From positions 186,001 to 250,000 of the forward strand of contig KV748220.1 of assembly GCA_001692895.1 (NCBI GenBank): a stretch of 64,000 bases of DNA. The letters run 5' to 3'. A program made the translations under genes and the position numbers. This DNA is from Cenococcum geophilum 1.58 (taxonomy: Eukaryota; Ascomycota; Dothideomycetes; Gloniales; Gloniaceae). How positions within the stretch are numbered: the first letter of the stretch is position 1; every line of letters starts with the position of its first letter. The notes under the pieces were generated by a model, which was given only the letters and a program-made list of their open reading frames with translations, was not told the DNA's origin and did not search any database. Of this stretch, positions 1-64,000 are shown piece after piece.

Positions 1-2600
1 ATAGTTAATTGCTATACTACAGTCCCCTACGCATAGTATAATAGCCATTATAGCCCATAAGATCTATTACATTCCACCGTTTTTAACGGGGGACCTCCTA
101 TATATTTAGAATACTAATTTAACCCTTAAACTATAACGGCTACTATAAGGCAGTAACTTTGCGAACCTATACAGATATATAAGCGGTTCCACCTCTATAC
201 CCTTTAAAAATCTACGGCGTGTTATATAAAGCACCTAATATCTTACTACTCTTTAGCTAAAAGGATTTATAGTCTGCCAAAACCTTAAATTTTAGTAGTC
301 TATTACTTAAACCTAACGGCCCAACGGCTAATATTACTATAGCCTTATTTACACTCTATGCGGGCATATATAGACGGGGAGTCTATAGATTGTTATATTA
401 TACTAGAGTTAACTTTTTAAGTAAAACGGCGTTAGGGGTTATAGTTAGGATTATTATAGCGATAGTTCTAGCTTTCTACTTTATATTTATTAGTATACTA
501 TTATACCTTTTCTAGCGTTAGTACTAACCTCTAAGTATAGATTAATATATTTATCTATTATAGTTACGGCGGGTATAATGCGGAAAAGAGTATTAGATAT
601 CCTTAAAGAGGAATTCTCTTAGTTTTATGTCGCTATATAGGCTATTAAATTATCTATATCTTTACTATCGATGCTAGAAGCTATCTATAGCCTAGATATT
701 GCTAAGTTAAAGGTATAAGTAGCGGACATAAGTAAATAAAAGCTATTTAGTAGGGCTGATTTCTGGTTAAGCAGGGCCTATATAACACCGCCTGTTCTTA
801 AGAAACGTTATCACACCAATACGCGCCTAAGCATTAACGCACCTTACAGAAGAGATATAGGCAACTTATAGAAATTATCTCAATATTTATAGGTAAAGGG
901 AATGTGCTATAGACTGTATATAAATATATATCCTCTAGTCCTATATAAAGAGGCCACTAGACCTCTACTCCTATTATTATTACTTTAACCTTACCTAGCG
1001 CTTTTACCCCCTAAGAATAACATTGTAATAAAGCTGCTAGAAATTACAAAGGACAATTTAATTTTCAGACTAGATTGTTCTCCCATTTCTCCTTAAGATT
1101 TCCTATAGGGCTTTTATAAACCTAATACTAATTATAACAGTATTAAGGTAAAAGATACTATATACCCTTTATATTAGTCTAATAGTTCTATAGGTTAAAG
1201 ATATTTTTACCCTCTGCTATATACAGCAGTACTAGCACTATAGCTTACACCTATATTATAGTAAACGTATTTTTTTAGGGATATTTAATTCTAATAGTTT
1301 GGTAGTTAAACGCATGGTATTCTTAGGTAATCTCATACTTATAAAAGGCGGGCTAGAAATAATTAAATAGGTAGAATATAAGGTAGAGGATGGGAATAAT
1401 TGGCTTTAGATAAAAAATGCCCCTTCTTCTTAAAAATTCTTTAAATAGGTCTCTGTTAATAACGAACTTAAGTAAGCTAAGGTAAATATTATAAATAATA
1501 TAGATTTTTATAAGTTAACAGTTTTATAGGTCTTAGATATAATTAGTTTCCGCCCTACTTTAAGCGTTTCCCCCCTATACAGGAGACGGTTTACCCTACT
1601 TAGGATTTTTCTTTTAAATGGGTCGTAGAAGCTAGGTAAAATGCTATTAAATATAGTTAAAAAGATAGAAAATAGAGAGGAAATTATAGAATAGGTAAAG
1701 CATAAGCTGTAGCGTTATAAGGACGAAGACTTAGCCGGGTAGATATTATCTTTAAGTTTTACTTAGCTAATATAAGAGCTACCTTTATAAGGAGGATGTC
1801 TCTCTATTAATTTTACTCCTGTAATAATAAAGCCTATACAGTAGGCTATAGCGCGGGTAAATTACTTATAAATCTAGGAATAGGAGAACGGAAGCTATAG
1901 GATATTGGTTCCTATAGGGGAGTTTAATAAAGCGTTAAGAATTCGCGTTGTTTAGAGCTTTAATAACCTCATTTTGAAGTTCGTCGCGATATATAGTGCC
2001 CGAAATTCCCTAGCCAATAAGATTCTTACAGCTACAGCTAGGGGGTGGCACTATAATAAGGTCTATAAGTGTTAAAGTAGTAGTTAATATTAAATATATA
2101 AGGGCTTTAAAGGGGCGGCAAAATCCTAGTGTCTAACTAACTAATCTATTATTTACCCTAGATTTTAGACGCTATTCTTAGACAAGATTAGTCTTTATAG
2201 TAGATATACTAACCTTATAGCCGCTGTTATAGAAAAGCAGGGGGAGGAGTAGAAGGTTAGCGATTTGGCGCGTTAGAATAGGTGGGGGTTATATTTAGGA
2301 TTAGTACCATAATATAATTTCTTAGCTTAGCAATACGCCGTAAGGATCTAAAATATTAGGTATAGCGATTAACTTAACTAAAGAGTAGATATTACTAGGT
2401 CCGCTAAATTAAAAGTATTTTTTATTAAACCTATTATTTTATTACTTATCGTATATTAAGATAGGGTATAACTTGCTAGATTTACCGCGTTAAGCTATAT
2501 ATATAAAGCACGCTCTTATCTTTAGTTATTATATTATTTAGGCTAAACTACCGTAAGAATAAGTTATACTAGATATAGAGATAGTAAGTATAGGAGCTAC
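1..2600. other. RIP-degenerate region with unidentified coding remnant
   Basis: TpA-rich, CpA-poor sequence with no long open frame. A plus-strand frame between about 1,380 and 2,150 keeps protein-like composition between stops that mostly look like former Gln or Trp codons; near 2,030 it reads ARGWHYNKVYK. I do not recognise the protein. It could be a duplicated host gene or an old mobile element. The rest shows nothing I can name. Confidence 0.35.
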
Positions 2601-2779
2601 AAGAATAGCTAGCGGGGTTAAGTAGGGTTATAGTATAGATCCGTAGGAGCTAGGGGCTCGTAGAAGCTAGGGGATCCTATAAGGTAGGTAATTATACAAG
2701 TAGGGTAGTTCTAACCTAGCGCCCTCTAATTAATACCTAGCGTGTAAATAGGGTATTAATAGGTTTAATAACTTCGGCT

Positions 2780-3440
2780 TTAATCGTGCGAGCTAGATAC
2801 TCATAGGAGCTAGCTAATCCTACGAGCTAGGTAACCGTGCGAGCATAGTGCTCGTGGAAGCTAGGCAATCCTACGAGCTAGGCGATCGTGCGAGCTAAGC
2901 GATCGTGCGAACTAGGTAATCGTGCGAGCTGGATGCTCGTGGGAGCTGGCCGATCCTACGAGCTAGGTAACCGTACAAGCATGGTGCTTGTGGGAGCTAG
3001 GCAATCCTGCGAGCTAGGTGATCGTGCGAGCTGGGCGATCGTGCGAACTGGATGATCGTGCAAGCTAGGTGATCGTGCGAGCTGGGTGATCGTGCAAGCT
3101 GGGTGATCGTGCGAGCTAGGTGATCGTGCGAGCTAGGTGATCGTGCGAACTAGGTGATCGTGCAAGCTAGGTAATTGTGCGAACTAGGTAATCGTGCGAG
3201 CTAAGTAATTGTGCGAACTAGGTGATCGTGCAAGCTGGGTAATTGTGCGAACTAGGTGATCGTGCGAGCTGGGTAATCGTGCGAACTAGGTAATCGTGCG
3301 AGCTAGGTGATCGTGCAAACTAGGTAATCGTGCGAGCTAAGTAATCGTGCGAACTAGGTGATCGTGCGAGCTAGGTGATCGTGCGAGCTAGGCGATCGTG
3401 CGAGTAGAGTGATCGTGTAAGCAGGGTGATTATATAAGCA
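2780..3440. repeat. 17-bp minisatellite
   Basis: About 38 tandem copies of a 17-bp unit of the type gatcgtgcgagctaggt, with single-base variants such as gcaagct, gcgaact and taattgtgc. The spacing of gatcgtgcg in the central part (3,122, 3,139, 3,156) confirms the period. The unit keeps TG and CG dinucleotides that are depleted around it, so the array looks less RIP-affected than its flanks or has been re-homogenised. Confidence 0.85.
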
Positions 3441-3489
3441 GGGTGATCTAACCTAGCGCCCTCTATTAACGCCTAGCTTGTAAATAGGA

Positions 3490-4000
3490 AGCAAACATTA
3501 GGAAAATACTAGAACTATAAAAAAAGGAAATATATAAGTCCTAGATCTAGAAATATTAAAGAAGTTCCTATATAAAGACTCCTATAAACTTTATAACGAC
3601 TTAAAGCCCCCTTATATATACTTGGAGAAGTTTATATATAAACAGCCCTATAAGCGTAGCTATAAGTTTAAGCCCCCTTACGTAACCTAACTACCCTTCC
3701 CTACTATACCGAAATAGATAAATAACCGCTATATTTTATAAGTAGAGAAATAATTTAAATAAAAGGAAAACACTATAAAAGAATATATTTATATCCTTAA
3801 GATATAAATCTATAAGTACCGTAGTCTTAAATATGACTAATAGTTGCTAGTATAGCATACATCCTAGGTCTATAAGAAAATTAAAAAATCCTAGGTTATT
3901 ATTATAGACTTACTTACTTACTTATCGCTTTTAAGGTAGTAAATAAATTCTTCTAAGTAAAAGCATAGATTATTATAAATACTTTATAGCTCGCTATAAG
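3490..4000 (+). pseudogene. Coding remnant related to one at 47.45 kb
   Basis: A plus-strand frame reads through peptides such as KKFLYKDSYKLYNDL, then KPPYVT and a segment ending IYKYRSLKYD. The region at 47,455-47,770 reads KLFLYKEPYRP, then IYKPTNLKHDW in the same order and spacing class, so the two appear to be copies of one unidentified family. Stops are RIP-type. The 3' half of this copy lies between the two halves of the direct repeat described at 3,642-4,838. Function unknown. Confidence 0.4.
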
Positions 4001-4838
4001 TTAAGCGGGCAGAGACTTTAGTAGAAATAGTAAAATATTATTTTATTTCACAATAGGCTAAATAAAGAAAGGCTAAAGTTTTAACCCTTTTACCAGCTTT
4101 TATTAGAACTCTTCTTTATATTTTTATTCTTTACTTACAGATTTAAGACTATAAAGTCAAGGCTACTGTATTTAACCGTCGCCTATATAGCCTTATCGCT
4201 TAATATCTCTTTATTGCTGTCTACCCCTATTTCTTAATCTTTAGTACTAAAACTATTTTCTCTGTTATATAATGTCTCTGCGTCCCATTCTAAGTTACTT
4301 TCCTAACTAACTAACGCCTCTACGTTGCCGTTGTTATCTCTAAAGTCGGTTTCTCTATTTATAAACGCCTCTTTACTAGCTAACAATTTAGGGACGCTAT
4401 ACTTATAGGTACTTAGGGTTACGGGATACCACTTAAGGAGAAATCGTGGTTAATATTATTAGGATATAGAACAAGCCTATAGACCTCTAAGTACTAGCTG
4501 CTTAATACCTTAAGTAAAAAATCTCTCCTAACGCAAGGCAGATTAATAGGAGTTAATTACCGCCTATATAAGGCGGAGCGCTTATAAAGGGCTTAGCCAG
4601 AATGCTAATTAAACTACCCTATAGGCACTAATAGCTCCTTTGCTATAAATAGGGGGTTAATATATAAGATTAACTAGCTAGGATAAGTCTACTACTTAGG
4701 TAGTGTCTTGCCCTAAAAAGAATAGGCGTTAAAAATAAATTATATAATGCTATTCCTACTAAGAGAGGCGTTATTAGGGGTTATTATTAACTTCTAGTTC
4801 TAGTTTATAACTTCATACAAACGCTTCTAAACCCTACT
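3642..4838 (+). repeat. Direct repeat copy A (interrupted)
   Basis: The stretch 3,642-3,745 and the stretch 4,515-4,838 together match the continuous 6,738-7,172 segment in the same orientation, for example around gccctataagcgtagctata and ggcggagcgcttataaaggg. Copy A carries about 770 bp extra in the middle. Because the 5' part also seems to encode part of a protein family seen at 47.45 kb, this is more likely a duplicated segment than a terminal repeat, but an old LTR-like arrangement cannot be excluded. Confidence 0.6.
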
Positions 4839-6520
4839 AAGGCATGCGGCGTCTATTGGGGATTGTTAGCTATTTAAATTCAGCAATAGCTTAGCTAATA
4901 ACTACTCCTAATAATGCCTTACTTATAGATCACTCTAGGCGCCTATAGTCTTAGGCGCAGATAATACGTAAGCTAAGAGTAATTATAGCCGCTAAATATT
5001 GTACCATAGATACTATATAGGTGGAAAAGGGCGGCTAGTATACTTTACCTTTCCCTTCTACTTTCTGTTCTAACTCTACCTTAAGAGAAAAATGGAATAT
5101 AAACGTCATACTCCTAGTTCTTATATACTATTAAATTAACTTACCTTTAAACCTAACCTCTTAATTATATACCCCTTACGATCTTTATAGGAATACCAGA
5201 TATTATATATATTACCTTAACTAAGCTTAGATACGTTGCTAATATAACCTATAGGTCCTTAATTAGTACTTATAGAAACATTACTATATGCTACTACCCT
5301 AAGGGTAATATACCTAATTAACCTACTAAAAACCTTAAATTATCCTAGAATTGCATTAACGACAAAGATATAGCATCTAGTAGCGGGGAGGAGAAATAAT
5401 TATAGCTTTCTAACCCTATACAGAAATAGATACCTTATATATCTACTTAAATACCTAATAAAGACAATCCTTATAAAAACAAAGATAATATAAAGGGCGA
5501 TATATAAGAGGACATGGTTTGGGGAGGTGTATAAAAAATATACCTTAATTACTTTAGGGACTTAGAAGGTAATGGCGAAGCTAAAATAGGCTTATATAAG
5601 CTAATAAAGGACTATAGCGAGGCTAAGATGGACTTACCTTAACTAGTAGATACAGTTGCGGTTTCTAAACACGTTTTGCCAATAACTTAAGGTATATTTA
5701 TAAGACCCCTATATTTATTTAGCAATACTAATAAATAAGTAGAGAATAGCTTAGCTAATCTTACGACGTTTTTTGGAGTTGCGTCTCCCCCATCTAAAGT
5801 ATTAACGATTTCCGATGCTATAATTTCGCGTAGATAACTAAAGTATCTTATCTTGTAGTTGCCTTCTTATTATATAAAAAAGGACTTAAGACATCTCCAA
5901 AGCCCTAGTTATAAATCATTCGTATTTACGTTTAGCCCTATCACAGTAATATACTAGTATTCTACCTAGGTTTTAGCCATAGACATACTACTAAAGAGAC
6001 TTATATTATACTATACTAAAAACCCCCGTCTCTTTCGCCGTTATACTAAAATATATAAACTACTTAAAGATATTATAATAGAGATAGCTAAAAGGAGCAA
6101 ACCGTATAAACAAGGAGATCAATTAGGAAAGGCATTAGAGGATTTATTAAAAGAGATATTAAGAAGAAAAGTATATAAGAGAAAGGTGGATCCTACTATA
6201 GATAGAGATCCTAAGAGGTTTAAGGTATAAGAGATTTCTTATAAGGAAAGATATTTATAATTATAATTTTATCTTTTAGCATTTATTAAGAATTAAGGCG
6301 TTAATTAGGATTTCTTTAGCTTAGTATTTTGTTTCTATCTAGTTACTTCTATATTAAGAATATCTCGTTATTATTTACGTATAAAGGAACAAGTTTTTAC
6401 ATATTAGATTAAAGTTAGAGAGACTTACTTATAATACAGAGGTGCGTTTTAAAAGTCTTTGCCGCCAAGAAATTGACTACCTTAGCTTACCGCCTTCTAA
6501 ATCTAGATATCCTCCCATTC
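4839..6520. other. RIP-degenerate DNA between direct repeats
   Basis: No gene recognised. Short protein-like stretches on the plus strand occur around 5,460-5,680 and 6,000-6,240 (Lys/Glu-rich, with several RIP-type stops). Nothing in them matches a family I can name. Confidence 0.3.
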
Positions 6521-6700
6521 TAGGGTGCAAGTTAACTCTAAATTTTATATTAATAGGGTGGGAATATTAAGAATAAATATAGGATCTACCCCTTAATATT
6601 AGCCTAAGTTTTAACTAAAAATAAGATCTTGTTTTAAGAACTAGATCCAATTCTAAAAACCATATTTTAATTTTAAAGACTATATTCCAATTCTAGGTTC
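6521..6700 (+). repeat. Dispersed repeat copy 1 (pair with 28,254)
   Basis: About 180 bp beginning tagggtgcaagttaactcta match 28,254-28,432 in the same orientation with only transition-type differences. Shared landmarks are gggtgcaagtt, ggtgggaatattaagaataa, ctaccccttaatattagcc and actggatccaattctaaaa-like text. No coding potential seen. It probably belongs to a larger unrecognised mobile element. Confidence 0.7.
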
Positions 6701-6737
6701 TAGCTTAAATTATAATCCTAAAAACCAGATCCGGTAA

Positions 6738-7172
6738 ATAGCCCTATAAGCGTAGCTATAAGTCTAAGCCCCCTCACGTAACTTAACTACCCTACCCCAC
6801 TACACTAAAATAGACAAATAACCGCTATATATAATACGCAGAGTTCTCCCTTAACGCAAGGTAGATTAATAAAAGTTATTATACCACCTATATAAGGCGG
6901 AGCGCTTATAAAGGGCTTAGCTAAAATGCTAATTAAACCACCCTATAACATACTAATAGCTCCTTTACTATAGATGGGGAGTAAATATATAAGGTTAACT
7001 AGCTAAGATAAGTCTACTGCTTAAGCAGTGTCCGGCTCTATAAAGGGTGGGCGTTAGAAGTGGATTATATAATACTATTCCTACTAGGTAAGGCGTTATT
7101 AGGGGGTCATTATTGGCTTCTAGTTCTAGTTTATAACTTCATATAAACGCCTCTAAACCCTACACTATTAGG
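6738..7172 (+). repeat. Direct repeat copy B (continuous)
   Basis: Same-orientation partner of 3,642-4,838, lacking the internal 770 bp of copy A. It ends in a segment reading cttctagttctagtttataa that is also present at the end of copy A (about 4,795). Differences between copies are dominated by C/T and G/A changes, as expected for RIP. Confidence 0.6.
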
Positions 7173-7189
7173 GCTATCTAAAAGCTAAG

Positions 7190-8570
7190 TTACCTATTTA
7201 CCTTATCTTAACCTTAGGCTAGACTTATTAGCTATTAATTTGTTAAGGCGATAGGAAGTTACATTAAGGCGTATAATAGGGCTTAAGTAAAGCTATATAA
7301 CTAGATAGGCATTACTATACAAAGTAACGCTTAACCAGCTGCCTCTATATCGCCGTCTTGAAATAATTAAAAGAAAGGGGTTAATATTAGCCCTTACCGT
7401 TTAATATAACCCTCCTATAAAGGCATAGCAAAGTAGGGTATAGATAGGGAAGGATTATGCTCCTATCGTGGCTATATTATAATATATTTATAATACTATA
7501 CTAGTATCCCTAAGTTAGTAAATCGGCTCAACTTTTAAGGTATAGTTAAAGCAGAGCCTACCGTCAGCTTTTCTATTAGCTAAGTAGTAGAGAGGAGTAG
7601 GATATAAAAGGCCTTTATATCCTTTAACTAAACCTATATTAAGTATAGTATCATTTAAGGAAATCCCTCCTTACTTTCTTATAAAGACACTCCATAACCT
7701 TACCGGCACTAGCCACTCTAAAATACTTCCAGTCTTAGCCCTAAGAGTTTAAATAAGCCTCAGTTTTAAGTCCTTAAGTTAAGCGAATAGTCCTTATAGT
7801 GGGAGTAATGCCTTTTTATTAACTAGCTAGTTATCTTAGCCATAGTTATAATCTCTACAGCTATATACTGCTAAGGTAAGTAATAGTAACTTATACCTTA
7901 CTTAACCGCTTCTAGTCCTTCTGCCATACTATATTAGGTATAGCATCTTCTATAGCGGCGGAGACTTCTTAGGCAAAGCTGACGTACTTTTTAGCGGGGC
8001 GCTCTTTCTCCTCCTTATCTTCCCCGGATATTCTCTACCACTTCCTCCTATATAGTATAGTTAGAGGGCTTTTAGTAAATAGCGGTAGTATTAGGAGCTA
8101 GTCTACTTAGCGTGGCCTTTATAGCCTCTAGGGCTGGTCTAGTGCTACTACTAGTTTCCCTAAACCAATTCTAGCGTTAGTATTATTACCGCCTTTATCT
8201 TTATTATTGTTATTATTATCGCTACCATCATTAGAAGTGGCCCCCTCAAACTCTTCCTGCGCCTTTAATTTGGCCTTACGCTTCTCTTTAACCTCTAGTG
8301 GCGTGTGCCCTATAGGCTATTTATTAGCGGCGCTATAATATATAATACTTCTATATATCTATTTAGTAATAACCGTATTAAGGTGCTATTTAAGTACAGT
8401 AGTAAATTAGTTATTATAGGCTTTCTAGGATACCGGTATACCCGCGTAAGAAATAAGGTAGGCACCTTAAGTAGCAACAATGTTAAGGCAGTCCTACAAG
8501 TTCGCACTATTATTATTTTAATAGGCCGTAATGCAAAACTAAATCAAAAGGATATAGGCTTACGATAAGC
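7190..8570 (-). pseudogene. Unidentified coding remnant with Asn-rich linker
   Basis: The minus strand keeps a convincing frame, broken by RIP-type TAA/TAG, that runs from about 8,490 to 7,500. It includes LISYAGIPVS, then PIGHTPLEVKEKRKAKL, an acidic Asn-rich linker (SNDGSDNNNNNKDKGG), a Lys/Glu-rich part (GEDKEEKERPAKKY) and DWKYFRVASAGKVMECLYKK near 7,700. The charged residues and low-complexity linker argue that this, not the 87-codon frame on the opposite strand, is the former gene. Family not recognised. It lies downstream of, and in the same direction as, the kinase remnant at 9.0-10.8 kb, so the two could once have been one gene or neighbours. Confidence 0.45.
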
Positions 8571-8999
8571 AGATCTTAGCTGGCCGTGGTAATAGGTGGG
8601 CTATCTAGCCGCGATATTATAGCCAGTAATAGCTATGCAGGATATTACAAGTTGGGCTATTTTAAGTAGAGGTTAGGAAGGTAAGCCTTTAAATAAGGTT
8701 AGAAATCCATAAGTCAGCACAGGCGCGGCGAAAAGGCGTTATTACGTGATCTAATATATAGGGTATAATAAGGGGGTAGCACGAATCCCTAACTAGTTGT
8801 GGCCATTTTCCTTATAAACCCAGGCCTAAGTATAGTTAGAAGCGATAGAATATAGGGCAGCGGCATTATTGTTAAGAGAAATGGGAATTTAATTACTATA
8901 GGCACTAAATACGGTATATATACTAGTGCTACTAGTCTCTCTCTTATATAACTATAATATACTAGCCAAGCGGCCTTTTAAATAACACTTACTTATACC

Positions 9000-10760
9000 T
9001 CCCTATCTTTAAGGCTATACTCTAACCGTTATCTCTTTACCTACGGAGATTTAGGTAGTAGTGGGCCCTAAGCTAGGTGCTAGAGAACCTTATTAATATT
9101 AGGGCGCTACGTATAGTTATTTACTACCTATTAGTATCTTACTATCTTAATAAAGAGACCGCCGACTATAAGTTTAGATTAGCCTATTTGCTACTAAAAG
9201 CCATTAAAGCTCTATAATGTGGAACACTTATAATATATATAGCCTCTAGCCGGCGACGCGTACGCACTCTTATAATCCCTAGCTATTTTATCAATAATAT
9301 TTTAATAACTCTTCTAGAAGGAAGGGCGTAGCTTCTTATTATTTTTACTATCGCGCTATAGGTTAATAGAGAACTTCTATAGGTAATAGTTATACATTAG
9401 CTTAAATAAGATAATGCCTATAGACCAAATATTAATAGAGTAGTTATAATCCTCTAGCTTAAGCTCGGGAGCGAAATAGCTAATTATACTAACTATGCCT
9501 AGCTTAGGTCGTAATAACCCACCTACCTAAATATGCCTGGATATGCCAATATCTAGCAGGACGGAACGGAGCGGCTTGCCAATAAGGCTAATATTAGTCA
9601 GCTTTAGGTCGCGGTACAGCTAGCGTCCATTATATATAACTTTAATACCTAGTAATACAGCGCGGAATACAGTTACCGCCTCTATTATTATACCCTTATA
9701 CCCTCTATCAAGCTTATACATTAGCTATATTCTCTTAAATTATAATTTTAAGAATATAAGAGGCTTACCCCTTACTCTAAGTCCCTACTAAGTCGCTAAA
9801 GGTCTGGGGTGTTATTAGCTTTAGGATAATAGCAATATTATTAAAGGCCATCTTAGAGGAGAACTCTATACCGTTAGAGTAGATCACCTCTACTATACAC
9901 AGAATTCGCTTACCATCATCTAACTTTTATATAAGATTAGTCACTTCCCAAAGTATCTTAATCTCTTTATCCACACTATAACAATTTTAGAAAGTCCACT
10001 TTACTACTTTAATAGCGGCCACATTGGCTAACTAATCTAAGGTAAAGAATACTCTTCTATAACCGCCCGTACCTAAAACATCTCCTAGTGTCTACCTACC
10101 CATTATTTTCTTATTAGGGAGTAGGGTTAGCATCTTAATATTAATACTAGTAGCCGCCGGCCCGCTAAGAGCGCGAGCTATATAGCGTCTACGCGCTTCC
10201 TTAAAGTTATCTTTAGTAGCAAATTCCGTTTACTAAAAGTAGTATTTAAGCTTATTAAGCAGTATCTTTATACTATACTAGTTTAAGTAATACGGCTACC
10301 ACGTAGCTATATTACTATTAACTATTAGCTACACCAATAGAGACCTAGAACAGCCTATAATATAAAGGCCCTTACTTTTAGGAAAGAAGTTAAACCGCAT
10401 ATAGGGGTTCTGGAGGTTAATATTATACGACTTTATAAAAGACCTAGTACAGAGGAGTAAGTTAATGGGCATATTTTCTAAGGGGCTCTTTCCTACCACC
10501 TATCCCCTCTCTAGTATAGCCGGCAGAGACTATAGCCCTAGCAGATAATAGCTAACCCAGACTATACCGAGCTTTTAAAGCTACTTCTTAGTATTAATAT
10601 CTAGCTCCGTAAGGGTTTCGCTCGCTTTACTATTAATATTATACTTAGTGCGTTCTATCTTACATTAAAGGCGAACTATCTTATTATTATATATCTACTT
10701 AGGCTTAAGCGCTATCTACCTAGTTGTTCTAGCGCCAAGACATAAGGGCGTTATAAACAT
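9000..10760 (-). pseudogene. Ser/Thr protein kinase remnant
   Basis: A protein kinase domain is readable on the minus strand at about 10,125-9,390. In order: a glycine loop (LGTGGY, near 10,070), the VAIK-type lysine in AAIKVVKW (Lys codon at 10,010-10,008), an alpha-C segment EIKILWEV, the catalytic loop YRDLKLTN (Asp codon at 9,610-9,608), LLDIG in place of DFG, the APE motif (9,472-9,464) and IWSIGII. The frame is interrupted by RIP-type TAA/TAG, so it is not functional. Upstream to about 10,760 the same strand has protein-like stretches that may be an N-terminal domain. YRD instead of HRD and DIG instead of DFG could be original or RIP products. It probably belonged to a multi-copy kinase family. 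Confidence 0.75.
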
Positions 10761-11285
10761 TGCTAAATACTAGCTTAGTAAGGGCATTCATAAGTATAAG
10801 GGACGTAAAGGCGTGGTCTAATATTTAATAATAGATAGGGTGCTTATAGCAGACTCTAATAAGGGATATAAGCTTTAGAATGCCGTGGGAAATATACACC
10901 TTTTTAAATATAACTACTAATTATAGAACCCCTTCCTAGCGGTTCCGTAACATAGAGACAGCCAGACTATAACTACTTAATCTTACTTCCTTTAGTAGGT
11001 ATAAGATATAAAACGTCTATATATAGCATCTTTAGCGTATTGCGGTTATCTTACCTTCTACTAAAGTAAGGTAAGCTAATACTAGGGACATACCCTGCCC
11101 TAGGTACTATAAAAGGTAGGGTTTAAGCTTAATAAGTTAGAATCTACCTAGTAGAAAAGGATCTTTAAATCCTTAGGGCCTTTACTAGCTAGCTTCTTAG
11201 CCTATTATTATAGCCGGAACATATAAGGCTAAAGCCGGACATCACTAATTCGTTAATAATATAGGTCCCCACCTTACTTTACTTT
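10760..11285. other. No gene recognised
   Basis: TpA-rich RIP-degenerate sequence. No repeat, RNA gene or protein frame that I can support. Confidence 0.4.
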
Positions 11286-11430
11286 TGCTCTACTTTACTT
11301 TACTTTACGTACTTATACTTTACTTTACTTCTCCTATCCCCTATAGTACGGCATATGCCCCTCCCCCCTACACTACTACTTTCCTTCTCCTATACTCTAC
11401 TTTACTCTACTTTACTTTACTTTACCTAAC
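11286..11430. repeat. TTTAC-rich repeat, left arm of an inverted pair
   Basis: Tandem tttac/ttact units. The sequence ctctactttactttactttacgtact near 11,288 (first 20 bases ctctactttactttacttta) matches the reverse complement of 13,025-12,990. The 75-codon open frame across it is low-complexity and not a gene. Confidence 0.65.
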
Positions 11431-11639
11431 CGACCTAATTATACCTTTAATATCGCGCCTATCTAGTATATATATCGCCCTACTTAGCAAAGTAAAAGTT
11501 TACTATAGGTAGCTATATAAGTGGTTGCCTTTCTATTAGGACTTTTTAAAAAGTGCCCGTTTTACTAGTAAAACCGTGTCTAAAACTTCCAATCTTTACG
11601 GGTTGTAGTCGCTTTAGGGTTTAGCTCTATATATAAAAT

Positions 11640-12906
11640 ACTACTAACTAACTAAGTTACTTTAGGGCCACAGACCTATAGCGGCGGCTATTAAGACTCT
11701 ATTAATAAGATTCGCTTCTACGTCCTAGTATAGATAGAAAGACGCTAGTCGCGAATAACGTTATACAGAATAATACGGCACTTTAGTAGCTAATCTAAAA
11801 TAAGGTAAGTCTTATCTTAAACCCCTATTCCCTATATACCCCTCCCCCTTAAAGAGCACCAATAATTAGTACGTTAGTTCCCATCTACTAACCCTATAAT
11901 ACTTAGAGACTAAGAGGTTAGAATAGGTTAGTTTTCCTCTCTTTAAAAGGGCCTTCCGCAGGGGCGAAAGCTTTACGGCGTAGTAGTTAGGGTACATAGC
12001 GAGAACGGCGCGGTATAGGTAGGCGGTAAGATATACAGCAACGTTAAAACGGAAAATATAGAGATAGGGCGGTATCTTAAGGACGAGTATTTCCTTATTG
12101 TTATAGACGCTAGCAACTAGTATATAACACTAGGTAGGCCAACGTATTATCTTATATTAATGTAATAAAACATACTACTAGCTTTATTCCGCTGGCTAAA
12201 TATAAGTAGCCTCCCTCTATATACCGTGCTCTATAACTACCTTTATAATGCCTAGGCCGAACTTCATCCTTATACCCTATTCCGCCAGTCTAAACTTAAT
12301 AGAGGGTAAAAAGCACTTATTAAATAAGCAGTTAATCTACACTAGTGCGTCTATATATTTGTCCTTTAAAAAATCTAGTAAATCATATAGGGGCATTATT
12401 AGAGACATCCCTCCCTACGGCATCGCCCTATAGGGTAGATTGTCGTAGCGTTCTATCTCTTAGTCTAGGCTCTCTAGCCAGTTTAGCGGTATAGGGAGCC
12501 AAGCGGCGTAGTACTTAATCGCCCAAGCCAGGCCCTCTAGCTTAGCCACAGTACGCCACTAATTAGAGATAGCATTAGCGTAGATATCAGTAGTTATAGC
12601 GCGTGCCCGTTTACCGCGTAGGTTTTAGCATAATTTACTAAGCGCATTTAGGGTAGTACTAATAGCGCATAGGAAGAAGACTTTAAAGGAAATAGATAAG
12701 AGCTTAACAAGGATCGTCCTAGCTTTTTTATAGTAATTATTGCCAATAATCATATCTAGGTCCTCCCTAATAACAGCTACTACCTTTAATAGCCTATTTT
12801 CCTTAAGATCTTCTAGGGGGGAGAATCCGCTTAAAACCCTCCAAATCCCGTTGTCGAGCACGGCAATAAGGCTAGTGTAGTCTATAAGCGTAGGGGTAGA
12901 AGCCAT
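11640..12906 (-). pseudogene. Unidentified gene remnant between inverted repeats
   Basis: An open stretch of 93 codons (12,906-12,625) begins MASTPTLIDYTSLIAVLDN and contains LSGFSPLEDLKENRLLKVV. Beyond its stop, another minus-strand frame continues with good protein character: WRTVAKLEGLAWAIKYYAAW, a Leu/Pro-rich part, MPLYDLLDFLKDKYIDALV, and KEILVLKIPPYLYIFRFNV near 12,080. Stops are RIP-type. A frame change or intron is implied near 12,600. The family is not recognised. It is bracketed by an inverted TTTAC/GTAAA repeat pair, which suggests it was carried by, or trapped in, a repeat unit. Confidence 0.45.
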
Positions 12907-12934
12907 AAAGCCATCTATAGAAAGGCTTAAATAG

Positions 12935-13030
12935 TAGGGAGAAGAAAAGTAAGTAAAGTAAAGTGAAGTAAGGTAGATAAAGTGAGGTAAAGTAGGTAGG
13001 TACGTAAAGTAAAGTAAAGTAGAGCGAAGT
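12935..13030. repeat. GTAAA-rich repeat, right arm of an inverted pair
   Basis: Tandem gtaaa/gaagt units, including acgtaaagtaaagtaaagta, that mirror the left arm at 11,286-11,340. Together they form an inverted repeat around the 1.6-kb minus-strand coding remnant. The open frame across this arm is a low-complexity shadow. Confidence 0.65.
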
Positions 13031-13224
13031 AGAGTGATAATATAACGCTATATAGTAGCTATATATTAGTCTATACCCCCTATTAAGAGGGCTAATATAG
13101 CTAAACCAGCTATAAGTTTTAAAGGAACCACCCCGTCTAAAAGAGATTAGAATTCTAAGTTTTTTATTATATAATTGCTTGCGAATCAGGCTCCGATTTT
13201 TATACATACTATAGTAGATTTTTG

Positions 13225-13465
13225 CACTTTGCGCTAACGACTAATATAGGGTCCTAGAAGAGATTGTGTAAAAGTATAATACGAAGTTTTATAAGGCTTA
13301 CTAAGAACTGCGAGAACTATATAGCGCTAACCATTTATAATAGGGCGGGCAGTGCAAGTACCGGAAACGCCGACAAGCTATTACCTTTAATTGTAATAAA
13401 GGGCAAGTTTACTTAAGACTTAGGGGCCAGAACCTAGAGCCTAGTCCTATTACGGTAAATTACTA
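13225..13465 (+). pseudogene. Short unidentified coding remnant
   Basis: A plus-strand frame reads YRVLEEIV, KYNTKFYKAY, ELRELYSANH and then CKYRKRRQAITFNCNKGQVY before a stop near 13,462. The amino-acid mix is protein-like and the internal stops are RIP-type. I do not recognise it. It may be the 3' part of a gene whose 5' part lies in the degenerate DNA to the left. Confidence 0.3.
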
Positions 13466-13812
13466 ATAGATATTTAATTGGCCCTTTTCTTAAGCTAGTC
13501 TAGTTTTCACTTAGCCCTCTAGAGAGGGTATATCTATACACCCTTAGCTGCTAATATAAGTAGCTGTATAGGAGGGTCTAAGATCTACAAAGGTAGATAA
13601 TTCTAATTCGCACTTAATAGGAGGCCTTAATATCCGCTTAGCGGATATATTTACTAGTATTAACGCGGGCGTCTAAGGGTCGATTAGCGTTATATTTATG
13701 CTAGGAGTAGGCAGTTTAATTGCAGACTTTTATAAGGTTCTCTATAGTTAATCTAAGCTTATATATAGTAAGGGCTAGGAGAAGAGAGCGGTAGAGAAAA
13801 GGGATTAATTTT

Positions 13813-13917
13813 AGGGGGATGTGATTTTTAATAGTGGTTATTTTTAGTGGTCTCTAAAAGGGTTCTATTTAGAATGTTTTTAACCTTACGACAAAATTAG
13901 GTACTCTATTTTTAGTC
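13813..13917 (+). repeat. Repeat related to the inverted-repeat element at 32.8 kb
   Basis: Shares aaaattaggtactctatttt and the preceding phrase around ctaaaagggttcta with 32,855-32,939, in the same orientation. Both copies are preceded by a gggggat motif. It looks like a diverged or partial copy of the 145-bp element at 32,812-32,956. Confidence 0.5.
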
Positions 13918-14110
13918 TCCTAAAAGCCTTAAGCTCCTAGGATTAATTCTTTAAGGAGCCTCTAAGTCTAAGTAGCTAAGTCCTAGTAATAGTCTCCTAG
14001 TAGTCCTAAACCTAAAATTAAGCTCTTAGGAACCTAAGGCTCCTAGGAGAATTAGTCTTTTAGGAGCCTTAAGTTCCTAGGGAATATATTCTTAGGAGTT
14101 CCACAGCACC
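13905..14110. repeat. Cluster of short cctagga/taggagcc repeats
   Basis: About ten scattered direct and inverted copies of ctcctagga, taggagcc and cttaggag within 200 bp, partly palindromic. It is not a regular tandem array. The rest of 13,465-14,680 is RIP-degenerate DNA without a gene I can support. Confidence 0.45.
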
Positions 14111-14999
14111 TTATAACGGAATAATTATTTCTCCTAGGATTACATCCCTTCTAGAATTGGCCCTCTTAGACCGAGAGCCCTCCCAAGATTAAATCTCTTA
14201 GACATTAAGCCCTTTTAAAAGCTTTACCCAGATAACTAGGAGCCGAGTGCTAGTAATAGCAGCCTATAAAAATTATACAGCTAAAGAAATATACTACCTA
14301 TAGAAAGTATACGGCCACTACGCCTAAGAGCAACTTATGGCCTAGGAGCATTACCCTAAGAGTAATTTATTTCTAATAGCCTTTCCTATTATATAGCCCT
14401 ATTATTTTTAGCAAAATATTTAATAACATTTAAGCTCTTGGCCGGGGCATCTAGAGGGGAAATATCCTCTTAGGATGCTTACTAACTAAACCCATAGTGG
14501 AATAGCCTGCTTAGCGCTATGCCCTATTATTTATAGCGGATAAGACAGTATCCCAGTATACATTTGGATTTAAGGTCGCTTATATATATCTATATACCCC
14601 CTAATAATATAAGTATTCTATTTATTTATATTATACTAAAGCTATATAACACAAATTTATTAGAATATATATATATTACTAGCTAATAGACAGTAGACTA
14701 GTTAGCACTGGACAAAGCTACGTATCGTATTTGTTCAATCCATCTCCGGCACTTTACACGGGTAAGCCTTATAATGCAGAACCCTTTAGCGAAACCTAAG
14801 TTATACCCGCAACTCCCATAGGCCCTCCTAAGTCAAGAAAGAGAAAGGCTCTAACATTATATGCCGACACTTGGGAGCCGTACAAAGCTTAAATTATAGA
14901 GCTTTATATTACGCAAGGGCTACCGCTTCGGGAAGTTAAGAAGACGATTGAGAGGGACTTTGGATTTACCGCTGAGTATATTACTCTTTTTAAGATAGA

Positions 15000-15066
15000 G
15001 TAAGACAGGCTTATATGCTGATACGATTGTGCTCTAAAGGCTACAATAATATTGAACGCGCATAAG
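15000..15066 (+). other. Predicted intron 1 of Clr5-TPR gene
   Basis: Starts gtaaga and ends cataag. Removing it joins ITLFKI to WDLDKNIKP in frame, restoring the usual end of a Clr5 domain. The length of 67 nt is normal for filamentous fungi. Confidence 0.65.
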
Positions 15067-15272
15067 CCAATGGGACCTGGACAAGAATATTAAGCCAGAG
15101 GAGATGAAAGCAATTGTTAGGAAAAGATAGCGAAGGACACTCGTTAAGGACGACAAAAGGGAGCTGGTCTTCACAGTTAGGGACAGTATAGTGGATCCGC
15201 AGAAGATCAACCGATGGATAAAGAGGAACGACGTTCCTGGAAGCTTCTTGTATGCCCCTAGCCCCGCCGTAT

Positions 15273-15337
15273 GTAAGTTAACGTGTGACGGATATTGCCT
15301 ATATACAACTACTGACATACTAAAGCCACCCCTTCAG
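15273..15337 (+). other. Predicted intron 2 of Clr5-TPR gene
   Basis: Consensus 5' site gtaagt and 3' site cag, 65 nt. A ctgac sequence about 25 nt before the 3' end is a plausible branch point. Splicing joins the frame ending APSPAV to the long open exon that starts at 15,338. Confidence 0.65.
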
Positions 15338-17507
15338 CTGTATGTTGTCGAACTGTTTCCGAACGCGGTTCTCCGGTTCTAAGTCCCACATATTCAGCCC
15401 CAATCTTCCCACCAGGAGGCATTCTTTCTGCTATACAGAGTCCTCAACCTTTCTCTCCTACCCTTTTAGTGTCCAGCATAGTTCGGCCTCAAGGCAGCAC
15501 TTTCACTAGGCAGAGTCCAGCTCCTATCCATCGATCTCTTCCAAGCTTGCTTCCAGGCTCTCTAGACGCTTTCCCAGGCCAATTAGCATTAGTACAGCCG
15601 TACCTCCCTAGATCTATGCTACCGCTAGAAATAGGATATATTATAACAGATTCTATATGGTATTGGTATAAACAAATAGACGAAGAGTGTCTACGAGAAG
15701 AACTACCTAGAATGGAAATTTTGTATAGAACTAACCACTCTGAAACCTTAGGCATATTATCTAAATTAGGTAATATGCTTATAGACCAAGGAAGATGCAA
15801 GTCCGTAGAGGAAGTGATTTGTAGATTAGTAGAAGGTCGCCGAAATGTAGACGGAAATGATAATATCAATACACTTAATGCCTTAAAGCTCCTTAGAGAA
15901 GTATTAGGCCATTAAAGACGCTATGCTAAAGCTAAGAAACTATACTAAAGAACATTTAAGTCCAGAAAGGCTATACTAGGAGAGGTGTATCTAGATACGC
16001 TCACTAGTGTTAATAACCTTAGGTTAGTACTAGAGAGCTAGGGGAAGTATAAAGAGGCGGAAGCGATATACCGGCGAGCACTAGAAAGAAGGGAGAAGGT
16101 ACTTAGGCTAGAGCACCTATATACGCTTACTAGCGTCAGCTACCTTAGGTCGGTATTAAAGAGCTAGGGTAAGTATAAAGAGGCGGAAGCGATATACTAG
16201 CGAGCACTAAAAGGCGAGGAGAAGGTACTTAGGCTAGAGCACCTAGATACGCTTACTAGCGTCTATAACCTTAGGTTAGTATTATTAAGCTAGGGCAAGT
16301 ATAAAGAGGTAGAAGCGATGCACTAGCGAGCACTAAAAGGATATAAGAAGGTACTTAGGCCAGAGCACCTATATACGCTCACTAGCGTTAGTAACCTTAG
16401 GTTAGTGTTATTAAGGTAGGGCAAGTATAAAGAGGCGGGAGTAATGCACTGGCGAGCACTAAAAGGATATAAGAAGGTACTTAGGCTAGAGCACCCATAT
16501 ACGCTCACCAGTGTCAGTAACCTTAGGTCAGTATTATTAAAGTAGGGCAAGTATAAAGAGGTAGAAGGGATGCACTAGCGAGCACTAAAAGATAGGGAGA
16601 AGGCACTTAGGCCAGAGCACCTATATACGCTCACTAGCGTCGGTAACCTTGGGTTAGTATTGTCGAGGTAAGGCAAGTATAAAGAGGCGGAAGCGATGCA
16701 CTAGCGAGCACTAAAAGGTAGGGAGAAGGCACTTGGGCCAGAGCACCTATATACGCTTACCAGCGTTAGCTACCTTAAGTCAGTATTAAAGAGCTAAGGT
16801 AAGTATAAAGAGGTAGAAGCGATATACTAGTAAGATCTAGAAGGATCTAAGAAGGTATTTAGGCTAAAGTACCTAAACACGCTTACTAGCGTTAGTAACC
16901 TTAAGTCGGTATTAGAGAACTAGGGCAAGTATAAAGAGGCGGAAGCGATATACTAGCGAGCACTAAAAGGATATAAGAAGGTACTTAGGCTAGAGTACCT
17001 ATATACGCTCACTAGCGTCAGCTACCTTAGGTTAGTATTATTAAGATAGGGTAAGTATAAAGAGGCGGAAGTAATGCACTAGCGAGCACTAAAAGGCGGG
17101 GAGAAGGTACTTAGGCTAGAGCACCTAGATACGCTTACTAGCGTTAGCTACCTTAGGTCGGTATTATTAAGGCAGGGTAAGTATAAAGAGGCAAAAAAGA
17201 TGCACTAGCGAGCACTAAAAGGTAGGGAGAAGGTACTTAGGCCAGAGCACCTATATACGCTCACTAGCGTTAGTAAGCTTAGGTCAATATTATTAATCTA
17301 GAGTAAGTATAAAGAGGCGGAAGTGATGTATAAGCACTAGGATGGGAGAAGATACTTAGGCTAGAGTACCTATATACGCTTACCAGCGTATATTATCTAG
17401 CTTTTCTCTTTTATTACTAGGAGTAGCGTAAATCTATATTTAAATTTTACTAGAGAGTATATAATAGCTATAACAGAACTCTTAGATTACAATATCCTAT
17501 TACTATC

Positions 17508-17790
17508 CCTTAACCCGCTAGAATGCGTTCTACTATTATTAATAAGAACTAGCTAATTAGATTAACCAAATTGAATTATTATAGGAGTAAAATCGGGCAG
17601 CGGCCATGGCTTTGGTGGTGGCTTTTTAGTATATTAATTCGGCTAAACGTTATATTAAGTTGGTTAAATAAGGTTTATATTATTAAAAGTATAATTAGAA
17701 AGCATTATTAGTAGTAATTAGCCATATATATTATTTTTATTTTAGCGTTTAAGCACGGACTAGCTTCTGGTAGGACGCTAGTAGGTTAAG
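17508..17790. mobile_element. MITE-like inverted-repeat element (CTTAACC family)
   Basis: Begins cttaacccgctag and ends ctagtaggttaag, a 13-bp imperfect terminal inverted repeat, about 283 bp long. The same terminal sequence, followed by ttattaataag, occurs at 26,234-26,357, so this is a small family. No coding capacity. Confidence 0.5.
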
Positions 17791-18073
17791 AAATAGTATG
17801 CTTTAGCTATTACTCGTTAATAGTAGAGGAGATAAAGTCTTAGTAACTGTTAAGCCTATTTAGATACAAGGAATAACGTATAGAGTTATTTTATTTTTAT
17901 TTCCCTATCTCCCAAATTTTCCCTTTTAAAGCTTATATTTAATAGATATAATATATAGAATTTATATATTATAAAGTATAACGGCTATATACGATAATAT
18001 ATACCAGGTACTTAACCTATTACGTTATAGACTTTAATTTACTAATTTTAGGTAGGGTTACGTAGCGTATCTC

Positions 18074-18118
18074 TAGTACTAGTAAGGAGGGCGGCCGAAC
18101 CGCTCCGGCTATACTCTT
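18074..18118 (-). repeat. Terminal motif copy T1
   Basis: Reverse-complement copy of the motif that reads aagggtgtggccagagcggg at 53,054 and 19,419. Its interior would lie to the left, towards the Clr5-TPR gene, but I could not find a left partner. The next bases read ttaa. Confidence 0.65.
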
Positions 18119-18134
18119 AAGGATATAGCCGATA

Positions 18135-19150
18135 TATATACGTTTTTGTAGTATAAATAGTAGCAGCAGCAGCATTAAACCGCTTCGCACCATTATTATC
18201 GCCTAGGTCATCACTAGCAGTAAGCTAAAATAACTTACTATTGCGTTCTAACGCGTTCTAACGATTGCGAAGCGCGTTATAACTACCGTCTAATACCTCT
18301 ACATTATCTTAAAACCTTATAAAACGCCTAGAAAACTATCTGTTAATATAGATATATATAAATCTACCTCCACAGCAGCTAGCAATATACGGCTTTTCCT
18401 ACTCTATAAAATCTAGGAAAAATACTTACTTTTGTTATATCTATAATAAAGTAATAAGCGTATAATAGATGGTTACTTTAGGAGAATAGAGCAATAATAA
18501 CCTCCTTAAATTTTATAAGGAGGATTGCCTCCTAGCAGATATAATATTCGATATAATTAATAATATTCTAATATTGTCGCCACTATTACCACCACCCTCT
18601 ATAAGCCCGCTTTAAGAACGCCTATTAGAATACGCTGCTGCTACTTCTCCCCCTCTTACCTTAACCAATACACCTACTTAGCCGTTGCCCTCCTCCCCTC
18701 GCCTAGTTTCTCCTATCCGTCCCTTATACGCCGTTATTACGTCTTGCCCTTACCTAACGTTACCATTACCGCTAGCAAAGCCTTGTTAATCTTTAGCCTC
18801 TATACTACTAGCACTAATAACTACACTGCGTACTTCTAGAGCCTCCCCGCCGGTATTAGCAACTACTCTATTACGGCGCCGCTTATTATATATATTGTCG
18901 CCTATCCTCTCTATATATAACCTAGAACGCCAATTCTAAAATAAGTTAAGCCCCTTTTATAACTAGCACCTATATTACTCTATACGAAATCCCCCTAATA
19001 CTAGTCTTATATAACTTTTATACGCTATTACAGACCTTATTGGATCTTATAATATAAGCTATATTATTAAATACAATTATTATCCTCCTATATAGGATTA
19101 GCGAAGCACGAACCGTATATATAGTTTTTGTTTATTTAGGCTTATAGGAG
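18135..19150 (-). pseudogene. Unidentified coding remnant, copy 1 of 2
   Basis: The minus strand shows a long protein-like frame. From about 19,000: NWRSRLYIERIGDNIYNKRR, then GGEALEVRSVVISASSIEAK, YKGRIGETRRGEEGNG, NVEVLDGSYNALRNR and finally LTASDDLGDNNGAKRFNAAA near 18,170. Stops are RIP-type. The plus strand also has a fairly open Ser/Pro-rich frame, so strand assignment is a judgement from amino-acid composition. A second copy is at 42,735-43,770. Both copies run directly into a LINE 3' end, so the unit may belong to a composite element. Function unknown. Confidence 0.4.
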
Positions 19151-19199
19151 ATTATATTAAGATCTAAAAGAACTAAGATAGAGCAAAATGGTACTCTGA

Positions 19200-19416
19200 C
19201 TTACTATACTTTAACGGTATTATATTACTTTCCTTTATTTCCTATATTAATTATAGCGCCAAAGGAAGGAGAAATAGCTCTTATAGTTGGCTACTAAATT
19301 GGAGCCGGTATAATTCGTGTCAGTTTACTCTAGTTAGCGCTTAGTAACGGCCTATACTCAAGTTAGACGGTGTATAGCTATAATAGAATATATATATATA
19401 CATATATATATATATA
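19200..19416 (+). mobile_element. LINE 3' end with (TA)n tail, copy 1
   Basis: The sequence ttactttcctttatttccta through gcgcttagtaacggcctata and a (TA)n tail matches the DNA that follows the reverse-transcriptase-family C-terminus at 45,165-45,375. It also occurs at 43,795-43,999 and, inverted, at 51,340-51,500. It is best read as a 5'-truncated Tad1-like LINE end. Confidence 0.6.
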
Positions 19417-19464
19417 CAAGGGTGTGGCCAGAGCGGGTTGGCTAACCTCCCTACTAGTAGTGGC
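19417..19464 (+). repeat. Terminal motif copy T2
   Basis: Core caagggtgtggccagagcgg followed by ctccctactagtagtggc. It follows directly on the (TA)n tail of the LINE end. It is the left end of the 7.3-kb unit. Confidence 0.75.
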
Positions 19465-19557
19465 AACATCAAGTGCCAAATCATCTCTATTACTGTCCGA
19501 TATTACTTTATAAGCACGCTAACTCGGCTACGTAATGTCTAAGCTTAGCTACTTTTG

Positions 19558-20371
19558 CACTGCCTTATCTTATAAATCAGACCCTTAGTAGACTATTAGT
19601 ATATATACTACGCGTACGGGCGGGTATACTGCTCCTTATTAACCAACAAATTCTTTACCGAGGGTCAGAGCTTATAGGCGTCGTTTTGGTATAAACTAGA
19701 TTGTTTTAAAATCGATTTTTGTATATTTCTACGAGCTACGTCTAACTACGAGGGTTATTATATATTTTGTTGATGTATTAGATTCTTTAGGTAATTATAT
19801 CTTTATAAATATATACTATAGCCCTATATCTAGAATATTAAGGGGCGAGATATATTATTATGGAATGTGAGTTAGATTTTAAAACGTAGCTTTGTTTAAA
19901 TCAACTAACTGCCTATATCTAACTTCTCGTAGAATAGAGCTACGATATCGCTATAACGTAGAGGCGATAGAGAAGATAAAGAGCTTTTAGCTTATAGTAT
20001 TTTAGAGATAATTAGACGTAGAGAAGTATATAAGGTATGGCAGTGAGGCAAGATTGTAATAAAAACTAGCTAATGAGTTTTGGATAAATTTTTGATTAAA
20101 TGCGACTGACTGCCTATATCTAATATTTTATATAATACAGCTATAACGTCGTTATTTGATGCAATAGATAGAGAAGCTAAAGAGCTCCTACCTTGTAGTA
20201 TTTTTGTAATAACTAGACGTTATAAAAGGGTCGAGATACGGCAGTGAAAAATGTGATTTTTGGTGTATTTTGACGCCTCGTTACTCCTAGACCCTTAGTG
20301 GAGAATTCGTTGGTTAATAAGGAGCAGTATGCCCGCCTATGCGCGTAGTCTAATTTATAAGATAGGCACTG
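19558..20371. mobile_element. Inverted-repeat element, about 0.8 kb
   Basis: The left arm (cactgccttatcttataaat, then actacgcgtacgggcgggta and tactgctccttattaaccaa up to about 19,670) is matched in reverse complement by 20,284-20,371. The left arm carries about 30 extra bases. Between the arms are two diverged direct repeats of about 190 bp (19,865-20,050 and 20,070-20,250), each starting near gactgcctatatcta and ending near cggcagtga. No coding capacity is seen, so it is probably a non-autonomous DNA element. Confidence 0.6.
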
Positions 20372-20534
20372 CCCCCTACCATTATTTGTAACTCGCTCCT
20401 TTAAGGTGTTCTTTTATGAATCTACTAGCTAGCTAGCACAGTCCGCAGTTCTTTAACTGCTTGACCTGTGTATATCTTGCCTACATCTATTCTAATAATT
20501 TCCTTAGCTAGACCTCTCTAATAATTCTCTCCTT

Positions 20535-20660
20535 ATGCGTCTTTTGCGGCTTAAAGATGACGGTGAATTCAGCCTAGTCGAATTTGTTGGTAAGAACGCT
20601 ATGCTGTTCTTTTATATACTTAGGGAGCGGATAATAAAGAGGTTACCTTTTTCTGCGCGT
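20535..20660 (+). pseudogene. HET-domain N-terminal fragment
   Basis: Starts at an ATG and reads MRLLRLKDDGEFSLVEFVGK, the typical opening of fungal HET (heterokaryon incompatibility, PF06985) proteins. A second frame a few bases on gives YAVL then GADNKEVTF, matching the YAILSHTWG...EVTF start of the HET core. A shift of frame lies between them, and after EVTF the similarity ends, so this is a truncated 5' piece. HET proteins trigger cell death after non-self recognition. Upstream 20,380-20,534 is a pyrimidine-rich stretch that may be its promoter. The rest of the 81-codon frame is a continuation out of register. Confidence 0.65.
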
Positions 20661-20727
20661 CGAAGTTGTGGCTATTCATTATCCTCGCCATCTTCTTCCT
20701 CGCCGCTTGACGAGCCGTTAAGCTCCG

Positions 20728-20844
20728 TCAGTATTGGTAGGATTGAGGTGGCAATCGCGGTGGCAGTGGTAGAAGTTTAGCGAGGATGGCTCCAGTAGCT
20801 GCATTAAATTCGGCGTTGTTATCGTCGTCGTCGTTAAAATCCAT
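20728..20844 (-). CDS. Possible short Asp-rich ORF
   Basis: A 38-codon minus-strand frame begins MDFNDDDDNNAEFNAATGA and ends before a TGA. It lies in lightly mutated DNA just after the HET fragment. The acidic, Asn-rich start could be the first exon of a gene or chance. No family recognised. Confidence 0.2.
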   Translation of the reverse strand: MDFNDDDDNNAEFNAATGAILAKLLPLPPRLPPQSYQY

Positions 20845-21115
20845 AATAATAAGATAGGTAGGTAGGAGCGATATAAGGTTATTTGGTAGAGCTCTGCAGG
20901 TCTGCAGAATTTGTAGGATTGCTTACTACTAAGCCGTATATAGAACGCCTCCTTACCAACGGTTACAAAATGTCAAATTTGACAAGGCTTTGCATACTGC
21001 GCCGAGCCTTCTATATAGGGCCTAGCTGATTACAAAAGAATGCTATAATATTGAGGTGTAAGAAACTAGGAGGCGACCCCTATACCGACTGCGCAAGTTA
21101 TCTAAGGGTGCGTTT

Positions 21116-21507
21116 AGTTGCAAGTTTAGATTAAAATAAGGGCTTTAGAATAGAGTTAATCTAGAGCTCCAATCTGATTCTAAGGCGACCGTTTAGTTGA
21201 ATTCCAGTTCAACTTAACTTTAGCTATAAATTTTTGATGTTCCTTTAACCGCCTAAAAAACACGCTAAAAGTTACTAAAAAGTTGGCAACTTTACTGTAT
21301 ACGGCTTCTAAACTGAAGGTCTTAGCGTTAGTTTAATCTAGAGGTCTAAGTTCTAGACCCTATTTAGTTTCAATCTAAAGTCTCTAGATTATATATGCCT
21401 ATGCTTTTATAAAGCCACAAACGCGTACTAAATGAGGAAGGAACGCGTCCTTTTCTACTAGACCTTTAGTTTAGATCTAATCTGAAATTTTGCAACCAAA
21501 CACAGCC
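21116..21507. mobile_element. 392-bp MITE with TAA flanks
   Basis: Left end gggtgcgtttagttgcaagt and right end ttgcaaccaaacacagcc form imperfect terminal inverted repeats of about 30 bp. Both sides are flanked by TAA (21,113-21,115 and 21,508-21,510), as expected for a 3-bp TWA target of PIF/Harbinger-like elements. A 5' part of a second copy is at 37,206-37,310. No coding capacity. Confidence 0.7.
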
Positions 21508-22064
21508 TAATTAAACCGTATTATATTGAAGTGTTATGATGTAAATAGATATTCCTTTTATTTTAAATAAAATCTTCTTCAGTAACTATAAACTTAGAGT
21601 CCGTGCATAAAGAGCAGAAGTGTAGCCGGCGCCTTATAACGCGTCCCATGCGCTACCCTGTAGGCGTTAGGACCTAAAGCTAGATATAGAGCTAAGAGAG
21701 GAGTAACTAGTCCACTATAACGTAGCTTTATGCCCTTAGCCGCTATAAACCTAGCCTTCTCTCTAGTATTTGCTTAGCTCTTACACTCTCCCAAAAAACG
21801 CATGTCTACCTAGACGGCGAACGTGGCGATGGAGTAAGCGCTGGCACTAACGCTAGCTAAAGAGCAGGGCGGAGAGCCAAATCTAGTCGACATAACCGGC
21901 CTCTGCTTATTATCGCTCAATAGCGGCGGAGTTTAAGGTTTATCGACGCTCTATATCTTAAAGGGCCTTATAGCCTAACTAAACTAGGCACGTTAAGCTG
22001 CTAACCTTCCTTTAGTAAAGCTATGCGAAGTCTTTGACCTTATCGGAGGCACTAGCATAGGAGG

Positions 22065-22109
22065 GTATGTATAGTACTCTTTTTCGACGGTTTTATCTAA
22101 TATAAGTAG
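22065..22109 (+). other. Predicted intron 1 of patatin-NLR gene
   Basis: gtatgt to tag, 45 nt, with a ctaat branch-like sequence near the 3' end. Splicing yields the continuous elbow GGTSIGGLIAIMLGR expected for a patatin domain. Confidence 0.75.
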
Positions 22110-22352
22110 GCTTATCGCTATTATGCTCGGCCGGCTTAAGATGGATATAGATAAATGCATTCTAGTATATAACAAACTTTTAAAGGCCGTGTTTAAGGAG
22201 AAGTTAAGCTGGCTTCTAGTTAGTTGGATAGGTAGAATAACGGCATAGTTCAATTTAAATAGGCTAAAAAGCGTAATTGAAGAAGTAATAGGCAGCAAAG
22301 GCGCCTCTACGGTGGATGTCTTTAATGATGGGAAGCTTCGTGGGTATCGAAC

Positions 22353-22399
22353 GTAGGTATACCATAGCTACGACACGCGCACCGCTTATAGACCAGCAG
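22353..22399 (+). other. Predicted intron 2 of patatin-NLR gene
   Basis: gtaggt to cag, 47 nt. Splicing joins NDGKLRGYR to FVCTVAKETVGITRLRSY, a continuous patatin-family stretch. Both flanking exons are otherwise open in these frames. Confidence 0.65.
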
Positions 22400-25300
22400 C
22401 TTCGTATGCACCGTTGCAAAAGAAACTGTTGGTATCACACGCCTAAGGAGCTATACCTTACCCGACGAGCGCGATATTCCTGCTACTATCTGCGAAGCAG
22501 CTCTTGCGACGTCCGCGGCGACCGGTTTCTTCGACGCTGTTTCTATCGGAGCGCGCCAGTTCGTGGACGGTGCCCTAGGTGCAAATAATCCTATTAATGA
22601 GGTTAAAGGAGAGGCTACGAATATCTGGTGCTCTAGGACTGGCGACTTAAAGCCTTTAGTAAAGTGTTTTATCTTAATTAGGACAGGAAACCCTGGAAAG
22701 AAAGCGATTAAGGATAATATGCTTAAGTTTCTCTCTAAGACGCTAGTTAGGATCGTGACCGAGACAGAGGATACAGAAAGGAAATTCGTAGCTAGATAGG
22801 CTAAGCATTTTAACAAAAATCGCTATTTCCGCTTTAATGTTAATTAAGGACTTTAGTAAGTTGGCCTAGCTAAGTATAAGGAATAGGGTAGGATTGAGGC
22901 AGTAATGGACAAATGCCTTAGATATTAAGCTCAGAAATTCCAAGTACGGGATTATATTTAGAACCTACGACAGAAGTAAAGTATATATATTAAGGTAGCA
23001 GATTAGTTGCCATTATTCTTAGGCTAATGTCGTTTAGGTAGAACAGATGCAAACTTTGCTGCTATTATATATATAAGGCAAGATAAAGACTATATCAGTT
23101 CGGAGCTCACTCTATATAGGAATATAGTATTCGTATTATATAGCTTTATATAAGTATAGCGCCTTTCTCTTTTAAGTTACCCTTGTTAATTTCCATCTAG
23201 CCGCCCGTAAGGCTTGCTAGACCGTTCCTTTCGCAAGGAATCAGCGATTTATGGGCCGCCATTCTTAGCTTAATCAACTTAAAAACACCCTTTTCGCTAA
23301 AAACCAATCGCTAAAGTTTGCAATTACCGGCCTTGGAGGCGTAGGCAAGACCCAGATCGTGCTTAAGCTAGCCTACTAAATAAGAGAAAAATATCCAGAA
23401 TGCTCTATTTTCTAGATACTAGCCACTAACACTAAAAGCCTTTAACAAGCGTACCTTAACGTTGGTTGGCAACTTAGAATACCCGGACTATAGGAGGAGT
23501 AGGCTAATGTAAAGAAGCTAGTATAACGTTACTTAAGTCAGGAGAGTACGGGCCAGTGGCTGCTTATATTTAATAATGCTGATAATATAGATATATGGAT
23601 TAATAAAGGCGGGAATAAGAATGATTTCTATAGTTTAAAGGACTACCTACTAAGGAGCCGTCAAGGGTATGTTATTCTTATAACGCGAAGTAGGAAAATT
23701 GCCGTTAAGCTCGTATAGTCTAATATAATTAAAGTCTTAAAGATAGACAAAAAGGTGGCCACGTAGTTGCTAAGCAAATCCTTAATTAATTAGGAGCTCT
23801 TAAGCAACCACTAGGAGGATACTCTAAAGCTACTCCAATAACTTACTTTCCTCCCCCTTACAATTATATAGGCAGCTATATATATTAACGAGAACGGAAT
23901 AACGCTATCGGACTATCTATTGCTCCTAGAGGAGTAAGAGTAAGACATTATCGATCTCCTTAGCGAAGACTTTGAAGACGAAGGGAGATACTAGGACGTT
24001 AAGAATCCCATAGCAACTACATAGCTAATCTCATTTAAACACATCCGGCGGCTTGACCCCCTTACGGCCGAGTATTTGTTATTTATATCGTGCGTAAACC
24101 CGAAGAACATCCTGCAGTCGCTTCTTCCGCCGGCACAATCTCGGAAGAAGGAGACGGACGCGATCGGGACGCTAGACGCTTATTCTTTTGTTAGTAGGCG
24201 ACCTAGGGATCACGCTCTCGACGTCCATTGACTGGTGCATCTCGCAATACGGAACTGGCTTAGGAGAGAAGAGTCGCTAATACGGTGGGCTGCGAAGGCG
24301 ATAAAGCGATTAGAAGAAGTGTTTTTAAACCACGACTATAAGAACAGGAGCGTATAGAGAGCATACTTGGCGCATGCGCGTTATATGCTTAAATCTAATA
24401 ATATAAAGGATGGTATGCAAGAGAGAATAGAACTCCTTTAGAAGTTCGCCATGTGCCTTTATAGTGATGGGAGGTATAATAAAGTAGAGAAACTATTTTT
24501 ATAAGTAATGGAGACAAAACAGAGGGTGTTAGGGGTAAAGTATCCTTCCACGCTGACTAGCATGGCTAACCTGGCGTTAACGTACATAAATTAAGGGCGG
24601 TGGAAGGAGGCTAAAGAGCTGGAGGTACAAGTAATGGAGACAAGTTTAAGGGTGCTTAGGGCGAAGCATCCTTTCACGCTAAGCAGCATGGGTAACCTAG
24701 CGTCGATATACAGTGATCAAGGGCGGTGGAAGGAGGCCAAAGAGCTGGACGTGCAAGTAATGGAGGTAAGAAAGAGGGTGCTTGGGGCGGAGTATCCTTC
24801 CACGCTAAGCAGCATGGCTAACCTAGCGTCAACGTATAGGGATTAAGGGCGGTGGAACGAGGCCGAAGAGCTAGACGTGCAAGTAATGGAGACAAGAAAG
24901 AGGGTACTTAGGGCAGAGCATCCTTTTACGCTAACCAGTATGGCCAACCTGGCGTTAACGTATAGGAATTAAGGGCGGTAGAAGGAGGCCGAAGAGCTAG
25001 AGGTATAAGTAATGGAGACGTTTAAGAGGGTACTTAGGGCGGAGTATCCTTTTACGCTGACTAGCATGGGTAACCTGGCGTTGATGTATAGGAATTAAGG
25101 GCGGTGGAAGGAGGCCGAAGAGCTGTCTATGTAAGTAATGGAGACGAGTTTAAGGGTGCTTGGGGCGGAGTATTTAGATACGCTAACTAGTATAAACAAT
25201 CTCGCATTTATGTTTAAAGCCTAAGGCTGTAACGTTAAGGCTATTTTACTAATGGAAAAATGCTTTTAGCTACGGAAATAGGTCCTTGGCCCTTAGCATC

Positions 25301-25432
25301 TATATACTATATTATTGCTTATAGCTCTAAATAAGTGGTAGCTAAAGAATATAGAGATTGGAGTTTAAAGAGACTTTATTTTATATTATATACTTATAAG
25401 TATCCTAGGCATAGTATAAAAGAGGTTATTTA

Positions 25433-25691
25433 GGGGCTGTTTAGTTGCCACTTTATATTTAATATAAGGTGGTTATTTGGTAAATCTAACGACTTTTAAA
25501 TATGAAGCTCCTCTATATTAGTAAGCGCGTCAAATTTGCAAGCTATACTCTATACGGTAGTTAAAATGAGGTTCTTGGCACTGTTTTAATATATTGCTTT
25601 CGAGCCTCCGTTCTATATTCTATACCAATCTAGAGGTCTTATATATGCGCTAAAGTAATGACTTCTTATAATATGGCGACTCCAAACACCC
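25433..25691. mobile_element. 259-bp MITE with TA flanks
   Basis: Left end ggggctgtttagttgccac and right end gcgactccaaacaccc are inverted repeats of about 25 bp, each followed outward by TA. The termini resemble those of the 392-bp MITE at 21,116 (g-rich start, then gtttRgttg) but the interiors differ. It lies just past the 3' end of the NLR gene. Confidence 0.65.
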
Positions 25692-25699
25692 TAATTGTG

Positions 25700-26230
25700 A
25701 TACTGTTGTTGCATTTACATGCCTTATATAATATTATTATTCTAACCTTTGTGATCGCGATAAGCTTGTTTCTAGGGCGTCGTAGGCATTGCTGTAGCTC
25801 TACTACGGCTTATACGGGAGGTGGGTAAAGGTGTAGAAAGCGTTAATTGCAGAGAGGGCGTTGGCTGAGGAGGAGGCTTATTACTATACTAAAGTAGGGA
25901 GTCGCGATAGAGGCCTGGTGGCAGAGAGGAGCTCACTTAAATCGCTCGCTGACGTTAATCACGTATTATGCGAAGCCAAATCTGGAGCCTTATATGGAAG
26001 CTTACCAAATAATTGACTTAATTATAGATTTAAACAAGCTATAGTAGTAGCCGCTACTAATTATAGAACGGGCGATATTAAAATACGTATAAATTGAACA
26101 AATATAATATAGAGCCGATTTGCAACTAAATATACCTTTAGTTAATAGAGCTCGCATAGGCCCTATATATCTTATTTATAGTAGTAACCTAAAGCTAGTG
26201 CAAACGCGGAATGGGTTAAGCTACGTAAGT
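25700..26230. other. No gene recognised
   Basis: Moderately RIP-affected DNA. A short Glu/Arg/Ala-rich plus-strand stretch near 25,830-25,930 is not convincing as a gene. Confidence 0.3.
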
Positions 26231-26233
26231 ATG

Positions 26234-26357
26234 CTTATCCCTTAACCCGCTAGTTCTGGCTCCTAGTTATTAATAAGACTTTAGCTAATCTAGGGCTCTT
26301 TATTGGCTAAAGTTTTATTAATAACTAAGAGCTAGAACTGGTAGGTTAAGAGATAAG
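26234..26357. mobile_element. Hairpin MITE (CTTAACC family)
   Basis: Two arms of about 55 bp (cttatcccttaacccgctag onward, with ttattaataagactttagct) are near-perfect inverted repeats with a loop of about 10 bp. Its termini match the element at 17,508-17,790. Confidence 0.75.
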
Positions 26358-26359
26358 TA

Positions 26360-26668
26360 CGGAGGTCCCTAATAAAAGTTCTTGTACCTTCCTAATTAGG
26401 AAGTTTTAGACTGACGTACGCGCAAGTATAGGTGCGTATTTTACAGTCTACGTAGCGTATACTAGAGTCTATATAGCGTATATTAAGGTACGCAAACTTT
26501 AAATATTAATTTACTAGCCTAATACTATATATAATAAAAATTCCCTATTATATTTTTAATTTATACTTAGTAAGATAATATATAAAAATATAGAAAGCCG
26601 TAATAAGTATTATTATTCTTAAAACTTCCTAATTAGAAAGGTGTAAGAACTTTTATTAGGGACCTCTG
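26360..26668. mobile_element. 309-bp Tc1/mariner-like MITE
   Basis: Terminal inverted repeats of about 50 bp, starting cRgaggtccctaataaaag and continuing cttcctaatta, flanked on both sides by TA (26,358-26,359 and 26,669-26,670). TA duplication and a CAGAGGT-like start fit the Tc1/mariner superfamily. It sits immediately inside the right terminal repeat of the 7.3-kb unit. Confidence 0.8.
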
Positions 26669-26708
26669 TAATGTCTAACGGTAATAAAAGTGATTTGGTA
26701 CTAAATGT

Positions 26709-26757
26709 TGCCACTATAAGTAGGGAGGGTGGCCGACCCGCATAGGCTATACCCTTG
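26709..26757 (-). repeat. Terminal motif copy T3
   Basis: Reverse complement of the T2 motif, ending ggctatacccttg. It is the right end of the 7.3-kb unit. Confidence 0.75.
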
Positions 26758-26792
26758 TTTTCGTGGCGTATGTATGGCTATAATAGAATATA

Positions 26793-26975
26793 CACCACCC
26801 TGGTATATCCGGTTGAAAGCGTATATTAATCTTAGTAGTTAAACGGCAGATTTTATACCTTTTAAAGTAATACGCACGGCCACTTTAATATATTTTTACC
26901 TTTTTTAGGTATAAATCTAGGCATTTTAATTAGCGTGATTAATACGCGCTTTTAACCGGATGCGCCAAGGTGGTG
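26793..26975. mobile_element. 183-bp Tc1/mariner-like MITE
   Basis: Termini caccaccctggtatatccgg and its mirror ccggatgcgccaaggtggtg form inverted repeats of about 45 bp flanked by TA on both sides. On its left is tatggctataatagaatata (typical LINE-tail text here) and on its right tatatacgttttcgtggcgt (start of the 1.3-kb unit seen at 18.13 kb). Confidence 0.75.
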
Positions 26976-27164
26976 TATATATATACGTTTTCGTGGCGTA
27001 CACTTTAAAAGTCTTTTAAAAAGGACACGTTGTTAATAAGTAAGGCTAGTTTGGGTGCCCGTAATGGGGCACCTAACACTTAATTAAATTTAGTTTAGCG
27101 GATAATAAACCCTAGTCTAAAGCGAATAGCTGTAAAAAGCCAGTACTTGGTATACTTACGATAT

Positions 27165-27560
27165 TGATAAGTACCTATAAGTAGGAGTACCTATAATTAC
27201 GGGGAACACCTATAATAGAAGGGAGTATTTATAATAGGGAGTACTCCTAATAGTAAGGAGTACCTATAACAATAAGGAGTACCTACGACAATGAGGAGTA
27301 CCTACAACAATAAGGAGTATCTATAATGGGGAGTACTCCTAATAGTGAGGAGTACCTACGATAATGAGGAGTACTTACGACAATGAGGAGTACCTACGAC
27401 AATGAGGAGTACCTACGATAATGAGGAGTACCTATAACAATGAGGAGTACCCGCGATAAAGGGGAGTGCCTATGGTAACGGGGAGTACCTATAATGTTAG
27501 GGAGTACCTATAATGGTGGGTACCTATAATAGTTGGGAGTAACGGGGAGTGCCTATAGCG
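27165..27560. repeat. 19-bp minisatellite
   Basis: About 20 tandem copies of gaggagtacctacgacaat with variants, most regular in the middle, with a 19-bp period. Outer units are more diverged and include the palindrome gagtactc. 27,560-28,253 holds nothing I can name. Confidence 0.8.
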
Positions 27561-28253
27561 ATATGCCTTTGGCCGGTTTTCATTAGCTGTCTCTAAATAG
27601 TTGGCGTTTAGCTTACGTATTTTACTTACGGATTTCGTAAAAAAGCATGCTATTTAATTAGTATTTATATCGCTTTATTTTTATAAATTAGAAAATAGAT
27701 ACTTTAATTATAATGTAACTCTTAGCTAAGTTATAGTAATTACTAGAGATCTCTATAAGAGTCTTTACTATAGTTAATTTTAGGCCATCCTAAGGAGAAA
27801 TATCCCTTGGGATGCCCTACCTAAACCTATATTATACTAGTTTAGTCTTAATAAATTACCTCGGTTATATAATCACCTTAGTTATACAATTTTCTAGCTT
27901 ATTAAAATGTGCTGGCGTTTTCTTAACTGGTATAGGATAGAACTTTTCCTTTAAAGTAGTTAGTAGTCCGTATAGTAATAGAGAGAAGAGGGCCTACTAG
28001 ATCTTGTAGGTTTAAAGGCTATAAAGGTTAATCTATAGACGTATAGGTATAAAATCGACCGTTGCGCTATATTAGGATATAGCAATCTACGTTATAGTCT
28101 CGCTTTAATCTATTAGCCTTTTATAAAAAGGTCTCCTTTTACTTTTAAAAATTCTCGTTTATGGCTCGCTTTGACCTTAGTAGTAACCTTTACTTTAAAC
28201 ATATTACCGTAGTAGTAGATAATTAATAGCCTATTGGCGTTTTGTAGGGTAAC

Positions 28254-28432
28254 TAGGGTGCAAGTTGGCTCTAAATTGTATATTAATAAGGTGGGAATAT
28301 TAAGAATAAATATAGAATCTACCCCTTAATATTAGCCTAAGTTTTAACTGAAAACAAGATCTCGTTCTAAGAACTGGATCCAATTCTAAAAACCGTATTT
28401 TAATTCTAAAGGCTATATCCTAATTCTGGGTC
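28254..28432 (+). repeat. Dispersed repeat copy 2 (pair with 6,521)
   Basis: Same-orientation partner of 6,521-6,700. This copy keeps more CA/TG (for example actggatccaattct), so it is the less mutated of the two. It is followed at 28,510-28,640 by a short segment with two related phrases, taattttaaagactggatct and a variant ending gggatccagttttcgg. Confidence 0.65.
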
Positions 28433-28639
28433 CTAGACGTACTAAGTGTGACTAAAAAGATATAGTATTGAGCTAATCGGATTATTTTTAGTTCTGGCTT
28501 AAATTGCGATCTTAATTCTGGTTTTGGGGCATAGGCCAATTAACTACTATAAAAAGGGTGTAATTTTAAAGACTGGATCTAGTTCTGGGAACGGGATCCA
28601 GTTTTCGGAAAACAGGTCAATTAACTGCTGTAAAAAGAG

Positions 28640-29284
28640 GTTGCCTATATCTATATTTAGCATGTTAGGTTTAGCTCGTTTTAAGATTAGCTACGTAATC
28701 GATTATAGGCGCGTGCACGACCAACCCAATAATCAACCTACTCTCGCAGCTGCACCTTGCCTGGCGCCTTTAGCATTACTGCATTAGAGCCTCGCTCTAT
28801 TTAAGCCTTACGTATTATAAAACAAACTAAAGCTGATAATTATAATTAGTTATAGACTAATAAATGCTACCTGTAGCTTTCTAATAATACTGGAATCCTA
28901 TATACGTACTATGTTTTAGCCTATACAACCAAAGACTATAAATGGTGTCCCTGTACTTTAGGTCATTGTAGCTTAATATTTAACTAAGCCCCGCGAAGCC
29001 TTAGTCTAAGCCACATTGGATTAGCTTAACTTTTCCGCGCCTAATCTACAATCCTTATGTTCTGCTTATACTCTGCTTCCTTCCTTATACTTTTCTTCCT
29101 TATTATATCCTTATTTTAAGACATGTGACGTATCCTTAACCTCCTTGCACTTATTTACTTCTCTACCATTATACCATTCGTTATATCCTAGCCTCTTTAA
29201 TATCCCCTCCTCGCCTGCCTACCTGCCTGCCACGCTAGCCCTCCCAATATAGCTCTTAGCGCATTCGCCCGCAATAGCGAATCT
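28640..29284. promoter_or_regulatory. Possible FunK1 5' region, pyrimidine-rich
   Basis: Lightly to moderately mutated DNA with a CT-rich tract (29,085-29,130, cttccttccttatacttttc) that resembles the pyrimidine-rich leaders of filamentous-fungal promoters. No TATA box or start codon can be fixed because the gene downstream is degenerate. Confidence 0.3.
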
Positions 29285-31670
29285 CTTTAAATTAAAGATA
29301 ATTAAAACGAAGCCTATTAGGGAAGGATTAAATGACTTTTGCGATTTATTTAACTTAATATATTAGGATCTGGGTATTCCTAGCTCTTTAGACTCGTTAT
29401 ACTAGATACGTAATAAAGGTAACTGTTAATATACCTGTTATAAATTTTCGTTTAACGCCTATAGGACTAAAGGATATTTTGCTTAATTTAATACTTACTT
29501 TACAGAGCCTTCCTACTTTTTGTTTATTGCCGTCTAACAGCGGCAATAAAAACCTCCTTGGTGATCTGTTAAGACTTAATTTAGTAGTTAATTCTAACGA
29601 CTTTGATATTAAGCAGTTCCTGCCTCTTCTAAATGCGATCCTTTAAATTAAACCTAATGAGGTTATCTAGGAAAAGGTGTACGCTACTATTATAGAGTTT
29701 ACGCCTCCCCCCCAACCGCTACTATTCTACGTTTAAACCCTATATTAATGTAATATAAGTAGCTTTGCCAACTCGTCTAAATACAGGAAATACGTAGATA
29801 ATGTTCTAAAGGAGGAGCTAGGCCCTCTTTATGTGGGGATTCCTGGCTTATATAAAGCATTCTTTAGGGGAGTTAAAGGTTTTAAAGAGGTAAGCGCCGC
29901 CGTTTTTAAGAAATATAAGGAAGGGGACAATCTATTATACGCTGAGGGCGGCTAGCATAACTGGCCTAAAGGCGCGAAAGAATGTGGAGTCCTAAAGTGG
30001 TTTAATAAGCTAATTATATTATTTTTAGACTTTATAAAGGAGCATGGGTTTGTTCTAAAGGTATAATAAAGACTAGTAGAGTATACTTAGCAGCCCTTAT
30101 AAGGATCTACGGCCGACTAAAAGCTAGATATTGGCTTTGTGGATAATCTAATAACCGGCGAAAGCTCCTAATGCTATTAGTTGTATATACTTGTATTAGG
30201 AGAGCTAAAGAGTAATTTAAATACTAATATAGCCTTGAAAGTATGGTTTGATTTAGGGAAATATATAAGGGAAGTATTTGCCGCTTAGGATAGTTGTTAC
30301 TTTATTCTAGGCTTTACCCTCTATGGATCTATTATGCGGTTATAGGAGTATAACTAGGTAAGAGGCGTTGCATTATTATTATTTGATATTAATAAAGACG
30401 GACTATAATTTACCTTAGCGATGTTAGGATTTCTCTAAATAAATAAGGAGCAGCTTAGGTTTAACCCTACTATTCTAACATTAGATGGTAAATAATATAT
30501 TAAGGTTATATATAATGATTAAACCGAGCGTTTTATCCTTAATAAACTTATAAAGCGGGTACCCTGTGTCGCTGGTTAAGCGATTACTTGCTGGAAAGTA
30601 TACCGCGAGGGCGACACCTTTAAGATACCCTTTGTTATTAAAGACTTGTAGTAGTACCTAGAGCGTAAGGAAGAAGGTAAACTGCTGCGTAAAGTGATGG
30701 GGAAAGAAGTGGTTAATGTGGCTAGGTACTATCACTATGAGACAGTTTATATAGGTGGATAAGATGATGATATCTATAATATCTATAAGGGGCTGGATAT
30801 TATAAAAGTGATAAACTATAAGCTAGAAGGCTTAATAAAGCCTCTAAGATTAACTAGAGTATAAATTAGTATAAGGAAAGGTAGAAGTTCTAGTAAAAAG
30901 AGATCTTTTAGCTATACTAAGCTACCGCCTAGTAAGCGTACGTGTTTAAGCTCTCCGAATAAGCTCCCTATATAGAATTGAGTATATTAACGCGTTATTA
31001 CTTATAACTATAGGAAGGCTCTTTATAAGGTAAGCTCTTAGGCTGTAATGCTTGCTATACTAGAGGGTATTATTGAAGGATATGAGTCTTTATATACGTA
31101 GGCCGGCATCCTTTAATACGACGTTTTAATAGGCAACCTCTTAATGAACGAGGAAGACGATAATCCCTTCTAGAAGTTATTCTTAATTAATCTTAATCTT
31201 GCGATTAAAGAGAAGCGGGAAGGACCTTTGGGAGTATAGGGCAAGACTAGTATAAGAGCGTTTATGGCTATAGGAGTGCTTCTTGGCGAGAAATATTCCT
31301 TTAGGTATAATCTGGAGTTGTTCTTTTAGGTACTTTTCTGGATATACGTACACTATAATAGGTTAGGTAAAGATATCGGTCTAACTAAGTTTAAGTATTA
31401 GAATTATAAGAATACTATAAAGCTAGCTAAGTTAAAATTGGGCCTAGTAAGCAGAGAAGGCTATTTTCTTAACTATATAGCTGAGGTATTTATACCCTAT
31501 TACTAACCGCTAAAGCCGTAGGTTAATAGGCTGTAGAAGGTGGTTTTCCTAATAGATAGTAGGTAGGAGAAGGAAGATAGGGCGCTTTATTTTTAGATAA
31601 AAGATATTCTCTAGTAAGTACAGAAGGATTTAGAGGTGTTAGTAGAGTAGATAAAATAACATTTTATTGT
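29285..31670 (+). pseudogene. FunK1-type fungal protein kinase remnant
   Basis: Family of fungus-specific kinases (PF17667), expanded in many fungi. In order on the plus strand: LGELKSNLNTNIALKVWFDLG (30,190, cf. 20 residues from LGELKSNL), YFILGFTLYGSIMRL, a lysine segment FVIKDL (Lys at 30,640-30,642), RYYHYETV, a Ser/Lys-rich linker with KRTCLSSP-like text near 30,950, the catalytic loop YDVLIGNLLMNED (Asp 31,120-31,122, Asn 31,135-31,137), LINLNLAIKEKREG in place of the usual IDLDLA, AFMAIGVLLGEKYSF and FFxVLFWIYVHY. The C-terminal part ends near 31,660. RIP-type stops occur throughout, so it cannot work as a kinase. It is near full length compared with the family. Minisatellites lie on both sides. 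Confidence 0.85.
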
Positions 31671-31959
31671 CCTATAGTCTTCTACTATATAAGTTAAAGT
31701 TTTATAGAGATTTGGGCGGCTAAGGCTAGGTAGCAGCCTTAGTTAAAACGTATGTAAAATAGCGTAGGGCGAGTTGCCTGGGCTAAATAAACCCGGGAAA
31801 GCGGATAACCTAATCTTCCGCCAAATTATTAGATCTCTATACCCTACTATCCTATATAGGCTTTATGTTTCTATAAAATATGTAATCCACTTTCTAGCCT
31901 ATTAGAAGCCGCCTTGTGCCGCCTAAATAGAGGCCGTAGGAGAATTAATCCCTTCTTTT

Positions 31960-32330
31960 AACTAATCCCCTACTTAAATAAGTCCCCTACTTAAACAAAT
32001 CCCCTACGGGAGCTATTGCCTACGTGTTTCGCCGCCCTATAGGAACTAATCCCCTACTCCTAATAATCCCCTACGGGATATGATCCCCTACTTTAACAAA
32101 TTCTCTACGGGATCCACTCCCCTACGGGATCTACTCCCTTGCGGTAATAAATCCCCTGCGGTAATAAATCCCCTGCGGTAATAAATCCCCTGCGGCAATA
32201 AATCCCCTATGGTAATAAATCCCCTGCGGTAACAAATCCCCTACGGTAACGAATCCCCTGTGGGTGCTAATGCCTATGTATTCTACCGCCCTATAGGAAC
32301 TAATCCCCTGCGGCTTGTATTCCTGTACAG
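31960..32330. repeat. 17-bp minisatellite (aatcccctgcggtaata)
   Basis: About 12 regular and several irregular copies of aatcccctgcggtaata, with a 17-bp spacing (32,167, 32,184). Ends include a related phrase ccgccctataggaactaatc seen twice (about 32,030 and 32,285). The 88-codon minus-strand frame across it is a repeat artefact. Confidence 0.8.
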
Positions 32331-32464
32331 CTTTTGCTTTCCTATAAGAGATTGCCCTAGAGGTAGCTCCGCGAAGCCTAGAGGAACTCTGCTCCAACAG
32401 CTATAAATAAAAGGGTTAGTCTGAAATACGTTAATGGCGCCGAATTTAAAAGTGTAGGTGTGAT

Positions 32465-32640
32465 TAAGAGCCCTAGGGTTAAAAAGCCCTGAGGGAAAAA
32501 TCCCCTAGGGGAAAAAAGCCTTGGGGGAAAAATCCCCTAGGGGAATAATCCCGTAGGGGAATAAACCCCTAGGGGAATAAAGCCCTAGGGGAATGGAACC
32601 CTAGGGGAATGGAACTGTAAGGGAATGGTACCGCAAGGGC
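32465..32640. repeat. 16-bp minisatellite (ccctaggggaataaag)
   Basis: About 10 copies of ccctaggggaatggaa-type units, 16 bp, each with a palindromic cctagg core. It lies 135 bp after the 17-bp array. Confidence 0.75.
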
Positions 32641-32811
32641 TTCTATAAATGGGCGAATCGCTAGGATTTATTTTTGTCCTCAGCTTCTCGGCTTTTAATT
32701 GGTTGGTACGCTTTGCTAAGCCTTACTGGCTTATGCTTTAATAAGTTGCCCTGTGCTGTTTTATGTAAGTTATATCTAAGGCTGCTGCCTGGACTTGGAG
32801 AGAAAGAAAGA

Positions 32812-32956
32812 GGGGGATTAAGTAAGCTCTGAGAATTGAGTATTTAGTTTTAGGTATAAATGAAGGGCTATTTTTAGCTTCTAAGAGGGTCTTAATTTTG
32901 GATGTTTCGAGCGCCTAAAATTAGGTACTCTATTTTTAGGGTTTACTTAATCCCCC
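32812..32956. mobile_element. 145-bp foldback element
   Basis: Perfect 14-bp terminal inverted repeat gggggattaagtaa / ttacttaatccccc. Inner parts (gtatttagttttagg against cctaaaattaggtac) extend the fold to about 40 bp per arm. A related sequence is at 13,813-13,917. Confidence 0.7.
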
Positions 32957-33087
32957 GAACCCTCCTCGCTCCTATCTTTAACCTTTACTTTTCCTTTTAA
33001 GTAAATGGCGTAAAAAATCCCAATCTAGCGATAAAATTTCCGTATAGCTTTCCTATCTACTAGCAAAGTTAAGAAAACGCCAAGCAT

Positions 33088-33387
33088 CTATATAATGCAT
33101 CTCTTAGCTAAGACGAGACGCCACGCCGAATTTATGGGGCTAGTGCTAATCCCTATGGAAGACCCGCCTACGGGAGCGCCTATACCTTTAATGTGTATCC
33201 GTTGATGAGGATATAGGTTGGGGGTTTTGGTATAGTTTAGTTGACTTAGTAACCGCGCTAAGCTAAACGCCGAGCAGCGGAGGTAGTGCATTACCGCCAT
33301 AACGCTATACTTAAGACCGTTTATTCTAACACCAACTACAGTTCCCCTATTTCCTCTATTCTTTAATCCTAGGAAGTAGACCCTTAA
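33088..33387 (-). repeat. Segment shared with 46,990-47,196
   Basis: On the minus strand, gctgctcggcgtttag..., then a stretch ending accaaaacccccaacc, and on the plus strand ccgccataacg with caccaactaca, recur upstream of the PD-(D/E)XK-like gene at 47 kb in the same orientation and the same distance from a terminal motif. A 70-codon minus-strand frame here (MAVMHYLRCSAFSLARLLSQ at the start) is not recognised and may be chance. Confidence 0.5.
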
Positions 33388-33435
33388 TAAAGGTGTAGTC
33401 AGAATAGGTTGGCTACCCTCCCTACTAGTAGTGGC
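33388..33435 (+). repeat. Terminal motif copy T4
   Basis: taaaggtgtagtcagaatag followed by ctccctactagtagtggc; RIP-altered version of T2. Preceded by cccttaa. Confidence 0.7.
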
Positions 33436-33649
33436 GATGTGTAACCTAAACTAATGCTGAACTAACGCCTTTTATATACTTTAAGGACGCTTATACGCTA
33501 ATAGATAAAAGCCGGTCTATAATATATTTAAGAACCTTACTAGTATACTACTTATTGCTATACGCTAACTAGGGCATATAAATAATAGAGGATTATGCTA
33601 ACTTTATACGCGCCTTATAAACTATCTTATAGGAATAAATAGCCTTTAG

Positions 33650-34600
33650 CTATACTGCGTTTCTTAAACTAGAGATAAATAGTACTTAAAGCAAGTAATA
33701 GTAGTAGAATGCTCCGGGCTAAGTGCACGTTTATATCCACTGCTTACCCTTTAATATAGTACTAAAGCAGCTTTATATTGTTACTATTAATAAAATAGAA
33801 AAGCTAGGTAGTATATACTAGTTAATATATTAGGGTGCTCCTTTCCTAGTGCCTTTTCTCTTCCCTTTAGCGCCTGCCAGTTTATCTCCTCTATTACTTT
33901 ATACTTTCCCTAATACTGTAGTACCGACGCTATAATGCTAGTGCTTACTAGGGTATAAAGATTATTACCCCCTACCATCCTCTCCCTAAGTCGTCATTAC
34001 TTTTATTACTATACTCTCAGCTATTTATAGCTCCCCTTCGTCTATATATACTATATAGCGTTACTTAACAATTACGCCTAGTTCCCTAGTAATTCTTTAT
34101 TAGCTAGTTTGCCCTTTAATATAGACTTAATATAGGGAAACAACTTCTAGCACTTCGTCCGGTTCTTAAATCTCCTATTAAGGAATCCTCTTGCTATTAA
34201 CATAAAAGGCTTCTATCTCCATCGCTCTACCTTATTAAATGACAATAGCTAGACCCTTATGCAGAACCGCATTAACTAGTACATCTTATACACATCGCTC
34301 TTCGTAGCTGCTGTTATTAGCAAATAGGCACGTAAATATATCTAGGTCGTCGTTAAACTCGCCATTGTTATTATTATCCTTATCCTTATCCTTATTATTA
34401 CTTTTTTCTCTTAAGTAATACCTGCCAGGTAGTTGTATGTCAGGTGGTTTTTATATCCTAGTTTCCCTTAATAGCCTCCCTAGATAGATAATCGCATCGC
34501 CTAAGCAAAGGCAGTAAGTAATATAGTTATAGTATAGTTAGTGCGTTAATGAAAATTTTTTATTACACTGACTTTGCGCCTTAGTGAGTATTAGGTAGTT
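33650..34600 (-). pseudogene. NLR fragment: winged-helix plus TPR (left arm)
   Basis: Inverted copy of the right-arm fragment at 41,380-42,440; see there for motifs. The Asn/Asp-rich codon run (attattatccttatccttat at about 34,370) and the TPR end near 33,740-33,930 are in matching places. More degenerate than the right arm, with RIP-type stops in all frames. Confidence 0.65.
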
Positions 34601-35129
34601 TGTTAATGTTTATCCAATACTACTCTTAAAGGTAACCTGCCTTATTAGGAGAAGGTATTAGAGTAAAAGTGCCGCCAATAGGTCGATAATTGGCGCGCTT
34701 TCTTTTTGCTTTAACAAGATAGCACTTAATATAAGATAGCTCGTTCTTAATAGGTATATAGTAAAAAACCAGCTTCGTAAGTTGCGTTAGGGAGACTTCT
34801 ATATAGGTCTAGCTTTTTAAATAACTAATAGCGTGCTACGATTGTTAAAGAGGTAAAAGAGGTAATTTAAGATAGTAGAGGTAACGGCTATAGCTAAGGT
34901 AGAGGGCGTAATAATAATATAGGTTTTAAGGCGATATAAAGTGTTAACAGCGGATTAAGCTAATTAGAACTTGGCCTTAAAAAGACAGATATGAAATTCT
35001 AGCGGTGATCTCTATACTTCTATACTCTAGGTAGAAGCACTATTTAGCTCTTATTAATAGTAAGGATCTAGCTATAGCCCTTATTTTTATAACTAAGCCA
35101 ACTATATAGTTTGCCAGCTTAGCGTTTTA

Positions 35130-36220
35130 GTGCTACGTAAAAAGGCTGTTACCTATCTACTCCTTAAAATGTCTCTTCCCTTTAACACACATCCTTTTAA
35201 CTATTTAGCTCCTAATCTGGTACCTAGGTTTATTATAGTTTTTATACTATGCCATTCCCTATATACTAGGGATATGCGTTTAACCTCTCTAGTAATATGT
35301 TTTAAAACTCCGATGCCGTTTTACTAACGGCCAATCTATCTAATATTAACGTTACCGCGCCAAAATACAACACTATACCAATATTAGTTAACTATATAGA
35401 CCTAGCTAAATTTATCACAAGCGATGTAGAGCTTACTATTTATCGCAGATTCAACAGCAGTATAGCTTAAATTCTTCTCTCTTTATAGAGCGAGATATAG
35501 CAAAAATAAAATCTTTTTAATAATGAGACTAATAAGTCTAAAAAGAAAGAACTCCTCTTAAGTATAAAAATATAAATAAAAGATTACTATAAGTAAATGC
35601 AGTATTCTAGCACGGCTTTAAAGATAATAAGACTAATAAATGTTATAGATAAGATATTAATCCTCTAAAGCCAAGTTCTAAAACTTTAGCCGCTAGTTAA
35701 ACGTGTTATATAAACTTTCTTCTATTAGCTAGACTATAAATGCCCTTCCTTACGGCATAAAACTGAAGTGTTCACTAAGTATAATAAGGCAGATATAATA
35801 GCATTAAGACCAGCGGAGGGTAATAATCCGTTTTTACGTTTCTTAAGGGATAACTTTAGTAGGGTACTAAGGGTAAGGCTACAGTACCCATATATAGTTA
35901 ATGGCTAATACGCTAACTAAAAGGTAATATAATAGAGAAAGAATAATAACTCCTTAAAAGAACCTGAGCTAGGTAGAGAACTTTACTATATCCCAGAATC
36001 TTATATTATAAAGGTTATAACGGTAATAAGCATCGCCATTACAGCTATTATACTAGTGGCTATAATTATATTATTATACTATATAAGCTCGCCGGGAGCT
36101 AGGCTAGGCATAGTTACCGCCTATATATTAGTCTTTGTAGTTAGCATCGCTCTATTCTCCGCATAAAGAGTAGAGGTTTTTATAGCTACTATAGCGTAAG
36201 TTAAGACTTTGATTTAAGTA
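35130..36220 (+). pseudogene. DUF6594 membrane protein remnant (left arm)
   Basis: DUF6594 is a fungal family of unknown function with two or three C-terminal membrane helices. The frame from about 35,312 reads NYIDLAKFITSDVELTIYRR, FNSSIA, LLLSIKI, LRDNFSRVLRVRLQYPYIVN, the conserved RELYYIPESYIIKVI (about 35,980) and then two hydrophobic helices (TVISIAITAIILVAIIILLY and RLGIVTAYILVFVVSIALF), ending near 36,215. Stops are RIP-type. A 65-codon open stretch just upstream (35,130-35,327) reads LPFNTHPFNYLAPNLVPRFI and is shared with the right arm; it may be an upstream exon or a separate piece. Confidence 0.75.
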
Positions 36221-36429
36221 TAAATATCTCTTCTAAAGTAATTTACTAATTATATATCGGACTTACGCAGATTTAGAGCAATCTTAGTAGTTTTTATAAG
36301 TGGGGATTTAGCAAAACCAAGATAGTAATAAACATTAGTATGGGCTTGTAAACTTAGTTAGACAGGATATAATCTATTTAGTAATTAATTTAATATGTTT
36401 TCTCCCTAAGATATATAGAAGAATTAAGG

Positions 36430-36585
36430 TACTCTATATAAATGTATCTAAACACTAAAGAAAATGCATTAGGCACTCTATGCAAATATATTTAAATACC
36501 TAAGAAAATATATTAGGTTCTCTATATAAATACATCCAAACACCTAAGAAAATGTATTAGGTACTCTATATAAATGAAAATAAAC
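36430..36585 (+). repeat. 43-bp tandem repeat, left cluster
   Basis: Three to four units with aaatgcattaggcactctat and aaacacctaagaaaatgtat. Inverted relative to the cluster at 38,093-38,232. Confidence 0.65.
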
Positions 36586-37205
36586 ACACCCTTAGTATCT
36601 GTAGAGAGCGATTACTATATCCTAAGGAAAAGTCGTTAAAGGCCTAGATTGTGGGTGGGACCCTAAAATGGCTTCATGCAGGATCTAATGTGCGGGGTAG
36701 GCTGAGGTAACTAGGCGAATGCTATTGGGCGCCAGGACGTAGTGCAGGAATATTATAACCCTCGGCAGTTAATTGTTCGCTAGAAATAATAGATAGTTCA
36801 ATCTTTAGTCCCAATTTCGCTAGATTATATTATAAGTTTAAGTTAGATTGCTCTAGGGTAGATTTTAAGACCTTTAGATATAGAGAAGCAAAAAAAGCGG
36901 CCGAGCTTTTCCTAATAGGGGTAATAACTCGTCTCCTCCTTTATAAAGTACACCACTATATTAAAGATATGCGGGTAGGCTAGGCAAATAAACTAGAGGA
37001 GGATAGTAAGAAAAGGTAGAGAAGCTAGTAAGGCATACTTAATTTAAATCTTTTGCGATAGAGAAACGGGTAAGTTTTAAATATTTTGTAATAGAGAAAT
37101 GGGTAAGTTATCTCTATCTAGCCTAAGTAGGCCAAGAAACAATAAAAAAGTCTAGGGAGGATAGTGAGAGAAGGTAGAGAAGCTAGTAAGGCATAGTTGA
37201 TTTAA

Positions 37206-37310
37206 GGGTATATTTAGTTATAAGTTTAGATTAAAATAAGGGCTTTAAAATGGAGTCGATCTAAAGCTCCAATCTAATTCTAAGGCGACTATTTGGTTGA
37301 ATTCTAACGT
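37206..37310 (+). mobile_element. Truncated copy of the 392-bp MITE
   Basis: gtttagattaaaataagggc and ctccaatctaattctaaggc match 21,125-21,210. The copy begins after TTTAA like its relative and stops near the end of its first quarter; no right end is visible. Confidence 0.65.
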
Positions 37311-37384
37311 AGGTTACTAGGTTATAACGGTCCACCTAGTGGGTTAGGGTTGTAGGTCGGTGGCCGCTATAATGGAGGCCCATT

Positions 37385-37725
37385 TAGGACGCTGCCCGCT
37401 TATACCTATCGTGAGTTCGAGACGGATTTAGGCGTGGACTACCCTAGATTCATAGAGGTGCAACGGTTGATCGGGGAAAACGGCAAAGTTTTAGCCGCCG
37501 GTTTGTCGTGGCAGCTCGTTAATTGACTCTCCGCGTCGCTTCCGGGACAAGGGTTTAATTATACGCAGCGTATTGCCGCCCAGTTCGGCTTCGACGGGTT
37601 ACCACTAACGTACATGCTCCGCATGACAGAAATTTCTTTCTATAGCGTCGCAGGACGTGTTATAGCCATTAATGGCTTAATAATACCGACACCTACATTC
37701 CTAGAACGCCCTAATGTAAGGGCCT
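37385..37725 (+). pseudogene. Lightly mutated coding island, family unknown
   Basis: A plus-strand frame, open except for one TGA, runs about 110 codons: TLPAYTYREFETDLGVDYPR, then FIEVQRLIGENGKVLAAGLS, QGFNYTQRIAAQFGFDGLPL and TFLERPNVRA followed by a stop. Codon use is normal and CpA is not depleted, unlike both flanks, so it entered recently or has been single-copy. I do not recognise the family. The start is not visible. It may be an exon or a 3' fragment of a captured host gene. Confidence 0.45.
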
Positions 37726-38092
37726 AGGAAGATCTAAGATGTATAACAGAACACTAAAATACTGCCAAATGACCGCCTTTCTAATTAGGAAAAGCGGTTT
37801 CCTATTGCAAATTCCAGTACCCTGCTAATTTTTCATTTTAACCCCCCTATAGGAGGCTGGGCCTAGGGTGTTATATTTGCTATAAAACCCTACTCTTTGC
37901 CAGATGGCTATGCAAAGATCTATTGTACCTTAACGGCGAAGTTTATGTCACTTTTTAGGCATATATTGCGTAACTAATCACACTAGCCAACTATATATAC
38001 TCGCACGACTGCTCCCTTATTGTGTATACTTATATACCGTCCTTAGTAAGTAAAACTACGCCTTAATAAGGAAGAAATACAACAGATTCCTT

Positions 38093-38232
38093 AATATATT
38101 TTCTTAGGTGTTTAGATATATTTACATAGAGTACCTAATGCATTTCTTAGGCGTTTAGATACATTTGCATAGAGTACCTAATGCATTTCTTAGGCGTTTA
38201 GATATATTTATATAGAGTACCTAATATATTAC
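38093..38232 (-). repeat. 43-bp tandem repeat, right cluster
   Basis: Three units of cctaatgcatttcttaggcg plus tttagatacatttgcatagag-like text, exact 43-bp spacing. Inverse of the left cluster. Confidence 0.7.
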
Positions 38233-38344
38233 GGACCTTATAACGGCAGTAATGGAACTACTAAGAAGAGACTTAGATAACTTAGTTATTACAATATAGG
38301 AAGCGCTTAAAGCGATTAATAAGGGCTAAGTAAGTTATATAGGA

Positions 38345-38470
38345 CATTATATATTTATATACCCAACGTACTAAACGTAGCAAATATACTTATATAGCGA
38401 ACGTACCTAATGTACTAAACGTAGCGAATATACTTATGTAGCGAACGTACCTAACGTACCAACATACTAA
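38345..38470. repeat. 44-bp tandem repeat
   Basis: Two to three units of tactaaacgtagcgaatata with cttatgtagcgaacgtacct. Period 44 bp. It is a different sequence from the 43-bp repeat. Confidence 0.6.
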
Positions 38471-38752
38471 GTGCATTTCTTAGGAGATAGGATGTGTATT
38501 TAAAGGACCACAGTCCCTACCTAGATAGTTCTCTTCTTTGTAGTAAATCTTAAAATATAATTAGAGTTAATCTATTAGGCAACCACTCTACCAATTATAT
38601 TATATTCTTGTTAATTGTTTAATTACCTATATACCTAGCCTATTAACAAGTCCACCGTAGTATTTCCTATAAGGCTTTGTTATATAATGCATTTTCTTAA
38701 GTATTAGATACATTTAGGCTGGATACCTTAATTCTTCTATATATCTTAGGGA

Positions 38753-39517
38753 TAGGGGTACGCGTTATATAGTAATAGCGATTTAATACGTATTATTATA
38801 TATAAAATCGGTATTTCCCACTTTATTACATTTACATTATATATTATAGAATTTAAATTCAATAGAGATTTAGTATTAAGTAATTATAGCAAGAAGGTTA
38901 AATCTGGTTACGTAATGCTAAGTTTGGCCCATATATTTACAAACCGTTTAACTAGGGGTAGTATAACGGGCTTATATAAATGCTTCTAAACCGAAGCTTG
39001 TAGATTACTACTATATAAGAATACTAAGCTAAGGAGAAGAAGGAGAAGAAGACTGTCGAAGACTAATAAGATATAAGGGGTTACTAAGGCGCTAGTGGTA
39101 AGTAAGCTAATGGCGATTTTCCATACTGGGCATGGAAAATCCTAATTGGTTAGCTCTATAAGTAGTGCTAACAGATTGCCCAGAAATGCGGCAAATTGCC
39201 CTAAAACGGCAATATAGCAGGTAACGCGCCCTAGCACCGTCACAGGCAGCTTACCGATTAAGAAAGGCTTAACTAGGAGGCTGTAATTATTACTAAAGAT
39301 TACATTAAGTTAAAAAAGCGCCAGCTAATAAACCTACTATTTAATTTACTATATAATTGGATCTCTTTTATTACTACTAAACTTAACATTAAAAGCCTGT
39401 CTAGAACGTCTATTTTATATATTAAATTAGTACGTGTTATAAAATCGATTAATAATACGTAAAATATAAAATAAAAGTGTTATATATATATTATAATTAC
39501 CCAGTCCGCACCCCTAC
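38753..39517. other. Spacer without recognised gene
   Basis: Unique DNA of the palindrome centre. A Lys/Arg-rich plus-strand stretch near 39,020-39,060 and a less mutated stretch at 39,120-39,240 are seen, but no gene can be supported. Confidence 0.3.
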
Positions 39518-39739
39518 TTAGGGAGAAAGCATATTAAATTAATTACTAAATAGATTACATTCTGTCCAACTAAGTTTGCAAGCCCATACTAATGCTTACT
39601 ACTATTTTAGATTTACAAAATTCCCGCTTATAAAAACTACTAAGATTGCTCCAAATCTGCGTAAGTCCGATATATAATTAGTAAATCACTTTAGGAGAGA
39701 TATTTATACTTAAATTAAAGTCTTAACTTACGCTGCGGT

Positions 39740-40887
39740 GGCCGCGAAAACCTTTACTCTTTATATAGTTAAGAATAGAGCGATACTGACCGCAAATACC
39801 AACGTATAGGCGGTAACTATACCTAGCCTAGCTCCCGGTAAGCTTACATAGTATAATAATATAATCGCAGCCACTAGTATAATAGCTGTAATAGCGATGC
39901 TTATTACCGTCACAACCTTTATAATATGAGATTCTGGAATATAGTAAAGTTCTCTATCTAGCTTAGTGTCTTTTTAAGAGTTGTTATTCTTTCTCTATTA
40001 TATTGCCTTTCGGTTAGCGTATTAACCATTAACTATATATAGGTACTGTAGCCTTACCCTTAGTACCCTACTAAAGTTATCCCTCAAGAAACATAAAAAC
40101 GGATTATCACCCTCCGCTAGTCTTAATGCTATTATATCTGCCTTATTATGCTTAGTGAACACTTTAGTTCTATACCGTAAGGAAGCGCATTTACAGTCTA
40201 GCTATTAGAAGAAAGTTTATATAGCGCGTTTAACTAGCGGCTAAAATTTTAGAACTTAGCTCTGGAGGATTAATATCTCATCTATAATATTTATTAGTCT
40301 TATTATCTTTAAAGCCGTACTAGAATGCTGCATTTACTTACAGTAATCTTTTATTAGTATCTTTATACTTAGGAGAAGTGCTTTCTTTTTAGACTCGATA
40401 GTCTTATTATTATTATTCATATTTCCCCAATAACTTACTAGCAATGCCGCGGATTTCCCCCCTATATTATACCGATTGAGCTTATTTAAAAGATCTTAGT
40501 TTTACTATATCTCGCTCTGTAAATAGAGAAGAATTTAAGCTATGCTGCTATTAAATCTACGATAAATAGTAAGCTCCGCGTTACTTGCGATAAATCCGGC
40601 TAGGGCTATATAGTTAACTAATATTAGTATGGTGTTATATTCCAGCGCGGTGACGTTAATATTAGATAGATTGACCGTTGGCAAAACGGTATTGGAGTTT
40701 TAAGATATATCGCTAGAAAGGCTAAGCGCTTATCCCCGGCATATAGGGAATGGCGTAGTATAATAAACCTAGGTACTAGATTGGGAGCTAAACGGTTAAG
40801 AGGACGCCTGTTAAAGGGAAGAGACGCTTTAAGTAGACGGGTAACAGCCTTTTTGCGTGGCACTGAAACGCCAAGCCAGTAAACCAC
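39740..40887 (-). pseudogene. DUF6594 membrane protein remnant (right arm)
   Basis: Inverted copy of 35,130-36,220. On the minus strand: NYIALAGFIASNAELTIYRR, FNSSIA, LRDNFSRVLRVRLQYLYIVN, RELYYIPESHIIKVVTVISI, and the two C-terminal hydrophobic helices (IIILLYYVSLPGARLGIVT). This copy retains FIASNAELTIYRRF closer to the family pattern than the left arm (FITSDVELTIYRR). An 87-codon open stretch upstream (40,887-40,624, MVYWLGVSVPRKKAV) corresponds to the left arm's 65-codon stretch. Not functional because of RIP-type stops. Confidence 0.75.
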
Positions 40888-41379
40888 GTAGCTGGCTTAG
40901 TTATAGAAATAAGGGCTATAGCTAGATCCTTACTATTAATTAAGAGCCAAATAGTGCTTCCACGCAGCCAGAGTATGGAAGCACAGAGATCACCGCTAGA
41001 ATTTCGTATCTATCTTTTTAAGGCCAAGTTCTAATCAATTTGATCCGCTGTTAATACTTTATATCGCCTTAAAACCTATACCATCGTTACGCCCTCCGCC
41101 TTAGCTATAGTCGTCACCTCTACTATTTTAAATCGCCTCCTTTACCTTTTTAACGATTACAGCACGCTATTAGACGTTTAAAAAACTAGATCTATATAAA
41201 AGTCTCCTTAATACAACTCGCAAAAGCTGGTTTTTTACTACATACCTATTAAAAACAAGCTATCTTATATTAAGTGCTATCGTATTAAAGTAAAAAGAAA
41301 GCGCGCCAGATTATCGACCTAATGGCGGCACTCTCACTCCAGTGCCTTCTCCTAGTAAGGCAGGTCACCTTTAAGAGTA

Positions 41380-42440
41380 CTATTAAATAAATATTAATAA
41401 ACTACTTAATACTCGCTAGGGTGCGAAGTTAGCGTAATAAAAAAATTTCATTAATACGCCGGCTATATTATAACTACATTACCTACTACCTTCGCTTAGG
41501 CAATACGATTATCTATTTAGGGAGGCCATTAAGGGAAACTGGGATACGAAAACTACCTGACGTATAACTACCCGGCAGATATTACTTAAGCACATTTATA
41601 AGGAGAGGCGTTTTACTGCTAACCTATTGTCACTAATAAGCTTCTTTAACCCGCAAGGGATTCTAGAGTTAGTACTGCACAGCTATTTAACTAATGTAAT
41701 AGAAAGGAGTAAGGACGAGGACAAGGACAATAATAATAATAGCGAGTTTAATAACGACCTAGATACATTACGTGCCTATTTGCTGGTAATAGCAGCTTTA
41801 GAAAGCGATGCGTGCGAAATACACTAGTTAGTGCAGTTCTGCACAAGGGTCTAGCTATTGTCATTTAATAAGGTAGAGTAATAGAGATAGAAGTTTTTTA
41901 TATTAATAGTAAGAGAATTCCCTAACGGGAGATTTAAGAACTAGACGAAGTGCTAGAAGCTACTTCCCCACATTAAGTCTATATTGGAGGGCGAACTAGC
42001 TAATAAAGAATTACTAGGAAACTAGGCGTAATTACTAAGTAAACGCTATATAGTATATATAGATAAAGGGGAGCTATAAACAGCTAAGAGTATGGCAATG
42101 AAAGCGATAACAACCAGGGAGAGAATAGTAGAAAGTAATAATCTTTATACCCTAATAAGCACTAGCATTGTGGCGTCAGTGCTATAATATTAGGGAAAGC
42201 GTAAAGCGGTAGAGGAGATAAACTAGTAGGCGCTAAAGGGAAGAGAGAAGGCGCTAGGAAAGGAGCACCCCAATATACTAACCAGCGTATACTACCTAGC
42301 TTTTCCTTTTTATTAACAGCAATAATACAAAGCTGCTTTAGTACTATATTAAAGGGCAAGTAGCGGATATAAATATACACTTAGCCTAGAGTATCCTACT
42401 ACTATTACTTGCTTTAAGCACTATTCGTCTCTAATTTAGG
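41380..42440 (+). pseudogene. NLR fragment: winged-helix plus TPR (right arm)
   Basis: Reads YDYLFREAIKGNWDTKT near 41,500, then LLSLISFFNPQGILELVLHS (41,627; open for 66 codons), the acidic DEDKDNNNNSEFNNDLD, LRAYLLVIAALESDACEIH, LVQFCTRV, REFPNGRF, LEGELANKELLGN, SMAMKAITTRERI and one or two TPR units (EEHPNILTSV-like, ALKGREKALGKEHPNILTSV at about 42,230). This is the region after the nucleotide-binding part in fungal NB-ARC/TPR proteins. The P-loop half is not seen in this arm, so the copy is 5'-truncated. RIP-type stops are scattered through it. Confidence 0.75.
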
Positions 42441-42658
42441 AAACGCAGTATAGCTAAAGGCTATTTATTCCTATAAGATGCGCGCGTATAAGGTTAGTAT
42501 AATACTCTATTATTTATATATCCTAGTTAGCGTATAGTAGTAAACAGTATATAGGTAAGGTACTTTAATAGGTTATAGATTAGCTTTTATCTATTAGTAT
42601 ATAAGCGCCCTTAGAGTATATAGAAGGTATTAGTTTAAGGTTAGTTTAGGTTATATAT

Positions 42659-42707
42659 TGCCACTACTAGTAGGGAGGGTAGCCGACCCACTCTGGCTAT
42701 ACTTTTG
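42659..42707 (-). repeat. Terminal motif copy T5
   Basis: ccactactagtagggagggt followed by ctctggctatacttttg; right end of the giant inverted repeat, followed directly by ttaag. Confidence 0.7.
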
Positions 42708-42734
42708 TTAAGATAGAGGGTAATATATACGTTT

Positions 42735-43770
42735 TTATAGTATAAATGGCAGCAGCAGTAGCATTAAACCGCTTCGCACCGTTATTATCGCCTAGGTTAT
42801 CACCAGCAGCAAGCTAAAGCAACTCACTATCACGTTCTAATGCGTCCTAACGATTGTGAAGCGCGTTATAACTACTATCTAATACCTCTATATTATCTCG
42901 AAACCTTATAAGACGCTTAGAAAACTATCTGTTAATATAGATATATATAAATCTACCTCTACAGCAGCTAGCGATATACGGCTTTTCCTACTCTATAAAA
43001 TCTGGGAAAAACACTTACTTTTATTATGTCTATAATAAAGTAATAAGTATATAATAGATAGTTACTTTAGGAGAATAGAGCAACAATAACCTCCTTAAAT
43101 TTTATAAGGAGAATTGCCTCCTAGTAGATACAATATTCAATATAATTAATAATATTCCAATATTATCGCCACTATTACTACTACCCTTTATAAGCCCGCT
43201 CTAAGAACGCCCATTAAAATACGCTACTACTACTCCTTCCCCTCTTACCTTAACCGATACACCTACCTAGCTATCGCCCTTCTTCCCTCGCCTAGTTTCT
43301 CCTGTCCGTCCCTTATACGCTACTATTACGTCTTGCTCTTACCTAATATTACTATTACCGCTAGCGAAGCCTCGTCAATCTTTAGCCTCTACACTACTAG
43401 CACTAATAACTATACTATATACTTCTAGAGCCTCCCTACTAGTACCAGTGACTACTCTATTACAGCGCCGCTTACCACATATATTATTACTTATCCTCTC
43501 TATATATAACCTAGAACGCCAATTCTAAAATAAGTTAAGCCCCTTTTATAACTAGCACCTATATTACTCTACACGAAATCCCCCTAACACTAGTCTTATA
43601 CGACTTTTGCACACTATTGTAAACCTTATTAGATCTTATAATATAAGCTATATTATTAAATATAATTATTATCCTTCTATATAGGATTAGCGAAGTATAA
43701 ACTATACACGCAGTTTTCGTTTATTTAGGCTTATAGGAGATTATATTAAGATCTAGAAGAACTAAAATAG
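42735..43770 (-). pseudogene. Unidentified coding remnant, copy 2 of 2
   Basis: Same-orientation copy of 18,135-19,150, colinear throughout (gcagcagtagcattaaaccg, ttttcctactctataaaatc, cctctctatatataacctag). It carries somewhat more C-to-T and G-to-A changes than copy 1. Runs into a LINE 3' end exactly as copy 1 does. Confidence 0.4.
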
Positions 43771-43794
43771 AGTAAAATAGTACTCTAACTTACT

Positions 43795-43999
43795 ATACTT
43801 TAACGGTATTATATTACTTTCCTTTATTTCCTATATTAATTACAGCGCTAAAGGAAGGAGAAATAGCTCTTATAGTTAGCTACTAAATTAAAGCCGGTAT
43901 AATTCATATTAGTTTACTCTAGTTAGCGCTTAGTAACGGCCTATACCTAAGTTAGACGGTATATAGCTATAATAGAACATATATATATATATATATACG
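43795..43999 (+). mobile_element. LINE 3' end with (TA)n tail, copy 2
   Basis: Matches 19,200-19,416 and 45,165-45,375. It is followed by gtcgagatagagg, a phrase that also follows the tail at 45,370 (gtcgagatggagg). Confidence 0.6.
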
Positions 44000-44029
44000 T
44001 CGAGATAGAGGGCCAGGACAGGTTAATAT

Positions 44030-45375
44030 ATATATTAATACATCGGTTCATAATAGTAGGGCAGGGGTTGGCGTGTATACTACGCTATCTAAAGTAATGC
44101 TTTTGAAAACGGTAGCAAGCTCCAATTAGGCCGACGCCTACCTTATAAAGCTTCTAGCAATTAGCGAGGCAGCTAACTAGCTATAGAACCCTACGTGCAC
44201 GGCTGTCAACTAAATAGGTTTTCCAATACCTGCTTCTAGTATAAGAATATTCTCCAACTTGTAATTAGCGTTGCTATTAGTATAGAGCTAGAGGGCTAGA
44301 GTATGCTAGGAAGTAATCGCAGAGATCTTAAAGAAGCTTTAGCTAAACAATATCACGCTATACTAGATTCTAGACCACTCGGGATTTGTAGGAAATAAAA
44401 AGGCCGACAAGCTTACTAAAGCAGCGATAAGACTAGAGAGTAAGGAGCCACTACAAAGGGACGGCCTCCTATAGTACCTTGTAACGCAAGCCTTAAAAAG
44501 AGCCGAGATAATAACAGGACCGCTTCTATTAGAAAGATCTAATACTAGCAAATTTATAAGGAAGATTGACGCAGTACTCCACCTTAGAAGGGCGGTAGGA
44601 TTATACTAGCAGCTAATCAGCTCCGAAGTAGCCATCCTTACGCAGCTATAGACCGGCAAGTCATTTCTAAAGAAATATCTCTATAAAATTAATGTATTAG
44701 AGACGGCGTTATACAACTACGGGCTTATAGAATTAATACAGCACTTCCTTTTCTCCTATAGGAGGTGGGCGCAGTAGAGAATTAAACTAAGAGAGCAGTA
44801 TAGAGACCGATTTGGGGATCTATTATATATATTAGGAGGCTACTTAAGCAGATGAGAAGGAGGCAGGAATATTAACGGCCCAATTAAACGCTGGAAGCCA
44901 GATATTAGCGTAGTTAAAGCTACAATCGAATTCACAAAGGAGACTAGACGTTTATACCTAAGTATATAAGACGCAGAAAGTATAGAAGCTAACATTAATA
45001 AGTAAAGACTCTTAAGAATCCCTCCTCCAATTATCTAACCAAATATACCGCGAGCCTTATCTACACATACCTCCACTAGTGCGTTACCGATTAAGAAGCG
45101 CATAACGCTAGAATAGCCCTGCGGATATAAGGCGTCGAAAACTACTTACCTGGGCTCGCCTCTAAACTTTAACTTTCTTTTAATAGTAACGTATTACTTT
45201 CCTTTATTTCCTTAGTTAAGTATAATATTAGGTAATAGATATATAGTTCTTATAGTTGGCTTCTAAACTAGAGCATACATATTAATAGCAGGAAGTATTT
45301 AGTTAGCGCTCTATAACGGCCTATACCCTAAATAGTATATGGCTATAATAAAATATATATATATATATACATATG
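44030..45375 (+). mobile_element. Tad1-like LINE, 3' part (RNase H to tail)
   Basis: Plus-strand frame with the last RNase H motif HSGFVGNEKADKLTKAAIRL (at about 44,375; the first residue is partly altered), then LLLERSNTSKFIRKIDAVLH, LTQL, TGKSFLKKYLYKINVLETAL, a Cys-poor relic of the zinc-binding tail (YNYGLIELIQHFLFSYRRWA) and KLREQYRDRFGDLLYILGGY. This order is typical of the C-terminus of Tad1-group ORF2 proteins. A 3' untranslated part and a (TA)n tail follow to 45,375. The reverse transcriptase half is absent. Stops are RIP-type. The overlapping minus-strand frame at 44,363-44,551 is a shadow. Confidence 0.8.
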
Positions 45376-45639
45376 TCGAGATGGAGGAAGTGGGAATAAA
45401 GTGTAGGTGAAAAGTTTTAGTAAGTGCTGACCGATCTAAGCGGCAATTAAGCCCCAGCCACGTGTAGCGGAGTTAGTGTTTTGGGTACCCCACAATACGC
45501 CGCTTCGGAAGCGGATTAAACTCCTTGCTCCGCAGCTAAGCGGGGTTACGAAACCTTACTACCAAATGATTCGATATTATAATAATTAAGGGGGAATCTG
45601 TGCTAAAGTCTCTTATCTAATGCTAAGGTGTCTAATATG

Positions 45640-46911
45640 ATTGTTACGAATTACGAGTGAAAACTTATGTTTTTATTCTGACGAAGAGCTTCTTATTAAT
45701 GTATTTTTATACTCTAGGTCATTATCTACTATACGCTTCAATGCTCTCTCCTCTTGATTAATATACCTCGCTTTATTGCTAGAAGCGATATAATCTAGAG
45801 GTATCTCTAATCTTTTCCGCTTCTTAAGTCTAGGAGCCATTAAATGCTTGCTAAGTAATCCCAGCTATCGTACCTTAGTCTCCGCCGTGGTAAGGTACTG
45901 GTAGAGTTATTGGGCAGAGATTACTAATCCTAGATCCTAATCTCCAATCTTACCCTGTATAAGTTCTTTATAAGCAAAGTCTATAAGTTTAAGTTAAAGG
46001 CCTAGATAATTAGTAGGATTTCCTTAGTTGTTGCGGAACGCCTATAAAGAATATCAGATATTAGATAAAAGAGCGTCGTTTTAAAATAGAGTATACCTTA
46101 TCTATAACTTCTTAAACTACTTTTAATTTATCTCTATTAGTAGTATAGAATATACAAGTTTACTATACCAATAACATCGCCTTGCGCGACTACTTCCTGC
46201 CGTATTTAATGTCTAAGCCAATAATAACCTATACGCTCGCATCTAAATCTAGAAGATAGTCTTCGGCTAGCCTACCTAACCTCTTCCTCTTTTGTAAATA
46301 TATAACTTTAATTATAACGCTAGGATATTATACATTATCGTGCTAGAAAGAGGCGTCCGGCTTATATTTTAACTTTATGCTAGGCGAAGCGCCGTTAACT
46401 AGAAAATAAATCTCGGTAGAACGGGCTGGCCGCACCTTCTGCGCGAAAAGGGCTGCCTTGTCTGACCCGTTGCGAATTACCTTTAGCTAACTTTAAATTG
46501 TGTCCTTAATACTATTAATAAAGAGCTTATATATACTAGTCGGCATACAGATAACAAGTCGGTGGCTTCTTACGTTATAGTTATACCTGTCCGATTTCCA
46601 TCATCAGCTACGCCTGTATTATTCTTTAAGGCTATGTACCGTATCTTATCCTTAGCATACCTAAATAGCGCCTCGTCTCGCCTAAGCTGACGCTTTATAT
46701 TATTATACTCTCCTTATAAAAGCTGAAATTCTGTCTATGGGTGTTCCTTAATATGTCTTCCAGCTTTAATATCTTTAAAAAGCGCAATAAGTCGGGGAGC
46801 TTAGGTAAAGGCTTTCTTGTTAATTGGCGGAGGCGTTAAAGGCGCGCTTACGAAGCTTAAAGGCGGTGTAATATGCCGATTATCTTTTATAGGAGTCTGC
46901 GACGTAGACAT
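45640..46911 (-). pseudogene. Possible PD-(D/E)XK-nuclease-like protein
   Basis: Starts at ATG 46,911: MSTSQTPIKDNRHITPPLSF. The N-terminal third is basic and helical (KRQLRRDEALFRYAKDKIRY). After a frame change near 46,440 a core follows: RSTEIYFLVNGASPSIKLKY, PDASF (Asp at 46,357-46,355), VIIKVIYLQKRKRLGRLAED and LDLDASV, VIIGLDIKYG. In the fungal family I have in mind, PDxSF and IIEVxYSQ are the metal-binding parts of a PD-(D/E)XK fold. Here the Glu reads Lys, a G-to-A type change. The C-terminal tail is charged and ends near 45,640. Stops are fewer than in flanking DNA. The family assignment is from memory of motif pattern and could be wrong. Confidence 0.5.
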
Positions 46912-46989
46912 AGCCGTATGTTATGCTATAAGTTAGGCCGCATTGCGAAGTTAAACGGTGACCGTCGCGAAAACTGGTTGGGGTTTGGC

Positions 46990-47196
46990 GGTTCCTTACG
47001 CTTCAAGTTAACTCAGCAACCGTGCCACTAAACAGCCGAGCAGCACACAAAAGCGTTGGTGGGGACTGTGGCGTGTGGATGCGGCAGTGCTTTACCGCTA
47101 TAACGCCACGCCCAAAACACTTGGTTCCAACGCCAACTACTTTTTAAGGTTGAAAAATAGAGAATATAGAGGAAATGGGCAACTATAGACCCTTAT
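46990..47196 (-). repeat. Segment shared with 33,088-33,387
   Basis: Upstream of the PD-(D/E)XK-like gene; contains ttaccgctataacgcc, gctcggctgtttag (minus strand) and ccaaccag. It ends at terminal motif T6, as its partner ends at T4, so the duplicated unit extends outward beyond the motif. Confidence 0.5.
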
Positions 47197-47243
47197 AAGG
47201 GTGTAGCCAGAGCGGGTCGGCACCCTCCCTACTAGCGCCGGCA
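47197..47243 (+). repeat. Terminal motif copy T6
   Basis: taagggtgtagccagagcgg then caccctccctactagcgcc. No inverted partner was found to its right in this window. Confidence 0.65.
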
Positions 47244-47454
47244 TAACGTTAAAGTAAATTCACACAGCATCGGAACCCTCAACAAAGGGCAAGACGGTTT
47301 TCAAGTCACTTGCAAAAGGGATTAGCAGACATGTTTTTTAAGCCCTAATTCAAAAAGCTTCTTTGAAGGAAAAGGGTAGTGATTATAGGCATAAAGCAGG
47401 TGCTAAGAAAGTACTAATAGTAGATATATGAAAATGAAAATAACTTTAACACTA

Positions 47455-47770
47455 TAAAGAAGAAGCTGTTTCTGTATAAAGAGCCCTATAGACCTAGTAT
47501 GCCGGACAAGTTCCTATATAATAGATCCTATAGGCTTAAAGAACTAAAGAAATTCCTATAAGAGAAGCCTAATGAATTTGGTGACAAGTAGAAGTCCTAT
47601 TATACTTCCTCCTAACCCTTTCCTATTATATTAATAGAGGTATATAATCCCACTTAGTAGATTGCAATAGATGGAATAAGCGCTAAAGAGTATACACTAG
47701 ATATTATTCTTTAACTCTTTAATATATAAATCTATAAGCCCACTAACCTTAAACACGACTGGTACTTACT
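47455..47770 (+). pseudogene. Coding remnant related to 3.5 kb
   Basis: Reads KLFLYKEPYRPSMPDKFLYN, RSYRLKELKKFL, KPNEFGDK, PFPIILIEVYNPT, IAIDGISAKEYTLDIIL and IYKPTNLKHDWYLLRM. Same family as 3,490-4,000 by shared order (LYK, PF, EYT/EYI, IYK, LKxD). Not recognised. Confidence 0.4.
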
Positions 47771-48329
47771 TAGGATGTAAGTGTTTAAGCTTAGAAAGAA
47801 ACTTATAGAGTTTAGGGTTATTATTATATATTAGTTGTCCTTTATTGGTAATACAGTGAATAAAATCTTCTGCCCGTATTAAGAGACTTAAGAGATTATT
47901 ATAAATTATATAGAGCTCGGAAGAGGTCAAGCTAAAAGAGACGAAAGTGTAGGTTTTAGAACATAGACAGACCACTAGGCGTTTTACAGGCATTCTATAA
48001 TTTCTTATTAAATTTCTACTTTATTCTTCCGTATAGTATTACACTTATAGAGTCTTACCTATTAAATTACGCCAAATCCTAAGTTCTCTATTATCACTCG
48101 ATAATCCATTATCGTCACTCCGGCTTAGTTTATCAATATTGGTAGTATTAATTCGCCCTTCTACTAGGTCACTTTAGCGTAATCTGTTAATAGAGTGGCT
48201 AGAAGTCTGTAGCTTATTACTATCATTTAAAACTACCGTCTCTTTATTACTATCTTTATTACTATCCTCTTTTTATCCTTAATTATAAGGTGTGAAATAT
48301 ATAACGCTAGGGTAGTATATATAGATCGT

Positions 48330-50430
48330 TTCCTAAGCTCTTCCTGCAGACCTATGAGAATTATTAGCAATCTAATTTAGGTTTGTCTGAGGCATATATA
48401 TAATAGGACTTATTTAACGAGCACAGAAAAGAACTATATTTTAGTAAGGCTTAGTATTTAGGGAAAAGCTAGCTTGATCTGAGGACATTTTAAGGTAAGG
48501 TGAATGCTACCTTTATAATATTTCCTCTACTGCTTAGCTAAGCTAAGACTAAGTTTAGAAAGAGAGATTAATATTACCTAAATAAGGCGAAGTATATTAG
48601 CGGCCCCTTTACCCTAAAGCTGGCGTATAATATCCGTTGGCTATAATTACTTCTTACTTGGTGTACTGTTTATGCCTAAAAGCGTAGGCTGCTAGACTAA
48701 ATCTAACGGTAGCTGTTTAAATTAAAGGAGGCATTGCTAGGGGTAATTATTGGCTAAGCTGTTACTAAATATAAATACCTAACTAAAATATATTATATTA
48801 GTGCGGAAGAACTAACGCACTAGTCTCTAGCTTTGTAAGCAGTGCTTAGCTGTTATTATTTATTAGATTATAAGTAGTCTTAATGCTCTAGCTCTTGTTA
48901 GTATTAATATAAAGAAGCTTATATAAACACCGCATACTTTAACGGCTGGAGAAGTTTATATGAATTTGTTAACTAGGATTGTGTAAGTTACTCTAAGATT
49001 GATATTTCTGCCTAAATCCATATGACGTGGGTGAAAGTAATGCCGCCTTCTAAGCGCTGTACTATGTTTTTAAGGCATGTAGTATAAGTAAGGAGTTAGG
49101 AGATAAAGCTGCGGCGTATTTAGCCACCTTTGACGTAACTGAGAAGAAGTTTAGGAATATAGTTTCTACTCTATTTGGAACCGGATAAGGGCTTCTGTAT
49201 ACTAGTGTTTAGGGGTAGCCCTAATAGTTGATTATTGTTTAAAGTTGATGATCCGGCCAAGCTAAGTTTTACGCTTAGAATTAAATAGGGGATTTATTTG
49301 ATATTATAAGAAGAAGCTTAGATACTGGATGCTAGTAGAGGTATTAGCCCCCTAAATACCTAGAAGCTATAGGTAGTAAAGAGATTATCCTATAACTATT
49401 AATATGACTTAGTATTGCGGCGAAGCAGCTTGCGTAATTTAATATTTTTAGATTAGAGCTGTGCTTCTAGCGTTAGTCCTACGAGGGCATAAAGGGCGCT
49501 ATTGCGTAGTTTTTTTTGCTTTATAGTACTTATAATTCCTAATTCTTTTATACTAGCCCTAAGCTCTTACCAGCTATGCTTTCTCTAGTTAAGGACCACT
49601 CGCAGCCGTCTAATTTTAGATAGGTGGGAATACTATCTTTACCTGCCCTAATATCCGGAATGGAAATTTCGTATCCTTACGACACCTAAGAGTATAAGGA
49701 TGTGTATATCTTGGGAATAGACTATACGGAAAGCCATAGTAAGGCCAGCCCTATATTTTAAGTTTGGCTTATTAATCTTCTTACCTAATAATAGGCTCGT
49801 CTGACCCCGCGAATATAGTCGCTAATGTTGAGTACGTTTTTTTAATACCTTCTAGTAAGATAGCCGGATAATTATAGATCTTTCAATTACACTAATAGCT
49901 AAGTAGGTGACGATAAAGCCCACTTTATGGATGTTTCTAATAATAGCTTAGATTATAAAAGCGAAGATAAACAGCCTATTAGATTCCTAAGAAGACCAAA
50001 CTAAATTTTAGAAGGCGTAATTAAAAACGGTGCACTTAAATACTGGGTAGAGTGGAAGCCTAGGCTGACGAGCATTAGAGCCACGGAGAGAAATAAGAAT
50101 TTAAGGTATTGCTCGGTTTATATTATGGATGGAGTAGTAGTTTTATGCTAGAAGCCTATTAAAGAGCCTATAACTAACCTAATGTCCTATAAACTTTAAT
50201 CTTATTATAAAAAGAATCTTAGTAAGTTTATTAAGTATATTATAAGGTTCCGAGAGCTTAGAGAGGCGCTTAAAAAGAAAGACAGAAAAACACTTATGGC
50301 TTTAGTAGATAAGAGTGGAATATAGAAGGGACTTAGATTAACCTCACGAAACGCCATTAATAAAAGTAGTAAAAAAGAGATTAACGGCAAATCTTTAAAA
50401 GCGAAAGAGAAGTAGAGATTACCCCTAAAT
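48330..50430 (+). pseudogene. Long unidentified coding remnant
   Basis: Protein-like plus-strand frames, with at least two frame changes, run from PKLFLQTYENY through YYLNKAKYISGPFTLKLAYN (48,585) and YFNGWRSLYEFVN (48,940) to KAAAYLATFDVTEKKFRNIV (about 49,110). At 49,990-50,160 a stretch ILEGVIKNGALKYWVEWKPR resembles a chromodomain-like fold start, but too little is left to call it. Stops are RIP-type. It may belong with the 47,455 remnant. Known families were considered (tyrosine recombinases of large fungal elements, chromodomain proteins) without a convincing match. Confidence 0.35.
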
Positions 50431-51335
50431 ATATGGCGTGTAGTGGGCTTAGGCCTAAATAATTTGGGAATAGAACTTTCTCCTATAGTACTTTAATAGT
50501 TTTTAAATAATTATTAAGTATTTCTAGTTACTGTTAAGCAATTTAATTATTTCCTATATATAATACGTTTTAGTCTTATTTATCCTACTATTTCTTAGGA
50601 ATATCCTAATATAAGTGGGAATAGCTGGAGGTTCTAAGGGCTCTTAAGCAAGGCTTATAAAGCAGAATAATATATACTATATATGCTATATAACTATAGA
50701 AAAGAGTTTATTAAAAGGCGGAACATTAGATAGTTAGACAAAGGTTAAGCTTAGGTCTACGTCCTTACTGCTAGTGAATTCCGCCTGCTAAGACCACCTG
50801 GACTAGACGAGGTCTCTAAACTAGGTTAGGCATATTTATTCTTAAATATAAAAATCAAAAGCACTTAATAAATGTTATAGGCTTTTATAGCAGAAGCAGT
50901 TGTTCTAGTACGTTTGATAGCACTGCCTAAGATAACAACTTTCTTGCTAATGCTTTCTAAAATATTTAAGTTAGGACTAGGACTAGATAGTTAGTACAAG
51001 CTCTATTAATTTCCTTATATTAGTGCTATTTGCGTTGTCTTATCTGCTATAATGGATAAGTAAACGCACCTACTTACTTATAACGGATCTTAACTATAGT
51101 CCCTTAAGCTAGCTGGTCTACAAAGAGCGCGCCACGCGTTTACGGATCATAAAACAAATTTTCTACTCTGAGTTCCCTTACGGAGATCCTATCTAGTACT
51201 AGCTAGCATTTACCCCGCCATTAGAAACTCTTAGCATCTACCCCATATACTATCCTGTAGCGAAAGTACGTTTAAACACTAACCTCTCCCTTTATTCGCG
51301 TTTAAAAATTAAACGCCTCTTAAACGTATGTATGT
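50430..51335. other. No gene recognised
   Basis: RIP-degenerate DNA. A weak plus-strand protein-like stretch near 50,690-50,830 cannot be named. Confidence 0.3.
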
Positions 51336-51339
51336 ATAT

Positions 51340-53040
51340 ATGTATAATCTATTATAGCCATATACTATCTAGGGTATAGGCCGTTACTAAGCGCTAACTA
51401 GAGTAAACTAATACAAATTATACCTGCTTTAATTTAGTAGCTAACTATAAGGGCTATTTCTCCTTCCTTTTACGCTGTAATTAATATAGGAAATAAAGAG
51501 AGAGTATATAAACCTAAGAGATAAAGAGCGTATATATATGTTGAAATTCCATCCTATAACCTACCCGTATCCGCCTATACCCTTAAGGAGCGCCTCCCTA
51601 GCCTCTATTACCGATAACTGCAATAGCTGCTTCCCTTAGTAGCAGTTTACTAAGTTATATTATTCTTAAACGGCCTAATACTAATAAGCAGGTTAAGAGG
51701 GCGGCGGCAATTACGTATTAAGGCGAGATCTAAAACAAAATTTAATAGAGAATAAGAATAGGGACCCGGTTACCTATGCTACTAAATTATAAGAATCCTG
51801 TCCTTCTCTTTCCTATATACTGGGCATTTACGGTATAAGGCTTAGTGTGGGCCTTAGCAGTTTACGTAGCGCAGGTTTACTGTCTTATACTAGAGATAAC
51901 CTTCCTAGCCACACATATCGTATATATTGGGTCATATATAGTCTCTAGCTCTATATCTAAACCTTTTACATTTAAAACATGCCACTAGAGTGCGTCGCTC
52001 TTTAAATAGCGATACTACAATCGTACCTCCACTAAACGACACACTATCTATCCTAAGAAGCTTCTCCGTGTCCTCCTTTGTTGCTACCTTAATAACCACT
52101 AACACATGCTAGCTACTAGGCCTTAGTCTTCCGAGCCATCTCATTATATATACCTCCACCCCATTCTCCTCCCTAAACCGCTCTATAGCTAATTTACTTA
52201 CTTTCCCACTATTAATATTTATTGCTAGAGCCACTTTAACCTAGTCCGCTTTAACTGTATACTACTTAGGTCCGATAAGCCTCGCCCTAGGGATATACGG
52301 TTTAAGCTACTATATAGTTATCTACCGGAACGCGGCCTCTTTATCCTTTTCCACTAAGAATTTAATAACGCTTATATTATCATTCGCTCGCTATACGCGG
52401 AAGTCCTTAACTATAGCCCCCGTAAGTCTCTTAACATCACTTATACCCTACATAATAGTTTATTTTACCACCTCTATATTCACTATCTTCTCTATCACTC
52501 CCTATCCCGCTTAGCTAATATTAATCACTAGCTAACCGTTGGGCTCCTTATAAGGGTCCCCAGCGCTTATTATTCGCAAAAGTTATCCCTAATCCTGCTA
52601 CGCCTCTACTAGCCGCTACTGACGCCCATAATTATATTAATGGAGGCGATACTAAAAAATTATTAAACTGCGTTCGGAGAGAACGGATCTCCTCCTAAAG
52701 TTCGGCGTATTGGCTCTTAAGGCTCTGCTGTTCTAAGTAGATCTCTACAAGGTCGTCTTAGACGCTTTTGATAATGCTGTTCTAGTTCATAATAACGCTA
52801 CTCTGCTATGTTATAATCTCTTTCAGATTTGTGATAAGCCTCGCGATTTCCTCTAAGTTAGTGCTTCTTCCCTCGCGTTTAGGTGAGACGGAGACGCTTG
52901 CGGTAGGGAATGGGGGTAGTCCATTCTGCGTTGATCGTGGCGCGATTGTTTGTGTTTTTAGCGACTGCTAGGCCTCTAGCGCCTTCGCGCTCGGTTTCCT
53001 TGTACGTCCTCTTATTGGAGCTGCTGGCGTGGCCAGAGAA
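51340..53040 (-). mobile_element. Tad1-like LINE with ORF1 and 3' end, ORF2 missing
   Basis: Minus strand, 5' to 3'. ORF1 begins near 53,030 with a basic Pro/Ser-rich part (RGRTRKPSAKALEA) in lightly mutated DNA. A coiled-coil-like stretch follows (LEEIARLITNLKEII, then SVIMN, NSIIKSV, EIYLEQQSLKSQYAEL, EEIRSLRTQFNNFL), then WASVAASRGVAGLGITFANN and a degenerate C-terminal region to about 51,700. The RIP load rises sharply 3' of 52,700. Text identical in kind to the LINE 3' ends elsewhere lies at 51,340-51,500, inverted. The ORF2 part is missing, so this is an internally deleted copy. Confidence 0.7.
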
Positions 53041-53051
53041 CGCCTCTTAAA

Positions 53052-53095
53052 CAAGGGTGTGGCCAGAGCGGGTCGGCACCCTCCCTGCTAGCGCC
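53052..53095 (+). repeat. Terminal motif copy T7
   Basis: caagggtgtggccagagcgg then caccctccctgctagcgcc; the least mutated copy. It abuts the 5' end of the LINE and is preceded by cttaaa. Confidence 0.7.
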
Positions 53096-53099
53096 TGTA

Positions 53100-53620
53100 G
53101 ATGGCAGCATCGTGACGATGGTTCTGGAAGAGTCCTCTACATTCTTTCCTGCTTACATAAGCAGATTCCCTTTATTTCCATCTTACCTCAGCGAGCTCAG
53201 ACGTGAATTTAATTGGAGCGGATGTTCCTTCGGCCCGTCAGCAAGCTAACTAACATCCACCAAAATCACGTCTAAGGCACTTTGGCGAGATTTGTTAAAA
53301 TTATAACCAAAATCTTAATTTTGGCGATTTTATAAGGGGATTTCCTCCACGATATAATAAAATAAAGTCTTCAGAAGTTCATAGATGAATTTTAGGAGGC
53401 TACTTTACATATTAAATATTTTAGAATTATATTGTTCCCTTCCAAATCTAAGATTAATTTCGTTAAAGTTGAAATTCCCGTTGTTAAAACTATGAGCTTC
53501 TTTTGTATAGGCCTATATGGGCCTATATAAAGGTATAAAAAGCCTAAAATCTTATAATTTATAGAGCTAGATCTCCTGAGTAATTTAATATAATTTTTAC
53601 CTTAAAAGACGCTGTAGGGA
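53100..53620. other. Lightly mutated DNA without recognised gene
   Basis: Normal CpA content. Contains ataggcctat-type palindromes near 53,507-53,535, repeated near 53,826. No gene supported. Confidence 0.35.
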
Positions 53621-53626
53621 TGTTGA

Positions 53627-53887
53627 TCAATTTTGTTGGGGTTTATGAGTTTTCCTTACTAAAAAAGCTCGTGCTTCTATACAAATCTCGCCAAAGCGCC
53701 TCAGACTAAGAAATCGATCAAATATCCGAAGGAGATTAGCGCGCCAGCGTAATCGATTTCTTAGTCTAAGCTTCTGAGGTAAGTTTCCATCTTGGTCGAC
53801 ATCCATAAGCAATTGCTTATGACTTATAGGTATAGGCCTATATAAAGGCCTATATTTGTTGTAGATAGATTCTATATATAGATTCAT
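53627..53887 (-). CDS. Short hypothetical ORF
   Basis: 86 codons from ATG: MNLYIESIYNKYRPLYRPIP, ending KTHKPQQN. Arg/Leu-rich in the middle (RLRNRLRWRANLLRIFDRFL). The DNA is not RIP-affected. It overlaps a 16-bp inverted repeat, and part of its composition follows from that. No family recognised; may not be a gene. Confidence 0.2.
   Translation of the reverse strand: MNLYIESIYNKYRPLYRPIPISHKQLLMDVDQDGNLPQKLRLRNRLRWRANLLRIFDRFLSLRRFGEICIEARAFLVRKTHKPQQN
53703..53767. repeat. Perfect 16-bp inverted repeat (hairpin)
   Basis: agactaagaaatcgat at 53,703-53,718 and its exact reverse complement at 53,752-53,767, spaced by 33 bp, with outer cctca/tgagg also matching after a short bulge. Could be a small foldback element or a transcribed hairpin. 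Confidence 0.6.
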
Positions 53888-54109
53888 TCATTCCAATATT
53901 ATCTAGTTTATTACATCGAAATGCGTTCTAGTAATATGGCAAACAGGAGCTTGCTATACCCTAACTTTTAGCGTGAAAAAGGCATTGCCTTATTCCTGTC
54001 CTTCGTTCTTCACTAGTAAATAAGATCTATATGCTATATGCGATAAAGACCGTTCCAAGCTGGTAATCTCAAGCCGATCTATATTACTCAAATGCCTAGG
54101 TCTTTAGCG

Positions 54110-54370
54110 CCCTTTATTGTCGGTGTGTCTTAAAGACAGTATATACTGCTTAGGAGGCACGCTTTATATAGCGTATTCCGCTAGATATAGTTATACCTAC
54201 TGTAAGTAGTAGGCTAGCGCCTGTTCGCATACAATCCGATCTGGGTAATCCTCGGCCAGCGTGCTTTCTTCAATCTTAACCACCTGCTCTAGCAGCTTTA
54301 CAGCCTCCTTAACTTGCCCATTCGCCCCGTAAGTAATAGCAATTGGCTAGTATAGCGTATATAGATGGAG
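54110..54370 (-). pseudogene. TPR fragment (minus strand)
   Basis: Reads AITYGANGQVKEAVKLLEQV followed by VKIEESTLAEDYPDRIV and EQALAYYL, one and a half units of the TPR type used in fungal NB-ARC/TPR proteins (ANGQIKEAV, EESTLAEDHPDRL). Further minus-strand text (SNIDRLEITSLERSLSH) continues to about 54,000. Probably the 3' end of a lost NLR. Confidence 0.6.
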
Positions 54371-54569
54371 ATAATGCAGAAACAGGTAATTCTTTACCTG
54401 GTCGCCCTTGGAGATAAATGCAACTCCTATAGAGGTTTAGAGAGGACTAAATTATTATAAAATAAATCGCAAGCATTGAAAATAGGTTATACTAATATTT
54501 AGAGTTTTTAAATCGCTGTGTGGATTTTAATTAATTAATTAGTATTGTACGTTATAAAGGTTTAAAGGT

Positions 54570-54740
54570 ATACGTGGGTGGAGGCACTCCTAGCATAAAC
54601 AACCTTGCCTTTACTTGGAGAGGACTTAGACGAAATATAGAGACTCTTAAATTAACGGAAGAATCTATAAACCCGGATCTTAGGCCCTGCTTATCCTAGT
54701 ACTATTCCTTCCTCTATAATATTGACTAGGTAGCAGGCGG
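54570..54740 (+). pseudogene. TPR fragment (plus strand)
   Basis: Reads TPSINNLAFTWRGLRRNIET followed by LKLTEESINPDLRP, the typical last TPR of patatin or NB-ARC type NLRs (compare SINNLAFMFKA at 25,195 in the 21.8-kb gene). Convergent with the fragment at 54,110. The DNA from here to 55,230 holds nothing else I can name. Confidence 0.6.
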
Positions 54741-55239
54741 AGAAGGTAAAGGTTAGTGCCTTAGGCATTAGGGATATACGTTAAAGACTTTCGCAGTTAT
54801 AAACATCATGTAGATAAAAGCGTTTATTAGTTTTGGGCGCCTTAATATCTAAGGCAATAATACCACTTGCAACCAGCTGAAAGCCCCTTACCGTTCTCCA
54901 CGAAAGTGCGCATTAAATAACAACTGCATTACGGTTATTAACGGGAAATCTTGCTGTAACACCATTCTCTTAGTATAAAAGCTCTATATAATCTAACTTT
55001 ATAGAGATAAGCTTCTTTCTACCCCAACCTTAATAGCAGATCTAACTTAGTTATACTACATCGCAAAATAACCGTCGACCTTTCGTCCCTACCATCTAAT
55101 GTATAAAAAAGTCAAAGTGAGGCTAGGAGCCTACGATGTCTACACGTTAAGATATATAAGTGCTAGGAGATCTGACCCTCTAACCTCCAACCCTCTAACC
55201 TACTTCCTTATAATTACCCGCTTGTTAAACTAGGCACCT

Positions 55240-58200
55240 AAATAAATATATGGTGCCTACTTAAGGGGATCTCTAACAAAGCTTGAGCGAACCTGTAATA
55301 GAGCCTCGCGTAATACTTCTACCACCGTTTGGTTTGAATCCTCCATATCGCTGTATTTGACAAGATACTTATAGAAGTGCCTCGCCACTCGGATGTACAC
55401 TTCATCGTCAGCCGACTATAATGATCCTATAACATGTCCAAATCCGGCCACCTGGAAGGCACTCACGAGATAGAGTGCCTTATCAGTAAAGCGCGCAGCC
55501 TTTACTTCTGCGGTCGAGCATGCTAACAGATAGGCAATCCATGCTCGCCCGAGGCTTTATTCGTTTGAAATCTGTGAAATAGTTAGCTCGTCGATAGAGA
55601 GCCCTAAGGCGTCCCTCTTCTAGAGCAGTAGGTGGCTATTAGAAGGGTTCGCCTGATCTAATAACCCGTAACACGCAAAATAAGTAATGTTAAATCGCTT
55701 TATATCTTTCAGCACGCGGTCCGTAGTGGGGCATTCTAGAGTCTCCACCATATAAATATTTCGAATAGTTTCTTGGATAGCCTCCTTCTCGCGATTAACC
55801 CTATAAAGTGGCCCATAACTAGGGGTTTCTGGCATAGCAACTACAAGAACTAAGGTTTTGCCGCTTTCAAGGTCAGTACTTCTTATTATACGTGATCTGG
55901 AATAGGTGAGTGCCTTAATTGTCGGGGTGTACAAGGGAATCGACTGGCTTAACGTATTCTTAATAGAGTCATTACCGTGATGGCCTGCAGCGTGGAAGGG
56001 TAGAGAGCTTGCGATGCCTATGCCAATCCACCATATCCGGGGAAGCTTGTCGACCGCCGATATTTCACCACCTTTCAATTTTGCGAGCACCAAGCTCACA
56101 CAATCCGTCTATAAGCCAGAGAGGAACTCAATATCATCTTCTTTACTTTCGTTCTGTTCACTTTGTATATCTCTGCCGTAATTCTTTTCATTTTTAACTG
56201 CAGCCCGGTACCTTATAAGATCTCATTAGATTCTTCTTAACGCCTTAGACTTAACTAGCTCCGGTAGTGCGATAGCGTAGATATCGGAGGTGGAAACGAT
56301 AATGGCATGGCTACTAATGTCAGTAGCATTTACAATAACAATTGGTCCTTCTCTAGCAGCATCCTTTAACTCATCCACGGTAGGCGAGAGGAGAAATTGT
56401 TCGTAGCCAGGCTACTGACGGATCTGCCCTAGGCACTCCTCTATCTCGTGAGCTGCTGCTATACGCTCTCGAACTATCTGCTCTTGAATAGCAGGTCCCT
56501 AAGCGTCGATAACTCGTGATGCCTTGAAGCGAATCGCCTCGTACGTGTTGGCCAAGCTAGGATAGTCCTTTTGTAGTTTAGACAAATCGCTTCGGCTGTT
56601 AATTAAGTATTTAAGGATAAGCCCACGTCTAAACTCTAGCTGTTGCAAAGCATTCTTAACGTTATCAACCTTTAGAGAAAGAGAGTAGGAGTTAGTAGCA
56701 AGACCTAAGGTTTGTAGAACAGTATACTGTTAATCCTTACGACTGAGATGGCGGCTGTATACGAAGGGGAGAAGTTAGACGGCATGTTGGGCGACTAAGG
56801 TGGCGCCTTCCTATTTATCGCGGTCTTAGAGCATTTATATAACGCTATATATAGCTCTAACTCAATTAATAGGAGGTAAAGTTAAATATTTAAATGAGGT
56901 TAGAAAGCAGCCTAGAGTAGCGTCTATATCGTCTAAGTTTCCTATCTACTTATATTGGCTTCTAAGTATATTCCTAAGGCCTTTTAGCCAATATGCCCGG
57001 TTAGGATAGTCTTTAGGAGTAATGGATACCGCTGCCTTTACTCTTAAAATAGCCGCTTTTAAGTTATCTATATTTCCCATCCGCTTATATTAGTAGAATA
57101 GCTTAATCCTAAGGTTGTTTAGAGGTAATGCCCGGTAAAAATGGCCTTTAGAAGTAGCGGATACCGCCTCCTTTACTCTTAAGATGGCCGCTTTTAAGTT
57201 ATCTATGTTTCCCGTCCGCTTATATTAGCTTAATAGCTTACCCCTAAGGTTATTTAAATATATTGCCCGGTAAAGATAGCCTTTAGAAGTAGCAGATACT
57301 ACCTCCTCTACTCCTAAGATAGCCGCTTCTAAGTTATCTATGTTTTCCGTCTACTTATATTAGCTTTTAAGTATAATCCTAAGGTTAATTAGCTAACCTA
57401 CCCAGTTAAAATAGTCTTTAGGAGTAGCAGATACCGTTACCTCTACTCTTAAAATAGCCGCTTCTAAGTTATTTATATTTTCCGTCCGCTTATATTAGTG
57501 TAATAATATACCTTTAAGACCGGCTAGCTGACCTACCTAGTTAGGATAGTCTTTAGGAGTAGTAGATACCGCCTCCTTTACTCTTAAAATAGCCGCTTCT
57601 AAGTTATCTATGCTTCCCGTTTATTTATATCGGCGTAATAGTATATTCCTAAGGCTGTTTAGCCAAACTGCCTAGTTAAAATAGTCTTTAGGAGTAGTAG
57701 ATACCGCCTCCTCTATTCTTAAAATAGCCGCTTCTAAGTTATCTATATCCCCTATCCGCTTATATCGACTTAATAGCTTACTCTTAAGGTTTTTTAGCCT
57801 ACCTGCCTGGTTAGAACGGTCTTTAGGAGTAGTAAACACTACTACCTCTACTCTTAAGATAGCTACTTCTAAGTTATCTATATTTCCTATCCGCTTATAT
57901 TAGCAGATTAGCTTATCCCTAAGGTTATTTAAATATATTACCCAGTTAGAATAGTCTTTAGGAGTAGTAGATACCGCCTCTTCTGCTCTTAAAATAGCCG
58001 CTTCTAAGTTATCTATATTTCCTATCCGTTTATATCAGCTTTTAAGTATATTTCTAAGGTTATCTAGATACCCTACCTGGTAAAGATAGCCTTTAGAAGT
58101 AGCAGACACCGCCTTCTTTACTCTTAAAATAGCCGCTTCTAAGTTATCTATATTTCCCGTCCGCTTATATCGGCTTTTAAGCATATTTATAAGGTTGTTT

Positions 58201-59960
58201 AGTGTAAGTACCTAGTTAGGATAATCTTTAGGAATAGTAAATACCGCTACCTCTCCTTTTAAAATAGCCTCTTCTAAGTTATCTATATTTCCCGTCCGCT
58301 TATATTAGCGAGATAGCATAATCCTAAGGTTAATTAGTATAATTGCCTAGTTAGGATAGTCTTGGGGAGTAGCAAACGCCGCCTCCTTTACTCTTAAGAT
58401 GCCCGCTTTTAAGTCATTTATATTTCCTATCCGCTTATATTAGATTCTAAGGTCACTTTTAAAGTTGCTTAACCAACCTACCTAGTTAGGATAGTCTTTG
58501 GGAATAGCAGATACCGCTACCCCTACTCTTAAAATGGCCGCTTTTAAGTTATCTATGTTTCCTATCCGTTTATATTGGCTTTTAAGTATACTCTTAAGGT
58601 TGCTTAGCCGACCTACCCGGTTAGAATAATCTTTAGGAGTAGCAGATACTACCTCCTCTACTCTTAAAATAGCCGCTTTTAAGTCATTTATATTTCCTAT
58701 CTGCTTATATTAGCCTTTAAGCTTACTCCCAAGGTTGCTTAAATATATTGCCCGGTTAAAATAGTCTTAGGGAGTAGCAGATACCGCTTCCTCTGCTCTT
58801 AAAATGGCCGCTTCTAAGTTATCTATATTTCTTATCCGCTTATATCGGTTTTTAAGTATATTTCTAAGGTTGTTTAGCCAACCTGCCTAGTTAGGATAGT
58901 CTTTAGGAGTAGTAGACACCGCCTCCTCTACTCTTAAAATAGCCGCTTTTAAGTTATCTATATTTCCCATCCGCTTATATCGGCCTTTAAGCGTACTCCT
59001 AAGGTTGCTTAAATACATTACCCGGTTAGGATAGCCTTAGAAAGTAGCAGAAACCGCTTCCTTTGCTCTTAAAATGGCCGCTTCTAAGTTATCTATATTT
59101 CTCATCCGCTTATATCGGTTTTTAAGTATATTCCTAAGGTTGTTTAGCCGACCTACCTAGTTAGAATAGTCTTTGGGAGTAGCAGACACCACCTCCTCTA
59201 CTCTTAAGATGGCCGCTTTTAAGTTATTTATATTTCCTATCCGTTTATATTAGCGGGATAGTATAACTCTAAGGTTGCTTAGCTACCTTACCTAGTTAGA
59301 ATAGTCTTCGGAAGTAGTAGATACTGCATTCTCTGCTCTTAAGATAGCTGCTTCTAAGTCATCCATATTTCCCGTTTACTTATATTAACTTAATAGCGTA
59401 TTCCCAAAGTTGTTTAGTATACCTACGCGGTTAGAATAGTCTTTAGGTATAATAGCGAGAGCTAGCTCTACCTTAGAGATCGCTTCTGCTATATTATCTT
59501 TTTTTAAGGTCCGTTTAAACCAAGCTATAAGTAACTCGTTTAGGATGTATAACTTAGTTACTAAATTAAATATGTCCCTAAATAATATTATAACTGCCTA
59601 TTTTATAGCCTAAATAGCTTTATCTAGGTCCTTAGTATTTTACGTTTAGCGAAACTAAGTTATAAGTATATGCTATAAGAGATTAACTCTCTTTTTTAGT
59701 ATCCTATTATCTCTAGCTATTATATCTATAGCTTGTTTTGCTCTTTAGATAGACTCTTTTAAGTACTCCATACTACTAGATTGCAAAAATTAGGTATGGT
59801 TTGCTTTTATAAGAATAAATAGCATAGCAGTATTATCTAATAATGGTACGCTAGTAGACAGATCTATAACTTTCCTAAAAGGTGGCTCTTTATATATTAA
59901 TTAGTTATTGATATTAAGTATATTAATTAATGTATTTAAACTTTATAAGACTGAACTTAA
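55240..59960 (-). pseudogene. TPR-CHAT protein (caspase-like peptidase)
   Basis: CHAT domains are caspase-fold peptidases, in fungi often joined to TPRs. N-terminal text (SVPLLDNTAMLFILIKANHT; SSSMEYLKES) starts near 59,950. It is followed by 19 TPR units of exactly 45 aa (135 bp, landmarks 57,041 to 59,471), e.g. YSNRVGILNNFGNTL and NIDNLEAAILRVEEAV. A linker (56,700-56,250) is almost open: LEFRRGLILKYLINSRSDLS, DYPSLANTYEAIRFKASRVI, FLLSPTVDELKDAA, GPIVIVNATDIS. The CHAT core lies at 56,099-55,240: WWIGIGIASSLPFHAAG, LVLVVAMPETPSYGPLYRV, FACYG (His of HG reads Tyr, 55,670-55,668), AYLLACSTAEVKAA (Cys at 55,520-55,518) and FQVAGFGHVIGSL. The array is full of RIP-type stops; the linker and CHAT have few. 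Broken, but near full length. Confidence 0.85.
56950..59490 (-). repeat. 19 x 135-bp tandem TPR array
   Basis: The landmark ctcttaaaat (or variants) falls at 57,041 + 135n for n = 0 to 18 without a single slip. Units differ by C/T and G/A substitutions only, as far as inspected. Confidence 0.85.
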
Positions 59961-62300
59961 TATATAAAAGTAATAGGTAAAGTAAAAATGCTTACTAAGG
60001 CAAATCCTACACTATGCCGGCTGCTGTTAAATACAGTAGGGTATGTAAGGGGTAGAGGATATATATTTATAGTTAGATATATAAACCACTTAGGAGCAAT
60101 AGCCTTATAATTAAGCTTTTACAAAAAAGAAAGCCCTAGGGCTAGATACCTAACAGCTAGCTATTTATACTTTTACCCTAATATCGCTATACAATTGTAG
60201 ATAAATAAACACTAATAGGTAGAACAGTACTAAGGTTAGGGCTTTCCTACTTAGGGTATAGCCGTATAAATAGGGCTAACCGGCTGCTACAGCCTAACTA
60301 CTATAGCCTAGCTGAAATGCCTCGCCGTATATAGCCGCGGAGCCTAGCCTAGTAAAGTCATATTCTAGACAGCTAGCGAAAAGAAGCTCACACCTCACTT
60401 TACGGACAACTGGCCAATTGTAGGTTGCGCTACTACTGCCTAATAAAAGTTTTCTGTTAGTCCTCTAAGCTTTATTATAGCGATTTAGTCTATTAATCGT
60501 ATACTTTGACTTTTCAATTTTCCTTATCTGTATATGACGAACTATTAGGCAGTACTTATTAGGTTTGACTTTTACGTAAAAGTCTAATCCCTTAAAGGAG
60601 CTGTTTAAGCTATAGAGATAATTAAGCAGTTTCTTTAGGAAGGAACAAACCCTATAGATATTATAATACCTATAGTAAGTACGCCTTCACACCTAAACTC
60701 TCGCTATTTAGCTAACACGTCTAATACGTCTGACTTATAACTAATATATACGAATGTAACCTCTAGCCTCGTAAAAATAACAGCTTAGGCAAAGCTAGGA
60801 GATTATATATATATCTATACCCCAAAAAGCATCTAGGTTATAACGCTTTATAACTAATTACTTCTTATATCGGCCCGCGATTCCTAGGTTATGTTTTAAG
60901 TAGATTCTAATTATCCAGCTATAAGGAATTTTCTCTTATATATACTGCGACGCGCGTATATAAACTAGCTAAGTACTTATATCCCAATCGCCTTCTACAG
61001 GCCATTAATAACGTAGATATCTATACCGGGTATTTGCTTAATATAACACTAAATGGCATTGGTCTAGTGGATCCTATAGCTTGTCCAGCTAACATAGCCG
61101 TAGTATTTCAACTTTTAGAGCTATTATATATGACGTGTTATCAGCCATTAACTTCCCTACCATAAGAACAGCTAGAAACACTCTACCGCCGCATTCTGGT
61201 AGGTATATCTTGTGCTCCACGCGACGAGACCCAATTAGTAACGTTGGCTTATAGTGGACTTATTAATTACAGCTTTGGGCACGACCAGCTTCACCCCCCT
61301 CTTTAGTAAAATTATTATTCGCTATATATCCAATTTCGCTTAGTTGCTACTAACTATATATAGCAATCGTAGCGAACGCCTATACTTGGTTGCAAGAACT
61401 TCAAACTTCGCGATCGGCCTTCTCCCGTAGTGTCGCGATCTTCGTTAAATATCGTAAGGTTTCCACCCGTACGATATTGCTAAATTTCATCGGCAATTGC
61501 AGAGACAGCGTTGTATTCGCGTTTTAGCGGCCACGACGGAGGCGTAGTTAAGGGGGGGAAGAGGAAGAGTACGTCTTTAATTTGATTCCCCTAGCTAACT
61601 AAGGCGATTCTCTAGGGCAACCAAAAAGGTCCTTGCGTGCAGGCATATGCGTTCGCTACAATTACTATATACAGTTGGTGGCGATTTGGCGAGCCCGCGT
61701 ACTGTAGCGAAATAAATTTTTGCTAGAGGCTGTATACGCCCCGGCTATGTATGCCGAAAGGATATACTTAGGCGAGCAAGGTGGAATGATATTTAAAAGT
61801 AGCTCCTCCTTTGCAAGTAAAACATGCAATTTGTTGTCAATCCTATCGACACAGCCTGTTTCGTGCTAGTTGTATCTCGCTATGCTAACCGTGCTCTGTT
61901 AACTACGCAGCAATTACTATTTCCTCCTCGCTCTAGCCGCCGCTAAAGAGTCTTAATAATAAGAACGACGTGCTAATATTAAAAACCGGCTAGGATTACT
62001 AGCTGGTGTTAGCCGGCTCTTAATCGTGGTTAGGTTATGCTCCTACTATTATATCTACTACGGTCATTTATAGCTTGCAACGTTATAGGCTTTATAATAT
62101 TATCGGCTCGGAAATAGCCCGGGCTCTTAGACTGGCTCTTTATAATACTTCTAAATACGTACGTTATAGTCGGTCTATACTTATAGTATATATAAAAAGT
62201 CTATAAGACTATAAGCACCACAAAGCCTTTATTGCAAGAGAAAGGCCATGATAAAATAGGAAACACTTAATCTTACAAACCCTCTATATCATTTTACTCA
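59961..62300. other. RIP-affected then lightly mutated intergenic DNA
   Basis: 59,961-61,350 is TpA-rich without a recognisable gene. From about 61,380 the sequence regains normal CpA and contains short inverted repeats (ccggctaggatt... tagccgg near 61,985-62,015). No RNA gene supported. Confidence 0.35.
60436..60552. mobile_element. 117-bp MITE with TA flanks
   Basis: ctgcctaata at the left and tattaggcag at the right are perfect inverted repeats, each flanked by TA (60,434-60,435; 60,553-60,554). Small non-autonomous element, Tc1/mariner-like by its TA target. Confidence 0.6.
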
Positions 62301-62329
62301 CTCTTTAACTGTATCTTTTGGCTCAGTTA

Positions 62330-62945
62330 GATTGTTAACATTTATAGTTTTGGATTCCCCTTCCGTAATTACGTAGATGCCGAGTTTGCCCACGACGTTG
62401 CTTGGCAAGCTGGCCCATTGGTTAGTTTTTTTATTCGCGAGCATCCTTGTCTAAGCCTTAATATCTTGTTCTTTGTCCCTATAATCTTAGTTAGTAATCT
62501 AAATGTTATAGGGTTACTATATTAGTTCGACCAGCAAACGGACGTGTTTATGATTAGCACCAATTATATATTATAACTACGTCTTCGACCGCATCTAGCC
62601 GCCATCCACTACTTTGATCTTAGACAGTCTCTTTCCCTAGGATGCCGTTTAACTTAGTCGCCTAGTCCTGTGTCCTCAGGATCTAGTATAAGACTTCTAT
62701 TAGCCTGACCCTCACTCTTTCTCCGACGACGACGACGTCATTATATAACGGCTTGAGAATTTTAAGCATATCCTCGAGCAGACAAAAGGCTTACGGCTTT
62801 ATACATTCTTATCGCAGCCTCTATATATCTTATATAATGCTTAAAATGTTTCCAGGGTCGATATATCCTCAGCGGTTTGTATTAACCGTTAACTTTAAAA
62901 CTCTAGAGAAATCTTCTAAAGGGTTTGCCACTCTTCGTCGTCTCG
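62330..62945. other. Partly readable region, no assignment
   Basis: The minus strand has fragments such as LKILKPLYNDVVVVGERVRV and VVDGGMRSKT-like text; the plus strand has a 67-codon frame (MRILSISSSRQKAYG). Either could be part of a gene, and strand could not be settled. Moderate RIP signature. Confidence 0.25.
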
Positions 62946-62952
62946 GCGATAG

Positions 62953-63372
62953 CTAGAGCGGGTAATTAGAAGGAGACAGAACGTTTATCTAGTAGTTGGC
63001 ATTAGGACTTTGACAGACGCGCGTATTAGCCAACGCGAGTCCCAGTTAGCGGGAGTTGAAGGAGCGATCTAGGTGCCTGTGACCTTGGCCGCCGCAGCGG
63101 GTGGAGTTGTTATACCCCTAGGAGATATTTTAGATGTTGGTGCTGGTATATCTCGGGAACGACGAATAGATGAAACGAAAGGCTTTATTGCGCCGGGAGA
63201 GCAAATATTTGCCGTGCAGTATAGGAAGGTAGAGTTAAGAAGGTTTTCAAGCCGAGACATTGATAATGCCTATCTTGAGTCTGGAAACCGTTGGAAAATC
63301 TACGCAGAAGGGAGAGGAGGGAAAGAAACCGCTGGGATTATTGTTGACGCAGAGGTCCATAAATACTTATAG
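62953..63372 (+). pseudogene. Conserved-looking fungal protein, function unknown
   Basis: One frame is open except for a single TAG at 63,070: RRRQNVYLVVGIRTLTDARI, SQRESQLAGVEGAI, VPVTLAAAAGGVVIPLGDIL, DVGAGISRERRIDETKGFIA, PGEQIFAVQYRKVELRRFSS, RDIDNAYLESGNRWKIYAEG and a stop at 63,372. The pattern (an YLVVGI opening, a Gly-rich middle ending in an xGxxISR, then FAVQYRKV and RWKIY) is one I associate with unnamed fungal proteins, but I cannot give a domain name. Codon use is normal and RIP changes are rare. The true start is upstream and not clear. Two other frames over 63,260-63,478 and 63,069-63,260 (minus) are shadows. Confidence 0.5.
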
Positions 63373-63768
63373 AAGAGGGACCTTGAACAAGGGTACTGCG
63401 AAAGTCTTATATTTAAGGGTAAAGTATTCCTCTATCTTTAGGCGTGCACCGGAGCTTAGTACCATTTGCTATATATAGTTTTATAACTTGACTATCCCTC
63501 TCTCTAGTAGCACGTGGCATCCCAATGTAGTGCGTGCGATAAAATGCGTGATTTTAGGAGGTGAATTTGCCTCGGATATAAAGACGCACGGCCTATATCC
63601 GGATACAATGCGGAGAGAAGAATAGTTTAATCTGTTAGGCCACCAAAATGATCAAAAAGGTCAAAATTCTAAGTATGTATTTTGAGCACACTATGAAGTA
63701 GCATCTTGTATGGATTGAGGTCGCAAAGAAAAAGGTAGATGCTTAACGGCGTAAGGAATACAATAACC

Positions 63769-63999
63769 TTAAGTATTACGCGCAATGTCTCTATCTTTGC
63801 TATAGGCAAACTGGTATATAAGCCTCTCTAAACTAGAAATATCCCCTCTTATCTCAGGACAGGGCAGCAGCGGCTTGGCTAAATGCTGAAGGTCAACCTC
63901 CGAGCTTGATATTAGAAATATTAACCTCTCCTCCACATGCTCTCTTTTAGAGATTGGTTCTGGCCAGAAAATTTCTAGTCCTTTAAGTCTAATACCGAA
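63769..63999 (-). CDS. Partial gene running off the right edge
   Basis: Minus strand, 77 codons without a stop from the window edge: FGIRLKGLEIFWPEPISKRE, HVEERLIFLISSSEVDLQHL, AKPLLPCPEIRGDISSLERL, IYQFAYSKDRDIARNT and then TAA. Beyond that stop the frame stays protein-like for about 30 codons (GYCIPYAVKHLPFSLRP), so the stop may be RIP-type. The DNA here is lightly mutated. The family is not recognised; the start lies outside the window. 63,480-63,768 otherwise shows nothing. Confidence 0.4.
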   Translation of the reverse strand, partial: FGIRLKGLEIFWPEPISKREHVEERLIFLISSSEVDLQHLAKPLLPCPEIRGDISSLERLIYQFAYSKDRDIARNT

Positions 64000-64000
64000 C

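What the first reader, a model, noticed from the sequence alone, without database searches (positions are those of the whole stretch)
19417..26757. Patatin-type NLR gene enclosed by at least 85-bp terminal inverted repeats
Seen: the two ends match as inverted repeats well beyond the core motif (gtggcaacat, ccaaatca and tattac in order), and the main cargo is a patatin-NB-ARC-TPR gene with its introns, a HET fragment and MITEs. Inference: an immune-type gene may move as cargo of a non-autonomous element. This would give a direct mechanism for NLR turnover in fungi.
Basis: partly seen in the sequence, partly recalled or inferred. Interest (0 to 1): 0.8.

Follow-up and report, generated by a model that had tools for sequence, protein, structure and literature searches.

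The report
Inverted-repeat cassettes carrying fungal NLR genes
In this large, heavily mutated fungal genome many immune-type (NLR and HET) genes sit singly or in pairs between matching inverted end sequences that recur hundreds of times, as if each receptor gene were packaged as a movable cassette; the one in the window is a dead copy, and movement itself is not yet shown.

Summary
In detail: a 91-bp inverted repeat (78% identical) brackets 19416-26758, and a patatin/NB-ARC/TPR gene lies between, but it is broken by RIP-type stops. The ends are not a local accident. A 35-nt core occurs 292 times in the 177-Mb genome against 0 for the reversed control, and 24 of 34 neighbouring known cores face each other. 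Loci fetched only by their ends carry different NLR/HET genes: 15 of 20 first loci, then 5 of 5 further units fetched as a test. Some are nearly filled by one NLR gene with long open frames, and a few lie within kilobases of housekeeping genes. Sampled flanks and spacers have no NLR/HET match (0 of 48.6 kb). Homology between copies usually breaks at the core (76 of 121 end pairs within 2 bp), yet outer flanks are repeats too, and in several copies the inverted match runs 10-50 bp further out, so the true termini are unresolved. No target duplication, empty site or own transposase was found. Best reading: a dispersed family of non-autonomous, TIR-bounded NLR cassettes. Transposition remains inference; recombination between conserved ends is the main rival.

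The parts
19416..19506 (+). left terminal inverted repeat of unit E1 (core ACAAGGGTGTGGCC.. plus subterminal type I)
   Evidence: HMM of ends
26668..26758 (-). right terminal inverted repeat of unit E1
21886..22796 (+). patatin domain region, broken upstream of 22392; open part 22392-22796 is Pfam Patatin; a GT..AG intron of about 42 nt at 22065-22106 and the motifs GTSIGG and DGA were read by eye
   Evidence: Patatin, E 1.1e-7; stops; sequence
23347..24126 (+). NB-ARC region, 16 stops in 260 codons
   Evidence: tblastn to NB-ARC/NACHT-type frames of other loci
24301..25365 (+). TPR region (126-bp tandem repeats), 15 stops in the 351 codons of 24301-25353
   Evidence: (repeat D1)
20529..20650 (+). 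HET-domain remnant (two short pieces)
   Evidence: E 2.3e-7
19604..20352 (.). MITE-like insert with 63-bp inverted arms
   Evidence: I2
26234..26357 (.). short inverted repeat, 56-bp arms
   Evidence: I3
26358..26670 (.). MITE-like insert with 51-bp inverted arms abutting the right TIR
   Evidence: I4
26759..33386 (.). spacer between units E1 and E2, with minisatellites and, next to E2, the repeated B-type outer arm (about 32344-33386, with an insert)
33387..42708 (.). neighbouring unit E2: inverted ends of about 1 kb (83.9%), each holding a broken TPR-type gene end (33685-34335 minus, 41576-42430 plus)
15709..18120 (.). neighbouring unit E0 (left end not found): TPR-type gene (plus strand, 21 stops in 531 codons of 15727-17319) before a minus-strand family end at 18120
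53051..56105 (.). plus-strand family end at 53051 (partner not found) with a CHAT-domain ORF 2.6 kb inward (55620-56105, minus strand)
   Evidence: CHAT, E 1e-7

Best explanation
The window region is an old, RIP-inactivated member of a dispersed family of TIR-bounded cassettes. Each is about 2.4-14 kb and typically carries an NLR or HET gene, sometimes an NLR with a partner gene or two NLRs, between inverted ends made of a shared core of about 45 bp plus a subterminal stretch. Shown: the ends, their genome-wide recurrence, convergent pairing, NLR/HET cargo of several domain types, and homology that usually breaks at the core. Inferred: the units spread as non-autonomous DNA elements moved in trans by a transposase that recognises the ends, and cargo differs because NLR genes were captured or recombined within the ends (copies share TPR and end sequence but differ in N-terminal domain). 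RIP then killed many copies.
For: 35-nt core with up to 2 mismatches: 292 sites, reversed control 0. Of 34 neighbouring known cores within 15 kb, 24 face each other, 7 are back to back, 3 tandem (binomial P 3e-8 against 1/4; one search counts). The two ends of one unit match to 85 bp or more in 9 of 11 candidate pairs, while ends facing each other across a spacer match over the core or less in 7 of 7 comparisons (6 spacers). Homology of two dispersed units, L011 and L013, runs 2,070 bp from within the gene through the end and stops 1 bp outside the core; overall 76 of 121 end pairs break within 2 bp of it. Cargo: 15 of 20 loci fetched by end similarity alone have an NLR/HET domain inward of the end; 5 of 5 further paired units fetched as a test do too. 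tblastn with NLR/HET queries: 16 of 19 inside segments, 0 of 27 outside segments (48.6 kb). Genome-wide, genes within 8 kb inward of a known core and not beyond its partner: NB-ARC 3 of 33, HET 6 of 149 best, patatin 2 of 45 without the window's own; P450 control 0 of 81; about 0.6% expected. Ordinary genes lie a few kb outside some units: cysteinyl-tRNA synthetase (L011), ECM11 (L019).
Against: No target duplication at the boundary in 10 pairs. No transposase that is clearly the family's: one Tc5/pogo-like pair in L024, more than 5 kb from an end without a found partner; one broken MULE 3 kb inside an end, 1 of 79 against 0.5 expected. By score only 3 of the 11 end pairs (E2, L027, L019) lie in the top 5% of unrelated end pairs, so end matching within a unit is clear in a few units only. 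In 19 of 121 end pairs homology begins more than 10 bp outside the core. Outer flanks are themselves repeats, and the joined A+B flank was not found without a unit among 40 scored hits, which is odd for a simple insertion. Five of 20 first loci have no recognised NLR; L027 holds a transporter gene. The queries include the units' own genes. Three NLR-type genes lie only on the outward side of a core.
Confidence: 0.55

Rival explanations
1. The ends are not transposon termini but long-lived boundary sequences of an NLR gene superfamily. Units are duplicated, exchanged and shuffled by homologous or ectopic recombination and gene conversion between cores, arms and TPR/ankyrin repeats, with no transposase.
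For: No target duplication and no own transposase. Inner and outer modules are joined in various combinations at the core. Units form chains of unit-spacer-unit on C31, C5 and C12. Diversification of fungal NLRs in clusters by means other than tandem duplication is proposed in PMC12258605 (section 10 read).
Against: Ends are inverted on the two sides of the gene, and units are scattered over many contigs, some within a few kb of housekeeping genes (L011, L019). L027, with the most alike ends after E2, carries a transporter gene and no recognised NLR.
Confidence: 0.27
2. The mobile thing is the spacer X (or other repeats such as C) whose own ends are the cores; the reader's unit is just host DNA caught between two such repeats.
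For: Flanks A and B are repeated, lie about 1 kb apart in X, and adjoin a core in the copies read (L026, L028-L033); no A-B joint without a unit was found. Repeat C has a core shortly beyond its end in 19 of 40 scored copies.
Against: Ends across a spacer match over the core or less (7 of 7 comparisons), whereas ends of one unit match further inward (9 of 11). Homology between units mostly ends at the core. 24 convergent versus 7 divergent neighbours. Cargo is not random.
Confidence: 0.1
3. A giant Starship-type or other large element carries clusters of NLR genes, and the TIR units are sub-structures or nested cargo of it.
For: An NLR is reported on a Starship and patatin-like genes are listed among genes noted in Starships (PMC12134995, passages seen); a TIR element nested in a Starship is known (PMC12506042, passages seen).
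Against: No captain-type recombinase domain turned up in the 70 ORFs scanned against Pfam, at least 11 of them outside units; it was not searched genome-wide. Some units lie near housekeeping genes.
Confidence: 0.06

Closest known systems
ToxTA (formerly ToxhAT), 14-kb non-autonomous TIR transposon carrying ToxA in wheat-infecting Dothideomycetes (PMC12506042; passages seen)
   Same: Several-kb cargo between long TIRs (74 bp there, 91 bp here), no transposase clearly its own, RIP damage of copies
   Different: ToxTA has TA target duplications and an empty site, and is single copy; here there are hundreds of ends, many different NLR/HET cargoes, no duplication and no empty site shown
Pack-type elements (Pack-MULEs and the like; recalled, no paper read)
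   Same: Non-autonomous, long TIRs, captured gene sequence that differs between copies
   Different: Pack elements carry mostly fragments of varied genes (recalled); here cargo is strongly biased to one functional class and some units hold long open frames of a whole NLR architecture; no target duplication found
Starship giant elements with NLR and patatin-like cargo (PMC12134995; passages seen)
   Same: NLR and patatin-like genes as accessory cargo of a mobile element in Pezizomycotina
   Different: Starships have a tyrosine-recombinase captain and are far larger; these units are 2.4-14 kb with inverted ends and no captain seen
Fungal NLR clusters (PMC12258605; section 10 and passages read) and NLR architectures (PMC4986451; passages seen)
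   Same: Same protein architectures: patatin, PNP_UDP, HET, HeLo N-termini with NB-ARC or NACHT and TPR or ankyrin repeats; clustering of NLR genes
   Different: In the passages seen no inverted end sequences packaging single NLR genes are described

Membership tests
Class II (TIR) DNA transposon family | terminal inverted repeats recurring at many dispersed loci as convergent pairs | tested here: met
Class II (TIR) DNA transposon family | target site duplication at the element boundary | tested here: not met
   0 of 10 pairs with a match at the boundary (one 5-bp match, offset 5 bp on each side); but true termini may lie further out, so not final
Class II (TIR) DNA transposon family | empty site without the element | tested here: inconclusive
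   joined flanks of one unit gave no empty copy in 40 scored of 151 candidates; no related genome is held
Class II (TIR) DNA transposon family | transposase in an autonomous member | tested here: inconclusive
   MULE family genome-wide: 1 of 79 hits lies within 8 kb inward of a known core, 0.49 expected; hAT, Harbinger, KDZ and others not searched genome-wide
Starship | DUF3435 tyrosine-recombinase captain | tested here: inconclusive
   none among 70 ORFs scanned with Pfam; not searched genome-wide
Fungal NLR (patatin-NB-ARC-TPR) for the window gene | patatin N-domain, NB-ARC, TPR in order | tested here: met
   Pfam Patatin for the open part; NB-ARC and TPR by tblastn to frames of L011 that Pfam names so
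Fungal NLR (patatin-NB-ARC-TPR) for the window gene | intact reading frame | tested here: not met
   36 stops in the 866 codons counted over five pieces

The most novel reading that the evidence does not exclude
The fungus has a dedicated cassette system for immune receptors: hundreds of conserved cores act as exchange points at which whole NLR/HET genes are inserted, swapped and re-paired between standing outer arms, by a recombinase or transposase acting on the ends, so that NLR repertoire turnover works by cassette exchange rather than by tandem duplication. The assortment of different inner and outer modules at the core fits this.
Probability: 0.2. Interest if true: 0.92.

Novelty: new variant of a known kind. 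Interest (0 to 1): 0.75.

Why it matters
How fungal NLR repertoires grow and turn over although RIP acts against gene duplication is not understood (PMC12258605, passages and section 10 read). Packaging of single NLR genes between short inverted ends, too short to trigger RIP by themselves (recalled threshold), would give a direct and testable route: each unit is a presence/absence marker between strains, and the ends predict where receptors sit. It would also be an unusual TIR family, with hundreds of ends and cargo mostly of one functional class.

Tried and rejected
Tried without result: Rfam on the window (0 matches). Target duplications at the core boundary and, by eye, in L045-L049. Empty target from joined A and B flanks, as an exact pattern (0 matches) and as a 300-nt query (no hit across the joint). 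Autonomous member by MULE search and the one candidate locus L050, which holds TPR cargo near its end and a broken MULE. PDB look-ups of two unknown ORFs in L017 and L027 (nothing useful). Literature: the eight searches gave no paper whose listing, or passages where I looked, describe TIR-bounded NLR cassettes; the library is open-access only.

Considered and set aside: chance (292 cores against 0 in the reversed control); spacer X as the only mobile thing; conserved promoter or terminator of NLR genes (ends of one type lie inverted on both sides of a gene, and also around the transporter unit L027).

Limits: the 20 first loci cover 20 of the 32 other hits, taken down its ranking; many show only one end, so 'inside' then means up to 10 kb inward. 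The five test units were chosen from the 24 convergent pairs for clean cores or short length, not for cargo. The lists were copied by hand; only 100 of 292 core places were printed, and with 47 they give 137 cores after merging. HET is the best 150 of 439 candidates. One search counted 4 NB-ARC genes inward, but one (C7:442856) lies beyond the partner end and so outside the unit; its 3 patatin genes include the window's own. In one search the units with only one end known were mostly left out; the left limit of E0 (12000) and of the L028 unit (1) are arbitrary. The seven spacer comparisons include two that share one end. NPHP3_N is read as NACHT-type by recall. The ORF labelled 'NACHT?' of L018 was never scanned. 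No random-window null was run.
Full report
Observation. The window (G000:C45:186001-250000 of an unnamed 177-Mb genome in 162 contigs) is A+T-rich, with strong RIP-type dinucleotide skews along its whole length. Between the arms lie a patatin part (Pfam) and NB-ARC and TPR regions recognised by tblastn against frames of other loci, among them the Pfam-named NB-ARC and TPR frames of L011, plus a short HET remnant and MITE-like inserts. The gene is a pseudogene: 16 stops in 260 codons of the NB-ARC frame and 15 in 351 of the TPR frame, the latter 8 TAA and 7 TAG.

A family of ends. Searching the genome with each arm gave 33 and 40 matches. A 35-nt degenerate core with up to two mismatches gave 135 forward and 157 reverse sites, and none for the pattern read backwards. 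From 137 known cores, 34 neighbouring pairs lie within 15 kb: 24 face each other, 7 are back to back, 3 tandem, 0 of the fourth kind (P 3e-8 for 24 of 34 against one quarter). Units so defined run from about 3.5 to 14 kb; one further candidate of 2.4 kb was read in L033, with weak ends (70%).

Which side is the unit? Flanks outside the core are repeats as well, and a spacer X of about 1 kb or more lies between successive units on C31, C5 and C12. The two ends of one unit match to 85 bp or more inward in 9 of 11 candidate pairs (L027 93% over 227 bp; window unit E2 84% over 1,013 bp), whereas ends facing each other across a spacer match over the core of about 45 bp or less in 7 of 7 comparisons, covering six spacers. 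This is not uniform: many ends of the family share the same subterminal type, so by score only E2, L027 and L019 exceed 95% of the 219 unrelated end pairs, and the window pair is matched or beaten by 48 of 219. Among 121 pairs of ends with at least 100 bp of in-register homology, 76 begin within 2 bp of the first base of the core and 19 more than 10 bp outside it; L011 and L013 share 2,070 bp that ends 1 bp outside it. Together this makes the segment between the cores the more coherent unit. However, in L045, L047, L049 and L027 the inverted match goes on 10 to about 50 bp outward, and outer arms of recurring types extend 100 bp to more than 1 kb. The true termini are thus unresolved.

Cargo. 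Of the 20 loci L009-L028, fetched only by similarity of an end (20 of the 32 other hits), 15 hold an NLR- or HET-type domain inward of the end: L009 HET and NPHP3_N, L010 an NB-ARC-like (tblastn only) and TPR gene with a divergent HeLo-SesB gene, L011 PNP, NB-ARC and TPR, L012 HET, L013 TPR, L015 HET, L016 HET, L018 PNP with ankyrin repeats, L019 TPR, L020 HET and TPR, L021 HET, NB-ARC/NACHT-like (below cut-off) and TPR, L022 TPR fragment, L025 HET, L026 PNP, Ank and TPR, L028 patatin and Ank (Pfam; tblastn, which alone supports L012, L013, L015, L016, L019, L022 and L026). Not counted: L014, L017 (an unidentified 481-aa ORF), L023 (a sub-threshold SesA, E 0.019), L024 (amino-acid permease and Tc5-type transposase ORFs) and L027 (SBF transporter). 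As a test I then fetched five more convergent pairs known only from their cores: L045 NPHP3_N (NACHT-type) and Ank, L046 PNP, NPHP3_N and Ank (both Pfam), L047 HET and Ank, L048 HET, L049 TPR (tblastn); 5 of 5. L050, fetched because of a MULE hit, also has TPR. In the window, three further family ends adjoin TPR-type genes, and one more has a CHAT-domain ORF inward.

Controls. With NLR/HET queries, 16 of 19 inside segments have tblastn matches covering 30% of 108 kb, and 0 of 27 outside segments (48.6 kb) have any (the queries include the units' own genes, so the inside figure is partly self-match, and loci with one known end were mostly left out). Ten outside ORFs scanned with Pfam gave cysteinyl-tRNA synthetase (3.5 kb from the L011 unit), ECM11 (1.6 kb from the L019 unit) and two weak matches (PH and SUKH-4, both below their cut-offs), but no NLR. 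Genome-wide, one search counted genes within 8 kb inward of a known core: NB-ARC 4 of 33, HET 6 of 149, patatin 3 of 46, P450 0 of 81. On checking, one NB-ARC gene (C7:442856) lies beyond the partner end and is outside, and one patatin gene is the window's own; that leaves 3 of 33, 6 of 149 and 2 of 45, or 11 of 227 where about 1.4 would be expected from a uniform spread (0.6%). One NB-ARC, one HET and one patatin gene lie only on the outward side; P450 has none. So most NLR genes are not next to a known core, and the units hold a subset. A random-window null was not run.

Mechanism. No duplication flanks the core boundary in 10 pairs, apart from one 5-bp match offset by 5 bp on each side. No unit shows a transposase clearly its own. 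Joined A and B flanks of L026 were not found without a unit. Repeat C has a core shortly beyond its end in 19 of 40 scored copies and no reported core in 21. I take trans-mobilised, non-autonomous transposition with later RIP and recombination as most likely (0.55), recombination between conserved boundaries without a transposase next (0.27). L011 (PNP N-terminus) and L013 share TPR and end sequence, and L021 (HET N-terminus) shares the TPR part, so N-terminal domains differ within related packaging.

Known relatives. ToxTA is the nearest well-documented case I saw of gene cargo between long TIRs in Dothideomycetes, with a TA duplication and an empty site (PMC12506042, passages). Starships can carry NLR or patatin-like genes (PMC12134995, passages). 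Fungal NLR architectures match those here (PMC4986451, passages), and NLR clusters are thought to diversify by means other than tandem duplication (PMC12258605, section 10). In eight searches of the open-access library I saw no description of single NLR genes packaged between inverted ends.

Noticed in passing
window 55620-56105 (minus), with tandem repeats at about 56932-59517: CHAT (caspase-like) domain ORF (E 1e-7) inward of a family end at 53051, next to a tandem array of about 135-bp units; a further possible cell-death-type gene in the same packaging.
   Followed up: partly
window 19371-19392 and 26771-26792: A 22-bp direct repeat (TGTATrGCTATAATAGAATATA, 95%) lies on both sides of the unit, 23 bp and 12 bp outside the core; the same motif lies near ends in L010, L019 and L032. 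Cause unknown; too long and too recurrent for an ordinary target duplication.
   Followed up: partly
L029, L030, L031, L032 (spacer X): Spacer repeat with minisatellites of about 25-bp units between successive units on C31, C5 and C12; in the copies read its two ends adjoin family cores.
   Followed up: partly
L011:1-344, L017:5787-7324, L027:382-1918 (repeat C): High-copy repeat (248 candidates, 40 scored) with a sharp end; 19 of 40 scored copies have a family core shortly beyond it and 21 have none reported; same orientation in the held loci.
   Followed up: partly
L010:549-4019: NB-ARC-like/TPR gene beside a divergently oriented HeLo-SesB gene inside one cassette, like a receptor-effector pair.
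   Followed up: no
L012:4036-7417 and L025:922-4087: Long tandem arrays (about 70-bp and 67-bp units) of over 3 kb inside HET-bearing cassettes.
   Followed up: no
L015:3-4871 and L023:5134-10000: 4.9-kb stretch 85% alike in two loci, probably another repeat element.
   Followed up: no
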